Shown here piece after piece: positions 1-64,000 of a stretch of 64,000 nucleotides of DNA. This stretch comes from Promicromonospora umidemergens (GTDB lineage Bacteria; Actinomycetota; Actinomycetes; Actinomycetales; Cellulomonadaceae). The notes beneath the pieces were generated by a model, which searched no databases, was not told the origin of the DNA, and worked only from the letters and a program-made list of their open reading frames with translations. Location of the stretch: positions 650,827 through 714,826 of the forward strand of contig NZ_JAMTCT010000001.1 of the NCBI RefSeq assembly GCF_024171995.1, read 5' to 3'. The first letter of the stretch is position 1. Each line of letters starts with the position of its first letter. The translations under genes were made by a program, and so were the position numbers.

Positions 1-519
1 AGCGGGCGGATCGCCAGGCATTCCCTGGTGGGACGCGCGCGAATCGCACCGGTCGTGCATGAACAGGAGAGCGCCGATCACCTCGGCCTGCTGGGTGTCA
101 GCTGCCTCATGCTCGCCAGGACCGCACTGGCGACCGGACAGGGGGACAGCGGGACCCTCAGCAGCGCGGTGAACCAGGTCGCCGAGCTACTGACCGAGCT
201 GGCGAGCTCCCCCGGCGAGGCCACGGCACGCCAGGCTGTCGTCGACCGTGTCCCAGCCCTGCTTCAGGACTTCAGCACCTCGGAGGATGTCCCCGACTCG
301 TCCCCGGTCGCTCTGGAGGTCGCATTCCGAGTGGTCGTGGCCGACCTGATGGTATTCGCCGGTGTGGACGCCGAGGAGTCGATCAGAACCGTCAGTGAGG
401 GGGCCACACGGCTCCGGATGCCCCCGCCTGCCCCTACCGCAAAGCTCCCTTGGTTGTCCAAGGTCCTGGCCGGTCTTCTGCCGTGGAACTGGCGGGTGAA
501 GCGCAAACGCCGAACCTGA
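1..519 (+). CDS. Hypothetical protein, C-terminal part (5' end outside window)
   Basis: The reading frame is open from base 1, so the gene probably begins upstream; the first in-window start is a GTG at 28 (163 residues from there). I recognise no family. The visible part looks mostly alpha-helical, with Leu/Ala-rich stretches, a Pro-rich linker around residues 130-138 counted from the GTG, and a short C-terminal hydrophobic/aromatic segment followed by a basic tail (KRKRRT). A small helical regulatory or membrane-peripheral protein is possible, but nothing supports a specific role. It lies 73 bp upstream of the reductase gene on the same strand. Confidence 0.5.
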   Translation, partial: SGRIARHSLVGRARIAPVVHEQESADHLGLLGVSCLMLARTALATGQGDSGTLSSAVNQVAELLTELASSPGEATARQAVVDRVPALLQDFSTSEDVPDSSPVALEVAFRVVVADLMVFAGVDAEESIRTVSEGATRLRMPPPAPTAKLPWLSKVLAGLLPWNWRVKRKRRT

Positions 520-592
520 TCGTGGCGCCGATGAGTTCGCCGGCGCTCGCGGGTCAACCCCCTGACCGAGAAGACGAGCAACGGAGCACATC

Positions 593-1237
593 ATGGGCCT
601 CATCGAGATCGAGCTGTTCGCCACCCTCGACCTGGTCGCGCAGGCGCCCGGCGGCCCGGACGAGGATCCCGCGGCGTTCCGGTTCGGCGGCTGGCAGGCG
701 CCCCTGCTGGACGACGTCGCCGGGGCGCAGATCGACGCCGCGTACGAGGGCACCGACGCCCTCCTGCTCGGCCGGCGGACGTACGACATATTCGCCGCCT
801 ACTGGCCGCACCAGGATGGTGGCCAGGACAACCAGATCGCCACGCTCTTCAACCGCGTGCCGAAGTACGTCGCCTCCCGCGGCACGCCCGACCTCCCGTG
901 GGCCGGGTCCACGCAGCTCGGGCCGGACCTGCCGGCCGCGGTGCGCGAGGTCCGGGACCGGCACGAGCACATCAAGGTCGTCGGGAGCCTGGACCTGGTC
1001 CAGACGCTCCTGCGCGAGCAGCTCTTCGACCGGCTCGACCTCTGGCTGTACCCGATCGTGCTCGGCGAGGGCAAGAAGGTGTTCGACGGCGGTGAGGTGC
1101 CCACGAGCCTGACGCTCCTCGAACCGCCGGAGGCGGGCCCCAAGGGCGCCGTGCACCTGCGCTACGGGCTGGCCGACGGCTCACCGGGGACCGGGGACAT
1201 GGCCGCACCCGACCGCGGTGCTGGACGCGGCGCCTGA
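593..1237 (+). CDS. Dihydrofolate reductase-family protein (RibD C-terminal domain)
   Basis: 214 residues, with a family-typical start (IEIELFATLDLVAQ), the GRRTYD motif near residue 62 and the KVVGSLDLVQTLL and PIVLGEGKKVF motifs of the RibD-C/YwjB-like DHFR branch. These are NADPH-dependent reductases whose substrates are mostly unknown; they are not the housekeeping FolA. The ATG follows an ACGGAG ribosome site by 7 bases. The last ~25 residues are low-complexity and run 76 bp into the convergent LacI gene, so the functional domain probably ends near LRYGLAD. Family assignment is solid and the substrate is unknown. Confidence 0.85.
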   Translation: MGLIEIELFATLDLVAQAPGGPDEDPAAFRFGGWQAPLLDDVAGAQIDAAYEGTDALLLGRRTYDIFAAYWPHQDGGQDNQIATLFNRVPKYVASRGTPDLPWAGSTQLGPDLPAAVREVRDRHEHIKVVGSLDLVQTLLREQLFDRLDLWLYPIVLGEGKKVFDGGEVPTSLTLLEPPEAGPKGAVHLRYGLADGSPGTGDMAAPDRGAGRGA

Positions 1238-2238
1238 GGCGGCGGCCCGGCCCGGCCGGTCGACTCCCGCCAGACGATGTGCTGGAGGGTGGCCCCCCGC
1301 GGCGGCGGCTCCTCACCGCGCAGCGCCGCGACGAGGAGCTGCATGGCGTGGCTCCCGGCCGCCCGGAAGTCGACGTCGACGGTGGTGAGCGACGGCATCG
1401 TGTAGGCGCCGAACCGGGCGTTGTCCCAGCCGGTCACGACCACGTCCTCCGGTACGGACCACCCGCGCTCGGCGGCCCCGCGCAGGACGCCTATCGCCAG
1501 GTCGTCGTTGGCGGCGATCACCGCGACCGGCGGCGCGTCGTCGGCCAGTGCGAGGACGGCCTGCCTGCCGGTCTCCGCGGACCACTCCCCGCCGAGCACG
1601 CCGAGCGACTCGACGCCGAGGCGCTCGATACAGGCGAGGTAGGTGTCGCGCCGCGCGCGAGCCGACGAGAACCCCTGCGGCCCCGCGACGTGCACGAACC
1701 GGCGGTGGCCGGCCGCGACGAGCGCGCGGACGAACACGTCGACCAGGCCGGCGTCGGCGAGCTCGCCCACGCTCCGCATCTGCTCGTCGAACGCCGTCGC
1801 GGCCAGGACCGGCGGCGTGTCCCGACCGTCCGACAGCGCCGAGCCGAGCACCGGGACGAAGGTCAGGATGCCCTCGTACTGCCCGCCCGCAGCCAGCTCG
1901 AGCACCCGCTCGGTCCGGGCCTCCACGGAACCGTCGACGCTGTGGGTCTCCATGACGTAGCCGGCCTCGTTCGCGACGTGGCTCGCGCCGGTGAGCATAC
2001 GAACCTGGTTGCCGAAGCCGACTCCCATGATCACCGCGAGGCGTCCGGAGCGGCGCGTACGCATCGACCGCGCGGCGAGGTTCGGGCGGTAGCCGATCGA
2101 GTCGGCGACCTTCAGCACGTGCTCGCGGGTCGCTGGGGAGATCGCGCCCTTCCCCGTGAGGACGTAGGACACCGTCGTCTGTGAGACGCCGGCGATGCGC
2201 GCGACGTCGCGACTGGTCGGCGGAAGTGCAGCGCTCAC
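1162..2238 (-). CDS. LacI-family transcriptional regulator
   Basis: About 358 residues from a GTG at 2238 preceded by GGAGAG. An upstream start at 2307 would translate the 10-bp repeat tract and is less likely. The N-terminal helix-turn-helix (SRDVARIAGVSQTTVSYVLTG) and hinge (YRPNLAARSMRTRR) are clear, followed by a periplasmic-binding-protein-like sugar domain (FVHVAGP, ANDDLAIGVLRGA, ITGWDN-like VVTGWDNARFG). It is transcribed divergently from two Gfo/Idh/MocA oxidoreductases and is therefore their likely local repressor. The C-terminal ~30 residues are Pro/Arg-rich and overlap the convergent reductase gene. Confidence 0.92.
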   Translation of the reverse strand: MSAALPPTSRDVARIAGVSQTTVSYVLTGKGAISPATREHVLKVADSIGYRPNLAARSMRTRRSGRLAVIMGVGFGNQVRMLTGASHVANEAGYVMETHSVDGSVEARTERVLELAAGGQYEGILTFVPVLGSALSDGRDTPPVLAATAFDEQMRSVGELADAGLVDVFVRALVAAGHRRFVHVAGPQGFSSARARRDTYLACIERLGVESLGVLGGEWSAETGRQAVLALADDAPPVAVIAANDDLAIGVLRGAAERGWSVPEDVVVTGWDNARFGAYTMPSLTTVDVDFRAAGSHAMQLLVAALRGEEPPPRGATLQHIVWRESTGRAGPPPQAPRPAPRSGAAMSPVPGEPSASP

Positions 2239-2240
2239 GA

Positions 2241-2287
2241 CTCTCCGTTCTCCTGAGTTCTCTTGAGTTCTCTTGAGTTCTCTTGAC
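2241..2287. repeat. 10-bp tandem repeat ahead of the LacI gene
   Basis: Units of TCTTGAGTTC recur with an exact 10-bp period: a degenerate copy at 2241-2250, then 2251-2260 (one mismatch), 2261-2270, 2271-2280 and a partial copy to 2287. The period matches one DNA helical turn, so each copy would face the same side of the helix. The tract sits between the LacI start and the oxidoreductase promoter region. It may be regulatory or a slippage product. Confidence 0.7.
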
Positions 2288-2322
2288 AGGGGTCCATCTG
2301 ACCACAACCCTGGTGACTCGTA

Positions 2323-2332
2323 TCACTAGTGA
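2323..2332. promoter_or_regulatory. Palindrome in LacI/oxidoreductase divergent region
   Basis: A perfect 10-bp palindrome TCACTAGTGA lies 43 bp upstream of the oxidoreductase GTG, between the two divergent genes. Its size and place suit a LacI-family operator; the assignment is inference and no firm -35/-10 pair could be fixed around it. Confidence 0.45.
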
Positions 2333-2375
2333 GACGTATAACCTGCGCCAGCTGGCGGATCCGACCGGAGGAAGA

Positions 2376-3542
2376 GTGCTCAAGATCGGCATCATCGGGA
2401 CCGGCGGGATCGCCCGCACCCACATCGACGGCTACCGACGGTTTCCGGCCGAGTGCGAGGTGGTCGCCCTGTGCGACATCGCGCCCGGCAGGGCCGACGC
2501 CGTGCGCGCGGAGCTCGGCCTCCCCGCGGCGCGGACGTACGAGCGGGCCGAGGACCTGCTCGCGGCCGAGGACCTGGACCTCGTCAGCATCGCGACGCCG
2601 CCGTCCACCCACGCCGAGCTGACGATCACCGCCCTGCGGGCCGGCGTCGACGTGCTCGTCGAGAAGCCGATGGCGCCGTCGCTCGAGGAGTGCGACGCGA
2701 TGCTTGCGGCCGCCGCCGAGAACGACCGGATCCTGTCCGTCGTCGCGCAGAACCGCTTCCGCGACGACCTGGCCACCCTGAAGGAGGTGCTCGACTCGGG
2801 ACTGATCGGTCCCGTCTCCCACGCGCAGGTCTCCTCGGCCTGGTGGCGCGGCACCGCCTACTACGACCTGTGGTGGCGCGGCACGTGGGAGTCCGAGGGC
2901 GGTGGGTGCACGCTCAACCACGCCATCCACCATCTGGACCTCACCTCGTGGATGCTCGGTGCGCCCAGCGCCGTCACCGCTGTGCTGACCAACGCCGCCC
3001 ACGAGAACTCCGAGGTCGAGGACCTCTCGGTGGCCGTCCTGCAGTACGACCGGGCGCTCGCCGAGGTGACGAGCTCGGTGGTGCACCACGGTGAGGAGCA
3101 GGCGATCGTCGTCCAGGGCCGGCACGCGCGAGTGTCCCAGCCGTGGCAGGTCGTCGCCGACGTCGCCGAGCCCAACGGCTTCCCCGCCCCTGGCGGTGAC
3201 CCGGGGCGCGTCGCCGCGATCGAGGCGCTCGCCGCTGCGCACACCCCCCTGGCGCACGAGGGGCACGCGGGGCAGATCGGCGACGTGCTCGGGGCGGTGC
3301 GCGAACGTCGTCGTCCCGCGGTCGACGGCACGGCGGGCCGCCGCGCCATCGAGCTCGTGACCGCGGTCTACGTGGCGGGCATCGAGCGGCGCACCGTCGA
3401 CCTGCCGCTGTCGGCGGACGACCCGTACTACCGCGCGGGAACGCTCGTCCAGCGCGCCCCGCGCTTCTTCGAGAAGACGACGGCGGTGGCCGACCTGCCC
3501 GGCGAGATCACCGTCGGCGCCAGCTCGGCCGGCGACGACTGA
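2376..3542 (+). CDS. Gfo/Idh/MocA family oxidoreductase
   Basis: 388 residues from a GTG at 2376 with GGAGGA 3 bases upstream. An upstream in-frame start at 2283 would precede the natural N-terminus and is rejected. The Rossmann fold opens with KIGIIGTGGIARTHIDGY and contains the family EKP motif (VLVEKPMAPSLEEC) and the C-terminal alpha/beta domain with a GGGCTLNHAIHHLDL segment that supplies the catalytic His. These enzymes oxidise or reduce sugars, inositols or their derivatives using NAD(P). Paired with a second member downstream and a divergent LacI regulator, it is probably a sugar or inositol catabolic dehydrogenase; the substrate cannot be told. Confidence 0.9.
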   Translation: MLKIGIIGTGGIARTHIDGYRRFPAECEVVALCDIAPGRADAVRAELGLPAARTYERAEDLLAAEDLDLVSIATPPSTHAELTITALRAGVDVLVEKPMAPSLEECDAMLAAAAENDRILSVVAQNRFRDDLATLKEVLDSGLIGPVSHAQVSSAWWRGTAYYDLWWRGTWESEGGGCTLNHAIHHLDLTSWMLGAPSAVTAVLTNAAHENSEVEDLSVAVLQYDRALAEVTSSVVHHGEEQAIVVQGRHARVSQPWQVVADVAEPNGFPAPGGDPGRVAAIEALAAAHTPLAHEGHAGQIGDVLGAVRERRRPAVDGTAGRRAIELVTAVYVAGIERRTVDLPLSADDPYYRAGTLVQRAPRFFEKTTAVADLPGEITVGASSAGDD

Positions 3543-3550
3543 CCCCTTCC

Positions 3551-3590
3551 GAGAAGTTTCGAGAAGTCCCGAGAAGTCCCAGTGAAGTCC
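3551..3590. repeat. 10-bp tandem repeat between the two oxidoreductase genes
   Basis: Four units of GAGAAGTCCC with a 10-bp period (3551 GAGAAGTTTC, 3561, 3571, and a degenerate copy at 3581) fill most of the 65-bp gap. Unit length and the GAGAA core resemble the complement of the repeat at 2241-2287, so the two tracts of this locus may be related. Confidence 0.65.
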
Positions 3591-3607
3591 CGAGAGAAAG
3601 AGACGTC

Positions 3608-4684
3608 ATGACGACGACGACCAGCGGCGCCGCCTACGCGCCCGAACCCATCCCCGCACCCGTCGTGCGGCCCGGAGACTTCCCCTTCGCCGCCGTGCGC
3701 CTCGACCACGGGCACATCTACGGGATGTGCGAGGGGCTGGCCAGCGCGGGTGCGACGCTCAAGTGGGTCTACGACCCGGACCCCGCGCGGGTCGAGGCGT
3801 TCCGCGAGCGGTTCCCCGACGTGCGGGTGGCGCGGAGCGAGGACGAGGTCCTCGACGACGACGAGGTGCGCCTGGTCGCAGGCGCCGCGGTCACGTCGGA
3901 ACGCTGCGCGCTCGGCCTGCGCGCCATCGAGGCCGGCAAGGACTACTTCACCGACAAGGCACCGCTGACGACGCTCGGACAGCTCGAGGCGGCCCGGGAG
4001 GCGACCGCGAGGACCGGGCGCAAGTACGCCGTCTACTACTCCGAGCGGATCCACGTCGAGGCGGCGGTGCTGGCCGGCCAGCTCATCGACCAGGGCGCGA
4101 TCGGCCGGGTGCTGCAGGTCATGGGCCTCGGCCCGCACCGCCTGGGCACCGGCCGTCCCGACTGGTTCTTCGAGAAGGAGAAGTACGGCGGGATCCTGTG
4201 CGACATCGGCAGCCACAACTTCGAGCAGATGCTGCACTTCGCCGGCGCCAAGGACGCCGAGGTGGGGTACTCGGCGATCGCGAACTACCACCACCCCGAG
4301 CACCCGGAGCTCGACGACTTCGGCGAGGCGACGATCGCCATGGACAACGGTGCCAGCGGCTACTGCCGGGTGGACTGGTTCACCCCGGACGGTCTGAGCA
4401 CCTGGGGCGACGGACGTACCTTCGTGCTGGGTACCGACGGCTACATCGAGCTGCGCAAGTACGCCAACATCGGCACCGACGAGGGCCCTGGCCACGTGTT
4501 CCTCGTCGACGGCAAGGGCGAGCACCACCTCGTGGCGGACGGGAACGTGGGCTACCCGTTCTTCGGTCAGCTCGTCCTCGACTGCTTGGAGCGCACGGAG
4601 ACCGCGATGACGCAGGAGCACGCGTTCAAGGCCGCCGAGCTCAGCGTGCTGGCGCAGCAGGGCGCGCGGCTCCTCACGCCGTGA
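3608..4684 (+). CDS. Gfo/Idh/MocA family oxidoreductase
   Basis: 358 residues. The protein starts with a ~25-residue extension before the Rossmann strand (FPFAAVRLDHGHIYGMCEGL), which lacks the classical GxGxxG and instead has the HGHIYGM form seen in one subgroup of the family. A TDKAPLTTLGQLE segment replaces the EKP motif, and GGILCDIGSHNFEQMLHFAGA carries the putative catalytic Asp/His pair. It lies 65 bp after the first oxidoreductase and probably shares its operon. The atypical dinucleotide-binding motif suggests a different substrate from its neighbour. Confidence 0.85.
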   Translation: MTTTTSGAAYAPEPIPAPVVRPGDFPFAAVRLDHGHIYGMCEGLASAGATLKWVYDPDPARVEAFRERFPDVRVARSEDEVLDDDEVRLVAGAAVTSERCALGLRAIEAGKDYFTDKAPLTTLGQLEAAREATARTGRKYAVYYSERIHVEAAVLAGQLIDQGAIGRVLQVMGLGPHRLGTGRPDWFFEKEKYGGILCDIGSHNFEQMLHFAGAKDAEVGYSAIANYHHPEHPELDDFGEATIAMDNGASGYCRVDWFTPDGLSTWGDGRTFVLGTDGYIELRKYANIGTDEGPGHVFLVDGKGEHHLVADGNVGYPFFGQLVLDCLERTETAMTQEHAFKAAELSVLAQQGARLLTP

Positions 4685-4691
4685 CCTTCCA

Positions 4692-4733
4692 CCGGCCTGC
4701 CCGCCCGGTTCGCTGGGTGGGCCGGCAGGCCGG
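4692..4733. terminator. Hairpin terminator between convergent genes
   Basis: A 10-bp perfect GC-rich stem (CCGGCCTGCC at 4692, GGCAGGCCGG ending 4733) with a 22-base loop lies just after the oxidoreductase stop and before the end of the convergent LRR-like gene. No U-tract follows, as is usual for actinobacterial terminators. Confidence 0.65.
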
Positions 4734-4754
4734 GGAGCCGGCCGGTCGTACGGG

Positions 4755-5912
4755 CTACCAGTCGCGGGTCGCGTCGACGCCGTCGAGCAGCGCCTGCTGC
4801 TCGGCGGTGAGGTCGATGCCGCTCTCGGTGGCCGCGGCGTCGAGCACGCCGACGACCGCCGCGTACAGCTCCTCGCGCTCCTCGGTCATGATGAGGTCGT
4901 TGGAGGCGGCGTCGTCGATGGCGTTGAAGGCTTCGCCGTACTCGGAGCCGATGCGCTCCAGGACCGCCGGACGGTCGCCGGGGGCACCGTCGAGCGCGGC
5001 GAGGATCTGACGACGGGTCTTGCGGAACTGCGCTACCGACTTCTGGTAGGTGCGCTCGCCGACACCCTCGCGCGCATCCCAGGCCCGCAGCGGGTTGTCC
5101 CTGTTCTCGGCGACCCAGCCGGGCTTCCGCGCCCCCGTCACGCTCAGGTACGTGCCGTTGGCGGCCTCGGGCCGCCAGACGCGGTGCATCGCCGTGGCGT
5201 ACTCGTGCAGGTCGACGTGCTCCAGCTCGGGTGTGCTCGCCAGGGTGACGTGGTCGGCGGCCGTCATCCCGAAGTACCCGGTGACCGAGAGGTCCCGGAG
5301 TCTCGTGAGCTGGTTGAGCGCTACGGCGTTCGCGAGCTCGCCGAGCTCGCCGTGGAGGCGGAGCTCCGTCAGGTTCGGGAAGGCCGCGGCCAGGACCGCG
5401 GCGTCGAGGCGTGCGACGCCGTTCACGTACAGGCGCCGGATGGTCAGGGCGTCGACGCCGTCGGGGATCTTGAGCTCGGGCCCTTCGATCGATGCCTGCG
5501 CGGGATCGTCGTTCCAGTCGGTCCGGCCGCTCGCGGCGAGCCGCTCCCGGTGCAGCGCATCGCCGATGCCCCACCCCAGACCGTAGCTCTGGGAGGACTC
5601 TGCGCTCAGCGGGGTAGCAGTGCCGATCACGGTGCAGCTCCGCGGCAGCACCCACGGGTAGTGGCAGTGGCTGCGCTGGCCGCCCCAGCTGCCGGCCTGC
5701 CGGAACAAGGGCCGGAGAGCGCCGAGGTCCGCGAGCGACTCCGGCCGAGTGGGGCTGGACCAGTCGAGGTCCAGCACGTCTGCCAGCGCCTCGGCCGCGT
5801 CCAGGCCCGTGACCTGCGCAGCGGCCCACCCGCCGAGGTCGACGTGCAACGTCACGACGACGTCGCCAGGCGTGAGTGGGCGGGGCGGAGTCTTGGAGCG
5901 CGGGGGAGCCAT
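4755..5912 (-). CDS. Leucine-rich-repeat-like hypothetical protein
   Basis: 385 residues from ATG 5912. An upstream GTG at 5936 falls inside the promoter and is rejected. The middle (about residues 140-250) has LRR-like strands: ALTIRRLYVNGVARL, FPNLTELRLHGELGEL, LTRLRDLSVTGYF, TPELEHVDLHEYA. The rest shows no known domain, signal peptide or membrane segment, and the C-terminus is acidic and helical. LRR-type proteins mediate protein contacts; no enzymatic role is suggested. The ATG lies 7 bases after a TACGTT -10 element with no ribosome site, so the mRNA is probably leaderless and driven by a RecA_NDp/PafBC-like promoter. Confidence 0.7.
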   Translation of the reverse strand: MAPPRSKTPPRPLTPGDVVVTLHVDLGGWAAAQVTGLDAAEALADVLDLDWSSPTRPESLADLGALRPLFRQAGSWGGQRSHCHYPWVLPRSCTVIGTATPLSAESSQSYGLGWGIGDALHRERLAASGRTDWNDDPAQASIEGPELKIPDGVDALTIRRLYVNGVARLDAAVLAAAFPNLTELRLHGELGELANAVALNQLTRLRDLSVTGYFGMTAADHVTLASTPELEHVDLHEYATAMHRVWRPEAANGTYLSVTGARKPGWVAENRDNPLRAWDAREGVGERTYQKSVAQFRKTRRQILAALDGAPGDRPAVLERIGSEYGEAFNAIDDAASNDLIMTEEREELYAAVVGVLDAAATESGIDLTAEQQALLDGVDATRDW

Positions 5913-5919
5913 GGCCGCA

Positions 5920-5941
5920 AACGTAGCCGTGGTCACTGACG
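5920..5941 (-). promoter_or_regulatory. RecA_NDp/PafBC-like promoter of the LRR-like gene
   Basis: On the minus strand, CGTCAGTG, 8 bases, then TACGTT. This fits the RecA-independent DNA-damage promoter consensus TTGTCRGTG-N8-TAN3T except at the 5' end of the upstream box. The -10 ends 7 bases before the ATG, predicting a leaderless transcript. Confidence 0.6.
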
Positions 5942-6029
5942 GTGGTTCCCGCGGCCGCGTGCCGTTCGGCAGTGGTGGCCCTGGCGCGACCGAGGGCTCT
6001 GGTGGACGCTTGTCCGGGTCGAGTGCCGA

Positions 6030-6048
6030 TAAGGTTAGGCTTACCTGC
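6030..6048 (+). promoter_or_regulatory. Iron box (DtxR/IdeR operator) over the fec-type promoter
   Basis: TAAGGTTAGGCTTACCTGC matches the DtxR/IdeR consensus TTAGGTTAGGCTAACCTAA at 15 of 19 positions. It ends directly before the GTG start of the ATPase gene, and TAGGCT at 6036-6041 can serve as -10, so bound iron-regulator would cover the promoter. Expect repression when iron is plentiful. Confidence 0.85.
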
Positions 6049-6867
6049 GTGACTCCTACCGCTCTCCGTGGTGACGACCTCGTGCTGGGCTATCAGCGCA
6101 CCACCGTCGTGCACGGCGTCGTCGTGCACCTGACGCCGGGTGTCGTGACCGCCCTCGTCGGCCCGAACGGGTCCGGCAAGTCGACAGTGCTCCGCTCGCT
6201 GGCTCGCCTGCACCCGGTGCGGCAGGGAACCGTCAACCTCGGGCCGACGCCCGACGACGCCGTCGACGCCGCGCCGCTGTCGGCGCGCGAGTTCGCCCGC
6301 CGCGTCACGCTGCTCGCCCAGTCCCGCCCGCACCCGGCCGGGCTCGCGGTGCGCGACGTCGTGGCGTTCGGCCGGCACCCGCACCGCCGCAGGTTCGCGC
6401 CGCTCGCCGACGCCGACCACGCCGCGATCGACCGGGCGATGGAGATCACCGGCGTCGCCGCCATGGCCCGCCGGGGCGTCGACCAGCTCTCCGGCGGTGA
6501 GGTGCAGCGAGTCTGGCTGGCCACCTGCCTGGCGCAGGAGACCGGCGTCGTCCTGCTGGACGAGCCGACCAACCACCTCGACCTGCGCTATCAGGTGGAG
6601 ACGCTCGACCTCGTGCGCGACCTCGCCGAGGAGCACGGCACCGCCGTCGGCATCGTGCTGCACGACCTGGACCACGCCGCCTCCGTCGCCGACGCCGTCG
6701 TCCTGCTGCACCAGGGGCGCGTGCTCGCCGCCGGCCCGCCCGCGCAGGTGCTCACGGCCGAGCACCTGTCGCTCGCCTACGGCCTGCCGATCGATGTCAC
6801 CACAGACCCCGGTACGGGGCGGGTCCGCGTGCACCCGCGCGGCCGCCACCACGGCTGGACACGCTGA
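6049..6867 (+). CDS. Iron-siderophore ABC transporter ATPase
   Basis: 272 residues from GTG 6049. Walker A is GPNGSGKST, the ABC signature is QLSGGEVQRVWLA, Walker B plus D-loop is VLLDEPTNHLDL, and the H-loop His is in IVLHDLDHA. This is the FecE/FepC/FhuC type that powers import of ferric siderophores through a FecCD permease. No ribosome site precedes the GTG; the start abuts the iron box, so translation from a leaderless mRNA is likely. It heads an operon with the binding lipoprotein and fused permease downstream. The in-frame frame is open back to 5749, but that region overlaps the opposite gene and its promoter. Confidence 0.93.
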   Translation: MTPTALRGDDLVLGYQRTTVVHGVVVHLTPGVVTALVGPNGSGKSTVLRSLARLHPVRQGTVNLGPTPDDAVDAAPLSAREFARRVTLLAQSRPHPAGLAVRDVVAFGRHPHRRRFAPLADADHAAIDRAMEITGVAAMARRGVDQLSGGEVQRVWLATCLAQETGVVLLDEPTNHLDLRYQVETLDLVRDLAEEHGTAVGIVLHDLDHAASVADAVVLLHQGRVLAAGPPAQVLTAEHLSLAYGLPIDVTTDPGTGRVRVHPRGRHHGWTR

Positions 6868-6966
6868 ACCACACCCATCCGTCGGACGCCCCTCGGCGCC
6901 CCGCACCAGCCGCCGCGTGCGGCGAGAACTGACCGACACGACGTGTCACGAACCCTGAGGAGACCC

Positions 6967-7989
6967 ATGTCCCTGCGCTCAACCGCCTCCCTTGCGGGCG
7001 CCGCCCTGATCCTGCCGCTCGTGCTGGCGGGCTGTGGCACCACCGACCCCGGCGCGGCCGCACCCGCACCGACCGAGGCAGCCTCGGGCGACTGCGCCGA
7101 CGTCGCGACGGAGACCGGGGCGGTCTCGCTGACCGACTCGTTCGGCCGCACCGTCGAGCTCGACAAGCCGGCCGAGCGCGTCGCGGTGCTCGAGTGGCAG
7201 CAGGTCGAGGACGCGCTCACCCTCTGCGTGAACCCCGTGGCCGTCGCTGACGTCAAGGGCTACACCACCTGGAACAGCGCCGAGGAGCTGCCGGAGGGCG
7301 TGACCGACGTCGGTACGCGCGGGGAGCCCAACCTCGACGCTCTCTACGCCACGGACCCGGACCTGGTCATCATCGAGGCCTACACGCCCGACGACGAGAT
7401 CATCGCCCAGCTCGAGGCCTACGACGTGCCGGTGCTGGCCACCAAGGGCGCCGACGCCGCCGACCCGGTCGCGAACATGTTCGCCACCTTCGACCTCATC
7501 GCGCAGGCCACCGGCCGTACCGAGCGTGCGGCCGCCGTCACCGAGGAGTTCGAGCAGCACGTCGCCGACGCGAAGACCACGATCGCGGAGGCGGAGCCCG
7601 AGCACACCGACTTCGTGTTCTTCGACGGCTGGGTCGACGGCGGCAACGTCACCCTGCGCCCGTTCGGCCAGGGCTCGCTGATCGGCGAGCTGGGCGAGGA
7701 GCTCGGCCTGACCAACGCCTGGACGGGCGAGGTCGACCCCGCCTACGGCCTTGGCCAGTCCGACATCGAGGGAATGACCGAGGTCGGCGACGCGACGTTC
7801 CTGCGCAGCGGGACCAAGGACCCCGACGGTGACTGGACCGCCGAGCTGGCCAGGAACGACGTCTGGGCGAACCTTCCGGCTGTCGCGGAGGACCGTTCGC
7901 ACGCGTTCCCCGAGCGCATCTGGATGTTCGGCGGACCGCGCTCCGCCGAGAAGGTCGTCGACGCCTACGTCGACATCTTCGCGAAGTGA
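6967..7989 (+). CDS. Iron-siderophore substrate-binding lipoprotein
   Basis: 340 residues from ATG 6967 with GAGGAG upstream. The lipoprotein signal peptide ends in LVLAGC (Cys about residue 23), followed by a Gly/Ala/Pro/Thr linker and a class III binding fold with the family opening SLTDSFGRTVELDKPAERVAVLEW, the DLVIIE strand and the C-terminal ERIWMFGGPRSAEKVVDAYVDI. It captures ferric siderophore at the outer face of the membrane and delivers it to the permease. It lies 99 bp after the ATPase gene and 4 bp before the permease gene. Confidence 0.93.
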   Translation: MSLRSTASLAGAALILPLVLAGCGTTDPGAAAPAPTEAASGDCADVATETGAVSLTDSFGRTVELDKPAERVAVLEWQQVEDALTLCVNPVAVADVKGYTTWNSAEELPEGVTDVGTRGEPNLDALYATDPDLVIIEAYTPDDEIIAQLEAYDVPVLATKGADAADPVANMFATFDLIAQATGRTERAAAVTEEFEQHVADAKTTIAEAEPEHTDFVFFDGWVDGGNVTLRPFGQGSLIGELGEELGLTNAWTGEVDPAYGLGQSDIEGMTEVGDATFLRSGTKDPDGDWTAELARNDVWANLPAVAEDRSHAFPERIWMFGGPRSAEKVVDAYVDIFAK

Positions 7990-7993
7990 CGCG

Positions 7994-10120
7994 ATGACCG
8001 TCACCCGGTCGCCGTCGCCGACGGACACCCTGCCCCATGCACCCGCCTCCAGGCCCGCTGCCTGGGCGACCGGCGCCGCCACCCTGACGGTGCTCGCGCT
8101 GGCCGTGCTCGTCGTCGGTGCCTGGCACCTGACGCAGGGCACGTCCGGCGTCGGCGCCGGGGACCTGCTCCGCCTGATCACGGGGCAGGCCCCGAGCGAC
8201 TCCGGTGCGGTCCGCGACATCCTCGTCGGCTCACGTCTGCCGCGCCTCGCGGCAGGCGTGGCCGTCGGGTTCGCCCTCGGCGTCGCGGGTGCGCTCTTCC
8301 AGTCGATCGCCCGCAACGCGCTGGCCTCGCCGGACACGCTCGCGGTGACCGCAGGCTCCTACCTGGCGGTCGTGGTCGTGGCCGCCTTCGGGCTGGCCGT
8401 CCCGCTGTGGGCATCGGGCGCCATCGCCTTCGCCGGCGGTATCGCCGCCGCCGCGCTCGTGCTCGGGCTGGCCGGCGGCGGCGGCTCGTCCACCACGCGC
8501 CTGGTGCTCGCCGGCTCCGCCGTCGCGCTGGCGCTCCAGGCCGCGACCTCCGCGCTGCTCATCCTGTTCGAGGCCGAGACCACCGGGCTGTTCGCCTGGG
8601 GCAGCGGCTCACTGAGCCAGCTCGACCTCACCGCGTTCTGGCGGGTGCTCCCCGTCGTCGTGCTCGCCACCACGGGCGGGCTGGTGCTGTCCCGGCGCCT
8701 GGACGTGCTCGGCCTCGGCGACGACACCGCCGGCGCCCTCGGCGTGCCGGTCCGCTCGACCCGCGTGCTCGGTGTGCTGCTGGCCGTGCTGCTCACGGCC
8801 GCCGCGGTCACTCTCGCTGGTCCGATCGGGTTCGTCGGCCTCGCCGCGCCCGTGGTCGCCCGGCTGCTCGCGCGGGTGGTCCCCGCGCTGCACCGGCACG
8901 CGATCCTGCTGCCCGCCGCCGGGCTGCTCGGAGCCTTCGTCGTGCTGCTCGCCGACGTCGTCGTCCGTGCTCTGCTGGGTGCCGAGGACGCGCTGTCGGT
9001 ACCGACGGGCGTCGCGACGACCCTGCTCGGCGCGCTCGTGATGGTCGTGCTCGCACGGCGGTTGCGCGACGCAGGGCCGTCCCGCACACCGCCGGCCGCG
9101 ACGACCGGGCCACGCAGCGGGCGGCGCTTCGTCATCGTGCTGAGCGTGTGCGCGGCCCTCGCCGTCGGCGTGCTGCTGCTCGGCATGCTCGCCGGGTCCA
9201 CCTGGCTCCGCACCGGCGACATCTCACTGTGGCTGCAGGGCCAGGGTCCCGCCGTGGTCCAGTTCGCGCTCGACGAGCGCGCGCCACGCGTGCTCGCCTC
9301 CGTCGTCGCGGGGGCCGCTCTCGCCCTCGCCGGAACGATGGTCCAGGCGACCGCCCGCAACCCGCTCGCCGAACCCGCCATCCTCGGGATCACCGGGGGA
9401 GCCGGCCTCGGCGCGGTGATCGTGGTGACCGCCGTTGCCGGCACCGCCTGGGGCAACGGGATCGCGGCGAGCGACGGCGCGATGCTCGTGGCCGCCGTCT
9501 GCGGTGGCCTGCTGGCCTTCGCGATCGTCTACCTGCTGGCCTGGCGCGGAGGGCTCCACGCCGACCGGCTCGTGCTCGTCGGCATCGGCCTCGGCTACCT
9601 GACCACCGCCCTGACGACCTTCCTGCTGCTGAACTCCGACCCGTGGAACACCCCGCGGATCTACACCTGGCTGTCGGGCACCACGTACGGGCGCAGCTTC
9701 TCCCAGATCCTGCCCGTCGTCGTGGTGCTGGCGCTCGCCGTGCCGCTCGCGGTGCTGGTGCGGCGTGAGCTGGACCTGCTCGCGGTCGACGACGACACGC
9801 CCCGCCTGGTGGGTGTCCGGCTGGAGCACAGCCGGCTGCTGGTGCTCGCCGTGGCGGCGGTGCTGGCGGCGACGAGCGTGACGGCCGTCGGCGTCGTGGG
9901 GTTCGTCGGCCTCGTGGCCCCGCACGCCGCGCGTGCCCTGGTGGGCGGCAGGCATGCGCGGGTGCTGCCGGTGGCGATGCTTCTCGGTGCGGTGCTGCTC
10001 GGACTGGCCGACGTCCTCGGCCGGACCGTCATCGCACCGGCCCAGCTGCCCGCCGGGCTGGCGGTCGCACTGCTCGGCGCGCCCTACTTCGTCTGGCTGC
10101 TCGGGCGCTCGCGGGCGTGA
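7994..10120 (+). CDS. Fused FecCD-type siderophore permease (two permease halves)
   Basis: 708 residues from ATG 7994. The protein is a tandem duplication: half one about residues 30-345 and half two about 365-708, each with ~10 membrane segments. Each half repeats the family motifs (RLPRLAAGVAVGFALGVAGALFQ and RAPRVLASVVAGAALALAGTMVQ; then TLAGPIGFVGLAAP and TAVGVVGFVGLVAP). Most FecCD permeases are separate subunits of ~330 residues that dimerise; fusion as in FhuB makes the dimer from one chain. It completes the ATPase-binding protein-permease operon under the iron box. Confidence 0.93.
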   Translation: MTVTRSPSPTDTLPHAPASRPAAWATGAATLTVLALAVLVVGAWHLTQGTSGVGAGDLLRLITGQAPSDSGAVRDILVGSRLPRLAAGVAVGFALGVAGALFQSIARNALASPDTLAVTAGSYLAVVVVAAFGLAVPLWASGAIAFAGGIAAAALVLGLAGGGGSSTTRLVLAGSAVALALQAATSALLILFEAETTGLFAWGSGSLSQLDLTAFWRVLPVVVLATTGGLVLSRRLDVLGLGDDTAGALGVPVRSTRVLGVLLAVLLTAAAVTLAGPIGFVGLAAPVVARLLARVVPALHRHAILLPAAGLLGAFVVLLADVVVRALLGAEDALSVPTGVATTLLGALVMVVLARRLRDAGPSRTPPAATTGPRSGRRFVIVLSVCAALAVGVLLLGMLAGSTWLRTGDISLWLQGQGPAVVQFALDERAPRVLASVVAGAALALAGTMVQATARNPLAEPAILGITGGAGLGAVIVVTAVAGTAWGNGIAASDGAMLVAAVCGGLLAFAIVYLLAWRGGLHADRLVLVGIGLGYLTTALTTFLLLNSDPWNTPRIYTWLSGTTYGRSFSQILPVVVVLALAVPLAVLVRRELDLLAVDDDTPRLVGVRLEHSRLLVLAVAAVLAATSVTAVGVVGFVGLVAPHAARALVGGRHARVLPVAMLLGAVLLGLADVLGRTVIAPAQLPAGLAVALLGAPYFVWLLGRSRA

Positions 10121-10145
10121 AGCCGGGCCGCGGCGCGCGGGGTCG

Positions 10146-11201
10146 TCAACCGTCGCCGCGTGCCCGCACCATCCGCTCCTCGCGGAGCGCCACCTCCAGC
10201 GCCATGTAGGCCAGCACGTCCAGGAGCAGCCCGAACGCCGCCGTCCACTGCACCGCGCGGAACACCAGGAGCTGGGTGAACAGCAAGCTGATCAGCACCG
10301 CGCGGCGCACCCAGACGGCGCCGCGCAGGTGGTCCCGCCGCCAGACGGCGACGCCGACCGCCAGCAGCGTGACGGACGCCCCGACGGCCACGAGGATCGC
10401 GACCCCGGTCCATCCCGGCAGCCCGGGTACCAGACCGCGCGCGACCCGGACGCCCACGAGCGCCTGTGCCGCACCGACGAGCAGGAGCGCGCCGACCACC
10501 AGCCACGCCGCCCACGCCCGGTCCACGAGTGCGTCGAGCCACCGGACCACGCGGTGGACGCCGCCGCGCACCGGGTCCGGCACGTCCGTGTCGTCGTCGG
10601 GCACGGCGTCGATCAGCTCGGCGACCAGGTCCGCGCCGGGCTCGCCGGCGCCCCTGGCGGCGAGCGTCCGCGCCTCCTGCCGGGCCGCCGGGGTGAGACC
10701 GCCGGCCAGGCCGGCCGTGAGCCGGTCGACGGCCACGGCAAGATACTCGGCCGGGTGGTGCGCCCTGCGCCCGTGCAGCCCCTCGATGACCAGGACGAGC
10801 AGCACCGTTACCAAGTAGATGATCGCGGCGGTGGGCGCATAGAAGTAGTCGTTGTCGGACGTGACGAACTTGCCGACCTCGTCGATGAACAACCCGAAGC
10901 CGACGCCGCCGAGCACCGCGCCGAGCGACCGCGGCGCCGGGCCCACGTACGACAGCAGCAGCATGATCGCCAGCGCCATGAGGAGGCCGCCCCACAGGAC
11001 GTGGGCGACATGCAGCCCGCCTCCGCCGAGCTGCGGATACCCCGTCGCGGCCAGGGCGGCCCGCGTGGTGAGCACCGTCACGACGCTCGCCACGAGGAAG
11101 GTCACCAGGTGCCGCACCGCCGCCGTGTCGCGCGGCGCCCCGAGCCGCAGGAGATGGCCTCGGCCGGCGAGGCCGCCTGGTCCGGTCGTCCGTTCGTTCA
11201 T
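10146..11201 (-). CDS. Integral membrane protein, unknown function
   Basis: 351 residues from ATG 11201, preceded by AAGGGAGA. About seven to eight hydrophobic helices are visible: four in the first 130 residues, a cytosolic or external acidic stretch around residues 150-215 (EPGADLVAELIDAVPDDDTDVPDP), then four more. The motif GVGFGLFIDEVGKFVTSDNDYFYAPTAAIIY recurs in actinobacterial membrane proteins of unknown role. It is convergent with the siderophore operon, and no functional partner is apparent. An upstream start at 11270 lacks support. Confidence 0.75.
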   Translation of the reverse strand: MNERTTGPGGLAGRGHLLRLGAPRDTAAVRHLVTFLVASVVTVLTTRAALAATGYPQLGGGGLHVAHVLWGGLLMALAIMLLLSYVGPAPRSLGAVLGGVGFGLFIDEVGKFVTSDNDYFYAPTAAIIYLVTVLLVLVIEGLHGRRAHHPAEYLAVAVDRLTAGLAGGLTPAARQEARTLAARGAGEPGADLVAELIDAVPDDDTDVPDPVRGGVHRVVRWLDALVDRAWAAWLVVGALLLVGAAQALVGVRVARGLVPGLPGWTGVAILVAVGASVTLLAVGVAVWRRDHLRGAVWVRRAVLISLLFTQLLVFRAVQWTAAFGLLLDVLAYMALEVALREERMVRARGDG

Positions 11202-11344
11202 CACGCCGTCTCCCTTCGTACCGCCCCACGCCGCCGCTTCCGCTGAGGTCTCCAGTCTGTCCCGGCACACCCGCGCCGGCGAACCATCATGACCACGAAC
11301 CGCGCGTTCGGGTGAAGCGGCCCGGGCGTCCCGGAGAGCCAGGC

Positions 11345-12217
11345 TCAGGACACGGCGGTGCCGGCTGTGGTGATGTCGGTCGTCATCGCGAGGTCGCGCG
11401 ACGCTTCGACGTCGTCCGCCAGGGCCTTGAGGCGGCCGGCCGCCAGCGACAGGGAGTCCGAGCCGAGGAGCTGATGCAGCGGGGCCTCGCCGGCGGTCGC
11501 GACGGTGATGATGGCCGCGGCGGCCTTGGCGGGGTCGCCGAGCTGCGTCCCCGGCATCGCCAGGTGCTGCTCGACCATCTCCCGGACGGCCGGGTAGGCG
11601 TCGCTGGTGGACCGCGGCATGCCGAGCGAGACCGGGCGCAGGAAGTCGGTGCGCAGGTATCCGGGTTCGACCGTGTTCACCCTGATGCCGTGGTCCGCGA
11701 CCTCGGCGGCCAGCGAGTCGGAGAGCGCCTCGAGCGCGAACTTTCCGGCGCTGTAAAGACTCCAGCCCGGGAAGGAGAGCAGCCCGAGGACGGAGGACAC
11801 GTTGACGATGTGGCCGCTGCGGCGCTCGCGGAAGCCCGGCAGGACCGCGCGCAGCACGTTCCAGACGCCGAAGACCTGCACGTCGAACATCGCACGAGCG
11901 TCGGCGTCGGAGACTTCCTCCACGGCGGCGAGATAGCCGTAGCCCGCGTTGTTCACGACCACGTCGAGGTGGCCGAACCGCTGCTCGGTGGCGGCGATCG
12001 CCTGCGTGACCTGCGCCTGGTCGGCGAGGTCTACCGAGAGGGGCAGCAGGCGGGACGTGTCTGTCACGCCGAGCGCCGCGACCAGCCGCTCTGTCGAGCG
12101 GGTGGTGGCCGCGACGTCGTCGCCCCGTTCGAGCAGCTGCCGGACGAGCTCGAGGCCGAGGCCCCGTGAGGCACCGGTGACGAACCAGGTGGCGGGACGG
12201 TCTGTGGGGTAGGCCAT
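11345..12217 (-). CDS. Short-chain dehydrogenase/reductase
   Basis: 290 residues from ATG 12217 (AAGGAG 9 bases upstream). A classical SDR: TGASRGLGLELV cofactor loop, NNAGYGY, catalytic Ser in NVSSVLG and the YSAGKFALE active-site Tyr/Lys. It belongs to the NADP-preferring group of uncharacterised oxidoreductases common beside helix-turn-helix regulators. It is transcribed divergently from an MmyB-type regulator, a frequent pairing in Actinobacteria that suggests the regulator controls it, perhaps in response to a small lipid-like ligand. Confidence 0.9.
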   Translation of the reverse strand: MAYPTDRPATWFVTGASRGLGLELVRQLLERGDDVAATTRSTERLVAALGVTDTSRLLPLSVDLADQAQVTQAIAATEQRFGHLDVVVNNAGYGYLAAVEEVSDADARAMFDVQVFGVWNVLRAVLPGFRERRSGHIVNVSSVLGLLSFPGWSLYSAGKFALEALSDSLAAEVADHGIRVNTVEPGYLRTDFLRPVSLGMPRSTSDAYPAVREMVEQHLAMPGTQLGDPAKAAAAIITVATAGEAPLHQLLGSDSLSLAAGRLKALADDVEASRDLAMTTDITTAGTAVS

Positions 12218-12260
12218 GGTGGTGTGCTCCTTGGGAGGTGGACGTCTTGGGAGGTGGGCA

Positions 12261-12277
12261 TCGGCACGTCGTGCCGA
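12261..12277. promoter_or_regulatory. 17-bp palindrome in SDR/MmyB divergent region
   Basis: Arms TCGGCACG and CGTGCCGA flank a single T, a perfect 8-bp inverted repeat between the divergent SDR and regulator genes. Two direct copies of CTTGGGAGGTGG (12230-12241, 12246-12257) lie next to it. It is a good candidate operator for the divergent MmyB-type regulator, by position and symmetry only. Confidence 0.55.
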
Positions 12278-12413
12278 CCCCTCAACCCTCCATTCGGACG
12301 CGGCGCCCGAGTGCTCCATAACCCGTCGCGTGCGTCCTGGGCGCGCGAGGACCAGGACGCGGAGGCCTACCCACGGGGCACCGTCACGTCGAGCGGGCGC
12401 CCAGAATGGAGGC

Positions 12414-13289
12414 ATGACCGAGAAGAACGCCGAGCTCGCGGACTTCCTGCGCAGGGCGCGCAGCCAGTGCGACGCCACCCGCGCGGGTCTGCCGGCCGAC
12501 GGCAGGGTGCGCCGGGTGCCCGGGCTGCGCAGGGAGGAGGTCGCGTTCCTCGCGGGGGTGTCGACCGACTACTACGCGCGCCTCGAGCAGGGCAGGCGCA
12601 TCGTCCCGTCCCCGTCGGTGGTGGACGCCGTCGGCCGGGCGCTGGGGCTGGACGAGGCGGGGCGGGCCCACCTCGCGGACCTGCTCGGCCTGAGCTCTAC
12701 GAGCCCGCGGCCCCGCACGCGTCCGGTCCAGCGGGTCCGTCCGGGGCTCTACCAGCTGCTCGCTGCCCTAGCGGACGTGCCGGTGCTCGTGCTCGGTCGT
12801 CGCGCCGACGTGCTCGCGCAGAACCGCCTGGGCAGGGCGCTGTTCACCGACTTCGAGCGGTTCCCGGCGGCGCACCGCAACTACGCGCGCTGGATGCTCC
12901 TCGACGACGACGCGCGCACCCTGTTCGTCGACTGGGAGGAGCAGGCGCGCGTCGCCGTGCAGAGCCTGCGGCTGGAGGCGGGCAACGATCCCGCCGATCG
13001 GGCCACCGCCGAGCTGATCGCCGAGCTCCGTGGGTCCAGCCCCGACTTCGGCCGCTGGTGGGACGAGCACCGGGTCAACCAGCGCACGCACGGCTCGAAG
13101 CGGCTGCGCCACCGGGTGGTCGGTGACCTCACGGTCGAGTACGAGACGCTCGCGCTGCCCGGCGACGCCCACACCACGCTGTACGCCTACTCGGCCGAGC
13201 CGGGATCGCCGTCGCAGCGGGCGCTGAGCCTCCTGGCGAGCTGGTCGCTGGCTGATCCCGTCAGCGCACCACGGCCGCGATCGCACTGA
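12414..13289 (+). CDS. XRE-family regulator with MmyB-like ligand-binding domain
   Basis: 291 residues from ATG 12414 with GGAGG just upstream. The N-terminal Cro/C1 helix-turn-helix (GLRREEVAFLAGVSTDYYARLEQGR, about residues 40-65) is followed by the MmyB-like PAS-type domain (VLGRRADVLAQNRLGRALFTDF, then FVDWEEQARVAVQSLRLEAG and ELRGSSPDFGRWWDEHRV). Family members bind fatty-acid-like ligands and control an adjacent divergent oxidoreductase. It is divergent from an SDR and overlaps the convergent Rid gene by 29 bp. Confidence 0.93.
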   Translation: MTEKNAELADFLRRARSQCDATRAGLPADGRVRRVPGLRREEVAFLAGVSTDYYARLEQGRRIVPSPSVVDAVGRALGLDEAGRAHLADLLGLSSTSPRPRTRPVQRVRPGLYQLLAALADVPVLVLGRRADVLAQNRLGRALFTDFERFPAAHRNYARWMLLDDDARTLFVDWEEQARVAVQSLRLEAGNDPADRATAELIAELRGSSPDFGRWWDEHRVNQRTHGSKRLRHRVVGDLTVEYETLALPGDAHTTLYAYSAEPGSPSQRALSLLASWSLADPVSAPRPRSH

Positions 13290-13662
13290 CCTCGATGAGC
13301 GCGCCGGGCACGCCCAGCCCGGCGACGCGTGCCCCGAGGACCAGCGGTGGTTCGTCGGACGCGAGCAACGGCGCGATCGCCCCGTACGCGGCGGCGAGGT
13401 CGACGCCGTCGACGAAGAGCACGGTCCACTGCACGACGTCGGCGAAGGTGGCGCCGGCCGCGGCCAGCGCGGTCCCCGCGTTCTCCAGGGCACGCGTCGA
13501 CTGGGCGGCGACGTCCTGTGCACCGACGAGCGAGCCGTCCGCGTCGACGGCGTTCTGGCCGCCCACGTAGATGGTGGTCGCGCCGGGCGGTACCACCGCG
13601 ACGTGGCTGAAGGCTGGGCTCGAGACGAGTCCCTCGGGGCGAAGACGCTGTATCGATGCCAT
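13261..13662 (-). CDS. Rid (YjgF/YER057c/UK114) family protein
   Basis: 133 residues, full length. The family core is visible: YVGGQNAVDADGSLVG, QSTRALENAGTALAAAGATFADVVQWTVLFVDG and the C-terminal GALIEVSAIAAVV strand. RidA proper hydrolyses reactive enamines and imines. I do not see the catalytic Arg at its usual place shortly before the final strand, so this is more likely one of the divergent Rid subfamilies. The ATG lies 6 bases after a CAGCAT -10 in a RecA_NDp-like promoter with no ribosome site, indicating a leaderless message. Confidence 0.85.
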   Translation of the reverse strand: MASIQRLRPEGLVSSPAFSHVAVVPPGATTIYVGGQNAVDADGSLVGAQDVAAQSTRALENAGTALAAAGATFADVVQWTVLFVDGVDLAAAYGAIAPLLASDEPPLVLGARVAGLGVPGALIEVSAIAAVVR

Positions 13663-13668
13663 GCCCAG

Positions 13669-13690
13669 ATGCTGCCACGAGCCACTGACA
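13669..13690 (-). promoter_or_regulatory. RecA_NDp/PafBC-like promoter of the Rid gene
   Basis: Minus strand TGTCAGTG, 8 bases, then CAGCAT; consensus TTGTCRGTG-N8-TAN3T with one change in the -10. It shares TGTCAGTGGCT and the following GGCAG with the promoter at 27910-27931. Confidence 0.6.
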
Positions 13691-13766
13691 GTGATGATGT
13701 TCGGGTGGTTGCCGGGGTCGTGGCCCTGCCACTGACTGACGTCCTGCTGGACTGTCTTCGGCGTGA

Positions 13767-15500
13767 TCAGTCGAACAGGCGCCGGAACACGTTCGTGTCG
13801 GCGAGGTCGACGAGCTCGTCCCCGCGCCCCGACATGATCGTGCGGATCGCGTACAGCGTGAAGCCCCGCACCTGCTCGGCCGAGATCGCCGGCGGGATCG
13901 ACAGCTCCTGCTGGGCCGTGACGACGTCGACCAGTGCCGGGCCGTCGTGGGCGAAGGCCGTGCGCAGGGCGCCCTCGAGGTCATCGGGCTGCTCGACCCG
14001 CTGACCGTGGATGCCCATGGCGTTCGCGACGTCAGCGAAGTTCGGGTTGTCGAGCTGCGTACCGAAGTTCACGAAGCCGGCGGCCTTCATCTCCACCTCG
14101 ACGAAGTTCAGCGAGGAGTTGTTGAACACCACGATCTTCACCGGCAGCTTGTTCTGCCGGACGGTCAGCAGCTCGCCGAAGAGCATCCCGAGCCCGCCGT
14201 CGCCCGACAGGGCGATCACCTGCCGCTCGGGGAACGCGGACTGGGCGCCGATGGCGTGCGGCACGGCGTTCGCCATGGTCCCGTGGCTGAACGAGCCGAT
14301 GAGGCGGCGCGCGCCGTTCATCGTCAGGTAGCGGGACGCCCAGACCACCGGTGAGCCGACGTCCGGGATGAACACCGCGTCCTCGCTGGCCAGCTCGCTC
14401 ACCAGCCGCGCGAGGTACTGCGGATGGATCGGCCGGCGGTTGCGGTCGTTGTCGGCGAGCTCGTCGAGGTCCTTGCGTGCCTTCGCGTAGTGCTTGAGCG
14501 AGGAGTCGAGGTGCTTGCGGTTGGTGCGGTCGTCGAGCAGGGGGAGCAGGGCGTCGACGGTGTCGCCGACGTCGCCCACCAGCCCGAGGTCGATCGGGGT
14601 GCGCCGCCCGAGCTGCTCACCCCTGAGGTCGACCTGCACGATCTTCGCCTTCGACGGGTAGAACTGCTGGTAGGGGAAGTCGGTGCCGAGCATCAGCAGC
14701 GCGTCGCAGGCCTCCATGGCGCGGTAGCCCGAGGTGAAGCCCAGCAGCCCCGTCATGCCGACGTCGTAGGGGTTGTCGTACTCGAGGAAGTCCTTGCCCC
14801 GCAGTGCGTGCACGACGGGCGCCTTGAGCTTCTCGGCGATCTCGAGCACCTGCCGGTGGGACCCCTCGGTGCCGGCGCCGCCGAGGATCGTCACCTTCTT
14901 CGCCGCGTTCAGGATCTCGGCCGCCTGCCCGAGCTCGCGGTCGCCCGGTCGCACGATGCTCTGCGAAGCCCGGATCGGCGCCGACTTCTTGCGGCCCGCG
15001 CTCTCGGCGAGGAAGACCTCGCCCGGGATGACGACGACGGCGACGCCGCGCTTCTCCACCGCTGTGCGCATGGCGATCTCGAGCACGCGGGGCAGCTGCT
15101 CCGGGACGCTCACCAGCTCCGTGTAGACGCTGCACTCCCGGAAGAGGTCCTGCGGGTGCGTCTCCTGGAAGTAGTTGCTGCCGATCTCGGCCGCCGGGAT
15201 CTGCGCCGCGATCGCGAGCACCGGCACCCGGCTCCGGTTGGCGTCGAAGAGCCCGTTGATCAGGTGCAGGTTGCCCGGACCGCAGCTGCCCGCGCAGACC
15301 GTGAGCTCACCGGTCAGAGCGGCCTCGGCCGCTGCGGCGAACGCCGCCGACTCCTCGTGCCGCACCTGCTCCCAGGTGACCCCTGCGCTGGTGCGGATGG
15401 CATCGGTGAACCCGTTCAGGGAGTCGCCCGGCAGGCCGTAGACCCGCTCGACCCCCGCGTCCTTGATGATGTCCACGACGGTCTCGGCGACATTCGTCAT
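13767..15500 (-). CDS. poxB: Pyruvate dehydrogenase (quinone) / pyruvate oxidase
   Basis: 577 residues from ATG 15500. A ThDP enzyme: N-terminal pyrimidine domain (IIKDAGVERVYGLPGDSLNGF, catalytic Glu in RHEESAAFAAAAEA), central FAD domain, C-terminal ThDP domain with GDGGLGMLFGELLT...NN. Length and the EIGSNYFQETHPQDLFRECS segment match PoxB, which decarboxylates pyruvate to acetate and passes electrons to menaquinone at the membrane. Monocistronic by appearance. Three direct CGGTCAG-like repeats (15519-15541, plus strand) lie 18-41 bp upstream of the start and may bind a regulator. Confidence 0.92.
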   Translation of the reverse strand: MTNVAETVVDIIKDAGVERVYGLPGDSLNGFTDAIRTSAGVTWEQVRHEESAAFAAAAEAALTGELTVCAGSCGPGNLHLINGLFDANRSRVPVLAIAAQIPAAEIGSNYFQETHPQDLFRECSVYTELVSVPEQLPRVLEIAMRTAVEKRGVAVVVIPGEVFLAESAGRKKSAPIRASQSIVRPGDRELGQAAEILNAAKKVTILGGAGTEGSHRQVLEIAEKLKAPVVHALRGKDFLEYDNPYDVGMTGLLGFTSGYRAMEACDALLMLGTDFPYQQFYPSKAKIVQVDLRGEQLGRRTPIDLGLVGDVGDTVDALLPLLDDRTNRKHLDSSLKHYAKARKDLDELADNDRNRRPIHPQYLARLVSELASEDAVFIPDVGSPVVWASRYLTMNGARRLIGSFSHGTMANAVPHAIGAQSAFPERQVIALSGDGGLGMLFGELLTVRQNKLPVKIVVFNNSSLNFVEVEMKAAGFVNFGTQLDNPNFADVANAMGIHGQRVEQPDDLEGALRTAFAHDGPALVDVVTAQQELSIPPAISAEQVRGFTLYAIRTIMSGRGDELVDLADTNVFRRLFD

Positions 15501-15641
15501 CTGCTTGCACCTTCGCTCGTCAGCGGTCAGTTCTCGGTCAGAGAGCCTCTCGAACCTAGACCGGGCCGCATGCCGTCGCAATGCCAGGTGCCTGGGCCAC
15601 GGCCGGGGGTCACGCACCAGGGCACCGCGGTGCCGACGGGG

Positions 15642-16388
15642 CTACGAACCGTAGGCCTCGGCGAAGTCGGCGACCTTGTGCGCGTAGGACACCGACTCGT
15701 TGTAGGTGCCCAGAGCCGTCGCCCAGCCGTCGTCGGTGGTGACGTCGTCACCGCTGTCGCAGAGGTAGAGCGCTGCCGTCAGGGCCGCGTCGTCGATCTG
15801 GTTCGGATTCGCCTCGCCGTCGAGATTCCCGTCCTCGGCGTAGTCCTCCCAGGTGGTCGGGATGAACTGCATGGGGCCGACGGCGCGGTCGAACTTCTTG
15901 TCGCCGTCGAGCTCGCCCCGGTCGGTGTCGAGGATCTCCTTGACGCCCTCCCTGCCGTCCAGCGGAATGCCGATGATGGACGGGCGCACGGTGCCGTCGG
16001 TGGCCGCCCGCGCCCCGCCGTAGCTGCCGTGGATCGTCTCGACGGCGCCGATCCCCGCCAGCGTGTTCCACCCGACGCCGCACTCGGGCTCGGTCTGTGC
16101 CAGCCAGAGGGACGCGCCGGCGTACGCGGCCAGGGCCCGCTCGGGGATCTCCGTGCGCTCGGAGACGTCCTGGAGCCAGTCGGAGTGGGCGAGCTCGGCG
16201 AGGGGGACAGGGTCGGCGCCCGCGTCGGGCTCCGCGGCGGACTCGGGCACCAGCTGGAGCGGCGCGGGCGGAAACTCGAGCATCGGAGGGCTCTCGCTCT
16301 GGCTCGGGCTCGGTGCTGGGCCCATGCTGCAGCCGCCCACGAGCAGGGCGGTCGCGACGGTGATGATCCCGGTTCGTGGTGTTCTCAC
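15642..16388 (-). CDS. Lytic transglycosylase-like lipoprotein
   Basis: About 248 residues from GTG 16388, chosen because it begins a short lipoprotein signal (TGIITVATALLVGGC). The domain resembles the SLT_2/MltB-type lytic transglycosylases of Actinobacteria: IPERALAAYAGASLWL, GWNTLAGIGAVETIHGSYGG with the candidate catalytic Glu in AVET, and RAVGPMQFIPTTWEDYAEDGNLDGEANP. Such proteins cleave murein glycan strands outside the cell. A TAATGT -10-like element ends 7 bases before the GTG, compatible with a leaderless transcript; longer in-frame starts upstream would cross the GC-rich repeat tract. Confidence 0.85.
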   Translation of the reverse strand: MRTPRTGIITVATALLVGGCSMGPAPSPSQSESPPMLEFPPAPLQLVPESAAEPDAGADPVPLAELAHSDWLQDVSERTEIPERALAAYAGASLWLAQTEPECGVGWNTLAGIGAVETIHGSYGGARAATDGTVRPSIIGIPLDGREGVKEILDTDRGELDGDKKFDRAVGPMQFIPTTWEDYAEDGNLDGEANPNQIDDAALTAALYLCDSGDDVTTDDGWATALGTYNESVSYAHKVADFAEAYGS

Positions 16389-16480
16389 GGTGCAGACATT
16401 ACGGCCGATCCGAGCCCTGATCGTCCATCCCGACAAGACCTCCCGCACATGTGCGCATCGCGTTCTTCCTCCCGGCCGCG

Positions 16481-16520
16481 CCGTCGGGCGCCGTCGGGCG
16501 CAGTCGGGCGCCGTCGGGCG
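16481..16520. repeat. Four-copy 10-bp direct repeat
   Basis: CCGTCGGGCG occurs four times head to tail with no spacers (one copy has CAGTCGGGCG). It lies between the transglycosylase start and the end of the FadR gene. The third 10-bp-period tract in this window. Confidence 0.8.
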
Positions 16521-16541
16521 GCCGCACCCGGACGGCACCGC

Positions 16542-17213
16542 CTAGCTCGCGCGCTCCAGCCACTCCAGCACGCCGGAGATGTGCACCAGCGTGCGCGCCG
16601 CCGCGAGCTCCGCGTCGTGGGCCTCGATCGCCTCGATGATCCGGACGTGCTCGTCGATGGTCGTCGTGACGGCGTCCGTGTCGGTGAGCCCGCGCCAGAT
16701 CCGCGCCCGTTCCGTCGGCATGGAGACCGTGTCCACCATGGAGGCCAGGACGGTGTTGCCGGTGCTCGCCGCGATCGCCGAATGGAAGGCGAGGTCGTGG
16801 CGGACGAGCTCGGTGACGTCGGTGGACGCCCCGGTCGCCCGCACGGAGGCGCGCAGGCCGTCGATCTGCTCCGGCGTCATCGTCCGCGCGGCGATGGCCG
16901 CGGCGGCGGGCTCGAGGATGCGGCGCACCTGGAGGAACTCCAGCACGCCCGAGTCGCGGCGGAACTCCAGCAGAAAGCTGAGGGACTCCAGCAGGCTGCC
17001 GGTACTCATGCTCGACACGTACGTGCCGTTGCCCTGCCGGACGTCGAGGATCCCGACCATGCTGAGCGCGCGCACCGCCTCCCGCAGCGAGTTCCGCGAC
17101 ACGCCGATGAGCGCCGCGAGATCAGCCTCCCGCGGCAGCCGGTCTCCCGGCCCGAGCTCGCCCGACGTGATCATCGCCTTGATCTGAGTGATGGCATCGT
17201 CCGTGAGCGCCAT
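16542..17213 (-). CDS. GntR/FadR-family transcriptional regulator
   Basis: 223 residues. The winged helix is clear (LGPGDRLPREADLAALIGVSRNSLREAVRALSMVGILDVRQGNGTYV), followed by an all-helical FCD domain with the metal-type ligands D/H (VRHDLAFHSAIAASTGN and later EHVRIIEAI). FCD regulators bind organic acids or sugar acids. It is divergent from the ROK regulator of the fucoside locus. Its promoter carries a 13-bp box identical to one in the esterase/transporter intergenic region, so it probably regulates both itself and that locus. Confidence 0.92.
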   Translation of the reverse strand: MALTDDAITQIKAMITSGELGPGDRLPREADLAALIGVSRNSLREAVRALSMVGILDVRQGNGTYVSSMSTGSLLESLSFLLEFRRDSGVLEFLQVRRILEPAAAAIAARTMTPEQIDGLRASVRATGASTDVTELVRHDLAFHSAIAASTGNTVLASMVDTVSMPTERARIWRGLTDTDAVTTTIDEHVRIIEAIEAHDAELAAARTLVHISGVLEWLERAS

Positions 17214-17253
17214 GGGGTCCTCTCTGCCGCGGGCGGGTTTCCGCCCGGCGAAA

Positions 17254-17266
17254 CATCCTACCTTTG
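17254..17266. promoter_or_regulatory. Shared 13-bp box, copy 1 (upstream of FadR gene)
   Basis: CATCCTACCTTTG, 41 bp upstream of the FadR start. The exact 13-mer recurs at 19480-19492. Read on the minus strand it contains TAGGAT, which could be a -10, so it may be a promoter element, an operator, or both. Confidence 0.55.
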
Positions 17267-17313
17267 GACCCCTGCTCGCTCGCGTGCCCCGCGGGCAGCC
17301 ATAGGCTCACGGC

Positions 17314-18447
17314 ATGATCGAGTCCCGTACCCCGTTGGCCTGGCCGCCGCTGACGTCGGCACAGCGCACGGTGCTCCTCGACGTCCTCGTCCACGGTCCC
17401 AGGTCGCGCTCCCAGCTCACCCGCCGTACCGGGCTGTCGCGTGCGACGCTCTCGCGCCTGACCCGCGACCTCACCGCGGCGGGTCTCCTTGAGGAGGGCG
17501 GCCCGGCGGTGGCCAGCGGGCCGGGGCGCCCCTCCGACGTCGTCGCGCTGCGGGCCGACGGCGCGTACTTCGTCGGGATGAAGCTCACGGGCGCGGCCCT
17601 GTACGTCGCCGTGACCGACCTGCAGGCCAGGGTGGTCGCCACCGACGAGGTCCCGCTCGGGTCGCGCGAGGTCGACGACGTGGTCGCCACGCTGGCCGCG
17701 GCGGTCGAACGGGTCCGGACGGCGTTCCCCCGGGTGTCGGCGGTCGGCGTGTGCCTGGCCGGTGACGTCCAGGTGGTGGACCGGTCGGCCTGGGTGATCG
17801 GCTCGGACTTCCTCGGCTGGGACCGGGTACCGCTGGAGGCGGCCGTGGTGGCCGCCACCGGCCTGCCCGCGGCGATCAGCAACGACGTGCAGGCGCTCAC
17901 CGTCGCCCACCACTGGTTCGGTGCCGGGCGGGGGACCGGGTCGCTGGCCGTGGTGGCGGTCGGTGCCGGTATCGGCGCGGGTCTCGTCGTCGACGGTCGG
18001 CTGCTGCGTGGCGCGCACGGCCGCCCGGGCAAGGTGAGCCACCTGATCGTGACCGGTGACGGTCCGCGCTGCTACCGGGGCCACGTGGGTTGCGCGTCCG
18101 CCTACGTCACCGTCCCGGCGGTGCTCGCCAACGCTGGTGCCAGGACCTTCGACGACGTCGTCGGTGCGGCGCGCGCGGGGGAGCCGGCGGCGGACGAGGC
18201 GCTGCGGGCTGCCGGCACCGCGCTGGGTGTGCTCGCCGCCAACCTCGTCAACCTGGTCGACCCGGACAAGGTGATCATCACGGGCGAGGCGCGGATCGTC
18301 GGCGAGTACGCCCGTGCTGAGCTCGACGAGGCGCTGGGCCGGATGCTCGACCCCTCGGCGGTCGCCCCACCCGTGGAGGTCCCCCCGTTCGCGTTCACGG
18401 ACTACGCCTGGGGCGCTGCCATCACGGCTGTCCGGCACCTCGTGTGA
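17314..18447 (+). CDS. ROK-family regulator/kinase-like protein
   Basis: 377 residues. An N-terminal winged helix (SRSQLTRRTGLSRATLSRLTRDLTAAGLLEEGG) is joined to a ROK sugar-kinase-like fold (VVAVGAGIGAGLVVDGRLLRGAHGRPGKVSHL, SNDVQALTVAHHWFG). The zinc motif is degenerate: a CYRGHVGC segment in place of CxCGxxGC. This fits a ROK repressor (NagC/XylR type) rather than an active kinase. TAGGCT at 17302-17307 lies 6 bases before the ATG with no ribosome site, so the mRNA is probably leaderless. By position it is a second regulator of the fucoside locus. Confidence 0.88.
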   Translation: MIESRTPLAWPPLTSAQRTVLLDVLVHGPRSRSQLTRRTGLSRATLSRLTRDLTAAGLLEEGGPAVASGPGRPSDVVALRADGAYFVGMKLTGAALYVAVTDLQARVVATDEVPLGSREVDDVVATLAAAVERVRTAFPRVSAVGVCLAGDVQVVDRSAWVIGSDFLGWDRVPLEAAVVAATGLPAAISNDVQALTVAHHWFGAGRGTGSLAVVAVGAGIGAGLVVDGRLLRGAHGRPGKVSHLIVTGDGPRCYRGHVGCASAYVTVPAVLANAGARTFDDVVGAARAGEPAADEALRAAGTALGVLAANLVNLVDPDKVIITGEARIVGEYARAELDEALGRMLDPSAVAPPVEVPPFAFTDYAWGAAITAVRHLV

Positions 18448-18469
18448 GCGGGGCTCCGGGCGCCGTAGG

Positions 18470-19438
18470 TCAGAGCCGCGACCGGAGCCAGTCGACCTGG
18501 CGGATCCAGTGGGGCACCTGCCCGCCCTCGTGCCCGTTCCACGGGTAGACCTCGATCGAGCGGTCCTGGCCCCCGTACCCGTTGTAGGCGGCGTAGACGG
18601 TCGACGGCAGGACGATCGCGTCCATCAGCGCGACCGAGAAGAGGGCCGGGACCCGCGCGCGCCGCGCCAGGACGGCGCCGTCGAAGTACGACAGCGTGCG
18701 GAAGACCGTCTCCTCGCTGCCGCGGTGCACGGCCAGGTAGCGCGCGATCTCGGTGAAGGGCAGCTCGGGTGTGAGCTCTACCGCGCGGCGGAAGTGGCAG
18801 AGGAACGGGACGTCCGGCAGGCACGCGGCGACGAGGTCGCCCGCGAGCGCTGTCGCCGCGATGCTGATGCCGCCGCCCTGGCTCGCCCCCGTCAGCGCGA
18901 TCCGGTCCGGGTCGACGAACGGGAGGGTGCGGACGGCGTCGACGAGGCGGACCGCGTCGGTGAAGACCCGGCGGTAGTAGTACGTCTCGGGCGACTCGAG
19001 GCCGCGCGTCATGAAGCCCGGTACGGACGGTCCCGCACCGTGCGGGTCGGGGGTGTGTCCGCCGCTGCCCCAGCCGCTGCCCTGGCCCCGCGTGTCCATG
19101 ACGACGTGGACGTACCCGGCGGCCGCCCACTGCAGCTTCTCGCCGGGTGCCCCGCGCCCGCCGTTGTAGCCGACGTACTCGACGACGCAGGCGTGCGGCC
19201 CTGGGTCTCGCGGCCGGACGACCCACGCCCGGACCGGGTCGCCCGCGAAGCCCGGGAAGGTGAGGTCTTCGACGACGAGCTCCCGGACCGGTGTGGCCAC
19301 GGGCGCCAGGACGGGGGCGGCGCCGGCCGCACGGGCCGCGGAGAGCGTCGTCGACCAGAAGTCGTCCAGGTCGTCGGGCTCGTCCAGGTGCGGGCGGTAC
19401 CGCTCGAGGTCGGCGAGGGGGAGATCGGTCAGCGGCAT
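18470..19438 (-). CDS. Acetyl xylan esterase / cephalosporin-C deacetylase family
   Basis: 322 residues, the usual length for carbohydrate esterase family 7. Alpha/beta-hydrolase triad candidates: Ser186 in GASQGGG, Asp273 in ALMDAIVLPST and His303 in WNGHEGG; the oxyanion-side Tyr lies in EYVGYNGG and the RGQGSGWG motif is family-typical. These cytoplasmic enzymes remove acetyl groups from short oligosaccharides. No signal peptide is present, consistent with acting on oligomers brought in by the divergent ABC transporter. Confidence 0.92.
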   Translation of the reverse strand: MPLTDLPLADLERYRPHLDEPDDLDDFWSTTLSAARAAGAAPVLAPVATPVRELVVEDLTFPGFAGDPVRAWVVRPRDPGPHACVVEYVGYNGGRGAPGEKLQWAAAGYVHVVMDTRGQGSGWGSGGHTPDPHGAGPSVPGFMTRGLESPETYYYRRVFTDAVRLVDAVRTLPFVDPDRIALTGASQGGGISIAATALAGDLVAACLPDVPFLCHFRRAVELTPELPFTEIARYLAVHRGSEETVFRTLSYFDGAVLARRARVPALFSVALMDAIVLPSTVYAAYNGYGGQDRSIEVYPWNGHEGGQVPHWIRQVDWLRSRL

Positions 19439-19479
19439 GCGGGTCTCCGTCGGAGGTGTTCGGGGCGAATCGGAGCAGT

Positions 19480-19492
19480 CATCCTACCTTTG
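19480..19492. promoter_or_regulatory. Shared 13-bp box, copy 2 (esterase/transporter divergent region)
   Basis: CATCCTACCTTTG, identical to 17254-17266, 42 bp upstream of the esterase start and 78 bp before the transporter start. TTGACA at 19495-19500 just downstream may be a -35 for the transporter operon, so a bound regulator would interfere with it. Confidence 0.55.
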
Positions 19493-19569
19493 TGTTGACA
19501 GTATGTTGCAGAGTGCGACAAACTCCGGACGATGGCCGACGGCGGCCACCACGACGGAAGGACGATCTT

Positions 19570-20898
19570 GTGGATGCAAAGGCGCTCTCGAGACACGGGG
19601 TGCGGCGGTGGACCGCGCTCCTCACCACCGGGTTGGTCGCCTTTGCTGGTCTGACGGCGTGCGGCTCCCCGGGCGCTGGTGAGACGGCTGCCGGCGGCGC
19701 GCCTGCCGACGGACCGGTCGAGGTCGACTTCTGGGGCTGGGTACCGGGCCTGGAGGATCTGGTGGAGACCTGGAACGCCGACAACCCCGACATCCAGGTG
19801 TCTTTTCATCGGATGACTGGCGACGACGGGCAGAAGGTCCAGGCGGCGGTCGACGCCGGTACCGGACCCGACCTCGTCCAGCTCAGCACGCACGACCTGC
19901 CGGACTACGTGATCAACGGCCGGGTGCAGGACATCACGGAGCATGTCGCCGAGCACGAGGCCGACTACACGGCGGCGTCCTGGGCGTCGGTGTCGTTCGA
20001 CGGCCGGGTGTACGGGGTCCCGCAGGGGATCGGGCCGAGCGGGATGATGTACCGCACTGACATCCTTCAGGAGCACGGCATCCCCGTTCCCACCACCTGG
20101 GACGAGTACCTCGAGGCGGCGCGCGCCCTGCAGGCCGCCGATCCCGACGCCTACATCGCGAACCTGTCGCCGGGGGAGATCGGTCAGTGGGTGCAGGAGG
20201 TCCAGCAGGCCGAGGGCAGCTGGTTCGGCATCGACGGCGACGCGTGGACCGTCGGGATCAACGACGAGGCCAGCATGCTGGTGGCCGAACGGTGGCAGAC
20301 GCTGCTGGACGAGGACCTGGTGACCACCGAGCTCATGTGGACGCCGGAGTACTGGGCCCGCGTGAACGCCGGTGACATCGCCACGATCAGCTACGCGGCC
20401 TGGTTCCCGACCGCCCTGGCCGAGAACGCCGCCGACACGTCGGGTTTGTGGCGCGTCGCGGCCATGCCGACGAACGCGGGCTCGGACAACCAGGGCGACT
20501 CCGGCGGCGCGGCCGTCGTCGTGCTCGACGGCGCCGAGAGCGCTGCCGCTGCCGCGGAGTTCGCGTCCTGGCTGAACGGCTCGGACGAGACTCAGGAGGC
20601 GCTCATCACCGAGGGCGGCCTGTTCCCGTCGACGGTCAACGGGCTGGACTCGCCGGCGCTGCTGGAGGAGCAGGAGTTCTTCGGTGGCCAGGCCATCAAC
20701 GAGGTGTACATCGAGTCGGCGGGCAACACTCCCGCCACGTGGACCGAGGGCCCCAACTGGGGCACGGCGCAGACCGCGGTGCTGGACGAGTTCGCCGAGG
20801 TGGTCGGCGGGTCGCAGACCTTCGCAGAGGCCCTGGACAACGCCCAGGCCGCCACCGTGGACGACCTCGAGGCGCGCGGCCTCACCGTGAACGAGTGA
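19570..20898 (+). CDS. Sugar ABC transporter substrate-binding lipoprotein
   Basis: 442 residues from GTG 19570 with GGAAGGA 8 bases upstream. The lipoprotein signal ends in GLTAC, then the extracellular-binding-protein family 1 fold opens with VEVDFWGWVPGLEDLVETWNADNPDIQV. Other family features are GVPQGIGPSGMMYRTDILQEHGIPVPTTWDEY and YWARVNAGDIATISYAAWFP. It captures oligosaccharides for the two permeases that follow. No ATPase is encoded here, which is normal for CUT1 systems that share an MsiK-type ATPase. The GH95 enzyme in the same operon points to fucosylated oligosaccharides as ligand. Confidence 0.93.
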   Translation: MDAKALSRHGVRRWTALLTTGLVAFAGLTACGSPGAGETAAGGAPADGPVEVDFWGWVPGLEDLVETWNADNPDIQVSFHRMTGDDGQKVQAAVDAGTGPDLVQLSTHDLPDYVINGRVQDITEHVAEHEADYTAASWASVSFDGRVYGVPQGIGPSGMMYRTDILQEHGIPVPTTWDEYLEAARALQAADPDAYIANLSPGEIGQWVQEVQQAEGSWFGIDGDAWTVGINDEASMLVAERWQTLLDEDLVTTELMWTPEYWARVNAGDIATISYAAWFPTALAENAADTSGLWRVAAMPTNAGSDNQGDSGGAAVVVLDGAESAAAAAEFASWLNGSDETQEALITEGGLFPSTVNGLDSPALLEEQEFFGGQAINEVYIESAGNTPATWTEGPNWGTAQTAVLDEFAEVVGGSQTFAEALDNAQAATVDDLEARGLTVNE

Positions 20899-20902
20899 CC
20901 TG

Positions 20903-21835
20903 ATGGCCGTCCAGACGCCGTCGACCGCCGTCCGCCGCCGTGCGCTCGGCGGCGGACGGTGGGTTCCCTACGCCTTCGTCACCCCGTTCGTCCTGGTCTT
21001 CCTGACCTTCATGCTGGCGCCGATCGTGATCGCGCTCGTCAACGGCCTGTACTCCAGCCAGAGCTCGGGACTGGGCTTCGGCGGTGCGGAGACGGTGTTC
21101 GTCGGCGTGCGCAACTACGCGCGGGCGTTCGCCGACGCCGACTTCCTGGCCAGCTTCGGGCGGGTCGCGCTCTACGGTCTGGTCCAGGTACCCGTGATGA
21201 TGGTGATCGCTGCCGTGCTGGCGCTCCTGTTCGACTCGGCGCTGGTCCGTGCGCGCCGCTTCTTCCAGTTCGCGGTGTTCCTGCCCTACGCGGTCCCCGG
21301 CGTCATCGCGGCGCTGCTGTGGGGCTTCTTCTACCAGCCGTCGGTCAGCCCTCTCGTGCAGGGCCTGCAGGCGATCGGTATCGACGCCGACCTGCTCGCC
21401 CCCGGGACGGTGCTGTGGTCCGTGGCCAACATCAGCATCTGGTCGAACGCCGGGATCAACATGATCATCCTGTTCTCCGCGCTGCAGTCGCTCCCGCGGG
21501 ACACCTTCGAGGCCGCCAGGCTGGACGGTGCGGGCGAGCTGCGGATCGCACTGAACCTCAAGCTGCCCATGATCGCGCCCGCGGTGCTGCTCACGACCCT
21601 GTCCACGGTGATCGGCACGCTGCAGCTCTTCAACGAGCCGCAGGTCCTGCAGTCCATCACCCCGAACATCTCCAGCGACTGGACGCCCAACATGGCCATC
21701 TACGCCGTCTCGACGCTCGGACGCGACCCCCACCTCGGCTCGGCCATGGCCGTGATCCTCGGCCTGGTGACGCTCGTGGTGTCCCTGGTGCTCGTCCGGT
21801 TCACGAACTCCTCCTCGCGAGGAGGCGCACGATGA
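20903..21835 (+). CDS. Sugar ABC transporter permease (MalF-like)
   Basis: 310 residues, six predicted membrane helices, with the EAA coupling motif AARLDGAGELRIALNLKLPMIAPA around residue 210. The start lies 4 bp after the binding-protein stop and the gene overlaps the next permease by 4 bp (ATGA), indicating tight translational coupling. Part of a CUT1 importer. Confidence 0.93.
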   Translation: MAVQTPSTAVRRRALGGGRWVPYAFVTPFVLVFLTFMLAPIVIALVNGLYSSQSSGLGFGGAETVFVGVRNYARAFADADFLASFGRVALYGLVQVPVMMVIAAVLALLFDSALVRARRFFQFAVFLPYAVPGVIAALLWGFFYQPSVSPLVQGLQAIGIDADLLAPGTVLWSVANISIWSNAGINMIILFSALQSLPRDTFEAARLDGAGELRIALNLKLPMIAPAVLLTTLSTVIGTLQLFNEPQVLQSITPNISSDWTPNMAIYAVSTLGRDPHLGSAMAVILGLVTLVVSLVLVRFTNSSSRGGAR

Positions 21836-22764
21836 CCGCCGCGCTGCAGGACCGCCCTCGTGCCGGCACCGCGCCCTCGTCGCGGCCGCGCCGGGTCTCC
21901 CGGACCGTCGTGTCCGGCGGCGAGCGCGTCAGCCGTGGGTGGATGATCGCCGCTACCGCCGTCGTCGCCCTCGCCTCGCTGTACTTCCTCGCGCCGGTCG
22001 TGTGGCTCGTCATCGCCTCGACCAAGTCGGCGTCGGAGCTGTTCAGCACGCCAGGGTTCGCCCTGGCGGACTGGCACCTGTGGGAGAACGTGCGCGACCT
22101 GTCGACGTACGACGGCGGGATCTTCTGGCGCTGGGCACTGAACTCGGTCGTCTACTCGGTGATCGGGTCGGTCGCGACCACGCTGTTGTGCGCGGCGACC
22201 GGGTACGCGCTCGCGGTCTACCGGTTCCGCGGCCGTGCGCTGCTCATCGGCGTCGTCCTCGGCAGCCTGCTCGTTCCTGGCACGGTCCTCGCGCAGCCGA
22301 CCTACGTGCTGCTGGTGAACCTGGGCCTCAACAACACGTACTGGGGTCTTCTCCTGCCGGGCCTGTCGTACCCGTTCGGCGTGCTGCTGGCCTGGATCTT
22401 CGCGCAGAACGCCATCCCGACCGAGCTGCTCGAGGCCGCCCGGCTGGACGGGTCGGGGGAGTTCAGGACCTTCGCGGGCATCGGCCTGCGGCTGATGTCG
22501 AGCGGGCTGGTGACGATCCTGCTGTTCGCGTTCCTCGGCAGCTGGAACAACTACCTGCTGCCCCTGCTCGTACTCACCGACGCTGAGCTCATGCCGCTGA
22601 CGGTGGGCCTGACGGGGTGGAACCAGGCGTCCATCACCATCCCGAGCCTGCAGATCCTCACCGTGGTGGGCTCACTGGTCTCGGTGGTCCCGATCGCCAT
22701 CGTGTTCCTGGCGCTGCAACGCTTCTGGCGCGCCGGCCTGAGCGCGGGCAGCGTGCGCGGATGA
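21832..22764 (+). CDS. Sugar ABC transporter permease (MalG-like)
   Basis: 310 residues from the ATG overlapping the preceding stop (ribosome site GGAGG 6 bases upstream). The EAA motif is EAARLDGSGEFRTFAGIGLRLMSSG; six helices are predicted. It forms the CUT1 importer with the two genes before it and ends 7 bp before the GH95 gene, so all four are probably one transcript. Confidence 0.93.
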   Translation: MTAALQDRPRAGTAPSSRPRRVSRTVVSGGERVSRGWMIAATAVVALASLYFLAPVVWLVIASTKSASELFSTPGFALADWHLWENVRDLSTYDGGIFWRWALNSVVYSVIGSVATTLLCAATGYALAVYRFRGRALLIGVVLGSLLVPGTVLAQPTYVLLVNLGLNNTYWGLLLPGLSYPFGVLLAWIFAQNAIPTELLEAARLDGSGEFRTFAGIGLRLMSSGLVTILLFAFLGSWNNYLLPLLVLTDAELMPLTVGLTGWNQASITIPSLQILTVVGSLVSVVPIAIVFLALQRFWRAGLSAGSVRG

Positions 22765-22771
22765 CCGCGCG

Positions 22772-25105
22772 ATGACGGTGCTCGAGCACCCGGGCCCGGC
22801 GGCGGAGTGGCTGCACGCGTTGCCGCTCGGCAACGGACGGCTGGGAGCGATGTGCTGGGGCGGCTCGACAGCGCGGTTCGACCTCAACCACGAGGGCGTG
22901 TGGTCCGGATCGCCCGACGGCGACGCGGCGTCCGCCGGCGGCACCGACCGGGAGGCGCGGCAGCTCCTCGCACGCGCTCGCGACGCGGCGACGTCGGGGC
23001 GCTGGCACGAGGCCACCGGGCCGCTGCAGGCGCTCCAGGCGCCGTACGCCCAGGCATTCCTGCCGCTCGGCACGCTGGAGGTCGTGACACCCGACGCCGG
23101 TCCGGGCCGCCGGTCCCTCGACCTGCGCACCGGTACCCACACCTGGAGCGGGCCAGGAGGGCGGTCGCGCACCGTGGTCTCCGCGGTCGACGACGTCCTG
23201 CTGCACGTGGTCGACGGCGCGACGTCGGACCCGGTCGAGGTGCGCCTGACCTCGCCGCTGCGCGAGCTGCACCGGGAGCACGGCCCGGAGCGGATCGAGG
23301 TCTGGCTCCGCGCGCCGTCCGACATAGCGCCCGGTCACGAGCCGGACCTCCCGGCCGCGACCTGGGGTCCCGGCGCGGTCGAGGCCTGCGTCGTCGTCGG
23401 CTGGCGCCGGCACGGCGACCGGCTGGTGCTCGCCCTCGCCGTCGAGACGACGTACCGCGGGCCCGGCTCCGCGCTGCACGGATCGGCCGGCGACGTGGCC
23501 GGCCGGGCCCGCGGGCGAGTCGCGCGCGTGCTCGCCGAGGATCCCGCGGAGGTGCTGCGCCGGCACGAGGCCGAGCACACGAGCCTGTTCGACCGGTGCG
23601 GCGTCCGGGTGGGAGAACCCGGCCGGGACGCGCCGGGCGACCGGGGCGACACCGGCGGCCAGGCCCCGACCCTCGAGGAGCGGCTGGCCGCTGCGCGCGC
23701 CGACCCGCGGCGGGTCCTGGAGACCGATCCCGGACTGGCCGGCGCTCTGCTGGACCACGCCCGCTACCTGCTCATGTCGTCCTCGCGTGGCTGCCGGCTG
23801 CCCGCGACCCTGCAGGGCCTGTGGAACCTCGACATGCAACCGCCGTGGAGCTCCGGCTACACGCTCAACATCAACACCGAGATGAACTACTGGCCCGCCG
23901 AGGTGCTCGGGCTGCCCGAGACGGTCCAGCCGCTGGAGGACCTGGTGGTGGCGCTCGCGTCCAGCGGCCGGTCCACCGCCCGCCGGCTGGGCGCCGAGGG
24001 CTGGGCGGCGCACCACAACAGCGACGCCTGGGCCCTCGCCTCGTCCGTCGGTGCGGGCCACGGCGACCCGGCCTGGGCGTTCTGGCCGGTGGGCGGCCTG
24101 TGGCTGGTGCGGCACCTGGTCGAGCGGGTCCGCTTCGGCTCGGTCGACGACGACCACGTGCGCGACGTCGTGTGGCCGGTGCTGCGCGACGCCGCGGAGT
24201 TCGCCCTCTCGTGGCTCGTGCGCACGCCGGACGGTTCCTGGGGCACCGCGCCGTCCACCTCCCCGGAGAACACGTTCGTCGACGCGCACGGCCGCACCGT
24301 CGCCGTGACCTGCTCCAGCGCCATGGACCGGGCCCTGGTGCGCGACGTGCTGCGTGCCGTCGTCGAGCTCGCGCCGCGCATCGGTACGGGCTCGGCCGAC
24401 CTCGCCGGCCGCGCCGCCGTCGTGCTCCCGGACCTGCCCGGCGTCCGGGTGGCCACGGACGGACGGGTCCAGGAGTGGGGCGAGGAGCAGGTCGAGAGCG
24501 ATCCCCACCACCGGCACGTGAGCCACCTCTACCCCCTCTTCCCCGGTGACGAGGCGCTGACCGCGACCCAGGAGGCTGCGATGGTCGCGTCCCTGGAGCG
24601 GCGCGGGGACGACTCGTCCGGCTGGTCGCTCGCCTGGAAGATCGCGCTCTGGGCCCGTCTGCACCGCCCCGACCGCGTCTCCGACCTGCTCGACCTCGTG
24701 TTCCGCGACGCGACCGGCGTGCGCGGGCAGTGGGCGGGCGGCCTGTACCGCAACCTGTTCGCTGCGCACCCGCCGTTCCAGATCGACGGCAACCTCGGGT
24801 ACGCGGCCGCGCTCGCCGAGTGCCTGCTGCAGAGCCACCGCGGGTACGTCGAGCTCCTCCCTGCGCTGCCCGCCGAGCTCGCCACGGGCTCCGCCCATGG
24901 TCTGGTCGCGCGGCCCGGCGTCGTCGTGGACCTCGACTGGGCCGACGGCGACCTCGTGCGGGCCGTGGTGCGGCCCCGTTCCCCGGCGCCGGAGGCGGTC
25001 GAAGGACGGACGGTGGTGCTGCGGTGGCGGGGGCGCGAGGTGCGGCGTCGGCTGACCGCAGGGCCGGTCGTGGTGGGGCCGGAGGACTTCGGGCCCGGGA
25101 CGTGA
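22772..25105 (+). CDS. Alpha-L-fucosidase, glycoside hydrolase family 95
   Basis: 777 residues, typical GH95 length. It opens with AAEWLHALPLGNGRLGAMCWGG and carries the catalytic set known from bifidobacterial AfcA: Asn366 and Asn368 in NINTEMNYWPAE (equivalents of N421/N423), Glu499 in STSPEN (general acid, E566) and Asp672 in QIDGNLGYAAALAE (D766). GH95 inverts the linkage and removes terminal alpha-1,2-L-fucose or related alpha-L-galactose units. There is no signal peptide, so it acts in the cytoplasm on oligosaccharides imported by the upstream transporter. It is the last gene of the operon. Confidence 0.95.
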   Translation: MTVLEHPGPAAEWLHALPLGNGRLGAMCWGGSTARFDLNHEGVWSGSPDGDAASAGGTDREARQLLARARDAATSGRWHEATGPLQALQAPYAQAFLPLGTLEVVTPDAGPGRRSLDLRTGTHTWSGPGGRSRTVVSAVDDVLLHVVDGATSDPVEVRLTSPLRELHREHGPERIEVWLRAPSDIAPGHEPDLPAATWGPGAVEACVVVGWRRHGDRLVLALAVETTYRGPGSALHGSAGDVAGRARGRVARVLAEDPAEVLRRHEAEHTSLFDRCGVRVGEPGRDAPGDRGDTGGQAPTLEERLAAARADPRRVLETDPGLAGALLDHARYLLMSSSRGCRLPATLQGLWNLDMQPPWSSGYTLNINTEMNYWPAEVLGLPETVQPLEDLVVALASSGRSTARRLGAEGWAAHHNSDAWALASSVGAGHGDPAWAFWPVGGLWLVRHLVERVRFGSVDDDHVRDVVWPVLRDAAEFALSWLVRTPDGSWGTAPSTSPENTFVDAHGRTVAVTCSSAMDRALVRDVLRAVVELAPRIGTGSADLAGRAAVVLPDLPGVRVATDGRVQEWGEEQVESDPHHRHVSHLYPLFPGDEALTATQEAAMVASLERRGDDSSGWSLAWKIALWARLHRPDRVSDLLDLVFRDATGVRGQWAGGLYRNLFAAHPPFQIDGNLGYAAALAECLLQSHRGYVELLPALPAELATGSAHGLVARPGVVVDLDWADGDLVRAVVRPRSPAPEAVEGRTVVLRWRGREVRRRLTAGPVVVGPEDFGPGT

Positions 25106-25158
25106 TCGCTGTGGGCACGATCCCGACCACGGTGTGCCGGGTGGGGGCCGTCGGGTGG

Positions 25159-26457
25159 TCAGCGGACGACTCCGGCCGCCGGTGCGAGAGCGTGCGCGAG
25201 GTCGCCGAGGAGCCGTCCGAACCCTGACTCGCTGATGACGGGGATTCCGTAGGACTCTGCCTTGCGCGCCTTGCCGGACATCGAATCGGGGTCTGCCGCG
25301 ACGACCACGCGGACCTTCTTCGTGACGGCGGGGCGGGGGAGGAGTCCTGCGGCGCCGGCCCGGCGTTCCCACACGTCGCGCGGCTCGTCCATCGCTCCGG
25401 TGAACACCACCAGGTCGCCCGGCCGCAGGGCGAACCGGCTCGACGCCCCGGTGCCGCTACCGTCGTCTGCCCCGCTCCCTGTCACGGCAGGGGTCTTGGG
25501 CGCGGGCGGCTGGAGGAGGAGCTGGGTATCGGCAGCGGAGACCTCGAGCAGAGTCGCGACGGACCTGAGGTCGGCTACTTCCGCCGGCGTGAGCACGCCG
25601 TCGGCCCACGCTACGGCGGCGAGCCCAGCGAGGTACTCGCGGTGCAGCTGGTCGACCTCGTCGCGCCCGATGCCGAGCTGCGAGCAGAACTGAGCGAGCT
25701 GGTCGTGCTCGCGTGCTGAGATATACCGGTCCAGCAATGTCCGGTCGACCAGCTCGAGGTATTCCTCCTTCTCCCAGGTGGTGATCGGCAGGGTCCGAGC
25801 CGTGGCGAGCCGGGCGAGAAAGTGGGTGTCACGCTCGGTCGCGGCTCCGCGTAGGACCGGCGTCGCACCGGATGAGTGGATCTGCGGCCAGGGCGTGGTG
25901 GCGGCGAGCTCGACGACGTCGTCCCACCCGGGGACGGCATGCCGGGCGCCGCGGGCGAGGTAGATCCCCAGCAGTCCTGCGGCGGCGCGGGCATCTGAGA
26001 GCGCCTCGTGCGCGGAGCCGAGCGCGACCCCGTGATGGAAGCACGCACCTGCCAGGGAACGGGGCGCGGTGGGGGAGAGCTGCGCGCCGGTGCGCATGGT
26101 GCACAGCGTGGTGGGCTCGATCAGTGGCACGTCGTATCCGGTCGCGGCGAACGCGTGCCAGACGAACCGGCGGTCGAACTGCGCGTTGTGCGCGACGAAG
26201 GTTCGTCCTCGTAACCGGTCGGCGACCAGGCCGGCAACGTCGTCGAACGTCGGAGCGTGGCGTGCGTCGGATGCGCTGATCCCGTGGATCTGCTGCGGGC
26301 CCAGATCGCGACCCGGGTTGACGAGGGTGGTCCAGGTGTCCTCGACGCGGCCGTCCGGATCTACCCGGACGATCGCGATCTCAGCGATCCGGTCGTGTCC
26401 ACCAGGAAAGAGACCGGTGGTCTCCACGTCGACGACGGCGTACCCGGTCACATGCAT
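25159..26457 (-). CDS. DnaQ-like DEDDh 3'-5' exonuclease with TerB-like and BRCT domains
   Basis: 432 residues. An N-terminal DnaQ-type exonuclease (about 1-170) has Exo I VDVETTGL (Asp10, Glu12), Exo II AHNAQFDRRF and Exo III HEALSDARAA, the DEDDh form. A helical TerB-like region follows (AAVAWADGVLTPAEVADLRSVATLLEVS, about 285-320), then after a Gly/Ser/Pro linker a BRCT domain (DLVVFTGAMDEPRDVWERRAGAAG, SGKARKAESYGIPVISESGFGRLL). This architecture occurs in actinobacterial repair-associated proteins distinct from the replicative epsilon subunit. GAGGGGAG precedes the ATG. Likely role: DNA end processing or repair. Confidence 0.92.
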   Translation of the reverse strand: MHVTGYAVVDVETTGLFPGGHDRIAEIAIVRVDPDGRVEDTWTTLVNPGRDLGPQQIHGISASDARHAPTFDDVAGLVADRLRGRTFVAHNAQFDRRFVWHAFAATGYDVPLIEPTTLCTMRTGAQLSPTAPRSLAGACFHHGVALGSAHEALSDARAAAGLLGIYLARGARHAVPGWDDVVELAATTPWPQIHSSGATPVLRGAATERDTHFLARLATARTLPITTWEKEEYLELVDRTLLDRYISAREHDQLAQFCSQLGIGRDEVDQLHREYLAGLAAVAWADGVLTPAEVADLRSVATLLEVSAADTQLLLQPPAPKTPAVTGSGADDGSGTGASSRFALRPGDLVVFTGAMDEPRDVWERRAGAAGLLPRPAVTKKVRVVVAADPDSMSGKARKAESYGIPVISESGFGRLLGDLAHALAPAAGVVR

Positions 26458-26606
26458 CTCCCCTCACAGCAGTGTGCAGAACCGGGCAGTCGTCGCAGCC
26501 GACCGGGTGTCGCACCCGGCGTGCAGCGGGTGAACGGAGGGCGAGAAATCAAGCAGAGCCATGGAGCGTCGTAGAGGTAGCGTTGCGCCATGCAGAAGAC
26601 GCGGCC

Positions 26607-26650
26607 GGCGGGGTTCCAACCCCGCCCCCTCAGGCGGGTGTTGTCCTGAG
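26607..26650 (+). promoter_or_regulatory. Two adjacent inverted repeats ahead of a small orphan gene
   Basis: Arms GGCGGGGTT (26607-26615) and AACCCCGCC (26618-26626) form a 9-bp perfect inverted repeat with a 2-base centre. Immediately after, CTCAGG (26629-26634) and CCTGAG (26645-26650) form a second stem with a 10-base loop. They end 13 bases before the ATG at 26663. They could be an operator, a structured 5' leader or an attenuator; no U-tract is present. Confidence 0.45.
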
Positions 26651-26662
26651 AAGAGGACGCCG

Positions 26663-26956
26663 ATGGCGTTTCCCCCGTTCTACCGCCGCGCCTTCCTGAA
26701 CAAGCGCGGCTTCCACGCGGGCGCGTACGTGCACGCTGATATCGAGGTCACCGAGGGCTACTCAGGGGACAGCCCGCAGCGCGTCGACGCGACCTTGACG
26801 GTTGCGGACTGCGGCAGGGCCGCGCAGCTGGACTTCAGCGCGGGTGACCGTGCGTTCGCCCGCAACGCGCTGTTCAAGGCGCGACTGTTGAAGAAGGTCG
26901 TCGACGCGTTCGTCGAGTCGTTGGAGCAGGCGGTCGACGACGCTGGGCTGTCCTGA
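26663..26956 (+). CDS. Small hypothetical protein (97 aa)
   Basis: 97 residues from ATG 26663 with AAGAGGAC upstream. The protein is soluble, with beta-rich character in its first half (AGAYVHADIEVTEGYSG, VDATLTVADCGRAAQLDF) and an amphipathic helix at the end (FKARLLKKVVDAFVESLEQAVDDAG). I recognise no family. It stands alone between the exonuclease and a truncated ligase-like gene, behind two inverted repeats. Codon use looks normal for the neighbourhood, so it is probably a real gene. Confidence 0.6.
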   Translation: MAFPPFYRRAFLNKRGFHAGAYVHADIEVTEGYSGDSPQRVDATLTVADCGRAAQLDFSAGDRAFARNALFKARLLKKVVDAFVESLEQAVDDAGLS

Positions 26957-27000
26957 GCGCTCGCGGCGGAGGGGACGCCCGATCTTGGCGTGACGGGAGA

Positions 27001-27234
27001 TCAGGGGACGCCCGCCAGCGGGTGCACCGTGCCGGTGCCCGCGTCAACGAGCGCGGCATGCGTCATCGTTCCGGTCAGGGGCACGATCTCGTAGGCTGCT
27101 TCGAGCACCAGCGGCGTCTGCTCCAGGCGCACACGTGTCGCCACGGTGACGTGCGGTGTCCAGCTTCCCGGTACGTAGTGCTCGTGCAGCTCGTCCTGCG
27201 ATGGGCCGAGTGCCTCGACGAGCTGCGCGGCCAA
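27001..27234 (-). pseudogene. Truncated 2'-5' RNA ligase (LigT)-like C-terminal fragment
   Basis: Up to 77 residues from a TTG. The segment HYVPGSWTPHVTVATRV carries the second HxT/HxTV motif of the 2H phosphoesterase superfamily, followed by the family's C-terminal strands. Full-length proteins are ~170 residues with two such motifs; here the N-terminal half with the first HxT is missing and an in-frame stop lies at 27277-27279. Probably a 5'-truncated remnant, though a short active variant cannot be excluded. Confidence 0.55.
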
Positions 27235-27302
27235 GCCTAGGCCCTGGGCCTTGGACTCACGGCAGCTCCCTCGCCGATCAGAGCACTGCTAACGTCGACG
27301 CG

Positions 27303-27842
27303 ATGGAACATCCCACAGCTCGCGTGCGGGAGATCGTGCTCGAGACCGACCGCCTGCTCCTGCGGCCCTGGCAGGTGTCTGAGGCGGCTGTCCAGCGCGA
27401 GATGTGGACCGAGCGTGACCCTCGTGTCCCTCCGCACCGTCGGATCGACGCCGAAGGCCACCCCACCCTCGAGGACGTCGAGGACTGGATCCGGAGCTGG
27501 TCGCAGTCCGGCTCTCCGAGGGTGCTGGCCGCCGAACGCAAGGCATCGGGCGACGTCATCGGCTACTGCGGACTGATCCCCAACACCGATGGGTCGGACG
27601 ACGAGCCGGAGCTGGCGTTCGAGCTCCTGCGCAGGGTCTGGGGCCAGGGGTACGCGACAGAGGCGGCACGGGCGGTTCTGGGCTGGGCGCAGGCGTCGGG
27701 CTACCGGCGGCTGTGGGCCACCGTCCGGGACTGGAACGGTGCGTCCCGCGGGGTGCTGGCGAAGCTCGGGTTCGTCGAGACCGGCCGCGTGGACCCCGAC
27801 GAGGTGCACGGGGACTCGCTGTTCCTGGCCAGGGATCTGTGA
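27303..27842 (+). CDS. GNAT-family N-acetyltransferase (RimJ/RimL type)
   Basis: 179 residues. Typical RimJ/RimL-like layout: ETDRLLLRPWQVSEA at the start, IGYCGLIPNTDGSDDEPELAFELLRRVWGQGYATEAARAVLGWA forming strands beta4-alpha3 with the acetyl-CoA pyrophosphate loop (RVWGQGYA), and RDWNGASRGVLAKLGFVETGR at the C-terminus. It transfers an acetyl group from acetyl-CoA to an amine, substrate unknown. TAACGT at 27290-27295 lies 7 bases before the ATG with no ribosome site, so the message is probably leaderless. Confidence 0.9.
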   Translation: MEHPTARVREIVLETDRLLLRPWQVSEAAVQREMWTERDPRVPPHRRIDAEGHPTLEDVEDWIRSWSQSGSPRVLAAERKASGDVIGYCGLIPNTDGSDDEPELAFELLRRVWGQGYATEAARAVLGWAQASGYRRLWATVRDWNGASRGVLAKLGFVETGRVDPDEVHGDSLFLARDL

Positions 27843-27909
27843 GCGGTGAAGGTCCTCCGCCGTGTCCGCGCGCCCGCCGGCGCCGAGGCCTGCCCGCAGA
27901 GATCACCAG

Positions 27910-27931
27910 TGTCAGTGGCTGGGGGCAGGAT
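27910..27931 (+). promoter_or_regulatory. RecA_NDp/PafBC-like promoter of the double-VOC gene
   Basis: TGTCAGTG, 8 bases, CAGGAT; same spacing and nearly the same bases as the promoter at 13669-13690 on the other strand. It would start transcription about 25 bases before the VOC ATG at 27963. Confidence 0.6.
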
Positions 27932-27962
27932 CGGGGATGGCAGAACCGACCTGGAGGACCTC

Positions 27963-28828
27963 ATGGCTGACACACCCACCACGCCCCGGACCTACCCGCA
28001 CGGCGTACCCAGCTGGATCGACCTCGAGACGCAGGACGTCGACGCGGCGCTCGACTTCTATGGCGAGCTGTTCGGCTGGAAGTTCACCGAGAAGCTACCG
28101 CCAGGAGCGCCGGGCGCTATGTCGTCGCCTCGCTGGACGGCACAGATGCCACGGTGATCGCCGCGGTCGCCACGCCCGCCGCGGGGCTCGACGGCGAGGT
28201 GGCGTGGCACACCTACCTCGCCGTCGACGACGTCGACGCCGCGGCCGCCCGGGCCGCGGAGCTGGGCGGCGTCGTGAGCTCGGCGCCGGAGGCGGTCGGA
28301 CCCCCGGGGCAGCCCGCCGGCCGGATGGCGCGGATCGTCGACCCGCAGGGGGCGCCCAGCCGGCTGTGGCAGGCGGGCACACGACTCGGTGCCCAGGTTG
28401 CCAACGCGCCGGGCACGTGGAACTTCAGCAACCTGCTCACGCCGGACGTCGACGCCGCACTGCGGTTCTACGGCCCGCTGCTGGGCTGGGAACGCACCGA
28501 CGACCTCGGGGCCGGCATGGCGCGCGTCCCCGGGTACGGGGACCACCTGGCCCGCACGATCGATCCCGGCATCCACGAGCGGCAGGAGTTCGTGCCACCC
28601 GGGTTCGCCGACGTCGTGGCCGGGATCCTGCGAGCCGCGGGACCGGCGCGCTGGTCGGTGGCCTTCGCCGTCGGTGACCGGGACGCCTCCGTCACGGCCG
28701 CACAGCGCTCCGGTGCAACGGTCCTGGCGACGGAGGACGGCGAGTGGAGCAAGGAGGCGACGATCCGCGACCCGTTCGGCGCCGAGCTCGTGCTCGCGCA
28801 GTTCGACCCGCCGGAGTCGTTCCTCTGA
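27963..28828 (+). pseudogene. Two-domain VOC (glyoxalase-like) protein, frameshifted
   Basis: From ATG 27963 (GGAGG upstream) the frame gives a VOC domain start (YPHGVPSWIDLETQDVDAALDFYGELFGW) up to PPGAPG near 28112. It then goes out of frame and stops at 28157. In the +2 frame the expected continuation RYVVASLDGTDATVIAAVA is present and runs to 28828, including the rest of domain one and a full second VOC domain (TWNFSNLLTPDVDAALRFYGPLLGWER). One base is missing near 28107-28113, in a GC run. It is either a recent mutation or a sequencing error. Intact relatives are ~260-residue tandem VOC proteins. Confidence 0.85.
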
Positions 28829-28875
28829 GGAACGGCTTGAGTCGGTTGTGTCAGCTTCGCTTCTCTCTCCCGACG

Positions 28876-29322
28876 TCAGTTGGCGGTGAGCGCGTCGAGG
28901 GTCTTGGCGAGACGGCGTTGCCGGGTCTCCTCGGTCTTGGCGCCGGCGATGGACTCCGCGCGCTGTCGCTGCTTGCTGTACGACAGTGCCGACCACGTCT
29001 TCGCCGCGTCAGGGTTGTCCGCCAGTGCTGCCGCAAGGGCTTCCGGCGGCTCGACGGTGCGGGGCTGGTCATCGACTTCGAGGGTGACCTCGACCTCGTC
29101 ACCTGCGCCGCGGCCGGTCGCCTTGCGAGTCTCGGCGTTGAACGAGATCAGATACTGTCCGCCCATGCTGGTGATCGTGCTGCGGTAGCTGTAGCCACCG
29201 TCGATGGTGACGACGACCGGGACGCGCTTGCCCCGGTCGAAGCTGAGGACGATCTCCTCGGGGACGACGATGCCGACGTTGTTGCCGCCAGCGGGCCACA
29301 GGGTCGTGCGAAAAGTGGTCAT
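28876..29322 (-). CDS. DUF1905/YdeI-like (OmdA-type) protein
   Basis: 148 residues from ATG 29322 with CGGAGA upstream. The N-terminal DUF1905 barrel (FRTTLWPAGGNNVGIVVPEEIVLSFDRGKRVPVVVTIDGGYSYRSTI) is followed by a bacteriocin-protection YdeI/OmdA motif (PEALAAALADNPDAAKTWSALSYSKQRQRAESIAGAKTEETRQRRLAK). The molecular function is poorly known; relatives were linked to bacteriocin tolerance. It lies 17 bp after the TetR gene and probably is the third gene of that operon. Confidence 0.88.
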   Translation of the reverse strand: MTTFRTTLWPAGGNNVGIVVPEEIVLSFDRGKRVPVVVTIDGGYSYRSTITSMGGQYLISFNAETRKATGRGAGDEVEVTLEVDDQPRTVEPPEALAAALADNPDAAKTWSALSYSKQRQRAESIAGAKTEETRQRRLAKTLDALTAN

Positions 29323-29339
29323 GAGCAGTCTCCGATCAG

Positions 29340-30029
29340 TCAGAGGGGTCGGTCGGTGGAATCGGTTGCCGGGTTGTTCCTGGCGAGGGGGTGTTCGGCA
29401 ACTCGGTAGAGATCGAGGAAGGCGTGCACGGCGAGGTCGGCTCGTCGACGGAGCGCGTCCTCGGTGTAGGCATGCTCGTTGCCGGTGAACATGGCCTTGT
29501 TGAGTGGAATCCACAACAGTATTCCGACGAAGTGCTCGGCAGCGCTCTCCGGGTCTGGGACGCGAAGCACGCCGCGCTCGTCGAGCAAGGAGAACGACGA
29601 AGTCAGAGTCGATAGGACGCGTTCGAAGCCGAGCTCGTACCAGGCCTCTCCTAGCTCGGGAAAATCGGCCGCATTGGCGATGACAAGTCGCCTGAGCCGG
29701 AGCATCTGCGGCTGCATCAATGTGGTCAGGAACCGGTGGGCCAGTGCTTCCAGGTCGCTGCGCGGATCGTCGGACGCATCCAGCGTCTGAGCGATCAGCC
29801 GCACCAGGCCATCGACCTGGTGCGTCGTGGCCAGGACGATGTCGGTGAAGAGCTGACGTTTGTCGGAGAAGTGCTTGTAGACGGTCTGCTTGCCCACCTC
29901 GGCGAGGGCCGCTACCTCGTCCATGCTGGTTCCGGCGTACCCCTTTTCCAGGAACGCGCGTGTAGCGGCTTCCCGGATCGCTTCATGCTTGGCCGCGGAC
30001 ACGGTGCCCTCACGACGGCGCATCGCCAT
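29340..30029 (-). CDS. TetR/AcrR-family transcriptional regulator
   Basis: 229 residues. The N-terminal helix-turn-helix is canonical (AIREAATRAFLEKGYAGTSMDEVAALAEVGKQTVYKHFSDKRQLFTDIV); the C-terminal part matches the AefR-like TetR_C group (LRRLVIANAADFPELGEAWYELGFERV). A strong GAGGAGG ribosome site precedes the ATG. It lies 19 bp downstream of the DUF998 gene in the same direction, so it probably regulates its own operon through the palindrome at 30729-30738. Confidence 0.92.
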   Translation of the reverse strand: MAMRRREGTVSAAKHEAIREAATRAFLEKGYAGTSMDEVAALAEVGKQTVYKHFSDKRQLFTDIVLATTHQVDGLVRLIAQTLDASDDPRSDLEALAHRFLTTLMQPQMLRLRRLVIANAADFPELGEAWYELGFERVLSTLTSSFSLLDERGVLRVPDPESAAEHFVGILLWIPLNKAMFTGNEHAYTEDALRRRADLAVHAFLDLYRVAEHPLARNNPATDSTDRPL

Positions 30030-30048
30030 CTCCCTCCTCGCTCCTGTC

Positions 30049-30696
30049 TCAGGAGGACGCGAGTCGGCGGCGGGAGATGAGGGTCAGCCCGAACCAGACC
30101 CACGCGATGGTGGCTCCGATGAACAGGGCGAGCGGACCGCCGGTCATCCCGGTGTTGGCGAACAGGAAGCCCAGCGCGAACAGGATGGCGCTGACCCGGC
30201 CTGCGACCGCCCATGCGCGGTCTCCTTGCTTCGAGATGCGGCTGGCAAGGACGAAGCATGCCGCGATGAGGGCGATGAAGGCGATGCCGGCGCACGCGAG
30301 ATGCACCATGCCGGTCACGGAGAACGCGGCTTCCGACCCCGGCGGGAATCCGTTTCCCGGGTCTGCGCGGAAGGTGCCGGCGGCGATGAATCCGAGGCCC
30401 TCGATCATGATGAGTACCGGGACAGCGCGCGCGCCGCGCCCTCCGTGCAGGGCGCGGCGCAGGCCGATGCCGCCGAGGATCATCAGCACGCCGGCGACGA
30501 CGAAGGTGACGATCTGGACGGCGCCCCCGGGCCCGAGCACCAGCTGGCTCACTGCGTGCCGCAACGGATCGAAACCTTCTCGCACCACAGCCTGCACGAG
30601 GCTGGACGCAGCGAACACGACCCCACCCAGCGCACCCGCGACGAGCAACGGCACGGCGACATCGTTGGAAGGTGGTCGAAGTTCTGTGGCGTTCAT
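30049..30696 (-). CDS. DUF998 family integral membrane protein
   Basis: 215 residues from ATG 30696 (GAGAGGACG upstream; a start at 30720 is possible). Six hydrophobic helices are visible (LLVAGALGGVVFAASSLVQAV, VQIVTFVVAGVLMILGGIGL, VLIMIEGLGFIAAG, HLACAGIAFIALIAACFVLA, ILFALGFLFANTG, LFIGATIAWVWFGLTL), with the DUF998 signature DPLRHAVSQL. The function is unknown. First gene of a DUF998-TetR-YdeI operon with the operator over its -10. Confidence 0.88.
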   Translation of the reverse strand: MNATELRPPSNDVAVPLLVAGALGGVVFAASSLVQAVVREGFDPLRHAVSQLVLGPGGAVQIVTFVVAGVLMILGGIGLRRALHGGRGARAVPVLIMIEGLGFIAAGTFRADPGNGFPPGSEAAFSVTGMVHLACAGIAFIALIAACFVLASRISKQGDRAWAVAGRVSAILFALGFLFANTGMTGGPLALFIGATIAWVWFGLTLISRRRLASS

Positions 30697-30728
30697 CTGC
30701 GTCCTCTCAATGACGGGCATAAAACTAG

Positions 30729-30757
30729 ACTGTACAGTATTACTACGTCAGCACCAA
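30729..30757 (-). promoter_or_regulatory. Promoter with overlapping TetR-type palindrome
   Basis: On the minus strand TTGGTG (30752-30757), a 17-base spacer, then TACAGT (30729-30734) form a good sigma-70-type promoter for the DUF998 operon. The perfect palindrome ACTGTACAGT (30729-30738) covers the -10, as expected for repression by the TetR protein encoded in the operon. Confidence 0.7.
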
Positions 30758-30839
30758 GGATGTGGGGCGACGCTGCTGGCAGGGCGAAACGGGTGCAGGA
30801 CCGGTGCGGGTCGGCTGAGCGTCCGGAGCGCGGCGGGTC

Positions 30840-31066
30840 GGAGAACGAACCGGGCGCCGGACATCGGCACCTCGCCGTCAGGTCCGGGGGACAACCACAG
30901 CGTGATCATCGAGTTCCTCGTCGACGACGTGGACCGCGTCCACGAGAACCTGACCGGGTTCGTCACCGACTTCGTCAACGAGCCCACCACGATGCCGTGG
31001 GGAAACCGGTCGCTGCTGTTCCGGGACCCCGACGGCAACCTGGTCAACTTCTTCACCCCGGTATGA
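30840..31066 (+). pseudogene. Truncated VOC (glyoxalase-like) protein, C-terminal fragment
   Basis: The frame ending at 31066 encodes GDNHSVIIEFLVDDVDRVHE and ends TMPWGNRSLLFRDPDGNLVNFFTPV, the unmistakable second half of a ~120-residue VOC protein, including the metal-ligand Glu region. The first half (the fold's first beta-alpha-beta-beta-beta unit) is absent, and no plausible start with a ribosome site precedes it. The 5' boundary is approximate. It abuts the promoter of the DUF998 operon, so the deletion may have joined these regions. Confidence 0.7.
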
Positions 31067-31228
31067 CGCGCGGTGGCCGCGGCCCGTCGAACAGCTGGCC
31101 GGAACGGGGCCCTGGCAGGATGTTCCGGACAAGTTCCCGGCCGAGTCACCCGAAGGCCATCCCTGGGTCGCGTGGGCTCGGCAACGTCACGTCCTGCCCT
31201 GTCCGTTCGGCCCCTCGGGAGATCGATC

Positions 31229-32110
31229 ATGCGCTTGACCCCACGCCTGTCCGCCCTGCTTGCCGTCACCCTCGCCGGTGCCTCCACCGTGCTGCCCGCT
31301 TCGTCCGCCCTGGCGGCTGGTTCCCCTGAGCATGTCGACGTCGTCAGCACCGCGCACCGCGGGGCCATGGGCCACGCACCGGAGAACACGCTGGCCGCCT
31401 TCGCCCTGGGCGTCGAGATGGGCTCCGACCTGGTCGAGTCGGACGTGCAGCGGTCCAAGGACGGCGTCCTGGTTCTCATGCACGACACGACGTTGTCCCG
31501 CACCACCGACGTCGAGCAGGTCTTTCCCGACCGGGCGCCCTGGCGCGTGAGCGACTTCACCTACGAGGAGATCCAGCAGCTCGACGCAGGCTCCTGGTTC
31601 TCGGAGGAGTACGCGGGCGAGCCCGTTCCGACGATGGCGCAGATGATCGAGCTGATCAGGCCGACCCGCGCGGGCATCCTGATGGAGCTGAAGTCGCCGG
31701 CGCTCTACCCGGGGATCGAGCGGCAGGTCGCCGAGGAGTTCGCGAGCTACCCCGGCTACGTCACGTCGGCGGTCCGCGCCGAGCGGCTGGTCGTGCAGAG
31801 CTTCGACTGGGCGTCGATGGAGCGGTACCACGAGGTGCAGCCGTCCGTCCCCGTCGGCCTGCTGGGCCGCCCCGCCGAGGCGCTCCTTCCCGAGCTTTCG
31901 ACGTGGGCCGACCAGATCAACCCCGGCTACACGACGTTCGACGCGGCATACGTCGGGACGGTTCACGAGCTCGGCATGGAGGTGCACACCTACACCGTCA
32001 ACAGGGCCGGCGACATGAACCAGGTTCTCGACCGGGGCGTCGACGGCGTGATCACCAACTTCCCCGACGTCCTCGAGGACGTGCTCGCGGAGCGCCGCAC
32101 AGAGGGCTGA
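31229..32110 (+). CDS. Secreted glycerophosphodiester phosphodiesterase
   Basis: 293 residues from ATG 31229. A Sec signal peptide (RLTPRLSALLAVTLAGASTVLPASSALA) is followed by a full GDPD domain: STAHRGAMGHAPENTLAAF (catalytic His-Arg and Glu-Asn), ESDVQRSKDGVLVLMHDTTLSRTT (metal Glu/Asp and catalytic HD), LMELKSPALYPG and VHTYTVNRAGDMNQVLDRGVDGVITNFPDV. It hydrolyses glycerophosphodiesters to glycerol-3-phosphate and an alcohol, here outside the cell, probably for phosphate or carbon scavenging or teichoic-acid turnover. It stands alone, closed by a strong hairpin. Confidence 0.93.
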   Translation: MRLTPRLSALLAVTLAGASTVLPASSALAAGSPEHVDVVSTAHRGAMGHAPENTLAAFALGVEMGSDLVESDVQRSKDGVLVLMHDTTLSRTTDVEQVFPDRAPWRVSDFTYEEIQQLDAGSWFSEEYAGEPVPTMAQMIELIRPTRAGILMELKSPALYPGIERQVAEEFASYPGYVTSAVRAERLVVQSFDWASMERYHEVQPSVPVGLLGRPAEALLPELSTWADQINPGYTTFDAAYVGTVHELGMEVHTYTVNRAGDMNQVLDRGVDGVITNFPDVLEDVLAERRTEG

Positions 32111-32118
32111 CCACGAGA

Positions 32119-32155
32119 CCTCCTGGCCCGGGCCACGGATGGCCGGGCCAGGAGG
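32119..32155. terminator. Bidirectional hairpin terminator
   Basis: A 13-bp perfect stem (CCTCCTGGCCCGG at 32119-32131, CCGGGCCAGGAGG at 32143-32155) with an 11-base loop sits between the convergent GDPD and FAD-oxidase genes. No U-tract. Confidence 0.8.
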
Positions 32156-32160
32156 GACCG

Positions 32161-33561
32161 TCAGGTGCCGGCGGGGAACGCCTTGCCGGGGTTCAGCAGC
32201 CCGCGCGGGTCCAGCGCATCCTTGATCGCCCGGTGCATGGCAAGCGCCACGGGGCTGAGCTCCGCCGCCGCACCCGCGAGCTTGAGGATGCCGACGCCGT
32301 GCTCGCCGGTGACCGTGCCGCCGAGCGCCCGGCACTCGTCGACGATGCGGTCGAAGGCCGTCTTCGCGCGGGCCTTCGCCGCGTCGTCGCCCTCCGGCGC
32401 GATGATGAGCGGGTGCAGGTTGCCGTCACCGGCGTGCGCGATGTTGGCGATCACGACGTCGGCCTCCTCGGCGATGCGCTCGATGCGGCTGAGCATCTCG
32501 GGCACGGCGCCGCGCGGGACGCAGACGTCCTCGGTGAGCACGGGGCCGAGCCGTTCGAGCGCCGGGTACGCGAGACGTCGGGCGAGGAACAGCCGGTCGA
32601 CCTCATCGGCCGCGAAGGCCCGCTCCACCTGGGTGCCGCCCGCGTCCTCGAAGAGTGCGGCGACCTGGTCCGCCAGGGCCTCTCCCGCGCCTCCTGGCTC
32701 GTCGACCTTCGCGAGGAGCAGCGCGTCGGCGCCCTCGGGGAGCGTCCACTCCTGCCAGTCGGCGACGGCGCGCAGGCAGGTGCTGTCGATGAGCTCCAGT
32801 GCGGCGGGCACGATCCCGGCGGCCGAGACGGCGGCCACGGCGTTCCCGGCGTCGGCGAGCGACGGGAACCAGCCCACGATCGCCCGGTCCTCGCGGCCGG
32901 CGAGCGGGCGGAGCTTCAGCGTCACGTCGACGATGATCCCCAGCGTCCCCTCGGAGCCGACCAGGAGCCCCGTCAGGTCGTAGCCCGTGACGCCCTTCGC
33001 CGTGGTCCGGCCGAGCCGGGCGACCGAGCCGTCGGCGAGCACCGCCGTCATCCCGAGCACGTAGTCACGGGTGACCCCGTACTTCACGCAGCAGAGTCCG
33101 CCCGCGTTCGTCGCGACGTTGCCCCCGATCGTCGAGATCGCCTGGCTCGCCGGATCCGGGGGATACCAGAGCCCGTGCTCGGCCACGTGCCTGCGCAGAT
33201 CGTCGTTGAGCACGCCTGCCTCGACGACGGCGTAGCGCTCCGCGGCGTCGACCTCGAGGATCCGGGTCATGCGTTCCAGCGACAGCACGACGGCGCCGGC
33301 CATCGCGTTCGCTCCGCCGGACAGACCCGTGCCGGCGCCGCGCGGGACGACGGGCGCGTCGTGCTCGGCGGCGATCCGCACCGTCGCGACGACGTCGTCC
33401 AGGCTCGTCGCGAGCACGACGGCGGCCGGCGTCGCGTAGTCGGCCCACTCGGCGTCGTCGTGGGCGTAGCGTTCGACCGCCGCTTCGTCGATCAGCACGG
33501 CGCCGTCGGGCAGAGCGGTCTGCAGGGCCGCGGCCAGCGCGGACGATTCGGTGCGGGTCAT
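32161..33561 (-). CDS. FAD-linked oxidase, GlcD / D-2-hydroxyacid dehydrogenase type
   Basis: 466 residues. A PCMH-type FAD domain (VVPRGAGTGLSGGANAMAGAVVLSLERM, then STIGGNVATNAGGLCCVKYGVTRDYVLGMTAVLADG and GSEGTLGIIVDVTLKL) is followed by the FAD-oxidase C-terminal domain with the metal-binding HAGDGNLHPLI and GTVTGEHGVGILK motifs. These enzymes oxidise glycolate or D-lactate and related 2-hydroxyacids. No GlcE/GlcF partner is nearby, so a stand-alone D-lactate or D-2-hydroxyglutarate-type dehydrogenase is more likely. TACGAT lies 9 bases before the ATG with no ribosome site. Confidence 0.9.
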   Translation of the reverse strand: MTRTESSALAAALQTALPDGAVLIDEAAVERYAHDDAEWADYATPAAVVLATSLDDVVATVRIAAEHDAPVVPRGAGTGLSGGANAMAGAVVLSLERMTRILEVDAAERYAVVEAGVLNDDLRRHVAEHGLWYPPDPASQAISTIGGNVATNAGGLCCVKYGVTRDYVLGMTAVLADGSVARLGRTTAKGVTGYDLTGLLVGSEGTLGIIVDVTLKLRPLAGREDRAIVGWFPSLADAGNAVAAVSAAGIVPAALELIDSTCLRAVADWQEWTLPEGADALLLAKVDEPGGAGEALADQVAALFEDAGGTQVERAFAADEVDRLFLARRLAYPALERLGPVLTEDVCVPRGAVPEMLSRIERIAEEADVVIANIAHAGDGNLHPLIIAPEGDDAAKARAKTAFDRIVDECRALGGTVTGEHGVGILKLAGAAAELSPVALAMHRAIKDALDPRGLLNPGKAFPAGT

Positions 33562-33616
33562 TGGTCTCGGATCGTATCCCCCTGCCTGGTGCGGAGAGGG
33601 CCGACGCCTGCGGGGT

Positions 33617-34063
33617 TCAGTCCTCGCGGCGGGGCTTCGACGAGCGCATCCGCTTGGTCGCGGAGCGTTGCTTCTTCGCGGTCAGCCGGCGCTCCTGCGA
33701 TCCGCGGGTCGCCCGCGTGGGGCGGCGTGCCCGCGAGGAGGGAGCCAGTGCGTCGGCCACCAGAGCGGTCAGGCGTCGTGCGGCGGCGTCGCGGTTGCGG
33801 CGCTGCTCCCGATGCTCCGAGGCGACGACGGTGAGGATGCCGTGGACCAGCCGGTCCGCCAGCCGGTCGGTGATGCGCTGGCGCTGCGTGTCGCTCAGGA
33901 CGGCGGACCGGCCGACGTCCCACGACAGCTCGACGCGCGAGTCCGTCGTGTTCACGCCCTGACCGCCCGGGCCGGACGAGCGGGAGAACCGCTCGGTGAG
34001 CTCGGCCCGGGGGATCGTCAGTACGGTGGTGACGGTCAGGCCGGGGCGGACGGGAGATGGCAT
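33617..34063 (-). CDS. arfB: Alternative ribosome-rescue factor / peptidyl-tRNA hydrolase ArfB (YaeJ)
   Basis: 148 residues, the usual size. The release-factor catalytic loop SSGPGGQGVNTTDSRVEL carries the GGQ triad (residues 33-35). The protein ends in a long basic tail (SSRARRPTRATRGSQERRLTAKKQRSATKRMRSSKPRRED) that in ArfB occupies the empty mRNA channel of stalled ribosomes. It has no codon-recognition domain. It frees nascent chains from ribosomes lacking a stop codon. Start ATG 34063 sits 6 bases after a GACGAT element, so a leaderless message is possible. Confidence 0.92.
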   Translation of the reverse strand: MPSPVRPGLTVTTVLTIPRAELTERFSRSSGPGGQGVNTTDSRVELSWDVGRSAVLSDTQRQRITDRLADRLVHGILTVVASEHREQRRNRDAAARRLTALVADALAPSSRARRPTRATRGSQERRLTAKKQRSATKRMRSSKPRRED

Positions 34064-34116
34064 GTGCTCATCGTCCCGCGATCGGCGGCGTGCTCACAGC
34101 CGGCGGGGTACTCGGC

Positions 34117-34911
34117 TCAGGCGGGCGCCTTGAGCGAACCGCCGTGCAGCGCCCAGTTGGACCCGACGGCACTGGGCAGCGTAGGGGAGGACAGCAGCAC
34201 GATCACGCGGGCGATCTCGGACGGCTCGATCAGGCGCCCGGTCACCATGCCGTTCTGTTCGGGAAAGCCCTCCAGCACGGCGGCGTGGCTCACGCCCATG
34301 GCGGCGGCCACCTGGCCGGTGACGCCGTCCGCCCCGGTCAGGAGAGACGTGCGCGTCGCGCCAGGTGTGACGACGTTGATGCGCACGCCCGCGCCGCCGA
34401 CCTGCTCGGCCAGCCCCCGGGAGAACGCGTTGATCGCCGCCTTCGCCGTGGAGTAGGACAGCGGTGCCCGGTGCGGCATCAGCGCGGAGTCGGAGCCGAC
34501 GTTCACCACCGACCCGCGCGCCGTCGTCAGCGCGGGCAGGGCGGCACGCGTGGTCCGCACGGCGCTGAAGAAGTTCAGGGCGAGAGCGTGCTCCCAGACA
34601 TCGTCGTCACCGCCGAACGGGTCGGCGAGCACGCCGTCGGGCAGTACGCCGCCCCCGGCGTTGTTGACCAGCACGTCGAGCCGGGGGTCGTTCGCGAGGG
34701 CCGACTCGACCACGCGCACCGGTCCGTCGGGCGTGGAGAGGTCCGCGGCGAGGAACGTGGCGCCGGTCGCCTCGAGCTCCGGGGTGCTGCGCCGGGAGAC
34801 GGCGGTGACCGAGGCACCCTCCGCGAGAAACGCCTGGACGGTGGCGAGGCCGATCCCTCTGCTCGCTCCGGTGACCAGGACGCGCTTACCTGCAAGGCCG
34901 AGATCCATCAT
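34117..34911 (-). CDS. Short-chain dehydrogenase/reductase
   Basis: 264 residues (ATG 34911, or 34908 with better spacing to GGGAG). Classical SDR: KRVLVTGASRGIGLATVQAF, NNAGGGVLPDG, active-site Ser in VVNVGSDSAL and the YSTAKAAIN Tyr/Lys pair. Substrate unknown. It is divergent from a TetR regulator across a 149-bp region with an inverted repeat, so it is the likely target of that regulator. Confidence 0.9.
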   Translation of the reverse strand: MMDLGLAGKRVLVTGASRGIGLATVQAFLAEGASVTAVSRRSTPELEATGATFLAADLSTPDGPVRVVESALANDPRLDVLVNNAGGGVLPDGVLADPFGGDDDVWEHALALNFFSAVRTTRAALPALTTARGSVVNVGSDSALMPHRAPLSYSTAKAAINAFSRGLAEQVGGAGVRINVVTPGATRTSLLTGADGVTGQVAAAMGVSHAAVLEGFPEQNGMVTGRLIEPSEIARVIVLLSSPTLPSAVGSNWALHGGSLKAPA

Positions 34912-34981
34912 GTTCTCCCGTTCGTGGGGTCGACTTCCGGTGCGCTAACTGGACCACGGATGCCCCGTTCGCGTCAATAAC

Positions 34982-34999
34982 TAAGACAATTAAGTCTCA
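34982..34999. promoter_or_regulatory. Inverted repeat in SDR/TetR divergent region
   Basis: TAAGAC and GTCTCA (five of six pairs) flank an AT-rich AATTAA centre, 62 bp before the TetR start and 71 bp before the SDR start. It is the only AT-rich dyad in the interval and a plausible TetR operator. Confidence 0.5.
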
Positions 35000-35060
35000 G
35001 ATCGCCCGGATACGGCTCCGCGTCCGGCTCGGATAGCATGAGCGCGGGAGGCGATGCGTG

Positions 35061-35687
35061 ATGAGCGAGGACGTCCGGTCCAGACCGGTGCGAGCGGATG
35101 CGCAGCAGAGCATTGCCCGGATCCTCGACGCGGCGCAGCGCGTGCTCGCCGGCGACCCGAGCGCCTCGATGGAGCAGATCGCGGGGGCCGCGGGGCTGGG
35201 CAGGGCGACCGTGCACCGGCACTTCCCGTCCCGGCAGTCGCTGCTCGCGGCGCTGGTCGGTGATCTCAACGCCCGTTACAGGAGCGCCTTCGACCAGGCG
35301 CGAGTGATGAACGGCCCGCCACTGGTGGGCCTGTACCGCCTCACCGAGATGGCCTTCGAGCTGAAGGTCAGCCATCCCTTCGTCATCAGTCTCACTCCCG
35401 CAGAGCAGGGCACCGGCCCCGCGTCGGACCCCGAGATCCAGGACGGGCTCGAGCGACTCTTCGCCCGGCTCCATGCGGCGGGCGAGATCGCCGTCGGCGA
35501 CCCGGCCTGGTGCCGGCGTCTCTATGTCGCGCTCCTGCACGAGGTCCACGAGCTGCCCGGTGGCTCCCCTGCGCTGACCGGGGCGGCGGACGCGCCGGAC
35601 GATGACCTCGACGCCCGGGTCGAGCTGCTGGTCAGGACGCTGCTGGGTGCGCTGGGCGGGGGAGGCGAAGGAGGAGCCGGGTCATGA
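35061..35687 (+). CDS. TetR-family transcriptional regulator
   Basis: 208 residues from ATG 35061 (GGGAGG upstream; a GTG at 35058 is directly adjacent). The helix-turn-helix region is ARILDAAQRVLAGDPSASMEQIAGAAGLGRATVHRHFPSRQSLLAALV; the C-terminal half resembles the helical SACE_7040-like ligand domain. It is divergent from an SDR gene, its probable target. The last residues are Gly-rich. Confidence 0.9.
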   Translation: MSEDVRSRPVRADAQQSIARILDAAQRVLAGDPSASMEQIAGAAGLGRATVHRHFPSRQSLLAALVGDLNARYRSAFDQARVMNGPPLVGLYRLTEMAFELKVSHPFVISLTPAEQGTGPASDPEIQDGLERLFARLHAAGEIAVGDPAWCRRLYVALLHEVHELPGGSPALTGAADAPDDDLDARVELLVRTLLGALGGGGEGGAGS

Positions 35688-35730
35688 TGGCTTGCTGGGG
35701 GCCTGCCGTCGTCACCGTTCCACGAGCCGG

Positions 35731-35750
35731 TTGACTGTGCCCCAAGGGCA
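35731..35750 (+). promoter_or_regulatory. MerR-type promoter with spacer dyad
   Basis: TTGACT (-35-like, 35731-35736) is followed after one base by an interrupted palindrome TGCCC-CAA-GGGCA (35738-35750), placed inside the promoter spacer as in MerR-activated promoters. The -10 is ambiguous (TAGTTT or TTCACT). It lies 40 bp before the MerR gene, suggesting autoregulation. Confidence 0.6.
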
Positions 35751-35789
35751 TAGTTTTCACTGGTTCTCAACGGAAGGGCGGTGAGAGCA

Positions 35790-36572
35790 ATGGCCTGGAG
35801 CACACGTCAGCTCGCGGACCTCGCAGGTACGACGATCAAGGCTGTACGGCACTATCACGCGCTCGGGCTGCTCGATGAACCGCGTCGTACGGCGAACGGC
35901 TACAAGCAGTATGAGACGGCCCACCTCATCCGGCTGCTGCAGATCAAGAGGCTGAGCGATCTAGGGCTTCCGCTCTCGCAGATCGCCACCATGGATCGCG
36001 CTGATCAGGTGCCGGACGAAGCGGTCCGGTTGATCGATGCGGAACTCGCGGCGACGATCGAACGGCTACAGAGAGTTCGGGCAGAGCTTGCCGTCATACT
36101 GCGTCACCGCGCTCCGATCGATGTTCCCCGTGGCTTCGAGTCGATCATGGAAGGCCTCTCGGACAACGACCGCGCCATGCTCGCCATCTATGGCCAGGTC
36201 CTCGACGAGAACGCGATGGGCGAGCTCCGTGAACTACTGAGCCGGCGCGATCCCATCGACGACGAGTTCGACGCTCTACCGGCGGACGCAGACGAAGCCT
36301 TGATCCAAGACCTTGCCGAACGGATGGCCGGTCCGCTCGCCGCGGCACAGGCCGCATTTCCGGTCGTCGGTGACGCCGCCCAGTTCTCCACGCACAGCGT
36401 CGAGCGCACGGCCAGCACCGTCTCGCAGGCGATGGGGGATCTGTACCACCCGGCCCAGCTGGAAGTGCTCCGTCGAGCGCACGCGATCGCTACGCCCTCC
36501 TCAGAAGCCCACTCGCACCTCCCGCACGGCGACGCACTCTCTCCTGGCGCGACTGACGGAGGAACAAGGTGA
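35790..36572 (+). CDS. MerR-family transcriptional regulator
   Basis: 260 residues from ATG 35790; a GTG at 35781 is an alternative. The N-terminal winged helix is typical (STRQLADLAGTTIKAVRHYHALGLLDEPRRTANGYKQYETAHLIRLLQIKRLSDLGLPLSQI), followed by a dimerisation helix and a ~130-residue helical C-terminal domain of the kind that senses organic compounds. No metal-binding cysteines are seen. It overlaps the GPP34 gene by 4 bp (GTGA), so both are one transcript under the dyad promoter at 35731. Confidence 0.9.
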   Translation: MAWSTRQLADLAGTTIKAVRHYHALGLLDEPRRTANGYKQYETAHLIRLLQIKRLSDLGLPLSQIATMDRADQVPDEAVRLIDAELAATIERLQRVRAELAVILRHRAPIDVPRGFESIMEGLSDNDRAMLAIYGQVLDENAMGELRELLSRRDPIDDEFDALPADADEALIQDLAERMAGPLAAAQAAFPVVGDAAQFSTHSVERTASTVSQAMGDLYHPAQLEVLRRAHAIATPSSEAHSHLPHGDALSPGATDGGTR

Positions 36573-37291
36573 CCGACCCGACCTCAGGCCCTCGACCGGG
36601 GAACACGGACGACGCCCGTGGTGCGGACGTGACGCTTCCCGAAGCCGTCATGCTGCTCCTGTTCGATCCCCGCACCGGCACCATCGCAGGCGAGGGCCAG
36701 TCATTGATGTACACGCTCGGCGGCGCGATGCTCACCGAGCTCGCCGTACGAAAGCACATCGAGCTCGACGACAAGAACCGCCGCGTTCGCGCCGTCGGCC
36801 ACGCCCCCGAAGACCTGCTGCTACGCGGAGCATGGGAACGGGTCCCGGAGACCGCGACAGGAATCAGGGCGCTCGCGATCGATATCGGCGTCCGGTCCCG
36901 AGAGAGCACCTTGGACCGGCTCGTCGTGCGAGGCGATATTCGCAAGGAGCCCCGCCGTCTCCTCGGCTTCATCCCGACACACGCACTCAAGGGCGGAGAC
37001 ACCGACACGCGCGACCGGTTGCTCAGGCCGGTTCGGTCGGCGCTGGTGGACGGCGTCGATCCCGACGCCCGGACCGCCACACTCGCCGCGCTGCTCTCGG
37101 CCAGCAAGAACCTGGCCGCGATGCATGCCGACATCCCCTGGTCCGGTGAGGTCTATACACGCGGCAAGAAGTTCGAGCGCGGCGACTGGGGCGCGAAGGC
37201 CGCCTCCGACATCATCCTGAGCACCCTGGTCGTGCAGGTCGTCGGGACTGCGTTCGCGACGGCCCTGGCGACGTTCGCACAGCCCGACTGA
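36569..37291 (+). CDS. GPP34 (Golgi phosphoprotein 3-like) family protein
   Basis: 240 residues from a GTG overlapping the MerR stop, with GGAGGA upstream. Family features: LPEAVMLLLFDPRTGTIAGEGQSLMYTLGGAMLTELAVRKHIEL at the start and the helical body with LVVRGDIRKEPRRLLGFIPTHAL. The eukaryotic relative binds phosphatidylinositol-4-phosphate at the Golgi; actinobacterial members are of unknown role. Translational coupling to a MerR regulator suggests it responds to a chemical or envelope stress signal. Confidence 0.9.
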   Translation: MTDPTSGPRPGNTDDARGADVTLPEAVMLLLFDPRTGTIAGEGQSLMYTLGGAMLTELAVRKHIELDDKNRRVRAVGHAPEDLLLRGAWERVPETATGIRALAIDIGVRSRESTLDRLVVRGDIRKEPRRLLGFIPTHALKGGDTDTRDRLLRPVRSALVDGVDPDARTATLAALLSASKNLAAMHADIPWSGEVYTRGKKFERGDWGAKAASDIILSTLVVQVVGTAFATALATFAQPD

Positions 37292-37410
37292 TCACCTCCG
37301 CAGTCGTAGGAGTCGCAGCGCCCTCGAGCGACCTGCGCAGACCACCCACCACTCACCACGCGTATCTGGCGCGCCCAGATCGCATCGACAGTCGCTGAAA
37401 GAGAGACACG

Positions 37411-37986
37411 ATGAATCCGGTCGAACCAGTGGTCCAAGGATTCCGAGATCTTGTCGCAAACGTTCCAGACGTGGTCCAGCCGCTGGTCATCGCGCTGGCC
37501 GGTGCCGTGCCCTTCGTCGAGGGCGAGCTCGCGACGACGGTCGGTGTGCTCGGTGGCCTCAACCCCATCGTGGCCGGGATCGCCGCAGCGGGCGGCAACT
37601 TCCTCTGCGTCTTCCTGATCGTCACGCTCAGCAGTCGTGTCCGTACGGCGACCCTCGCGCGACGCGCGCGGCGGGAAGCGGTGCGGGTACCGGTGAACCC
37701 GACGGAGCGGGGCAGCGACGCGCCGGAGGAACCGCCGACGAAGGTGAAGCCCGATTCGAAGGGCAAGGAACGTTTCCGGCGCTACCTCGATCGGTACGGA
37801 GTACCGGGGGCGAGCCTTCTCGGCCCCCTCGCGATGCCGACCCAGTTCACCGCCGCGCTGCTGGTCGCCGGTGGTGTGTCCAAACCCCGGGTACTGCTCT
37901 GGCAGGGCATAGCGATCATCCTGTGGACCGCGATCTCGACAGTGAGCGCGTGGCTGGCCTTGATCGTGGTCTACAACGTCGGCTGA
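37411..37986 (+). CDS. Small membrane protein (small multidrug export-like)
   Basis: 191 residues. Four hydrophobic segments (VQPLVIALAGAVPFVEGELATTVGVLGGLNPIVAGIAAAGGNFLCVFLIVTL in two helices, ASLLGPLAMPTQFTAALLVAGG, VLLWQGIAIILWTAISTVSAWLALIVVY) surround a charged cytoplasmic stretch at about 75-125. The GAVPFVEGELA and DRYGVPGASLLGPL motifs occur in actinobacterial proteins annotated as small multidrug export or SNARE/DedA-like proteins. It lies 119 bp after GPP34 and may belong to the same MerR regulon. Confidence 0.75.
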   Translation: MNPVEPVVQGFRDLVANVPDVVQPLVIALAGAVPFVEGELATTVGVLGGLNPIVAGIAAAGGNFLCVFLIVTLSSRVRTATLARRARREAVRVPVNPTERGSDAPEEPPTKVKPDSKGKERFRRYLDRYGVPGASLLGPLAMPTQFTAALLVAGGVSKPRVLLWQGIAIILWTAISTVSAWLALIVVYNVG

Positions 37987-38357
37987 GCCGCATCGCGCGC
38001 CGGCTCGGTGTTGTCCTCGATCCAGTCGAGCATGGTGGCCAGGTGGCCCCGAAGGCCGCTGCCGAGAGAGGTCAGCCCGTAGGTGACCTGGGGCGGGGAG
38101 GTCGGCTCGACCTTGCGCCAGACCAGGCCGTCCTTGGCCAGGTTGCGCAGGGTCTGGGACAGCATCTTCTCGCTGATGCCCTCGATGTGGTCGCGCAGCT
38201 CGTAGAAGCGCAACGGCTGCTCCTGCAGCCTGAGCAGGACCCAGACACCCCAGCGACTCGTGACGTGGTCGAGGACCTGCCGTGCCCCGCAGTCCGTGTG
38301 GAACGGGTCACGTTCCTTGGGTGCCGCTGACTGCCCTGCCAAGATTCCGAGCTCCAT
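37971..38357 (-). CDS. HxlR-family regulator, possible redox sensor
   Basis: 128 residues. The winged helix (VLDHVTSRWGVWVLLRLQEQPLRFYELRDHIEGISEKMLSQTLRNLAKDGLVWRKV) is family-typical. A single Cys23 in DCGARQVLDH occupies the position used as thiol switch by quinone- and hypochlorite-sensing relatives (QorR, HypR, YodB). It is divergent from an NmrA/quinone-oxidoreductase-like gene, the usual partner of such sensors. Its 3' end overlaps the convergent membrane gene by 16 bp. Confidence 0.9.
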   Translation of the reverse strand: MELGILAGQSAAPKERDPFHTDCGARQVLDHVTSRWGVWVLLRLQEQPLRFYELRDHIEGISEKMLSQTLRNLAKDGLVWRKVEPTSPPQVTYGLTSLGSGLRGHLATMLDWIEDNTEPARDAAQPTL

Positions 38358-38430
38358 GTCAGGACCTTACGTCGAGGTACGTCCTTTCGAGAAGTAAGTC
38401 GCTTTCCTAGAGTCTGCCGCGTACCTGACA
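38357..38430. promoter_or_regulatory. Distant inverted repeat between HxlR and NmrA genes
   Basis: TGTCAGG (38357-38363) and CCTGACA (38424-38430) are exact complements 60 bp apart, one at each gene's start side. Between them, TTACGTCGAGGTACGTCC contains two ACGT cores. Either may be an HxlR operator; the paired outer boxes could support looping. Confidence 0.4.
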
Positions 38431-38445
38431 CTGGAAGGAACGATC

Positions 38446-39261
38446 ATGATCGTAGTCACCGGATCCACCGGGAACATCGGGCGCCCCCTGCTCGACGCGC
38501 TCACCGCCGCAGGGGAGTCGGTCACCGCCGTCTCCCGGAACCCGATCAGTCTTCCCGAGGGCGCTCGGCACTTCGCCGGGAACCTGAACGACCCGGAGGG
38601 CCTGGAGCCCGCGTTCCGCGGCGCCGACCGGCTGTTCCTCATGATCCCGGACCCGGCGCTGCCGGTGTCCCGGATCGTCGAGACCGCACGCGCCAGCGGG
38701 ATACGCCGCATCGTGCTGCTGTCCTCCCAGCGGGCGCAGTCGAGGCAGGACCCGGTCCTGACGAGCATGGAGCAGACCGTGACCGGCTCGGTTCCCGAGT
38801 GGACGGTGCTGCGACCCGGTGGCTTCGCCTCGAACGCACTCCTGTGGGCCGAGTCGGTTCGCTCCACCAGGACGGTCCGAGCGCCGTTCGCCGACGTCGG
38901 GCTCCCGCCGATCGATCCGGCGGACATCGCTGCCGCGGCAGCGGCGGCCCTGCTGGAGGACGCCCATGTCGGGCGGTACTACACGCTGAACGGCCCCGCT
39001 GCCGTCACGCCGCGTGAGCAGGTCGCCGCGATCGGCCACGCGCTCGGCGAACCGGTCGAGCTCGTCGAGCAGACCCGGGAGGAGTCCTTCGCCGAGCTGT
39101 CGCGGATCTGGCCGCCCGCGGTCGTCGAGAAGACGCTCGACGCGCTCGGTACCCCCACTGACGAAGAGCGCAAGCCGTCGTCCGATACCGAGCTGGCCCT
39201 GGGCCGTGCGCCCCGGGACTTCACCGACTGGGTCGCGCGCAACATCGACGCCTTCCGCTAA
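38446..39261 (+). CDS. NmrA-like NAD(P)-binding protein / quinone oxidoreductase type
   Basis: 271 residues. An atypical SDR: MIVVTGSTGNIGRPLLDAL cofactor loop (GxxGxxG), RRIVLLSSQRAQ, EWTVLRPGGFASNALLW and PFADVGLPPIDPADIAAAAAAALLE. The family includes the NADPH-dependent quinone reductase QOR2 and redox-sensor proteins without catalysis. The divergent HxlR regulator with a sensing Cys supports a role in quinone or electrophile detoxification. AAGGAAC precedes the ATG. Confidence 0.9.
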   Translation: MIVVTGSTGNIGRPLLDALTAAGESVTAVSRNPISLPEGARHFAGNLNDPEGLEPAFRGADRLFLMIPDPALPVSRIVETARASGIRRIVLLSSQRAQSRQDPVLTSMEQTVTGSVPEWTVLRPGGFASNALLWAESVRSTRTVRAPFADVGLPPIDPADIAAAAAAALLEDAHVGRYYTLNGPAAVTPREQVAAIGHALGEPVELVEQTREESFAELSRIWPPAVVEKTLDALGTPTDEERKPSSDTELALGRAPRDFTDWVARNIDAFR

Positions 39262-39297
39262 GGAGCGCCGAACGCTTCGCGCAAGGCCGGACAGGCA

Positions 39298-39331
39298 GAG
39301 GCGGGCCCTGGACGACGCCAGGGCCCGCCTC
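39298..39331. terminator. Bidirectional hairpin terminator
   Basis: A 14-bp perfect GC-rich stem (39298-39311 with 39318-39331) with a 6-base loop ACGACG between the convergent NmrA and secreted-protein genes. Confidence 0.85.
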
Positions 39332-39332
39332 C

Positions 39333-39418
39333 GGTCAGCCCGCTCCGGTCAGAGCCGGATGGTCAGGGCGGGATGTCAGAGCAGGATCGGTCAGCGCTGG
39401 ACTGGTCAGGGCTGGATC
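39333..39418. repeat. 14-15-bp tandem repeat at the 3' end of a secreted-protein gene
   Basis: Six degenerate units of GGTCAGRGCNGGAT begin at 39333, 39347, 39361, 39375, 39389 and 39404. Each contains TCA, the complement of a TGA stop. The gene at 39406-40059 ends inside the last unit, so the array forms its 3' untranslated side, next to the terminator hairpin. Confidence 0.75.
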
Positions 39419-40059
39419 GTTGGAACGAAGTTGTCGAGGAGGAACTGGCCCTCCGCGCCCGCGGGCAGCTCGCCCATGAACCGGGTGACGACGCCAGTGC
39501 TCGCGGACTGGACGTAGACCTGGAAGTCGATCGTCTCGACCGCCCCGTCGGCCCAGTGCTCGGTCTGCGCGGCCGTGAGCACGGCCTCCGAGGCACCCTC
39601 GACCTCGATGTACGAGGCGTGGTAGCCGAGCTTGTTCAGCTCCTTCGGGTCCGGCATCTCCTGGTCGTAGAACGGCGACTGGACCAGGATCCGCCAGTGC
39701 AGGTCGCCGTACTCGTCCGAGACGGCGATCTCGGGGGACTCCCACTCGTGACCGGCGCCGCCGTCGCCCACGATGGCACGGCCGGTCCAGTCGGCCGGGA
39801 TCGCGTAGCCGACGTCGTTGGTCTCGGTGATCTGCCAGGTGTCCGTGGCGCCGTCGGTGGGCTCGCCCAGGTCGACCGGGATCCCGACCGGGTCGCAGTC
39901 GGCCGGACCGGCGGCGTGGCCCGGGACGTGCGCGGAGGTGGCGGAGCAGGCCGGCGTCGCGGGGGAGGCGGTGGCGGTCGCGGTCGCGCCCGCGGTGAGG
40001 CCGACGGCGAGGGCGGCCGTCAGAACGATGGAACGTGCCTTCGTGTGTGTGCGTGTCAT
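39406..40059 (-). CDS. Secreted protein of unknown function
   Basis: 217 residues. A Sec signal peptide (RSIVLTAALAVGLTAGATATATASPA) is followed by a ~180-residue mature domain with two cysteines close to the N-terminus (CSATSAHVPGHAAGPADC) that could form a disulphide. The rest looks beta-rich (DTWQITETNDVGYAIPADWTGRAIVGDGGAG, LHWRILVQSPFYDQEMPD, IDFQVYVQSASTGVVTRFMGEL). I do not recognise a family. It ends within a tandem repeat and a terminator follows. Confidence 0.7.
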   Translation of the reverse strand: MTRTHTKARSIVLTAALAVGLTAGATATATASPATPACSATSAHVPGHAAGPADCDPVGIPVDLGEPTDGATDTWQITETNDVGYAIPADWTGRAIVGDGGAGHEWESPEIAVSDEYGDLHWRILVQSPFYDQEMPDPKELNKLGYHASYIEVEGASEAVLTAAQTEHWADGAVETIDFQVYVQSASTGVVTRFMGELPAGAEGQFLLDNFVPTIQP

Positions 40060-40109
40060 GACTGCTATGACGCGTCGGCGGCCTGAAAGGTTGTGTCCGT
40101 CCGCGCCCG

Positions 40110-41693
40110 TTACGGTGACAGCTCACCTTCGATCGTCACGGTGCGCAGGCTGTCGCCGCCCCACTGCCGGATGAGCGCGTCGTAGACCGAGTCGATCTCC
40201 GCCTGGTCGAGGTCGTAGCCGGAGATCCCGGCGGCGAGCAGCGACTCCGGGACGGCGTCCGCGGCGATCAGCGCCCGCCAGTCCTCCAGGCCGATCTCCA
40301 GGTACTCCAGGTGGTCGAGCCGCCCGAGGACCAGCGGGTCGGCGATCGTGCCCGGCTCGGCGGTGACCGTGCGCAGCCGGGGGAGCCCGACCAGGGGCGA
40401 CAGGTCCGACGGCGTCTCGTCCCAGGACCCGACCGAGAGCACCTCGAGCTCGTCGGTCGCCGCCGCGCGGACCGACCTGCCCGCGCCGCTGTCGACCATG
40501 ACCACCGCGGGCGGTTCCTCGCCGGGCTCGCCGGACGGCCAGGGGTTCCCGCCGTCGCGCACGAGGTCGGTGAGCGATTCCGCCAGCAGCCAGGCACCGA
40601 TGTCGGACTCGTGGCTCAGCACGACGAGCTGGCCCACGTGGCCGGCGGGCCCGGGCGCCAGGTCGACGGCGACCCAGTCCCCGGTGCCGCCGTAGTCGCC
40701 GATCACTATCCACTCCGACGAGTCCACGAGACCCTGCACCGCGGAGTCGGGCCGGGTGACGACGGCGGTCCGGGCCAGGAAGTCGAACGGCAGCCCCTTG
40801 CGCACGTCCGCCTCGGAGGCCCGTTCGATCTCGTCGAGGTCGAACTGCTGGATCCCGCCGAGCGCCTCGGCGTCGCGCTCGTAGCGGTCGTCCTCGCCGT
40901 AGTCGCCGTAGTCGCCGTACTCCGCCCGGGTCACCCTCAGCAGCGCGCGCAGCTCGGGCGGCAGCGGCGTGCCGAGCCGTTCCTCGAGCGCGGCGAGCTC
41001 CTGCTCGGTCGCCCCGACCGCGTCGGGCATCCGTTCGCGCAGCGTCCGTTCCAGCGCCTCGGGGTCCGACGACGGGGCGGGGCCACGTCCCTCGAACGCC
41101 TCCGGTCCGCGCCGGACCGGCTCAGGCTCGGCGCCGTCGACCAGCACGACGTGGCCGGCGCTGTTCACACCGAAGTCCCTGATCACCGTCGCGGTCGGCG
41201 ACTCGGCCGCTGGGGTGACGACCGTGCGGCCGTCCGCGTCGATCCGTACCGAGAAGGTGATCGAGCCCTTGCCGGCCTCCTCCAGCGCCGCCCGCAACGG
41301 CTCGGTGGCCTCCGTGAGCGCCAGGAAGAGCGTCCCGTCGTCGGGCGGCAGGGACAGGGGGACGCTGTACGCGCCCGGGCTGTAGCTGCCCGACCACTCG
41401 CACAGCTCGGGACGCTCCGACCGGACCAGCTCGAGCAGGGGTTGCCAGGTCTCGAACCGGTACAGGGTGTCCTCGCCCGGGACGTGAGACGGCTCGGACA
41501 CGGAAGTCTCCCCTCGTCGATCGACCGACGTCGATGCCTGGACGCAGCCGTCAGGGCTCGCTCCGTCCGGTGCCGGGGCGAGCAGGTCGAGGACGCCGAC
41601 CGTCGCCACGACGCCGACGGCGAGGCCGACGACGATCGCGGTGCCCTTCAGCCCTGGAATTCGCTCGAGCCAGTCCCGCAGCAGCACGATCAC
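40110..41693 (-). CDS. Membrane-anchored SMI1/KNR4-domain protein
   Basis: 527 residues from GTG 41693. One N-terminal membrane helix (GTAIVVGLAVGVVATVGVLDLLAP) anchors a large domain facing outside or tethered. The SMI1/KNR4 fold lies at about 225-400: ATEQELAALEERLGTPLPPELRALLRVTRAEYGDYGDYG, then IGDYGGTGDWVAVDLAPGPAGHVGQLVVLSHES. A C-terminal LRR-like segment follows (LVGLPRLRTVTAEPGTIADPLVLGRLDHLEYLEIGLEDW). SMI1 proteins often serve as immunity proteins to toxins, but no toxin gene is next to it. TAGATT ends 6 bases before the GTG, so the mRNA is probably leaderless. Confidence 0.78.
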   Translation of the reverse strand: MIVLLRDWLERIPGLKGTAIVVGLAVGVVATVGVLDLLAPAPDGASPDGCVQASTSVDRRGETSVSEPSHVPGEDTLYRFETWQPLLELVRSERPELCEWSGSYSPGAYSVPLSLPPDDGTLFLALTEATEPLRAALEEAGKGSITFSVRIDADGRTVVTPAAESPTATVIRDFGVNSAGHVVLVDGAEPEPVRRGPEAFEGRGPAPSSDPEALERTLRERMPDAVGATEQELAALEERLGTPLPPELRALLRVTRAEYGDYGDYGEDDRYERDAEALGGIQQFDLDEIERASEADVRKGLPFDFLARTAVVTRPDSAVQGLVDSSEWIVIGDYGGTGDWVAVDLAPGPAGHVGQLVVLSHESDIGAWLLAESLTDLVRDGGNPWPSGEPGEEPPAVVMVDSGAGRSVRAAATDELEVLSVGSWDETPSDLSPLVGLPRLRTVTAEPGTIADPLVLGRLDHLEYLEIGLEDWRALIAADAVPESLLAAGISGYDLDQAEIDSVYDALIRQWGGDSLRTVTIEGELSP

Positions 41694-41738
41694 CGGGGCA
41701 ATCTAGCGGGCCGGTCGCCCCGGACGCACGAAAGACCG

Positions 41739-41768
41739 GGGGCGGCTGGTCACCTGACCAGCCGCCCC
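41739..41768 (-). terminator. Hairpin terminator after the phosphoesterase gene
   Basis: A 14-bp perfect stem (GGCGGCTGGTCA core) around CC, in the gap between the phosphoesterase stop and the SMI1-protein start. It would end minus-strand transcription from the phosphoesterase gene. Confidence 0.8.
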
Positions 41769-41820
41769 GGGGTAGTGCGCCGAGACAGAATACGCTGAGA
41801 GGCGCGTCCTGCGTCGCCTG

Positions 41821-43674
41821 TCAGCGGCTCCTTGCCGTGAGGAACTGGCTGGGCCGCAGGGCGCGGGAGACGATCCTGGTGTCGCCGATCCAGCCGTAGA
41901 ACCCCTGCCCGTACCGCTCCGCGGACTGGGTGCCGCCGATGGCGAACGGCTTGCCGAGCGTCGAGATGCCCCGTGACTCCTCGGCGGCGTTACGGACGAT
42001 CTTCGAGCCGTCGACGTACATCGTCGTGTGCCGGCCGTCGTTGACGAGGGCGACGTGCATCCATCGGCCGACCGGGATGGCGTGGCTCCAGGACGTGGGG
42101 TCGGCGTCGCCCGGTACGGGGTAGACGACGAACTGCAGGAACCGTTCGCCCGACAGGTTCAGGCTGCACGTCGGCTCGTCGTCGGACCAGCCGCTGTGCT
42201 TGCCTGCGTCGCCGGCGCGGCCCTCCCAGCTGAGGATGCCCATCCAGGCGTGGTCCCCCTCGAAGGGCTCTGGCAGCTTGAGGAACGTCTCGATCGTGTA
42301 GCCGGACTCGAACGTCGCGCTGTTGACCGGGGCGTCGGGACCGGTCCGCAGCACCGCGCCACGGTCGGGTCCCTTGCCGCCGTCGAACCGCAGGCTCCCA
42401 CGGGCCGGCTGGGCGTCGTGGTGCTCGGCCGACCAGGTCAGCGCCTCCGGGGCGCTGGCGTGCAGGAGCTGGGAGGTGAGGTCGTTGCCGTTGCCGGTGA
42501 GGTCGCGGGCGACAGTGCCCGGCGCGACCGGGGCGCCGTCGGCCCCAGCGGTGGCCAGCCCGGCCTCGTCGAACCGCCAGTACGCGACGGTGCCGCGCGG
42601 CATGACGGCCGATGGCGGGAGCGGTACCGGCAGGAGCGGCGGTGCGAAGGCGGCGAAGCGCTCGTCGAAGTCGATCTCGACGGTGAACCGGTCGACGTCG
42701 CCGCTGAGCTCGACGTGCTCCGACTCCAGGGGTGTCGGGTCCTGCTTCGCCTGCAGCCAGGGCGAGAACGTCTCGACGTCGATCACGCCGCGGTCCAGGT
42801 CGAACGAGTAGTACCGCACCATGCCGGCGCCGCCGTAGTAGCGGTCCTGGTAGTTGGTGATGTGCAGGTGCACGGGGTGGCCGGCGTCGTTGGTCATCGT
42901 CGTGCGGCCGGAGGGCCAGTAGTGCCCGCCGAGCGCGAGGAAGATCTGGTCGTTGCCCCGGATCAGCCGGTCCCAGAGGCGCTGCCCGTTGTCGGAGAGG
43001 CTGGCCTTGCCGTCGCCCTCGGCCCAGACGATGTCGTGGGTGGTCAGGACCGCGGGGAGCGGGTGCTCGTCGAGCACGCCCTTGGCCCACGTGAGCCCGG
43101 CGTCGGACGCCCGCCAGTCCAGCGCCAGGACCAGCCACTCCCGTCCGCCGCCGCGAACCACGTGGTAGCTGTTGTACCCGTCGGGGGAGGAGCCGCCGTA
43201 GGTCTTCATCCGGGAGAACCGCTGCGGCCCGAAGGTGCGCAGGTATGGCGTGTCGCCGCGCTGGTCGTCGCCGCTGACGTCGTGGTTGCCGGCCAGCACG
43301 CTGTACGGCAGCCGGCCGGCGGCGTCGAAGGCGCGGCTCGCCGCGCGCATCTCGGTCACCGTGCCGTGCTCGGTCACGTCGCCCAGGTGGGCCATGAAGA
43401 CGATGTTGTCCCGGGCCTGCTCACGCACGAGGTGGCGCAGCGTGGCGCGCACCGGCTCGGGGTCGGAGCCGCCGTCGTCCAGGAGGTACTGGGTGTCGGG
43501 CAGGACGGCGATCGTGAACCTCGGGTCGGCCGTGTCCGGGTGGCCGCCGTGCGGCGTTGCCGGGGTCGTCGCGGCGGCAGCCGACGGTGCGCTGACCGTC
43601 GCGGAGGCCGCTGACAGGATCGGGACGGCCGCTGCTGCCTGGAGCAGGGACCGGCGGGAGAGCTTGTTTTCCAC
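41821..43674 (-). CDS. Tat-exported metallophosphoesterase with LamG-type domain
   Basis: 617 residues from GTG 43674. The N-terminus has a twin-arginine-like motif (KLSRRSLLQAAAAVPILSAASATVSA). The calcineurin-like phosphoesterase domain (about 55-345) shows the metal motifs DTQYLLDD, AHLGDVTEHG, LAGNHDVSG, LTTHDIVW and a final LGGHYWPSG. A concanavalin-like LamG domain (about 365-610) follows: YWRFDEAG, ESGYTIETFLKLPEPFEGDHAWMGIL, WMHVALVNDGRHTTMYVDGSKI. It probably cleaves extracellular phosphoesters while bound to a glycan surface. Tat export suits a metal enzyme that folds before secretion. Confidence 0.9.
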   Translation of the reverse strand: MENKLSRRSLLQAAAAVPILSAASATVSAPSAAAATTPATPHGGHPDTADPRFTIAVLPDTQYLLDDGGSDPEPVRATLRHLVREQARDNIVFMAHLGDVTEHGTVTEMRAASRAFDAAGRLPYSVLAGNHDVSGDDQRGDTPYLRTFGPQRFSRMKTYGGSSPDGYNSYHVVRGGGREWLVLALDWRASDAGLTWAKGVLDEHPLPAVLTTHDIVWAEGDGKASLSDNGQRLWDRLIRGNDQIFLALGGHYWPSGRTTMTNDAGHPVHLHITNYQDRYYGGAGMVRYYSFDLDRGVIDVETFSPWLQAKQDPTPLESEHVELSGDVDRFTVEIDFDERFAAFAPPLLPVPLPPSAVMPRGTVAYWRFDEAGLATAGADGAPVAPGTVARDLTGNGNDLTSQLLHASAPEALTWSAEHHDAQPARGSLRFDGGKGPDRGAVLRTGPDAPVNSATFESGYTIETFLKLPEPFEGDHAWMGILSWEGRAGDAGKHSGWSDDEPTCSLNLSGERFLQFVVYPVPGDADPTSWSHAIPVGRWMHVALVNDGRHTTMYVDGSKIVRNAAEESRGISTLGKPFAIGGTQSAERYGQGFYGWIGDTRIVSRALRPSQFLTARSR

Positions 43675-43897
43675 CGTCGCATCGTGGCCCGGCCTGCTGG
43701 CGCAGGGGTGACGCGGAGCCGAACGGTGTCTGACCATACGACCACCGACGGGCACCGTACCGACCGGGCGCGGATGCTGTGCGAACCACACCGGACCAGA
43801 TGCTCCGGCAGGCCCCGGCCCCGTCAGCAGGGTTGAGCCGGGTGCAGTGCGTGGTGGCCTCTGTCGGGCGCGTGCTCCGTCTCGCTATCTTTCCGCA

Positions 43898-44473
43898 GTG
43901 ACCGAAGCCGTGGAGTTCGAGGTCTCACGCACCCGCATCCTCCTGATCGGGCTGGTGGCCGGACCCTTGATGACGGCAGCCAGCGTGCTGATCGTGATCG
44001 CCGCCCTCAACCCGACAGCAGTCAGATGGCTGGCACCGATATCACCGCTCCTGTGGCTGTTGTACATGGTCGTGGGTGTGGTCGGTGCGGCATTCTTCGG
44101 CTACGGCACCGTGCTCTGCCTGACCTTCCTGCGGAAGCCTGGTGCCGGCCTGGTCGTCGACACCGAGGGCTTCACCGATACCTCGAGCGGCGTGGCGACC
44201 GGGAGGACCACCTGGGACCAGGTCACCGGATGGCACCTTCACCAGGTTCAGAAGCAGACCAGCCTGTGCGTGGTGGTGAAGGACCCCGAGCCGGTGCTCG
44301 CGGCGATGAGACCGGTCGCGCGACTCATGTCCCGGGGCAACATCAAGCTCGTCGGGACGCCCGTGTGCATCGGGCTGACCGGCTTGCGTGGTGGTCCCGA
44401 ACCCGTCATCGCCGCGTTCGAGCAGTACTACGACCGATGGGCACGTCGGGCCGCCGGCGCCGAGGAGGCCTGA
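43898..44473 (+). CDS. STM3941-family membrane protein
   Basis: 191 residues from GTG 43898. Two N-terminal membrane helices (ILLIGLVAGPLMTAASVLIVIAAL and LLYMVVGVVGAAFFGYGTVLCLTFL) precede a cytoplasmic PH-like domain (GLVVDTEGFTDTSSGVATGRTTWDQVTGWHLHQVQKQTSLCVVVKDPEP, then PVCIGLTGLRGGPEPVIAAFEQYYDRW). This layout is that of the STM3941 family, of unknown function. TATCTT lies 6 bases before the GTG without a ribosome site, so a leaderless transcript is likely. Confidence 0.8.
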   Translation: MTEAVEFEVSRTRILLIGLVAGPLMTAASVLIVIAALNPTAVRWLAPISPLLWLLYMVVGVVGAAFFGYGTVLCLTFLRKPGAGLVVDTEGFTDTSSGVATGRTTWDQVTGWHLHQVQKQTSLCVVVKDPEPVLAAMRPVARLMSRGNIKLVGTPVCIGLTGLRGGPEPVIAAFEQYYDRWARRAAGAEEA

Positions 44474-44517
44474 GGTTCGGACTCGGGGTTCGGACTCGGC
44501 CTGCCAGACTGCCCGAC

Positions 44518-45471
44518 ATGTCCGCGCCCGCGTTGCTGCTCCCGTCGCCCGTCGAGGCGCTCGACGACGAACGTCTCGACGCGGCAGGCGTGCGGGTGCT
44601 GCTCAAGCGGGACGACCTGATCCATCCGGAGCTGCCGGGCAACAAGTGGCGCAAGCTGAAGTACAACCTGGAAGCAGCCGAGGCTGCCGGGGCTGCGCGG
44701 CTGCTGACGTTCGGCGGCGCGTACTCCAACCACATCCGGGCGGTGGCCGCCGCGGGAGCGCTGTTCGGGTTCGAGACGATCGGTGTGATCCGGGGCGAGG
44801 CGTACGACCCGCTGAACCCGTCGCTGCAGTTCGCGGTCGACCACGGCATGCGGCTGGCGTACCTGGACCGCCAGACGTACCGGCGCAAGACCGGCCCCGA
44901 CGTGCTCGAGCGCCTCGGTGCAGAGCACGGCGACTTCTACCTGGTGCCAGAGGGCGGCAGCAATGCCCTGGCCGTGCGCGGGTGTGCGGAGCTGGTCGGT
45001 GAGATCGACGAGGACTTCGACGTCGTCTGCTGCGGCGTCGGCACCGGCGGGACGCTTGCCGGAATCGCGGCCGGGCTCGCGTCTGGCCGCGAGCCCGGCA
45101 GCGAGCCCGGCCGCGAGCCCGGGCAGCTGGCGATCGGTTTCTCCTCGCTGAAGGGCGGGGACTTCCTGTCCGACGACGTCGCCGCGCTCCAGCGGGCCGC
45201 TCTCGGCGAGGTGACCGAGAACTGGGAGATCGAGACCGGCTACCACTTCGGCGGGTACGCCAGAGTGAAGCCCGAGCTGACCCAGTTCGTCGACGACTTC
45301 CAGGCCCGTCACGGCGTGCGCCTGGACCGGGTGTACGTGGCCAAGATGATGTACGGCGTCTACGACCTCGTCGCCAGGGGGCGGTTTCCCGCCGGGACGA
45401 GGATCGTGGCGGTGATCACCGGCCCCGACTTCGCGTCGCGGCCGCGTTGGTCGTCGGACGAGGCGGGTTGA
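44518..45471 (+). CDS. PLP-dependent D-cysteine desulfhydrase / ACC deaminase-like enzyme
   Basis: 317 residues. Fold-type II PLP enzyme: VLLKRDDLIHPELPGNKWRKLKYNL with the PLP Lys in GNKWRKLKY, FGGAYSNHIRAVAAAG (phosphate/substrate loop), EGGSNALAVRGC and CCGVGTGGTLAGIAAG. ACC deaminase opens cyclopropane amino acid; the close relative removes H2S from D-cysteine. These cannot be separated reliably by eye, and D-cysteine desulfhydrase-like is the more common assignment. A 12-bp repeat (45091-45126) inserts REPGSEPGREPG into the loop after the Gly-rich motif. The start is close to a CAGACT element, possibly leaderless. Confidence 0.87.
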   Translation: MSAPALLLPSPVEALDDERLDAAGVRVLLKRDDLIHPELPGNKWRKLKYNLEAAEAAGAARLLTFGGAYSNHIRAVAAAGALFGFETIGVIRGEAYDPLNPSLQFAVDHGMRLAYLDRQTYRRKTGPDVLERLGAEHGDFYLVPEGGSNALAVRGCAELVGEIDEDFDVVCCGVGTGGTLAGIAAGLASGREPGSEPGREPGQLAIGFSSLKGGDFLSDDVAALQRAALGEVTENWEIETGYHFGGYARVKPELTQFVDDFQARHGVRLDRVYVAKMMYGVYDLVARGRFPAGTRIVAVITGPDFASRPRWSSDEAG

Positions 45472-45488
45472 CCTCGACGGCGCTGGAG

Positions 45489-45738
45489 CGGTGCCGAGCC
45501 GCAAGTTGCTGGCCTTCGTGGGCGGTCGGCGGTGCCGAGCCGCAAGTTGGTTGTCAATCCGGCTGCTCAGCCGCAACATATGGGTCCATCAGGGGGCTGA
45601 TCGACGTGCAACCTTCGGCTCGGCGACTCGGAGACGATCAACTTGCGGTTCGGCGCCGCAGATGACCTCCAACTTGCGGTTCGGCGCGCCAGCCGGCTCG
45701 CCGTGACGATTAGCTTGCGGTTCGGCGCGCCAGCCGGG
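45489..45738. repeat. Cluster of ~20-bp extragenic repeats in both orientations
   Basis: Core GCCGAGCCGCAAGTTG in direct orientation at 45489-45508 and 45530-45549, a partial copy at 45569-45577, then inverted copies CAACTTGCGGTTCGGCG at 45639-45657 and 45670-45687, a degenerate one at 45609-45627, and one at 45711-45728. The last two share a longer 3' flank GCGCCAGCCGG. Opposed copies could fold into long stems. The cluster fills the 279-bp gap between the desulfhydrase and IclR genes and has no convincing gene. Confidence 0.75.
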
Positions 45739-45750
45739 TGAACAGGATCC

Positions 45751-46554
45751 TCAGCGCACCATGCTGTTGCCGTGCACGGCCGCCAGCCGCGCCTTCACGC
45801 TGAGCAGGGTCTCGATGATGAGGTCCTCGCGCCCGTCGCCGAGCCGGCTGATCGGTACCGCGATGCTCATCGCGTCCACGGCGTCGTGGCTCAACGGGAG
45901 CGCGACGCCGAAGCAGCGCACGCCCATGCAGGACTCCTCGCTCTCGGTGGCGTAGCCCTGGTGGGCCGCGCGGTCGATGATCTCGAGCACGGCGTCCTTG
46001 TCGGTGGTCGTGCGCGGTGTGATCGCGGAGATCGACTCGGGCACCAGGTCGCCGCGAGCCTCGGCCGGCATCTCGGCGAGCAGGGCACGCCCCAACGAGG
46101 TGGCGTACGCAGGGAGCCGGCGCCCGACGGCGGAGTGCATGCGCAGCGGGTGCACCGACTCGCGCTTGGCCGTGTAGATGACGTCGGCGCCGTCGAGGCG
46201 TCCGAGGTGGACCGTCTCCTGCGTGGCGGCGGCCACCTCGTCGAGCACGGACGTGGCACGCGCCAGCGCCGGGTCGCCGTCGAGGTAGGCCGAGCTCACG
46301 ACGAGGGAGTGGATGCCGAGCTGGTAGACGCTGCCTGTCGGGTCGGTCTGCAGCCAGCCCCGGTCGGTCATGGTCCGCAGCAGCGCGTGCAGGCTGCTCT
46401 TGGGGATGCTGAGGCGCGTCGAGAGCTGCAGCTGGGTTCCAGGGCCGTTGGCCGCGATGTCGTCCAGCAGGTCCAGTGCACGGGCCGCTGACTTGACCGG
46501 TCCGGCGTCGTTGGTGCCGGTCGTCTCACTCTGGAGCTCCCTCTGAAGCTGCAT
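45751..46554 (-). CDS. IclR-family regulator of the kdu operon (KdgR-like)
   Basis: 267 residues from ATG 46554 with GAGGAG upstream. An N-terminal winged helix (AARALDLLDDIAANGPGTQLQLSTRLSIPKSSLHALLRTM) is followed by the IclR ligand domain (VHLGRLDGADVIYTAKRESVHPLRMHSAVGRRLPAYATSLGRALLAEM, then CMGVRCFGVALPLSHDAVDAMSIAVPISRL). It is transcribed divergently from kduI. The E. coli/Erwinia regulator of this pathway, KdgR, is also IclR-type and senses 2-keto-3-deoxygluconate, so the same ligand is likely here. Confidence 0.92.
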   Translation of the reverse strand: MQLQRELQSETTGTNDAGPVKSAARALDLLDDIAANGPGTQLQLSTRLSIPKSSLHALLRTMTDRGWLQTDPTGSVYQLGIHSLVVSSAYLDGDPALARATSVLDEVAAATQETVHLGRLDGADVIYTAKRESVHPLRMHSAVGRRLPAYATSLGRALLAEMPAEARGDLVPESISAITPRTTTDKDAVLEIIDRAAHQGYATESEESCMGVRCFGVALPLSHDAVDAMSIAVPISRLGDGREDLIIETLLSVKARLAAVHGNSMVR

Positions 46555-46651
46555 GAACGCTCTCCTCTGGTCCTTCTGCGGGGCACCGGGACCGCCCCGG
46601 GGGTGATTCACCCTACCCCCGAGTTCGCATACGTGGACATGTTTCGACCCC

Positions 46652-46711
46652 TTGACCAGTGAGCGGGATCACGTCTATCGTCAGGCAAGTTCACATAGAC
46701 GAACACAGTTC
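46652..46711 (+). promoter_or_regulatory. kduI promoter with overlapping inverted GTTC/GAAC boxes
   Basis: TTGACC (46652-46657), 16 bases, TCTATC (46674-46679) form a candidate promoter. Just downstream GTTC-N8-GAAC (46689-46704) and GAAC-ACA-GTTC (46701-46711) overlap, and AGTTCRCA recurs three times across the intergenic region (46621, 46688, 46707). These are likely IclR binding sites that block transcription start. Confidence 0.6.
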
Positions 46712-46729
46712 ACAGACCGAGGGTGATTC

Positions 46730-47548
46730 ATGATCCAGGTTCGATACTCGACATCTCCGTCCAGCGCGGAGACGGCTACTACTGCGGACCTGCGGGAGAA
46801 CTTCCTCGTCCCAGACCTGTTCGTCAGCGGTGAGGTCCGGGGCACGTATACGCACGAGGACCGGATGGTGGTCGGCGGGGCCGTTCCCGGTACCGCCGAG
46901 CTCGGGCTGCCGGCCTGGGCCGAGGTGCTGGGCACCGAGGCCCACCTCGAGCGTCGCGAGCTCGGCGTCATCAACGTCGGCGCCGCCGGCCACGTCGTCG
47001 TCGACGGCGAGAAGTTCGAGCTCGAGCACCTCGACGGCCTCTTCGCGGGCCGGGGGAGCGAGGTGTCCTTCGGCGGCACCGACGCCGCGTTCTACTTCGT
47101 GTCCGCCCCGGCGCACGCGACGTACCCGACCCGGCTGCTCAGCCACAGCGAGGTGGAGCCGGTCGCGCTCGGCTCGGCCGAGGCGGCCAACGAGCGCAAC
47201 CTCTTCCGCTACGTCTGGGGCCAGGACGTGGAGTCCTCCGTGCTCCAGCTCGGCGTGACCGTCGTGGCCGGCGGTTCGGTCTGGAACACCTTCCCGCCGC
47301 ACCTGCACGCCCGCCGCACCGAGATCTACTGCTACGTCGACCTCGACGAGCAGGACCGCGTCTTCCACTTCATGGGCGAGCCCGGCGCCACCCGCCACCT
47401 CGTCCTCAAGAACCGGGAGGCCGTCATCTCCCCGCCGTGGTCGATCCACGCCGGGTCCGGCACCGGGTCGTACGCCTTCATCTGGGCGATGGCCGGCGAG
47501 AACAACGCCTACACCGACCTGAGCCCCGTGGCCGTGGAGGACCTGTGA
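46730..47548 (+). CDS. kduI: 5-dehydro-4-deoxy-D-glucuronate isomerase
   Basis: 272 residues, family-typical length. Cupin enzyme with the zinc motif NTFPPHLHARRTEIYCYVDL (His-x-His-x5-Glu) and a later His in SPPWSIHAGSGTGSYAFIWAMAGEN; the N-terminal LRENFLVPDLFVSGEVRGTYTHEDRMVVGGAVP is characteristic of KduI. It converts 5-keto-4-deoxyuronate, from unsaturated uronates, into 2,5-diketo-3-deoxygluconate. First gene of the operon; its stop overlaps the kduD GTG. Confidence 0.95.
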   Translation: MIQVRYSTSPSSAETATTADLRENFLVPDLFVSGEVRGTYTHEDRMVVGGAVPGTAELGLPAWAEVLGTEAHLERRELGVINVGAAGHVVVDGEKFELEHLDGLFAGRGSEVSFGGTDAAFYFVSAPAHATYPTRLLSHSEVEPVALGSAEAANERNLFRYVWGQDVESSVLQLGVTVVAGGSVWNTFPPHLHARRTEIYCYVDLDEQDRVFHFMGEPGATRHLVLKNREAVISPPWSIHAGSGTGSYAFIWAMAGENNAYTDLSPVAVEDL

Positions 47549-48342
47549 CCACCACCACCGGGACGGTCACCGATCCCAGCACCGACGCACGCTCGCCGTT
47601 CGACCTGCACGGCAGGTGCGCGGCGGTGACCGGTGCGGGGCGCGGCCTCGGCCAGGCGATCGCGCTCGGCCTCGCCCGGTCGGGGGCGGACGTCGTCCTG
47701 CTCGGCCGGCCGGGCAACCAGGAGGCCACCCGCGACCTCGTCGCCGACCTCGGTGCCAAGGTCGACGTCGTCGACCTCGACGTGAGCGATCTCGACGCGG
47801 TCGAGCAGGTCAGCGCCGAGCTGAACGGCTCGCGTCAGATCGACGTCGTGATCAACAACGCAGGGATCATCGACCGCGCGGACTCCGTCGCCGTCGGCCG
47901 TGACTCCTGGCAGCGGGTGCTCGACGTCAACCTCAACGGGCTCTTCTTCCTCACCCAGCAGCTCGGTCGGCCGATGGTCGAACGCGGCCACGGCAAGATC
48001 GTCAGCATCGCCAGCCTGCTGTCCTTCCAGGGCGGCCTGCGCGTGGTGTCGTACGCCGCCAGCAAGCACGGCGTCGCCGGCATGACCAAGGCGCTGGCCA
48101 ACGAGTGGGGGCCCCACGGCGTCCAGGTCAACGCCATCGCACCGGGTTACATGGTCACCGACAACACCACCGCGCTCCGCGCCGACGCGGACCGCTCGCG
48201 CTCCATCCTCGAACGCATCCCGGCCGGCCGCTGGGGTACCGCCGAGGACATCGCCGGGGCGGCAGTGTTCCTCAGCTCCGCCGCCGCCGACTACGTCAAC
48301 GGTCACGTGCTGGCCGTCGACGGCGGCTGGATGGCCCGCTGA
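47545..48342 (+). CDS. kduD: 2-dehydro-3-deoxy-D-gluconate 5-dehydrogenase
   Basis: 265 residues from GTG 47545, overlapping the kduI stop by 4 bp. Classical SDR with FDLHGRCAAVTGAGRGLGQAIALGLARSGADVVLLGR, NNAGIIDRADSV, Ser in SIASLLSFQGG and YAASKHGVAGMTKALANEWG, and the C-terminal APGYMVTDNTTALRAD substrate loop typical of KduD. It reduces 2,5-diketo-3-deoxygluconate to 2-keto-3-deoxygluconate with NADH. The kinase and aldolase for the next steps are not in this window. Confidence 0.93.
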   Translation: MTTTTGTVTDPSTDARSPFDLHGRCAAVTGAGRGLGQAIALGLARSGADVVLLGRPGNQEATRDLVADLGAKVDVVDLDVSDLDAVEQVSAELNGSRQIDVVINNAGIIDRADSVAVGRDSWQRVLDVNLNGLFFLTQQLGRPMVERGHGKIVSIASLLSFQGGLRVVSYAASKHGVAGMTKALANEWGPHGVQVNAIAPGYMVTDNTTALRADADRSRSILERIPAGRWGTAEDIAGAAVFLSSAAADYVNGHVLAVDGGWMAR

Positions 48343-48423
48343 CACCGTCCCTCTCACGACAGTCCCACCGCCGCGCTGCGGCACAGAACCACATGGCATC
48401 GAACGAAAATCGAGGAAACGACA

Positions 48424-49536
48424 ATGAAGTTCACCTCTCGACACTCTGCCGCTCGACACTCTGCCGCTCGAAACACGGCCGCCGTCATCGGCGTCGCCCT
48501 CGCGGCCGCAACACTCACGGGCTGCACCGAGACGGCCGCCGGGGGCGACGACGCCGCCGCGGCCGGCGCGTGCGAGCCAGCTGACGTCACCCTGGTGGGC
48601 CAGGTGCGCACCGAGTCCAACCCCTACGAGGCCTCGTGGCTGGACGGCGGCGACGCCTTCGCCGAGCAGGTCGGCCTCACCCAGGAGCGGCTCACCTACG
48701 ACAGTGACTCGACGCGTCAGCAGGAGCAGATCAGCCAGCTGCTCGCCGGCGACACCGAGTGCCTGGTCATGAACATCCTGCCCAACGGCGACTCCGACAC
48801 CCCGCCCATCGTGGAGGGCGCGGAGGCGGCGGGCGCCTACCTCGTCACTCAGTGGAACAAGCCGGCCGACCTCGACGTCACCGACTACGACTCCTGGCTG
48901 TCCCACATCACCTACGACGGCGTGGAGTCAGGCAAGCAGATCGGCGACGCGCTGGCCGAGGCGATCGGCGGCTCGGGCGGCGTCGTCGCCCTGCAGGGCG
49001 TCCTGGACACCGCCGCCGCCAAGGACCGCTTCGTCGGGCTCGAGGAGTCGCTGGCGGCCAACCCGGACGTCGAGCTGCTCGACGACCAGACCGCCAACTT
49101 CTCCCGCGCGGAGGCGCTGGAGGTGACCAAGACGCTCCTCACCAAGCACGGCGAGGACATCAAGGGCATCTGGGCTGCCAACGACGACATGGCGCTCGGT
49201 GCGCTCGAGGCGCTGCAGCAGGCGGGCCGCGACGACGTGGCGGTGGTCGGCATCGACGCAGTGCCCGACGCGCTCACCGCGATCCAGGACGGCACCATGA
49301 CGGCCACCGTCTCCAGCGACGGGCCCTGGCAGGGTGGCATCGGCCTGGCCATCGGCTACTGCGTGGCCACGGGGGAGCTCGCCGTCGAGGACATCGCCGA
49401 CGAGGACCGCGCCTGGTTCGCCGAGCAGTTCCTCATCGAGCAGGACAACGTCGCCGACTTCGTCTCCCCGGAGACCAGCGAGGCCGACTTCGCCTGCGAC
49501 AGCCTCTTCAGCCGTTCGCAGGGCTCGATGTCGTGA
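48424..49536 (+). CDS. Sugar ABC transporter substrate-binding lipoprotein (RbsB-like)
   Basis: 370 residues with GAGGAAA upstream. The lipoprotein signal ends in TLTGC; the coding start holds a short repeat giving SRHSAARHSAARNTAA. The mature protein is a type I (peripla_BP_4) sugar-binding fold: GGSGGVVALQGVLDTAAAKDRFVGLEESLAANPDVELLDDQTANFSRAEALEVTKTLL and IKGIWAANDDMALGALEALQQAGRDDVAVVGIDAVPDALTAI. It feeds the CUT2 importer encoded next. By operon context the ligand is probably a uronate or related sugar acid. Confidence 0.92.
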   Translation: MKFTSRHSAARHSAARNTAAVIGVALAAATLTGCTETAAGGDDAAAAGACEPADVTLVGQVRTESNPYEASWLDGGDAFAEQVGLTQERLTYDSDSTRQQEQISQLLAGDTECLVMNILPNGDSDTPPIVEGAEAAGAYLVTQWNKPADLDVTDYDSWLSHITYDGVESGKQIGDALAEAIGGSGGVVALQGVLDTAAAKDRFVGLEESLAANPDVELLDDQTANFSRAEALEVTKTLLTKHGEDIKGIWAANDDMALGALEALQQAGRDDVAVVGIDAVPDALTAIQDGTMTATVSSDGPWQGGIGLAIGYCVATGELAVEDIADEDRAWFAEQFLIEQDNVADFVSPETSEADFACDSLFSRSQGSMS

Positions 49537-49538
49537 CC

Positions 49539-50588
49539 ATGACGTCCCCCACCGAAGCCGGCAGAGGGGCCGGCAGAGCTACCGGCACAGAAGCAGACGG
49601 CGACGTCGTGCCTGCGCAGCGCCCCCGGCCTCGGCGGGGGGTGTCGCTGAGGGACGCCGGTCCGCCGATCGCCCTGGTCGTCATCTTCGGCGTCTTCGCG
49701 GTCCTCAGCCCCGACTTCCGGACGGTCTCGAACGTGCAGAACGTCCTGGACGCCGCGGCGGTCCTCGCGGTCGTGACCTGCGGCATCAGCTTCGTGCTGA
49801 TGATGGGGTCGATCGACCTGTCCTCCCCGGGGATCATGGGGGCGTCCGCGATCACGGTCGCCCTCCTGGTCGCCAACAACCGCAACGACAACGACCTCGG
49901 GGTCCTCGGAGTCGTCGTCGCCGTCCTCCTCGCGGCAGGGCTCGGCTGCCTGAGCGGGCTCGCCCTGGTCGTGCTGAAGGTGCCGTCGTTCATGACCACC
50001 CTCGGCATCTCCGCCGTGGGTCTTGGCGTGGCCACCCTCATGTTCGCGGGGGTGCAGCCCAACGTCTCGGACACGATGCTGCAGGGCTGGGCGGTCGAGC
50101 GGTTCCTCGGTCTGGCCTACCTGACCTGGATCGCGCTCGCCTGCGTGCTCGTGGGCTGGCTGGTGCAGCGATACTCGCGCCTGGGCCGGTACGCCTTCGC
50201 GATCGGCGGCGCCGAGGAGGTGCTGGCGCTCTCCGGGGTGAAGGTCGCGCCCTACAAGGTGGCGGTCTTCACGATGGCGGGTGCGTTCTACGGTCTCGCC
50301 GGCGTGATGGTCACCAGCCAGCTCGGCGCCGGCCTCGTCCAGGCGGGCAGGGGCTACGACTTCTCCGCCATCACGGCCGCCGTCGTCGGCGGCACGCTGC
50401 TCATCGGCGGCCGCGGCGGCATCCTCCACTCCACGGTCGGAGTCCTGCTCGTGACGGTCCTCACCAACGGCCTCGTCCAGGTCGGGGTGAGCCCCTACTG
50501 GCAGGGCGGGGTCCAGGGCCTCATCGTCGTCGCGGCCGTAGCGGCCGCCGTCATCCCACAGCGTCGTAGGAACCAGGTGACCAAATGA
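49539..50588 (+). CDS. Sugar ABC transporter permease (RbsC-like)
   Basis: 349 residues from ATG 49539; a GTG at 49533 overlapping the previous stop is also possible. CUT2 permease with about ten membrane helices and the motifs GIMGASAI, VPSFMTTLGISAVGLGVATL and YAFAIGGAEEVLALSGVKVAPYK plus GGTLLIGGRGGILHSTVGV. A ~45-residue charged N-terminal extension precedes the first helix. It overlaps the ATPase gene by 4 bp. Confidence 0.92.
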   Translation: MTSPTEAGRGAGRATGTEADGDVVPAQRPRPRRGVSLRDAGPPIALVVIFGVFAVLSPDFRTVSNVQNVLDAAAVLAVVTCGISFVLMMGSIDLSSPGIMGASAITVALLVANNRNDNDLGVLGVVVAVLLAAGLGCLSGLALVVLKVPSFMTTLGISAVGLGVATLMFAGVQPNVSDTMLQGWAVERFLGLAYLTWIALACVLVGWLVQRYSRLGRYAFAIGGAEEVLALSGVKVAPYKVAVFTMAGAFYGLAGVMVTSQLGAGLVQAGRGYDFSAITAAVVGGTLLIGGRGGILHSTVGVLLVTVLTNGLVQVGVSPYWQGGVQGLIVVAAVAAAVIPQRRRNQVTK

Positions 50589-52162
50589 CCACCAACCTGC
50601 AGGCCCAGCCCGAGGCACGGGTGCCAGCGCCCGTGCACGCCCTCGAGGTGCGCGGCCTGGTCAAGAGCTACCCGGGCGTCAAGGCGCTCGACGGCGTCGA
50701 CCTGGTCGTGCGCCAGCACGAGGTGCTGGGCCTGGCCGGCGAGAACGGCGCGGGCAAGTCCACGCTGCTCAAGGCCCTGGTCGGCCTGGTGCGGCCGGAC
50801 GGCGGCGAGATCTGGGTGCGCGGCGAGAAGGTGCGCCTGCGGAGCATCGTCGACGCCGCCGACCACGGCATCGGCATGGTGTTCCAGGAGCAGTCGCTCG
50901 TACCCAACCTGACCGCCGCCGAGAACATCGTGCTCGGCAGCGAGGGGCCGGGCGTGCGCCGCGGCGTCTACCGCTGGAACACGATGCGCAGGCTCGCGCA
51001 GGAGCAGCTCGACAAGATCGGGTCGCACATCGACCCGCTGGCTCGCACCGACACCCTGAGCTTCGCCGACCGGCAGATGGTCGAGATCGCCAAGGTGCTC
51101 CGGATCGAGGAGCGCACGTCCCACCCGCCGGTGATCATCCTCGACGAGCCGACGTCGGTGCTGGAGTCGAAGGAGATCGAGACCCTGTTCACCCAGGTGC
51201 GCCGGCTGCGCGAGTTCGCGTCCGTCGTCTTCGTCTCGCACCGGCTCGACGAGGTGCTCGACGTCTGCGACCGGGTCGCCGTGCTGCGTGGTGGCCGGTC
51301 GGTGGGCGAGGTGCCCGCGGCGGACGCCGCCCCGGCCGAGCTGCACCGCATGATGATCGGCTCGACCGGGGGTGACGACCACTACCACGGCGCGTCCGCC
51401 GCGGTGCGGTCAGACGAGCGGTCCGACGAGCCCCGCACTCCCCGTCTCGTGGTGCGTGGCCTGTCCGGCAAGACCTTCCGCGACGTCGACCTCGACGTTC
51501 ATGCGGGCGAGATAGTCGGCATCGTCGGCGTCCACGGCTCCGGCCGCGAGGACGTGTGCCGTGCGCTCTTCGGCGCCGAGCCCACCACGGCCGGCGAGGT
51601 GGTCCTCGACGGCGAGAGGCTCGACCTGTCCGGCACGCGCGCGGCGTGCGCCGCCGGCGTCGGCTACGTCCCGGCCGAGCGCAAGACCGAGGGCATGGTC
51701 GGCCCGATGTCGGTCGCCGACAACATGACGCTGACCAAGCAGCACTCCCGCTGCACCGGCCCGCTGGTGCGGCCGCGGAAGCAGGCGACGCTGGTGGACA
51801 GGTGGATCGAGCGGCTCTCGATCCGCACCCCGCACCGGGGCACCGCGATCCAGCGCCTGTCGGGCGGCAACCAGCAGAAGGTGGTCCTGGCGCGCTGGCT
51901 GGTGGCCGGCGACGTCCGGCTGCTGCTGCTCGACCACCCGACCCGCGGCCTCGACGTCGGGGCGCGCTCGGAGGTGTACCGCCTGATGCGCGAGCTCGCG
52001 GGCAGCGGCGTGGCCACGGTGCTGCTGGCCGACAGCCTCGAGGAGGCGATCGGCATGTCCGACCGGATCATCGTGATGAGCGACGGCCGGGCGACCACGG
52101 AGGTCGCCGCCCCAGCCGGGGGCAAGCCGACCCCGCTCGACCTCGTCAAGGAGATGGTCTGA
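50585..52162 (+). CDS. Sugar ABC transporter ATPase, two-domain (RbsA-like)
   Basis: 525 residues with two nucleotide-binding domains. Domain one: Walker A GENGAGKST, signature LSFADRQMVEIAKVL, Walker B VIILDEPTSVLE. Domain two (from about 285): degenerate Walker A GVHGSGRED, signature LSGGNQQKVVLARWL, Walker B LLLLDHPTRGLD, where His replaces the usual catalytic Glu. One active and one degenerate site is common in this CUT2 class. It powers uptake with the permeases on either side; ATGA overlap with the previous gene. Confidence 0.93.
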   Translation: MTTNLQAQPEARVPAPVHALEVRGLVKSYPGVKALDGVDLVVRQHEVLGLAGENGAGKSTLLKALVGLVRPDGGEIWVRGEKVRLRSIVDAADHGIGMVFQEQSLVPNLTAAENIVLGSEGPGVRRGVYRWNTMRRLAQEQLDKIGSHIDPLARTDTLSFADRQMVEIAKVLRIEERTSHPPVIILDEPTSVLESKEIETLFTQVRRLREFASVVFVSHRLDEVLDVCDRVAVLRGGRSVGEVPAADAAPAELHRMMIGSTGGDDHYHGASAAVRSDERSDEPRTPRLVVRGLSGKTFRDVDLDVHAGEIVGIVGVHGSGREDVCRALFGAEPTTAGEVVLDGERLDLSGTRAACAAGVGYVPAERKTEGMVGPMSVADNMTLTKQHSRCTGPLVRPRKQATLVDRWIERLSIRTPHRGTAIQRLSGGNQQKVVLARWLVAGDVRLLLLDHPTRGLDVGARSEVYRLMRELAGSGVATVLLADSLEEAIGMSDRIIVMSDGRATTEVAAPAGGKPTPLDLVKEMV

Positions 52163-52164
52163 CC

Positions 52165-53157
52165 ATGTCCACACCCGTCATCACCAAGCCGGCCGCCGAC
52201 GCCGTCGTCCCGGTCCGCCCGACGCTAGGTCAGCGCCTCACCTCGTTCATGCCGGTCATCGCGCTCGTCGTGCTCCTGGCGGCGCTGACCATCGCCGACC
52301 CCGGCTTCCTGACCCTGAACAGCCTCACGGCCGCGGTCCGCACGTCGGCGCCGCTCGTCGTGCTCGCGGCCGGTGCCACCCTGGTGGTCCTGTGCGGGGG
52401 CATCGACCTGTCCATCGCCGCGCTCTGCTCGCTCGCGACGGTCTTCTTCGCGCTGTGGCTGCCCGACCTCGGTGGCCTCACCACCGTCGCGGTCATCGCG
52501 GCCACCGCCGCGATCGGGGCGCTGCAGGGCCTCGCCCACGTGCTGCTCCGCATCCCGTCGTTCATCGTCACCCTCGGCGGTATGAGCATCTTCTCGGCGA
52601 TCGCGCTGGTGATCTCGGACGCCGGCCCGATCCGGGTGGTCGACCGCGACGTCACCAACTGGCTCACGCTCTACGTCGGCGGCGTGGTGCCGATGTCCTT
52701 CGTCGTCGCGCTGGTGGTCGTCGCGGTGATCTCCCTGGTCCTGCGGCTCACCCCGCTCGAGAGCTGGATCCGCGCCACCGGCTACTCCGAGTCGGCGGCC
52801 CGGCTGGCCGGCACGCCGGTCGACGTGGTCAAGGTCGCCGCGTTCACCGTCTCCGGCGCCTGTGCGGGCCTGGCCGCGCTCATGCTCGTCTCCCGGAACT
52901 TCAGCGGCAGCCCGTCCATGGCGGACAACCTTCTGCTGCCCGCGGTGGCGGCCATCGTGGTGGGCGGTACCGCCATCACCGGTGGTCACGGGTCGCTGTG
53001 GCGCAGCCTCGCCGGAGCGCTCGTGGTGACGCTGCTCCGTGTCGGGCTGCCGATCGTCGGGGTCCCGTCGGCCTACGAGCAGATCCTCTACGGTGCGATC
53101 ATCGTCGCCGCCGTCGCGCTCACCCTCGACCGATCGAAGGTGCTGATCATCAAGTAG
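52165..53157 (+). CDS. Sugar ABC transporter permease (RbsC-like), second copy
   Basis: 330 residues from ATG 52165, 2 bp after the ATPase stop. CUT2 permease: VVLCGGIDLSIAALCSLATV, RIPSFIVTLGGMSIFSAIAL, WIRATGYSESAARLAGTPVDVVKVAAFTVSG and VVGGTAITGGHGSLWRSL. With the permease before the ATPase it would give a heterodimeric pore, less usual than the RbsC homodimer. Confidence 0.92.
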   Translation: MSTPVITKPAADAVVPVRPTLGQRLTSFMPVIALVVLLAALTIADPGFLTLNSLTAAVRTSAPLVVLAAGATLVVLCGGIDLSIAALCSLATVFFALWLPDLGGLTTVAVIAATAAIGALQGLAHVLLRIPSFIVTLGGMSIFSAIALVISDAGPIRVVDRDVTNWLTLYVGGVVPMSFVVALVVVAVISLVLRLTPLESWIRATGYSESAARLAGTPVDVVKVAAFTVSGACAGLAALMLVSRNFSGSPSMADNLLLPAVAAIVVGGTAITGGHGSLWRSLAGALVVTLLRVGLPIVGVPSAYEQILYGAIIVAAVALTLDRSKVLIIK

Positions 53158-53251
53158 CCACGGCCCGACCGCGCCCCGACCCAGCCCAGCCAGCCCAGGC
53201 CCGTCCAGCCCCACGACCGACCCTGAACCCCGAAACCACGGAAGGCTCCCC

Positions 53252-54739
53252 ATGCCCGAGAGCTCCCACCTCCTGCCCGCCGTCGCCTCGTTCCTCTCCT
53301 CGCCCAAGCAGCTGCTGATCGACGGCGAGTGGGTGGACGCCAAGGACGGCCAGACCTTCGCGACCGTGAATCCGGCGACCGAGGAGGTCCTCGTCCAGGT
53401 CGCCCAGGCCTCCGCTGTCGACGCCGACCGTGCGGTCGTCGCCGCCCGTAACGCGTTCGAGACGGGCCCGTGGTCGAAGATGACGCCGCGCGACCGCTCG
53501 CACCTGCTGTGGCGCATCGGCGACCTCATCGACGAGCGCACCGAGGAGCTCGCGCAGCTCGAGTCCCTCGACAACGGAAAGAGCCTCGCGTCCGCCCGGG
53601 GCGACGTCGGCGTGGCCGCCGAGCTGTTCCGCTACTTCGCCGGCTGGGCCACCAAGATGGAGGGCACCACCATCCCGATGTCGGTGCCCGGCCGGGAGTT
53701 CCACGCCTACACGCGTCGCGAGGCGATCGGCGTCGTCGCGGGCATCGTGCCGTGGAACTTCCCCCTCACGATGGCCTGCTTCAAGATCGTCCCGTCGATC
53801 ACGGCGGGCAACACGATCGTGCTCAAGCCGGCCGAGCAGACCCCGCTCACCGCGCTCCGGCTCGGCGAGCTGCTGCTGGAGGCCGGCGTCCCGGCCGGCG
53901 TCGTCAACATCCTGCCCGGGTTCGGGGACGCGGGTGCGGCCCTGGTCGACCACCCGGGCGTCGACAAGGTCGCCTTCACCGGCAGCACCGAGGTCGGCAA
54001 GAAGATCGCCGCCGGCGCCTCGAAGAACCTCAAGAAGGTGTCGCTGGAGCTGGGCGGCAAGGCGCCCAACATCATCTTCGCCGACGCTGACCTCGACGCC
54101 GCGATCGCCGGCGCCGCCCTGGCCGGCTTCTTCAACGAGGGCCAGTGCTGCGTCAACGGCTCCCGCCTCTACGTCCAGCGCGAGGTGTTCGACCAGGTGG
54201 TCGAGGGCGTCGCCGCAGCGGCGAAGGCGATCAAGGTCGGCGACGCCTTCGACCCGGCGACCACCATGGGTCCGCTGGTCTCGCAGGAGCAGCACGAGAA
54301 GGTCATGAGCTACGTCCGCGGCGCGGTCGCCGACGGCGCCACGCTCGCAGCGGGCAGCCCCGACCCGGCCGCCGAGAACGGGTACTTCTTCGCGCCGACC
54401 CTGATCACCGGTGTCACCGAGCAGATGGCCGTCCAGACCGACGAGATCTTCGGGCCCGTCATCACCGCGATCCCCTTCGACACCGAGGACGAGGTCGTCG
54501 CGGCGGCCAACAACACGGTCTACGGCCTGGCGGCCGGCGTGTGGTCGCGCGACCTGAGCACGGCCCACCGGGTCGGGAGCAGGCTGCGCGCAGGCACGGT
54601 CTGGCTCAACACCTGGCACGCGGACGACGTCACCCTCCCGCGGGGCGGCTTCAAGCAGTCCGGCTGGGGTCGCGAGCTGGGGTCGTTCGGCCTGGACGAC
54701 TACACGGAGCTGAAGACCGTCATCGCAGAGCTGCGGTGA
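53252..54739 (+). CDS. NAD(P)-dependent aldehyde dehydrogenase
   Basis: 495 residues, typical ALDH class. Motifs: cofactor site GIVPWNFPLTMACFKIVPSITAGNTIVLKPAEQTP, FTGSTEVGKKI, catalytic Glu in LELGGKAPNI, nucleophile Cys300 in NEGQCCVNGSR, EIFGPVITAIPF and the C-terminal GGFKQSGWGRELG. It oxidises an aldehyde to a carboxylate; betaine-aldehyde/general aldehyde subfamily by eye. Last gene of the kdu-transporter operon (94 bp gap), so its substrate probably arises from the imported sugar. A hairpin follows. Confidence 0.92.
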   Translation: MPESSHLLPAVASFLSSPKQLLIDGEWVDAKDGQTFATVNPATEEVLVQVAQASAVDADRAVVAARNAFETGPWSKMTPRDRSHLLWRIGDLIDERTEELAQLESLDNGKSLASARGDVGVAAELFRYFAGWATKMEGTTIPMSVPGREFHAYTRREAIGVVAGIVPWNFPLTMACFKIVPSITAGNTIVLKPAEQTPLTALRLGELLLEAGVPAGVVNILPGFGDAGAALVDHPGVDKVAFTGSTEVGKKIAAGASKNLKKVSLELGGKAPNIIFADADLDAAIAGAALAGFFNEGQCCVNGSRLYVQREVFDQVVEGVAAAAKAIKVGDAFDPATTMGPLVSQEQHEKVMSYVRGAVADGATLAAGSPDPAAENGYFFAPTLITGVTEQMAVQTDEIFGPVITAIPFDTEDEVVAAANNTVYGLAAGVWSRDLSTAHRVGSRLRAGTVWLNTWHADDVTLPRGGFKQSGWGRELGSFGLDDYTELKTVIAELR

Positions 54740-54790
54740 GCGTGCGCCGCAGGCGCTGAGAGGAAACACAGGAAACCCAGAGTGAGGTCT

Positions 54791-54823
54791 GGGTGGCCGG
54801 CCCCGTGCGGGGACCGGCCACCC
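54791..54823 (+). terminator. Hairpin terminator of the kdu operon
   Basis: A stem of 10 + 4 bp with a single A bulge (GGGTGGCCGG/CCGGCCACCC outer arm, CCCC/GGGG inner arm) and a GTGC loop, 52 bp after the aldehyde dehydrogenase stop. Confidence 0.85.
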
Positions 54824-54869
54824 GGGCTGCCGTCATGTCCATGAACCACGTGCGAAAAGGGATTCAACG

Positions 54870-57800
54870 ATGAACCTGCTACGCAGACCTGACCGGCGGC
54901 GCCCCGCGCGTCGCCCCCGCCGAGCGCTCCCGCGCCTGGCGGCCATGCTGGCCGCCGTGGCGGTGGCCGTACCCCTCGGGAGCGGCGTCGCGCTCGCGGC
55001 ACCCACCACCGCGTCGCCCGCGCAGGCGGCGGCCGGATCCGTCGACGACGGCGAGCTGCGGGTCCTCCTGTTCTACAAGCCCAACTTCCACGCCTCCCAC
55101 GTCCAGGCCCGCCAGGCCGTGCGCGACCTGGCCACGGACCTGGGCGCCGAGTACTCGCAGCCGGTCGACATCCAGGAGACCGAGGACCCCGCCGCGTTCA
55201 CCACGGAAAACCTGGCGACCAAGGACGCCGTGGTCTTCGCCCAGACGGGAGGCGTGCTGTTCAACGTGGCCCAGCGGGCCGCGCTGGAGAGCTACATCCG
55301 TGGCGGCGGCGGGTACATGGGCCTGCACTACGCCGGCTGGTCGGTCGGCCAGAGCGAGCACGACGTGAACCCGTTCTACGCGCGGCTCGTCGGCGCGGCG
55401 TCGGAGGGCCACCCCGAGGACCCCGCGGTGCGCCCGGGCCGGGTCGTGGTCGAGGACAGCGAGCACCCGCTGACCCAGGGGCTGCCGGCCGAGTTCACCC
55501 GTAGCGACGAGTGGTACGACTGGCTGGTCAACCCGGCCCCGAACGTGCGCACCCTGCTCAATGCCGACGAGTCTTCGTACGGCGGGGGCAACAACGGCAC
55601 GAACCACCCGATCACCTGGTGCCAGGAGATCGACTCCGGCCGGTCCTGGTACTCGGGGATGGGTCACGAGGGCTCGGCGTACGCAGAGGCCCCGATCCGC
55701 ACGCAGATGAAGAACGGCCTGGCGTACTCCGCCGGTCTCCTCCCGGCCGACTGCTCGGCGCCGGACAAGGCCGAGCAGGGCTCCTGGAGCGGCGTCACGC
55801 CCTGGCCGCTGGTCCCGATCAACGCGGCGCTGACCTCCGACGGTCGCGTCCAGTCCTTCGGCAGCGTCTCCTCGGGCTGCACAGATGGCTCGCCGTACGA
55901 CTTCGGCGGCAACTCGTGCGTCACCCAGGGCGGCCAGATGGAGATCGACGTCTGGGATCCGGCCGAGCCACGCACGGTCGCCAACGTGAACGACAACGTC
56001 GTCACGAACTCGACGTACACCGACCTGTTCTGCTCGATGCAGGTCCAGATGCCGCACCGGCGGGCCACGATGACCGTCGGCGGCGACGACGGTCTGGGCG
56101 GCAACGCCCCCAACGACGCGTCGCTCGGCGTCACCAGCTACACGACGAACCAGGGCCTGCGCGACGAGGCCCCGATGAACTACCCGCGCTGGTACCCCAC
56201 GGGGACCACCCTTCCTGACGGCTCGGTCGTCGTGCAGGGCGGCAGCCTCAAGGGCGGCCCGGGTGGCCCCGGCGTCCTGACCCCGGAGATCTACACCCCC
56301 GACAAGGGCAGCTCCTGGGAGCTCCTGGAGGGCGCCACCAGCGCGGCGGCGTACGGCGACGGCGGCAACGGCAACGGGCCCGACGAGAACCGCTGGTGGT
56401 ACCCGCGCGCGTTCGTCGCGCCGGGCAACGGCAACGTCTTCAACATCACCGGCACGCAGATGTACGAGCTCGACCCCTCGGGCGACGGTGAGGTGATCCT
56501 CCGGGGCACCCTGCCGACGGACATCGCCGACCAGGACGAGCTCGGCAACCCGGTCGGTGCGACGTCCACCGCGACGATGTACCGCCCCGGCAAGATCCTG
56601 CAGGTCGGCGGCGGCTGGTGGGCGAACGGCGGTGGCCCGGACGGCGCTCGCGCCGGCTTCACCGTCGACATCACCGGCGGTACCGACGCGCCGGTGGTCG
56701 AGGCGACCGAGCCGATGGAGCACCAGCGGCACTGGGCCACCTCGACGGTGCTGCCCGACGGCAACGTGATCGTCACCGGTGGTTCCCGCGACAACAACGG
56801 CAACGGTGGCTACGTCACCACGGCCGAGATCTGGAACCCCGACACCGGCGAGTGGACGGAGGTGGAGGTGCCCTACGAGCACGCCCGCCTCTACCACTCG
56901 ACCGCGCTTCTCCTGCCCGACGGCCGCCTGATGGTGGGCGGTGGCGGTACGCCGGGCCCGCGCAACTACACGGACGTGGAGTTCTACTCCCCGGCGTACC
57001 TGTTCGACGGTGACGAGCCGGCGGTGCGTCCGGAGGTCACGGGCGTCCCGAAGGAGGTCGGCTACGACGGCACGTTCGACGTGCAGGCCGACGGCCCGGT
57101 CTCCCGGGTCACGCTGGTCCGCAACGGCTCGGTGACGCACGGGTTCAACAACGACCAGAACTTCCAGGACCTGGCGTTCTCCCAGACCGACGGCGCCCTG
57201 ACCGTCGAGACCCCTGTCGACGGCACGTACGCCCCGCCCGGTGCGTACATGCTCTTCGTCTTCGACGAGGACGGCACGCCGTCCGTGGCCGACATCGTCC
57301 AGATCGACCCGACGGTCGAGATGGACGCCCGGGCCCCGCACCTCGTCGACCAGCTCGAGTACCCCCGGATCCCGGCGGAGTGGCGCTCCGCCAACCCGCC
57401 GGCGGTCGTGGACGTCGAGCCGGGCAACGGCCGGATGTCCCCGTGGGAGGTCGACAGCGAGGTCCAGCTGGTCCGTGCCGCCGCATCCAGCCAGGGCGGC
57501 CTCGGCGCCACCGGCTACCACCTCGGCGTGGGCAGCGAGGGCAGCCTGACCCGCACGGTCGAGGGGCTGGACCCCGGCCGCGAGTACCGCATGTCGCTGC
57601 GCTACGCCCGCGACAGCCGGTCCGCGGGCACCGCACCCGGCACCGCCGACCTCTCGGTCGGTGACCTGTCGACGACCCTGACGGCAGACCCTGACGTGTC
57701 GTCGCAGGACAAGTTCGGCAAGTACGTCGGGACCTTCGTCGCGGGGGCACGGTCGGAGGACCTGACCATCGCCGCCGGAGACTCCGGTGCGGGCGTCATG

Positions 57801-60632
57801 GTCGACGACCTGGTGATCGTGGGCTCCGACCCTGGCGCCTCCGACGTCCCGGTGCACTACGAGCTCGACGAGGGCTCCGGTACCCGCGCCGCCAACACCG
57901 GCACGGACGCGTCCGTCGGCGCGGCCACGCTGACGGGGGCCACTGGGTGGAGCGAGAACGGCGTGCACGGCGACGCCGTCGACCTCGCCGGCGGGTCCAA
58001 CGCCAACGCGGTGGACCTGCCCGACAACCTGCTCCAGGGCGAGGAGGACTTCACCACCTCGTTCTGGGTGCGGCCGGACACCACGTCGGACTGGGCAGGT
58101 CTGTTCCACCTCGGGGACGGGCTCGAGGCGGCAGGCAGCTTCTTCCAGATCCAGCTGCAGACCAACGCAGACGGTGCCACCGGGCTCGCGGCGACGTTCA
58201 AGGCCAAGGGCGACGCCCTGGAGGAGCGGGTCTACGCCACGCCTACCCGTGACGTGACGGTCGACGAGTGGAACCACGTCGCGTTCACCCGCCAGGGTGC
58301 GACGGGCACGCTCTACCTCAACGGCGAGCCGATCGCGTCCCGCGACGACCTGACGATCGACATGACCGACGTCGGGCCGACGGCCAACAACTGGCTGGGG
58401 CGCAACGGCTTCCCCGACCCGGCCTACGACGGCCTCATGGACGACGTCCGCGTCTACTCCTCGACGCTCGGCGACGCCGACATCGCGGCCATGTACGCCG
58501 ACGGCACCGCGCTCGCCACGACCACCACGGTCACCGTCGAGCCGGCCTCACCGTCGCCGTTCGCCGAGCCGGTCGACGTGTCGGCCGTCATCGCGGCCGG
58601 TTCTGGTGCGGCTCCCTCGGGCGTCGCGGAGCTGTGGGTCGACGAGACCCGCATCGGCGGACAGGTCGACCTGGTCGACGGAGCGGTCCGGTTCACCGGC
58701 GTCGCCCTCTCGCCGGGAGAGCACGACGTCGAGGTCCGCTTCCTCGCCGACGAAGGGTGGCGAGACTCCGCGCAGACCGTGCAGCACACGGTCGAGCGGC
58801 CGCCGCCGGGCGAGGGGACACCGATCCACTACCCCTTCGACGAGGGCGAGGGCACGACGGCGGCCAACACCGGCCTGGACAGCTCGGTCGGGGCGGCGAC
58901 CCTCTCGGGGGCGGCCGGCTGGACCCCGGACGGCAAGTTCGGCGCGGGGATCGACCTGCCCGGTGGTGCGGCGTCGACGGGCAACCAGGTCGAGCTGCCC
59001 GACAACGTCGAGGCGGGGATGGAGGACCAGTTCAGCGTCTCCGTCTGGGCCCGCCCGGACGCGCTGCCCACCTGGGTCCCGCTGCTGCAGATCGGTAGCA
59101 GCACCGACACGTTCTTCCTGCTCCAGTCCAACACCCAGACCAGCGGCGCCACCGGCTTCGCTGCGACGTTCAAGGCGCCGGGCACCCCGGGCAGCGCCCA
59201 GGAGCGTCTGGTGCTGGGACAGGGCAACGACCTGCCGCTCGACGAGTGGACGCACGTGGTGTTCACCCAGAGCGGCTCGGTCGGGAAGATCTACTTCGAC
59301 GGCGAGCTCCAGGCCACGCGTGACGACTTCACCGTCGACATCGGTGACGTCGGAGTGGGCGGCCAGACGACGACCAACCTCCTCGGTGGCACCAGCTGGG
59401 GAGACGCCCGCTGGGACGGGCTGGTCGACGACTTCCGGATGTTCGGGTACGAGCTGACCGCCGAACAGGTGGGCCAGCTCCATGCCGGACCGGCGGCGAA
59501 CGTGGCGCCGGTGGGCGCCGCCGACGCCTACGGCACCGTCGAGGACGAGCCGCTGACCGTGGCGGCGCCGGGCCTCCTGGCCAACGACACCGACGTCGAC
59601 GGCGACGACCTGACGGCGACGGGGCTCACCCAGCCGGCCAACGGCGCCGTCGACCTGGCGGCGGACGGATCCTTCACCTACACGCCCGACGCCGGGTTCG
59701 CCGGCACGGACACCTTCACCTACCGGGCGTCCGACGGCACCGTGCAGTCTGCGGCGACGACGGTGACCATCACCGTGGAGGAGGGTGAGCAGCCGCCGGT
59801 CAACACCGCTCCGGAGGCGGGGCACGACGCCTACACCGCCGTGGGCGGGGAGCCGCTGATGGTCCCGGCGCCGGGAGTCCTGGCCAACGACACCGACGAG
59901 GACGGCAACGTGCTGACCGCCACCGGGGTCACCCAGCCGGCCAACGGCGAGGTCACCCTGGAGGCGGACGGGTCCTTCACCTACACCTCCGACGCCGGGT
60001 TCTCCGGCAAGGACGTCTTCACCTACCGGGCCGACGACGGGACGGACCGCTCCGCCGCGGCAAAGGTGACGATCACGGTGAAGTCACCCGCGGTGACGGC
60101 GGTGGTCGGGGTCGCCCTGCCCATCACGTACGGCACGGCGGGCACGGTCTCGGTGGCGGTGTCGCCGGACACGGCGACGGGTGAGGTCGAGCTCTTCGAC
60201 GGCGACACGAGCCTCGGGAAGGCCACGGTCGCGGACGGACGGGGAACCCTCGTCCTGCCGGCCGCCTCGCTCCGGCCGGCGGTGCACGACCTGACCCTCC
60301 GCTACGGGGGCGACGCCGACCACCGGGCCTCCTCGTCGAAGGTCAGGGTCGTGGTGGAGAAGGTGGTACCCACCATGGAGATCTCGGCGGAGAGGGCGGG
60401 CAAGCGGGCCGTCATCGACGTCTCGCTCACCGCGGAGAACGACGTCCCGGTCACCGGGGAGGTGCGGGTCGCGATCAAGGACGGCTCGACCCTGGTCGGG
60501 ACCCTCGAGAACGGTCGAGCCAGCTTCGAGGTGCCCCGGCCCAAGCAGAAGGAGCTGACGCTGACGGCGTCATATCTCGGCAGTGAGCTCGCCCTGGCGA
60601 GCTCGACCAGGGTGACGATCAGAGTGCGGTAG
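54870..60632 (+). CDS. Secreted ThuA + galactose-oxidase-like (AA5) copper radical oxidase, multidomain
   Basis: 1920 residues with a Sec signal peptide (about 1-50). Domains in order: ThuA-like (about 60-295, YMGLHYAGWS, SWYSGMGHEG); Kelch-type galactose/glyoxal oxidase with C-terminal DUF1929 (about 305-830); carbohydrate-binding-like (about 850-985); two LamG domains (about 995-1210 and 1318-1538); an Ig-like linker between them; two near-identical cadherin/VCBS-like repeats (about 1545-1640, 1647-1738); Ig-like repeats to the end. All AA5 copper/radical ligands are present: Cys388 (DLFCSMQ) and Tyr442 (RWYPT) for the thioether cofactor, axial Tyr675 and His676 (RLYHST), His757 (THGFNND). 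It should oxidise primary alcohols or aldehydes outside the cell, yielding H2O2. The substrate is unknown. Confidence 0.93.
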   Translation: MNLLRRPDRRRPARRPRRALPRLAAMLAAVAVAVPLGSGVALAAPTTASPAQAAAGSVDDGELRVLLFYKPNFHASHVQARQAVRDLATDLGAEYSQPVDIQETEDPAAFTTENLATKDAVVFAQTGGVLFNVAQRAALESYIRGGGGYMGLHYAGWSVGQSEHDVNPFYARLVGAASEGHPEDPAVRPGRVVVEDSEHPLTQGLPAEFTRSDEWYDWLVNPAPNVRTLLNADESSYGGGNNGTNHPITWCQEIDSGRSWYSGMGHEGSAYAEAPIRTQMKNGLAYSAGLLPADCSAPDKAEQGSWSGVTPWPLVPINAALTSDGRVQSFGSVSSGCTDGSPYDFGGNSCVTQGGQMEIDVWDPAEPRTVANVNDNVVTNSTYTDLFCSMQVQMPHRRATMTVGGDDGLGGNAPNDASLGVTSYTTNQGLRDEAPMNYPRWYPTGTTLPDGSVVVQGGSLKGGPGGPGVLTPEIYTPDKGSSWELLEGATSAAAYGDGGNGNGPDENRWWYPRAFVAPGNGNVFNITGTQMYELDPSGDGEVILRGTLPTDIADQDELGNPVGATSTATMYRPGKILQVGGGWWANGGGPDGARAGFTVDITGGTDAPVVEATEPMEHQRHWATSTVLPDGNVIVTGGSRDNNGNGGYVTTAEIWNPDTGEWTEVEVPYEHARLYHSTALLLPDGRLMVGGGGTPGPRNYTDVEFYSPAYLFDGDEPAVRPEVTGVPKEVGYDGTFDVQADGPVSRVTLVRNGSVTHGFNNDQNFQDLAFSQTDGALTVETPVDGTYAPPGAYMLFVFDEDGTPSVADIVQIDPTVEMDARAPHLVDQLEYPRIPAEWRSANPPAVVDVEPGNGRMSPWEVDSEVQLVRAAASSQGGLGATGYHLGVGSEGSLTRTVEGLDPGREYRMSLRYARDSRSAGTAPGTADLSVGDLSTTLTADPDVSSQDKFGKYVGTFVAGARSEDLTIAAGDSGAGVMVDDLVIVGSDPGASDVPVHYELDEGSGTRAANTGTDASVGAATLTGATGWSENGVHGDAVDLAGGSNANAVDLPDNLLQGEEDFTTSFWVRPDTTSDWAGLFHLGDGLEAAGSFFQIQLQTNADGATGLAATFKAKGDALEERVYATPTRDVTVDEWNHVAFTRQGATGTLYLNGEPIASRDDLTIDMTDVGPTANNWLGRNGFPDPAYDGLMDDVRVYSSTLGDADIAAMYADGTALATTTTVTVEPASPSPFAEPVDVSAVIAAGSGAAPSGVAELWVDETRIGGQVDLVDGAVRFTGVALSPGEHDVEVRFLADEGWRDSAQTVQHTVERPPPGEGTPIHYPFDEGEGTTAANTGLDSSVGAATLSGAAGWTPDGKFGAGIDLPGGAASTGNQVELPDNVEAGMEDQFSVSVWARPDALPTWVPLLQIGSSTDTFFLLQSNTQTSGATGFAATFKAPGTPGSAQERLVLGQGNDLPLDEWTHVVFTQSGSVGKIYFDGELQATRDDFTVDIGDVGVGGQTTTNLLGGTSWGDARWDGLVDDFRMFGYELTAEQVGQLHAGPAANVAPVGAADAYGTVEDEPLTVAAPGLLANDTDVDGDDLTATGLTQPANGAVDLAADGSFTYTPDAGFAGTDTFTYRASDGTVQSAATTVTITVEEGEQPPVNTAPEAGHDAYTAVGGEPLMVPAPGVLANDTDEDGNVLTATGVTQPANGEVTLEADGSFTYTSDAGFSGKDVFTYRADDGTDRSAAAKVTITVKSPAVTAVVGVALPITYGTAGTVSVAVSPDTATGEVELFDGDTSLGKATVADGRGTLVLPAASLRPAVHDLTLRYGGDADHRASSSKVRVVVEKVVPTMEISAERAGKRAVIDVSLTAENDVPVTGEVRVAIKDGSTLVGTLENGRASFEVPRPKQKELTLTASYLGSELALASSTRVTIRVR

Positions 60633-60639
60633 CAGGAAA

Positions 60640-60681
60640 GCGGCGTGGGCCCGGAGGACGGATCCTCCGGGCCCACGCCGC
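60640..60681 (+). terminator. 19-bp-stem terminator after the oxidase gene
   Basis: A perfect 19-bp GC-rich stem (60640-60658 with 60663-60681) and CGGA loop begin 7 bp after the oxidase stop. A T-rich stretch (TTGCTTCCCTCTTCCCTT) follows, consistent with intrinsic termination. Confidence 0.9.
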
Positions 60682-60697
60682 GTTGCTTCCCTCTTCC

Positions 60698-60759
60698 CTT
60701 CGAGGCCTAAGTTTCTTCGCTTTGAGCCCGCTCAAAGCGAAGAAACTTAGGCCTCGAAG
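60698..60759. repeat. 29-bp perfect inverted repeat with CCCG tetraloop
   Basis: Left arm 60698-60726 (begins CTTCGAGGCC, ends CGCTTTGAG) and right arm 60731-60759 are exact complements around CCCG; after one mismatch the pairing continues about four more bases. The arms are about 48% G+C, far below the surroundings. It sits between the first terminator and the 3' end of the convergent tautomerase gene. It may act as that gene's terminator or be a mobile or recombination relic. Confidence 0.9.
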
Positions 60760-60771
60760 AGAAGGCGGACG

Positions 60772-60996
60772 TCAGTCGTCGGCCAGGGCGGCCACCACGC
60801 CGGCGCGGCTCTCGTCCTCGCTGGCCAGCACGCCGCCGTTGGCGACGATGTCGGGGGTGATCTCGCTGAAGACCATGCGGACGTCCTGGCGCCGGGCGCC
60901 CAGGATCTCGACGGCGCTGTCGGCAACGGCCTTGGCGAAGTCGCGACGCTGCTCGACGGTGCGGCCGCGCAGCAGCTCGACGGTGATGTTGGGCAT
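60772..60996 (-). CDS. 4-oxalocrotonate tautomerase-family protein
   Basis: 74 residues from ATG 60996 with GGAGGGA upstream. Begins MPNITVELLRGRTVEQRRDFAKAVADSAVEIL, so Pro becomes the N-terminal catalytic base after Met removal; the Arg pair region (GARRQDVRMVFSEI) also fits. The family catalyses keto-enol tautomerisation and dehalogenation of small oxoacids. It is convergent with the oxidase gene; a role in sugar-acid breakdown is possible but not shown. Confidence 0.88.
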   Translation of the reverse strand: MPNITVELLRGRTVEQRRDFAKAVADSAVEILGARRQDVRMVFSEITPDIVANGGVLASEDESRAGVVAALADD

Positions 60997-61189
60997 GTCT
61001 TCCCTCCGGAGACGGCCGCTCCGCACACAGATACTCGTTCACAGAGGCGACCTTGATTCAGTGACATGAACCAAGGTACGCGTACAGCAGGGTGGCGTCC
61101 ATGACTTCAGCCGTTCAGTTCACACTCTTGACAGAGGTTCAGCGGGCTGATTTGGTGTGCGTGCCACCTCCAACGTCGGGGAGTCGTTC

Positions 61190-61915
61190 ATGAATCGCAG
61201 GACTGTCGTCCGTCGCGTCACCCTTTCCGGGATCGCCGCCGTCGGCCTCGTGGCCCTCGGGGCGACGTCGGCGATGGCCCACGTGACCATCACGCCGTCC
61301 ACCACCGCTGCGGGCGCCACGGCTGCCCTCCGCGTCGAGATCCCGCACGGGTGCGACGAGTCGGCGACGACCGCGATCTCCGTCCGGCTGCCCGAGGGGG
61401 TCGCGGACGTGACGGCCACCGGCACGGACCGCTGGGCGGTCGACCAGGCAGCGGACGGCCTGACCTGGACCACCGACGAACCGCTCCCGGACGGTGAGCA
61501 CGCCGAGGTCGAGCTCTCCGTACGCCTGCCCGACGACGTCGGTGCGACGCTCGTCTTCCCGGTCATCCAGGAGTGCGAGGACGGAGAGGTGGCCTGGACC
61601 GAGGTCGCCGAGCACGGAGCGGGCCACGACGCGCTCGACCGGCCGGCGCCGGTCGTCGTCGTGACCTCCGGTGGCGCCGAGGCGGCGGTTGCGACCGACG
61701 ATCCCGAGAAGGCGACGGCGACCGCCGATCCCGAGAAGTTGAGCGCGACCGCCGATCCAGAGGCGGCGACCGCGACCGCCGATCCAGAGGCGGCGACCGC
61801 GACCGCCGATCCCGAGGAGCCGAACCTCCTGGTCGCCTACGGTGCGGCCGGCGTCCTGGTCGCGGGCGGCCTGGCGGGCGGGGCGGTCCTGCACCGGCGC
61901 CGCCGACGCCAGTGA
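61190..61915 (+). CDS. YcnI-like copper-binding membrane-anchored protein (DUF1775)
   Basis: 241 residues from ATG 61190 with GGGGAG upstream. A Sec signal ends in TSAMA, leaving His31 as the mature N-terminus in HVTITPSTTAAGA, the residue that binds copper in YcnI. The DUF1775 domain follows (LRVEIPHGCDESATTAISVRLPEGV, TWTTDEPLPDGEHAEVELSVRLPDDVG, VIQECEDGEVAW). A repetitive linker of ATADPE units (about 175-215) leads to a C-terminal membrane helix and an Arg-rich tail. Its stop overlaps the CopC-CopD start. Confidence 0.92.
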   Translation: MNRRTVVRRVTLSGIAAVGLVALGATSAMAHVTITPSTTAAGATAALRVEIPHGCDESATTAISVRLPEGVADVTATGTDRWAVDQAADGLTWTTDEPLPDGEHAEVELSVRLPDDVGATLVFPVIQECEDGEVAWTEVAEHGAGHDALDRPAPVVVVTSGGAEAAVATDDPEKATATADPEKLSATADPEAATATADPEAATATADPEEPNLLVAYGAAGVLVAGGLAGGAVLHRRRRRQ

Positions 61916-63603
61916 CGCGCCTCGACCTGCGAAGTCACCGGAGCGCGGGGAAGCGCACCGGCAGCTGGCTCCTCCTGCTCGCCGTCGTCTGCGCGCTCCT
62001 CCTCGGGCCGGCGGGTAGCGCCGCGGCCCACGCGACCCTGCTGAGCACCGACCCGGCGGAAGGCGCGGTGCTTGACGCCGCCCCCGAGCGGGTCACGTTC
62101 ACCTTCAACGAGTCCGTGATCGGTGTCCCGACGGGCATCAGGGTGTTCGACGCGACCGGGGCCGAGGTGGCCTCATCGGCCACGGTCCGCGAGTCGCAGC
62201 TCCTCGTCGACCTCGACGAGGAGGTTCCGGACGGCACGCTCGTGGTCCTGTGGCGGCTCGTGTCCGAGGACGGGCACCCGATCGGCGGCTCGCTGAGCTT
62301 CGCCGTCGGCGCCCACAGCGAGCTGGTGGACGTACCGACGACCAGCGCGGACGCCGGCACCGACGCACCTCTCCCGCTCGGCCTGGTCCGCGGTCTGGGC
62401 TACGTGGGCCTCCTCGTGGCCGCCGGAGTGGCGGCCTTCTCGGTCCTGTTCCTGCCGCGGGGCCGCAGCGCCGACCGCTCGCGCGCCCGGCTCCGTCCGG
62501 TCGCCCGCGCGGCGGCCGGCGCAGCAGCTCTCGGCTGGTGGCTGGCCGTGCCGCTGGTCGCGCTCTACCAGCTCGGCCTGCCGGCCTCGGCGATCACCGA
62601 CGGCTCGACCTGGTCGTCGCTCGCGCCGGCGGAGTACGTCGTCCCCGCTGCCGTGGCCGTGGGGCTCGGGCTGGCCGTGGTGGCACTCCCGGCGGCCGCA
62701 GCCCCCGACCGGACGAGGGCTGCCCTGGTGCTGGCCGGCTGCGTCCTGGCGGTCGTCGCACCGGCGTTCACCGGCCACACCCGGGCCACGACGCCGGAGG
62801 CGCTGGTGATCGGTGCGGACGTGCTGCACCTGGCCGCGGGCTCCCTGTGGCTCGGCGGGCTGGTGGCCGTCGCCCTGGTGCTCGGGGACCTCGCGCGCGG
62901 CGACTCCGGCGCCGTCGTGCTCGGTCGCTTCTCGACCTGGGCCGCCGGACTGCTCGCGGTGCTCGTGGTCGCCGGGTCGTTCCTGGCCTGGCGGATCGCC
63001 GGAAGCTGGGCCGCGCTCCTCGACTCCGGCTACGGGGCCCTCCTCCTCGTCAAGGTCCTCGCCGCGCTGGTCGCGATCGCCCTCGCGGCGTGGAACCGGT
63101 TCTCCCTGCTGCCGCGCCTGCGGGGGGCCACCCGCAGGCGGGACCGTGGGTCCCCGGCCACGCTGGTGGTCCGTACGGCGCTCGCGGAGGCGGGCGTGCT
63201 GGTCGTCGTCCTGTTCATCACCGGCTTCCTGGTGGACCGGAGCCCCGAGACCGACGTGACCGCTTCCGCCGCGGAAGGGTCCGGGACGAGTGTTCAGGAG
63301 TCGGTGCGCCTGCACGGCGTCTCGGCGTGGGTCGCCCTGGACCCGCCGGCAGTCGGGCCGGCCACCCTCACCATCACGATGACCGACGCGGCAGGGGAGC
63401 CCGCCGAGGGCTACGAGGCCCCACGGCTCAGCCTGACGTCCGGAGAGGTGGACCTCGGCCAGGTGGCGGTCAGCTCGCTGGGTCCGGGTGTCTATGCCGG
63501 TGAAGTGGTGCTGCCGACCTCGGGGGAGTGGGACGTGCAGGTGTCGCTGCGCACGACGGAGTTCGACAACCCGGTGGGTACGGTGACGTTCCGCGTCCCC
63601 TGA
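61912..63603 (+). CDS. CopC-CopD fusion copper resistance/uptake protein (YcnJ-like)
   Basis: 563 residues from GTG 61912, overlapping the YcnI stop. A signal peptide releases a CopC domain starting at His (AHATLLSTDPAEGAVLDAAPERVTFTFNESV) with the second copper His in SEDGHPIGGSLSFAV. CopD membrane region, about eight helices: GLVRGLGYVGLLVAAGVAAFSVLF, FTGHTRATTPEALVIGADVLHLAAGSLWLGGLVAV with conserved His residues, LLLVKVLAALVAIALAAWNRF. A C-terminal FixH/YtkA-like beta domain follows (about 460-563). In Bacillus, YcnJ imports copper; the same is likely here. Confidence 0.93.
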   Translation: MTRLDLRSHRSAGKRTGSWLLLLAVVCALLLGPAGSAAAHATLLSTDPAEGAVLDAAPERVTFTFNESVIGVPTGIRVFDATGAEVASSATVRESQLLVDLDEEVPDGTLVVLWRLVSEDGHPIGGSLSFAVGAHSELVDVPTTSADAGTDAPLPLGLVRGLGYVGLLVAAGVAAFSVLFLPRGRSADRSRARLRPVARAAAGAAALGWWLAVPLVALYQLGLPASAITDGSTWSSLAPAEYVVPAAVAVGLGLAVVALPAAAAPDRTRAALVLAGCVLAVVAPAFTGHTRATTPEALVIGADVLHLAAGSLWLGGLVAVALVLGDLARGDSGAVVLGRFSTWAAGLLAVLVVAGSFLAWRIAGSWAALLDSGYGALLLVKVLAALVAIALAAWNRFSLLPRLRGATRRRDRGSPATLVVRTALAEAGVLVVVLFITGFLVDRSPETDVTASAAEGSGTSVQESVRLHGVSAWVALDPPAVGPATLTITMTDAAGEPAEGYEAPRLSLTSGEVDLGQVAVSSLGPGVYAGEVVLPTSGEWDVQVSLRTTEFDNPVGTVTFRVP

Positions 63604-63790
63604 CGGCCCCGGCCTGCGCCTCGCCGCACCGCGCCGACGACGTCTCGGGGCGGAGCGGCAGCGGCGCCGTCGGGTGCGTTGCGCGGAAAGCGCATAACGT
63701 GTTGATGGCTCGAGCGCCTGGCTTCGCCACCGGGGTACGCCGTCCGGTTGGCTCGGCGCTGCGCTCCATCAACGGGGACGGGAGTCACTC

Positions 63791-64000
63791 ATGCGCAGGA
63801 GATACACAGCGGGGCCGCTCGCCGCGGCAGCGGTGGTCGCCCTGGCGACGACCATGCTGACGACAGCGAGCGCGGCGGCACCGCAGCGCGACGACCAGGT
63901 CACGGTCACCGTCGACACCCAGGACGTGGTGCAGGAGGACTACCTCGGGATCGGTGTCAACGTCATCCCGTGGAGCCTCATGGCCAACACCACCGAGCGC
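63791..64000 (+). CDS. Secreted protein, N-terminal part (cut by window end)
   Basis: Seventy codons visible, open at the window edge. A Sec signal peptide (RRRYTAGPLAAAAVVALATTMLTTASAA) is followed by QVTVTVDTQDVVQEDYLGIGVNVIPWSLM. The phrase resembles the start of secreted glycoside hydrolases that open with a beta-strand and a Gly-rich turn, but too little is visible to name a family. It follows the copper genes after a 187-bp gap containing TGCGC-GGAAA-GCGCA, a possible operator, at about 63680-63694. Confidence 0.6.
   Translation, partial: MRRRYTAGPLAAAAVVALATTMLTTASAAAPQRDDQVTVTVDTQDVVQEDYLGIGVNVIPWSLMANTTER

Follow-up and report, generated by a model that had tools for sequence, protein, structure and literature searches.

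A gene for a secreted copper radical oxidase of the AA5 type in Promicromonospora umidemergens has, as its nearest downstream neighbours on the same strand, genes for YcnI and a CopC-CopD fusion (CopCD), proteins known for copper binding or import. The loading of secreted bacterial enzymes with copper is poorly known, and the locus raises the question of whether this pair serves the oxidase. A sequence-only reading of the window (the whole stretch of 64,000 nucleotides analysed here) had proposed a dedicated metallation module. The features are collected in Table 1.

Table 1. Features of the module, with positions in the window and the basis of each assignment.
Feature	Position	Strand	Basis
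IclR-family regulator, KdgR/BhcR-like, module left edge	45751..46611	-	Pfam IclR_C, HTH_IclR
Control region IclR/kduI	46623..46729	+	GTTCGCA 46623, TTGACC 46652, box GTTCACATAGACGAAC 46689-46704, GTTCACA 46708
KduI, 5-keto-4-deoxyuronate isomerase	46730..47548	+	PRK00924 363.6 bits, cut-off 250 (NCBIfam)
KduD, 2-dehydro-3-deoxy-D-gluconate 5-dehydrogenase	47566..48342	+	TIGR01832 340.3 bits, cut-off 338.85
Sugar-binding protein, ribose/galactofuranose-type ABC importer	48424..49536	+	Peripla_BP_4; RbsB best, under cut-off
ABC permease 1	49539..50588	+	BPD_transp_2
ABC ATPase, sugar type, two domains	50585..52162	+	ABC_tran, two stretches
ABC permease 2	52168..53157	+	ribose-permease-like, under cut-off
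Aldehyde dehydrogenase	53252..54739	+	Aldedh 585 bits
ThuA-AA5-LamG-Big copper radical oxidase, secreted, 1920 aa	54870..60632	+	profile matches, PDB alignment
Hairpin 1, between convergent genes	60634..60687	.	folding vs shuffles
Hairpin 2, ~29-bp uninterrupted stem core	60688..60769	.	folding vs shuffles
4-oxalocrotonate-tautomerase-like protein, 74 aa	60772..60996	-	PF01361; NCBIfam matches under cut-offs
Control region tautomerase/ycnI	61037..61133	+	GTTCACA 61037 and 61118, TTGACA 61128
YcnI, DUF1775 'HGC' type, C-terminal membrane anchor	61190..61915	+	PF07987
CopC-CopD fusion, module right edge	61912..63603	+	Pfam CopC and CopD over cut-off

The oxidase

The best PDB matches of the oxidase were chains named galactose oxidase (7e-42). 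Kelch/glyoxal-oxidase matches lie between its ThuA domain (residues 64-286) and its galactose-oxidase early-set domain (720-812), and the protein also has two LamG_3 domains and Big/cadherin-like repeats. Cys388, Tyr442, Tyr675, His676 and His757 align with the Cys-Tyr, Tyr-His and His set of the PDB galactose oxidases, which we take to be the ligands. Cys388 and Tyr442 were present in all 35 module oxidases, the window's copy counted, and the other three residues in 34 of the 35, the sole exception being a truncated sequence. These alignments bear out the earlier claim that the oxidase has all of its copper and radical ligands. The protein resembles fungal galactose 6-oxidase (AA5_2) in having the same aligned catalytic ligands over a 513-residue core. 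However, pairwise alignment placed a leucine opposite the active-site residue of galactose oxidase that we take to be Trp290, the fused domains and the operon setting are also unlike those of the fungal enzyme, and the activity of the present protein is predicted. A Tat signal was not conserved, the RRxZZ motif being found in 14 of the 35 module oxidases only.

A search of 149 genomes gave orthologues in 15, the window's own genome among them, and in all 15 a DUF1775 gene on the same strand lay just 3' of the oxidase gene, an adjacency which exceeds chance. The tautomerase gene and two hairpins had been said to separate the oxidase from ycnI. Both hairpins are strong, folding far above shuffles (z -7.7 for hairpin 1, z -11.2 for hairpin 2), and the tautomerase assignment holds. 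Its gene, for which no strand had been given, is convergent with the oxidase gene and divergent from ycnI; one genome, G076, has no tautomerase gene at the module.

A sugar-acid operon shares the block

The oxidase belongs to a block of 18 kilobases (~45,750-63,606) which is the only DNA common to all 14 other Promicromonosporaceae genomes compared, in the order IclR, KduI, KduD, ribose-type ABC importer, aldehyde dehydrogenase, AA5, tautomerase, YcnI, CopCD. Alignment to these genomes begins at 45745-45785, the edge of the IclR gene, and ends at 63591-63618, the stop of copCD, in the 12 of the 14 genomes that are readable there. The 8-kb flanks of this module were common to few same-genus pairs (left 3/55, right 2/45) whereas a control locus kept both flanks (55/55 and 55/55). 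A patch of repeats lies outside the left edge. ARAGORN detected no tRNA within the window. A mobile-element boundary marked by a tRNA was considered and not upheld; across 36 loci ARAGORN gave one tRNA-Gly-like match (L023); this lies inside the oxidase gene and is therefore probably spurious.

As in the enterobacterial KdgR-kduID system, KduI and KduD exceed curated cut-offs and stand with an IclR-family regulator. KdgR was among the best NCBIfam models for this regulator, none of which reaches its curated cut-off (BhcR 125/350 bits, KdgR 117/275 bits). Unlike in the enterobacterial system, the place of a lyase is taken here by a secreted oxidase together with a dehydrogenase, and we recognised neither a lyase nor a hydrolase among the module genes. 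The module of the window lacks both KDG kinase and KDPG aldolase; that of genome G537 adds an Eda aldolase over its cut-off (166/156) and a PfkB kinase under the KDG-kinase cut-offs. E. coli KduI is reported in PMC3578941 also to facilitate the breakdown of galacturonate and glucuronate.

The copper proteins

The earlier description of YcnI followed by CopC-CopD on the strand of the oxidase was confirmed, the DUF1775 match scoring 106 bits (cut-off 25). The copCD gene probably starts at a GTG overlapping the stop of ycnI. Apparent breaks in copCD of genome G009 coincide with runs of N and are a scaffold artefact. In YcnI His31, His53, Cys55, Cys129 and Trp136 are invariant in 11 module copies, and His31 follows an Ala-x-Ala site, a mature N-terminal histidine being predicted. 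The CopC His-brace residues His42, Asp122 and His124 were found in 26 of 26 module copies, and CopD residues His291 and His308 in 25 of 26 (numbering from 61906).

The arrangement of a DUF1775 protein adjoining a CopC-CopD fusion is like that of ycnKJI in B. subtilis. There, YcnJ is a CopC-CopD-YtkA importer and exchange of Cu(II) between YcnI and YcnJ has been shown (PMC12362106, PMC13344008). Here the YtkA match of copCD was sub-threshold (22.4 bits, cut-off 25.9). Unlike in B. subtilis, the Glu of the monohistidine brace (Glu50) is absent, comparison with Glu-type YcnI copies placing a Gly, within an invariant His-Gly-Cys motif, at this position; YcnI proteins with His and Trp but no Glu are described as a minority class in PMC8424229. 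A further difference is that no copper-specific regulator, including the YcnK repressor, was recognised in the module, which instead has an IclR-type control word in common with the sugar operon.

AA5 enzymes produce H2O2 and the names CopC and CopD originate in resistance operons. It is conceivable that YcnI and CopC bind loose copper away from the peroxide of the oxidase rather than supply the enzyme, and a proposal that YcnI sequesters Cu(II) from YcnJ has been made in PMC12362106. The conserved CopD histidines fit import, however, and profile searches of the submitted module proteins named neither a catalase nor a peroxidase, so we regard such surface protection as improbable.

A common word in two control regions

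The box GTTCACATAGACGAAC has one exact site in the 6.6-Mb genome and two further sites with 2 mismatches. The word GTTCACA occurs before kduI in 15/15 genomes and before ycnI in 13/14, amounting to 28 occurrences in 3214 bp and 14 in 2733 bp respectively (counts before ycnI leave out G076), against 3 in the remaining 259,797 bp. It was absent from ordinary ycnI promoters (0/11). Over the whole window the word is not enriched (5 versus 3.0 in shuffles, sd 1.65) and only its placement and conservation are striking. Scanning for promoter and terminator consensus patterns yielded a single terminator-like site and no promoter, fewer than in shuffles. The common word before kduI and ycnI points to co-regulation, and apparently the oxidase, the sugar-acid pathway and the copper pair are switched on together.

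Linkage of the copper pair to the module

Recurrence of ycnI and copCD near AA5-ThuA homologues had been suggested as a check, and it was positive well beyond one genus. Among the matches listed, with second-tier relatives taken as the best 80 of 582, CopCD was found in the module of 27 of 33 evaluable genomes and in three different positions: right of AA5 in Promicromonosporaceae and Nocardioides, left of IclR in Micromonosporaceae and directly 3' of the dehydrogenase in G537. The pair had seemed to be missing in Micromonosporaceae where a 10-kb flank was too short, and was located by whole-genome searches and longer flanks. YcnI is absent from 2/7 Nocardioides, Virgisporangium and G537.

The association with copper genes proposed by the sequence-only reading was upheld, but the unit is larger, since it includes the kdu operon, and the pair is not obligatory. 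It was near the module in 0/4 Jiangella genomes, where CopCD matches elsewhere were absent, partial or outside the linked clade (G160, 41%), the Asanoa module has no copper pair, and in Paractinoplanes the pair stays with the operon and not beside AA5. The oxidase can thus be kept without the pair. Among distant AA5 loci, some of them read on short contigs, CopCD was seen in 1/59 and YcnI in 0/59; in a Nitriliruptorales MAG a distant AA5 (37-38%) has CopC-CopD and an aldehyde dehydrogenase adjoining.

When 47 CopC-CopD proteins were placed in a tree, one branch (support 100) separated the 27 linked copies, on their own, from the other 20 proteins, 7 of which come from genomes without AA5-ThuA. 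A smaller tree, without G011 and with G007 and G009 omitted by choice, gave this branch a support of 97. Both were quick trees without bootstrap, and linked status was read from gene coordinates. In a draw of 394 genomes from the class, the linked CopCD type occurred in 5/9 genomes with full-length AA5-ThuA versus 0/385 others, the type being defined by 52% identity or more, a line drawn after the hits were seen and borne out by the 47-protein tree. At most two candidates per genome were scored in one search and at most three in another. A marker of the operon was found in 9/9 of the AA5-ThuA genomes and in one further genome, G439, where AA5, the copper pair and the box were all absent within the 20 kb read.

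The pair might instead be the general copper uptake of the cell riding with the module, the oxidase being served like any cuproenzyme. In six genomes (G052, G082, G149, G154, G161, G163) no YcnI was found besides the module copy, which could therefore serve general copper needs there, B. subtilis YcnJ is reported to support respiratory oxidases (PMC13344008), and the Jiangella and Asanoa modules manage without the pair. However, a second ycnI with conserved flanks lies elsewhere in genomes of the genus and its promoters lack GTTCACA, the linked CopCD type was not seen in the 385 sampled genomes without full-length AA5-ThuA, and linkage persists as the position of the pair shifts. We consider general uptake unlikely, although less so than surface protection.

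The least probable explanation is a chance neighbourhood, in which a compact island is kept by shared descent and transfer with no functional link. The genomes counted are related and not independent, and transfer is likely. Against this stand the exact gene-edge boundaries with differing flanks, the three relative positions of the pair, the word common to both control regions and the distant cluster of AA5, CopCD and dehydrogenase, and we consider it very improbable.

A proposed pathway

The reading that we favour, with reasonable though far from complete confidence, is of a substrate-induced oxidative sugar pathway carrying its own copper supply. Taken jointly, and to a similar degree, the best explanation is that the module is a transferable catabolic unit and that the AA5 oxidase is the secreted step of the IclR-KduI-KduD-ABC-aldehyde dehydrogenase pathway. 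The analysis shows the gene content, boundaries and conservation of the module, its conserved ligands and promoter word, and the phylogenetic specificity of its CopCD; the identity of the repressor, the delivery of copper to AA5, the substrate and the direction of the pathway are inferred, as follows. An IclR-type repressor would sit on the two control regions via GTTCACA boxes, and a sugar-acid inducer would turn on both gene sets, the first being kduI-kduD, the ABC importer, the aldehyde dehydrogenase and the secreted oxidase, and the second ycnI-copCD (and the tautomerase). Cu(II) would be captured at the cell surface by YcnI and CopC, and CopD would import it or hand it on, allowing the oxidase to form its Cys-Tyr radical site; the pair would in this way metallate the oxidase. 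Outside the cell, the oxidase would act on a sugar or glycan and convert one of its primary alcohols to an aldehyde. After import of this aldehyde the dehydrogenase would oxidise it to a uronate, which KduI and KduD would take to 2-keto-3-deoxygluconate.

A more specific joint reading is tentative and on balance doubtful. AA5 would oxidise C6 of galactose-type glycans to an aldehyde, from which elimination and/or the dehydrogenase would give an (unsaturated) uronate used by KduI-KduD, and the oxidase would so substitute for a polysaccharide lyase. The sugar regulator would order copper import, with a carbon source and not copper as inducer, and the module would move between actinobacterial orders as a single package. 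In PMC3388858, elimination from galactose-oxidase aldehydes was seen to be chemical (raised temperature, alkaline pH) and not enzymatic, thus a direct feed to KduI by elimination is not assured.

If the favoured pathway is correct then copper import is built into, and governed by, a carbon-use pathway, and the module offers a compact system for testing metallation by gene removal. It also suggests why KduI and KduD occur without an adjoining lyase, and what an AA5 oxidase of bacteria may do physiologically beyond Streptomyces morphogenesis.

Relation to the GlxA system

A close parallel as a bacterial AA5 radical copper oxidase is GlxA of the Streptomyces GlxA/Sco/ECuC/DtpA system. According to PMC4736821, maturation of GlxA at low copper needs dedicated extracytoplasmic copper proteins, the glxA cluster of Frankia adjoins a sco homologue, and galactose-oxidase-type genes co-occur with sco in certain Burkholderia. 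Unlike GlxA, the present oxidase has the ThuA-AA5-LamG-Big architecture, lies in a catabolic operon and scores 132 bits over residues 575-812 against the GlxA model NF052501 (NCBIfam), under the cut-off of 800 bits. The accompanying copper proteins also differ, being YcnI and CopCD and not Sco, ECuC and DtpA.

A conserved block that occupies many sites

Sequence-only reading of this DNA had placed a secreted ThuA-AA5 copper radical oxidase beside genes for YcnI (a DUF1775 protein) and a CopC-CopD fusion (CopCD), and the placements of all three were confirmed. The oxidase core aligns with PDB galactose oxidases across almost its entire length (best E 7e-42). It is not GlxA, scoring 132 bits against the 800-bit cut-off of the GlxA model. 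The full set of copper and radical ligands that had been reported holds among module relatives, where each of the five catalytic positions is kept in 35/35 or 34/35 sequences and the single miss is a truncated sequence. The tautomerase gene read between the oxidase and ycnI is confirmed by a PF01361 match and lies on the minus strand, so that it converges on the oxidase gene and diverges from ycnI. Both hairpins noticed are strong and lie between the oxidase and tautomerase genes. The second has a long, almost perfect stem, and its 18-base core is matched exactly in just two of 309 loci (L026 and L037), both from genome G009.

An AA5 match was found in 21 of the 149 genomes searched. Fifteen of these, our own genome included, contain oxidase orthologues (at least 87% identity), that of G001 being split by a frame change, and all 15 carry a divergent DUF1775 gene a few kb downstream on the same strand. 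G004 and G008, two same-genus genomes that lack the oxidase, each carry a single ycnI of the ordinary type. In five of the six genomes with weaker AA5 matches (G097, G103, G115, G136 and G146) ycnI lies on different contigs from AA5, and the sixth, G033, gave no ycnI match. The broken oxidase frame in G001 (L034) and frame shifts in the ATPase and dehydrogenase of G082 (L032) reflect either sequencing error or decay.

When 49 kb of our own genome were compared with the 14 other genomes, exactly one block was common to all of them, containing genes for an IclR regulator, KduI, KduD, a ribose-type ABC importer, an aldehyde dehydrogenase, the oxidase, the tautomerase, YcnI and CopCD. The module of G076 is without the tautomerase. 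The left edge fell within 45745-45785 in 14/14 and the right edge within 63591-63618 in 12/14; in the other two the block leaves the contig (G007) or is broken by N runs (G009). Flank fragments recur, scattered, in six of the 14 (G001, G002, G003, G009, G012 and G063). Scoring a pair as sharing when at least 1 kb is common within the 8-kb flanks, the 11 same-genus genomes share the left flank in 3/55 pairs and the right in 2/45 (4/105 and 4/91 for all 15 genomes), against 55/55 pairs on each side for the control, the ordinary ycnI locus of 11 same-genus genomes. Since flanks are rarely shared while the block is constant, the module occupies many different sites yet remains intact.

The repeat patch directly outside the left edge, with inverted and direct copies of a ~20-30 bp word (CAACTTGCGGTTCGGC), could be a REP-like element or recombination site. 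Further out lie adjoining genes for a 656-aa LamG_3 protein and a SUKH-1 protein.

Positions of features in the window
Feature	Position	Strand
SUKH-1 protein	40110-41693	-
LamG_3 protein	41821-43791	-
Repeat patch	45488-45733	
Block left edge	45745-45785	
IclR|kduI control region	46623-46729	
16-base box	46689-46704	
Oxidase	54870-60632	+
Second hairpin	60688-60769	
Tautomerase|ycnI control region	61037-61133	
Block right edge	63591-63618	

Spread beyond the family and specificity of CopCD

A wider sample, comprising a species-genome scan (80 of 582 relatives) plus 394 genomes drawn from the class, with copies in both counted once, gave at least 20 further AA5-ThuA genomes: eight Nocardioides, seven Micromonosporaceae, four Jiangella and G537 from another family. 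The sugar operon is next to the oxidase in all except Paractinoplanes, where a separate contig carries it along with IclR, tautomerase, YcnI and CopCD; some Nocardioides loci end before the operon's first genes. Recurrence of ycnI and copCD near AA5-ThuA homologues, the check proposed for the original observation, was found: among the matches listed, 27 of 33 evaluable genomes have CopCD linked to the oxidase module and 24 of 34 have the module YcnI. For CopCD these are Promicromonosporaceae 14/14 (G007 was not countable and the G009 copy is in pieces), Nocardioides 7/7, Micromonosporaceae 5/7, G537 1/1 and Jiangella 0/4, the eighth Nocardioides stopping at a contig edge with its tautomerase-YcnI-CopCD set at another contig end. 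For YcnI they are 15/15, 5/7, 4/7, 0/1 and 0/4 respectively. The copper pair is to the right of the oxidase in Promicromonosporaceae and Nocardioides and to the left of IclR in Micromonosporaceae; in G537 CopCD directly follows the dehydrogenase. Asanoa has no module CopCD, judged from a whole-genome CopD search whose sole match was on a longer contig.

A tree of 47 CopC-CopD proteins, with the linked rows picked out by coordinates, separates the 27 module or operon copies from all others by a branch with support of 100, and a smaller tree gives the same split (support 97). The 20 others are extra copies in module genomes, copies from relatives and seven copies belonging to class-draw genomes that lack full-length AA5-ThuA. 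Some match to the ThuA-AA5 query occurs in 89 of the 394 drawn genomes, nine of them at full length. The operon's binding-protein marker is found in all nine and in G439, which has the operon and tautomerase and showed no oxidase, copper pair or GTTCACA within the 20 kb read. CopCD matches at 1e-60 occur in 17/394 genomes; five reach at least 52% identity, a line set after the hits were known, and every one is among the nine. The remaining twelve, one a Jiangella, have 37-47% identity, and the seven put on the tree all fall outside the linked clade. No probability is given for the co-occurrence because the genomes are kin to each other.

The CopC His42/Asp122/His124 set is kept in 26/26 module copies and two conserved CopD histidines in 25/26; B. 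subtilis needs the first CopC histidine and a CopD histidine (PMC13344008). Module YcnI retains the N-terminal His and the Trp, whereas the Glu ligand of B. subtilis YcnI (PMC8424229) is replaced by His-Gly-Cys, and His53 may complete a two-histidine site.

Several other arrangements were seen. In a Nitriliruptorales MAG (L092:6014-12217), genes for CopC-CopD and an aldehyde dehydrogenase lie divergently next to that of a distant AA5 oxidase (37-38%), possibly an independent case. In Paractinoplanes aksuensis (L071:6821-12748) a ThuA-LamG stretch without AA5 is immediately ahead of the ThuA-AA5 oxidase. ORFs 3' of AA5 in Catellatospora coxensis (L076:14810-18227) resemble, by eye, a heavy-metal-domain P-type ATPase and a CopZ-like protein. 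At loci L208, L216, L217, L218 and L219, from several genomes, a ycnI-copC pair has another, divergent DUF1775 gene or domain ~2.4 kb away; this copper cluster is separate from AA5.

A promoter word shared by sugar and copper genes

Alignments showed the word GTTCACA in both control regions. It occurs before kduI 28 times in 3214 bp (15/15 genomes) and before ycnI 14 times in 2733 bp (13/14), there directly adjoining TTGACA. Before the oxidase there are none in 2568 bp (15 genomes), across the remaining module three in 259,797 bp (15 genomes), in the flanks 13 in 456,030 bp and in ordinary ycnI promoters none (0/11). It is the sole 7-mer conserved in both regions, against a rough expectation of 0.016 that ignores base composition. 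The window has five copies, a total not above shuffles, and four of them are within the two regions. Of the eight Nocardioides regions, four have the exact word and three an altered one; the eighth, from N. currus, has an inverted tautomerase, and the region inspected was the tautomerase gene itself. All six Micromonosporaceae that carry a copper gene at this position show, by eye, GTTCAC[A/G] followed after three bases by [A/G]TGAAC. GTTCACA is the predicted binding word of the IclR protein, and copper handling is probably under the sugar-acid pathway's regulator. The 16-base box has two more sites in our own genome at two mismatches, L308 (G000:C14:938-953) and L309 (G000:C21:98271-98286).

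The original observation is thus correct, and its interpretation as copper supply to the oxidase is strengthened and enlarged. An oxidase with dedicated copper handling is a known kind: GlxA/Sco/ECuC/DtpA is one case of AA5 with dedicated copper proteins, and sco adjoining AA5-type genes is recorded in Frankia and Burkholderia (PMC4736821). The YcnI-YcnJ pairing is likewise already known in B. subtilis. In the present case such an oxidase is set inside a transferable sugar-acid pathway. Among the titles and abstract openings listed from the open-licence literature, outside which most subscription papers fall, none reported AA5 with ycnI/copCD, a ThuA-AA5 fusion or AA5 with KduI, although three papers mention galactose oxidase as well as ThuA.

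The proposed sugar-acid route

KduI and KduD both score above curated cut-offs. Galactose oxidase products include the 6-aldehyde and galacturonate, with an unsaturated aldehyde arising by chemical base-catalysed elimination (PMC3388858), and E. coli KduI also has a role in galacturonate and glucuronate use (PMC3578941). Together these suggest a route in which the oxidase would act first, followed by the importer, the dehydrogenase, KduI and KduD. In G537 an extra Eda aldolase (over its cut-off) and a PfkB kinase lie between IclR and KduI, which makes 2-keto-3-deoxygluconate and its phosphate the probable end of the route.
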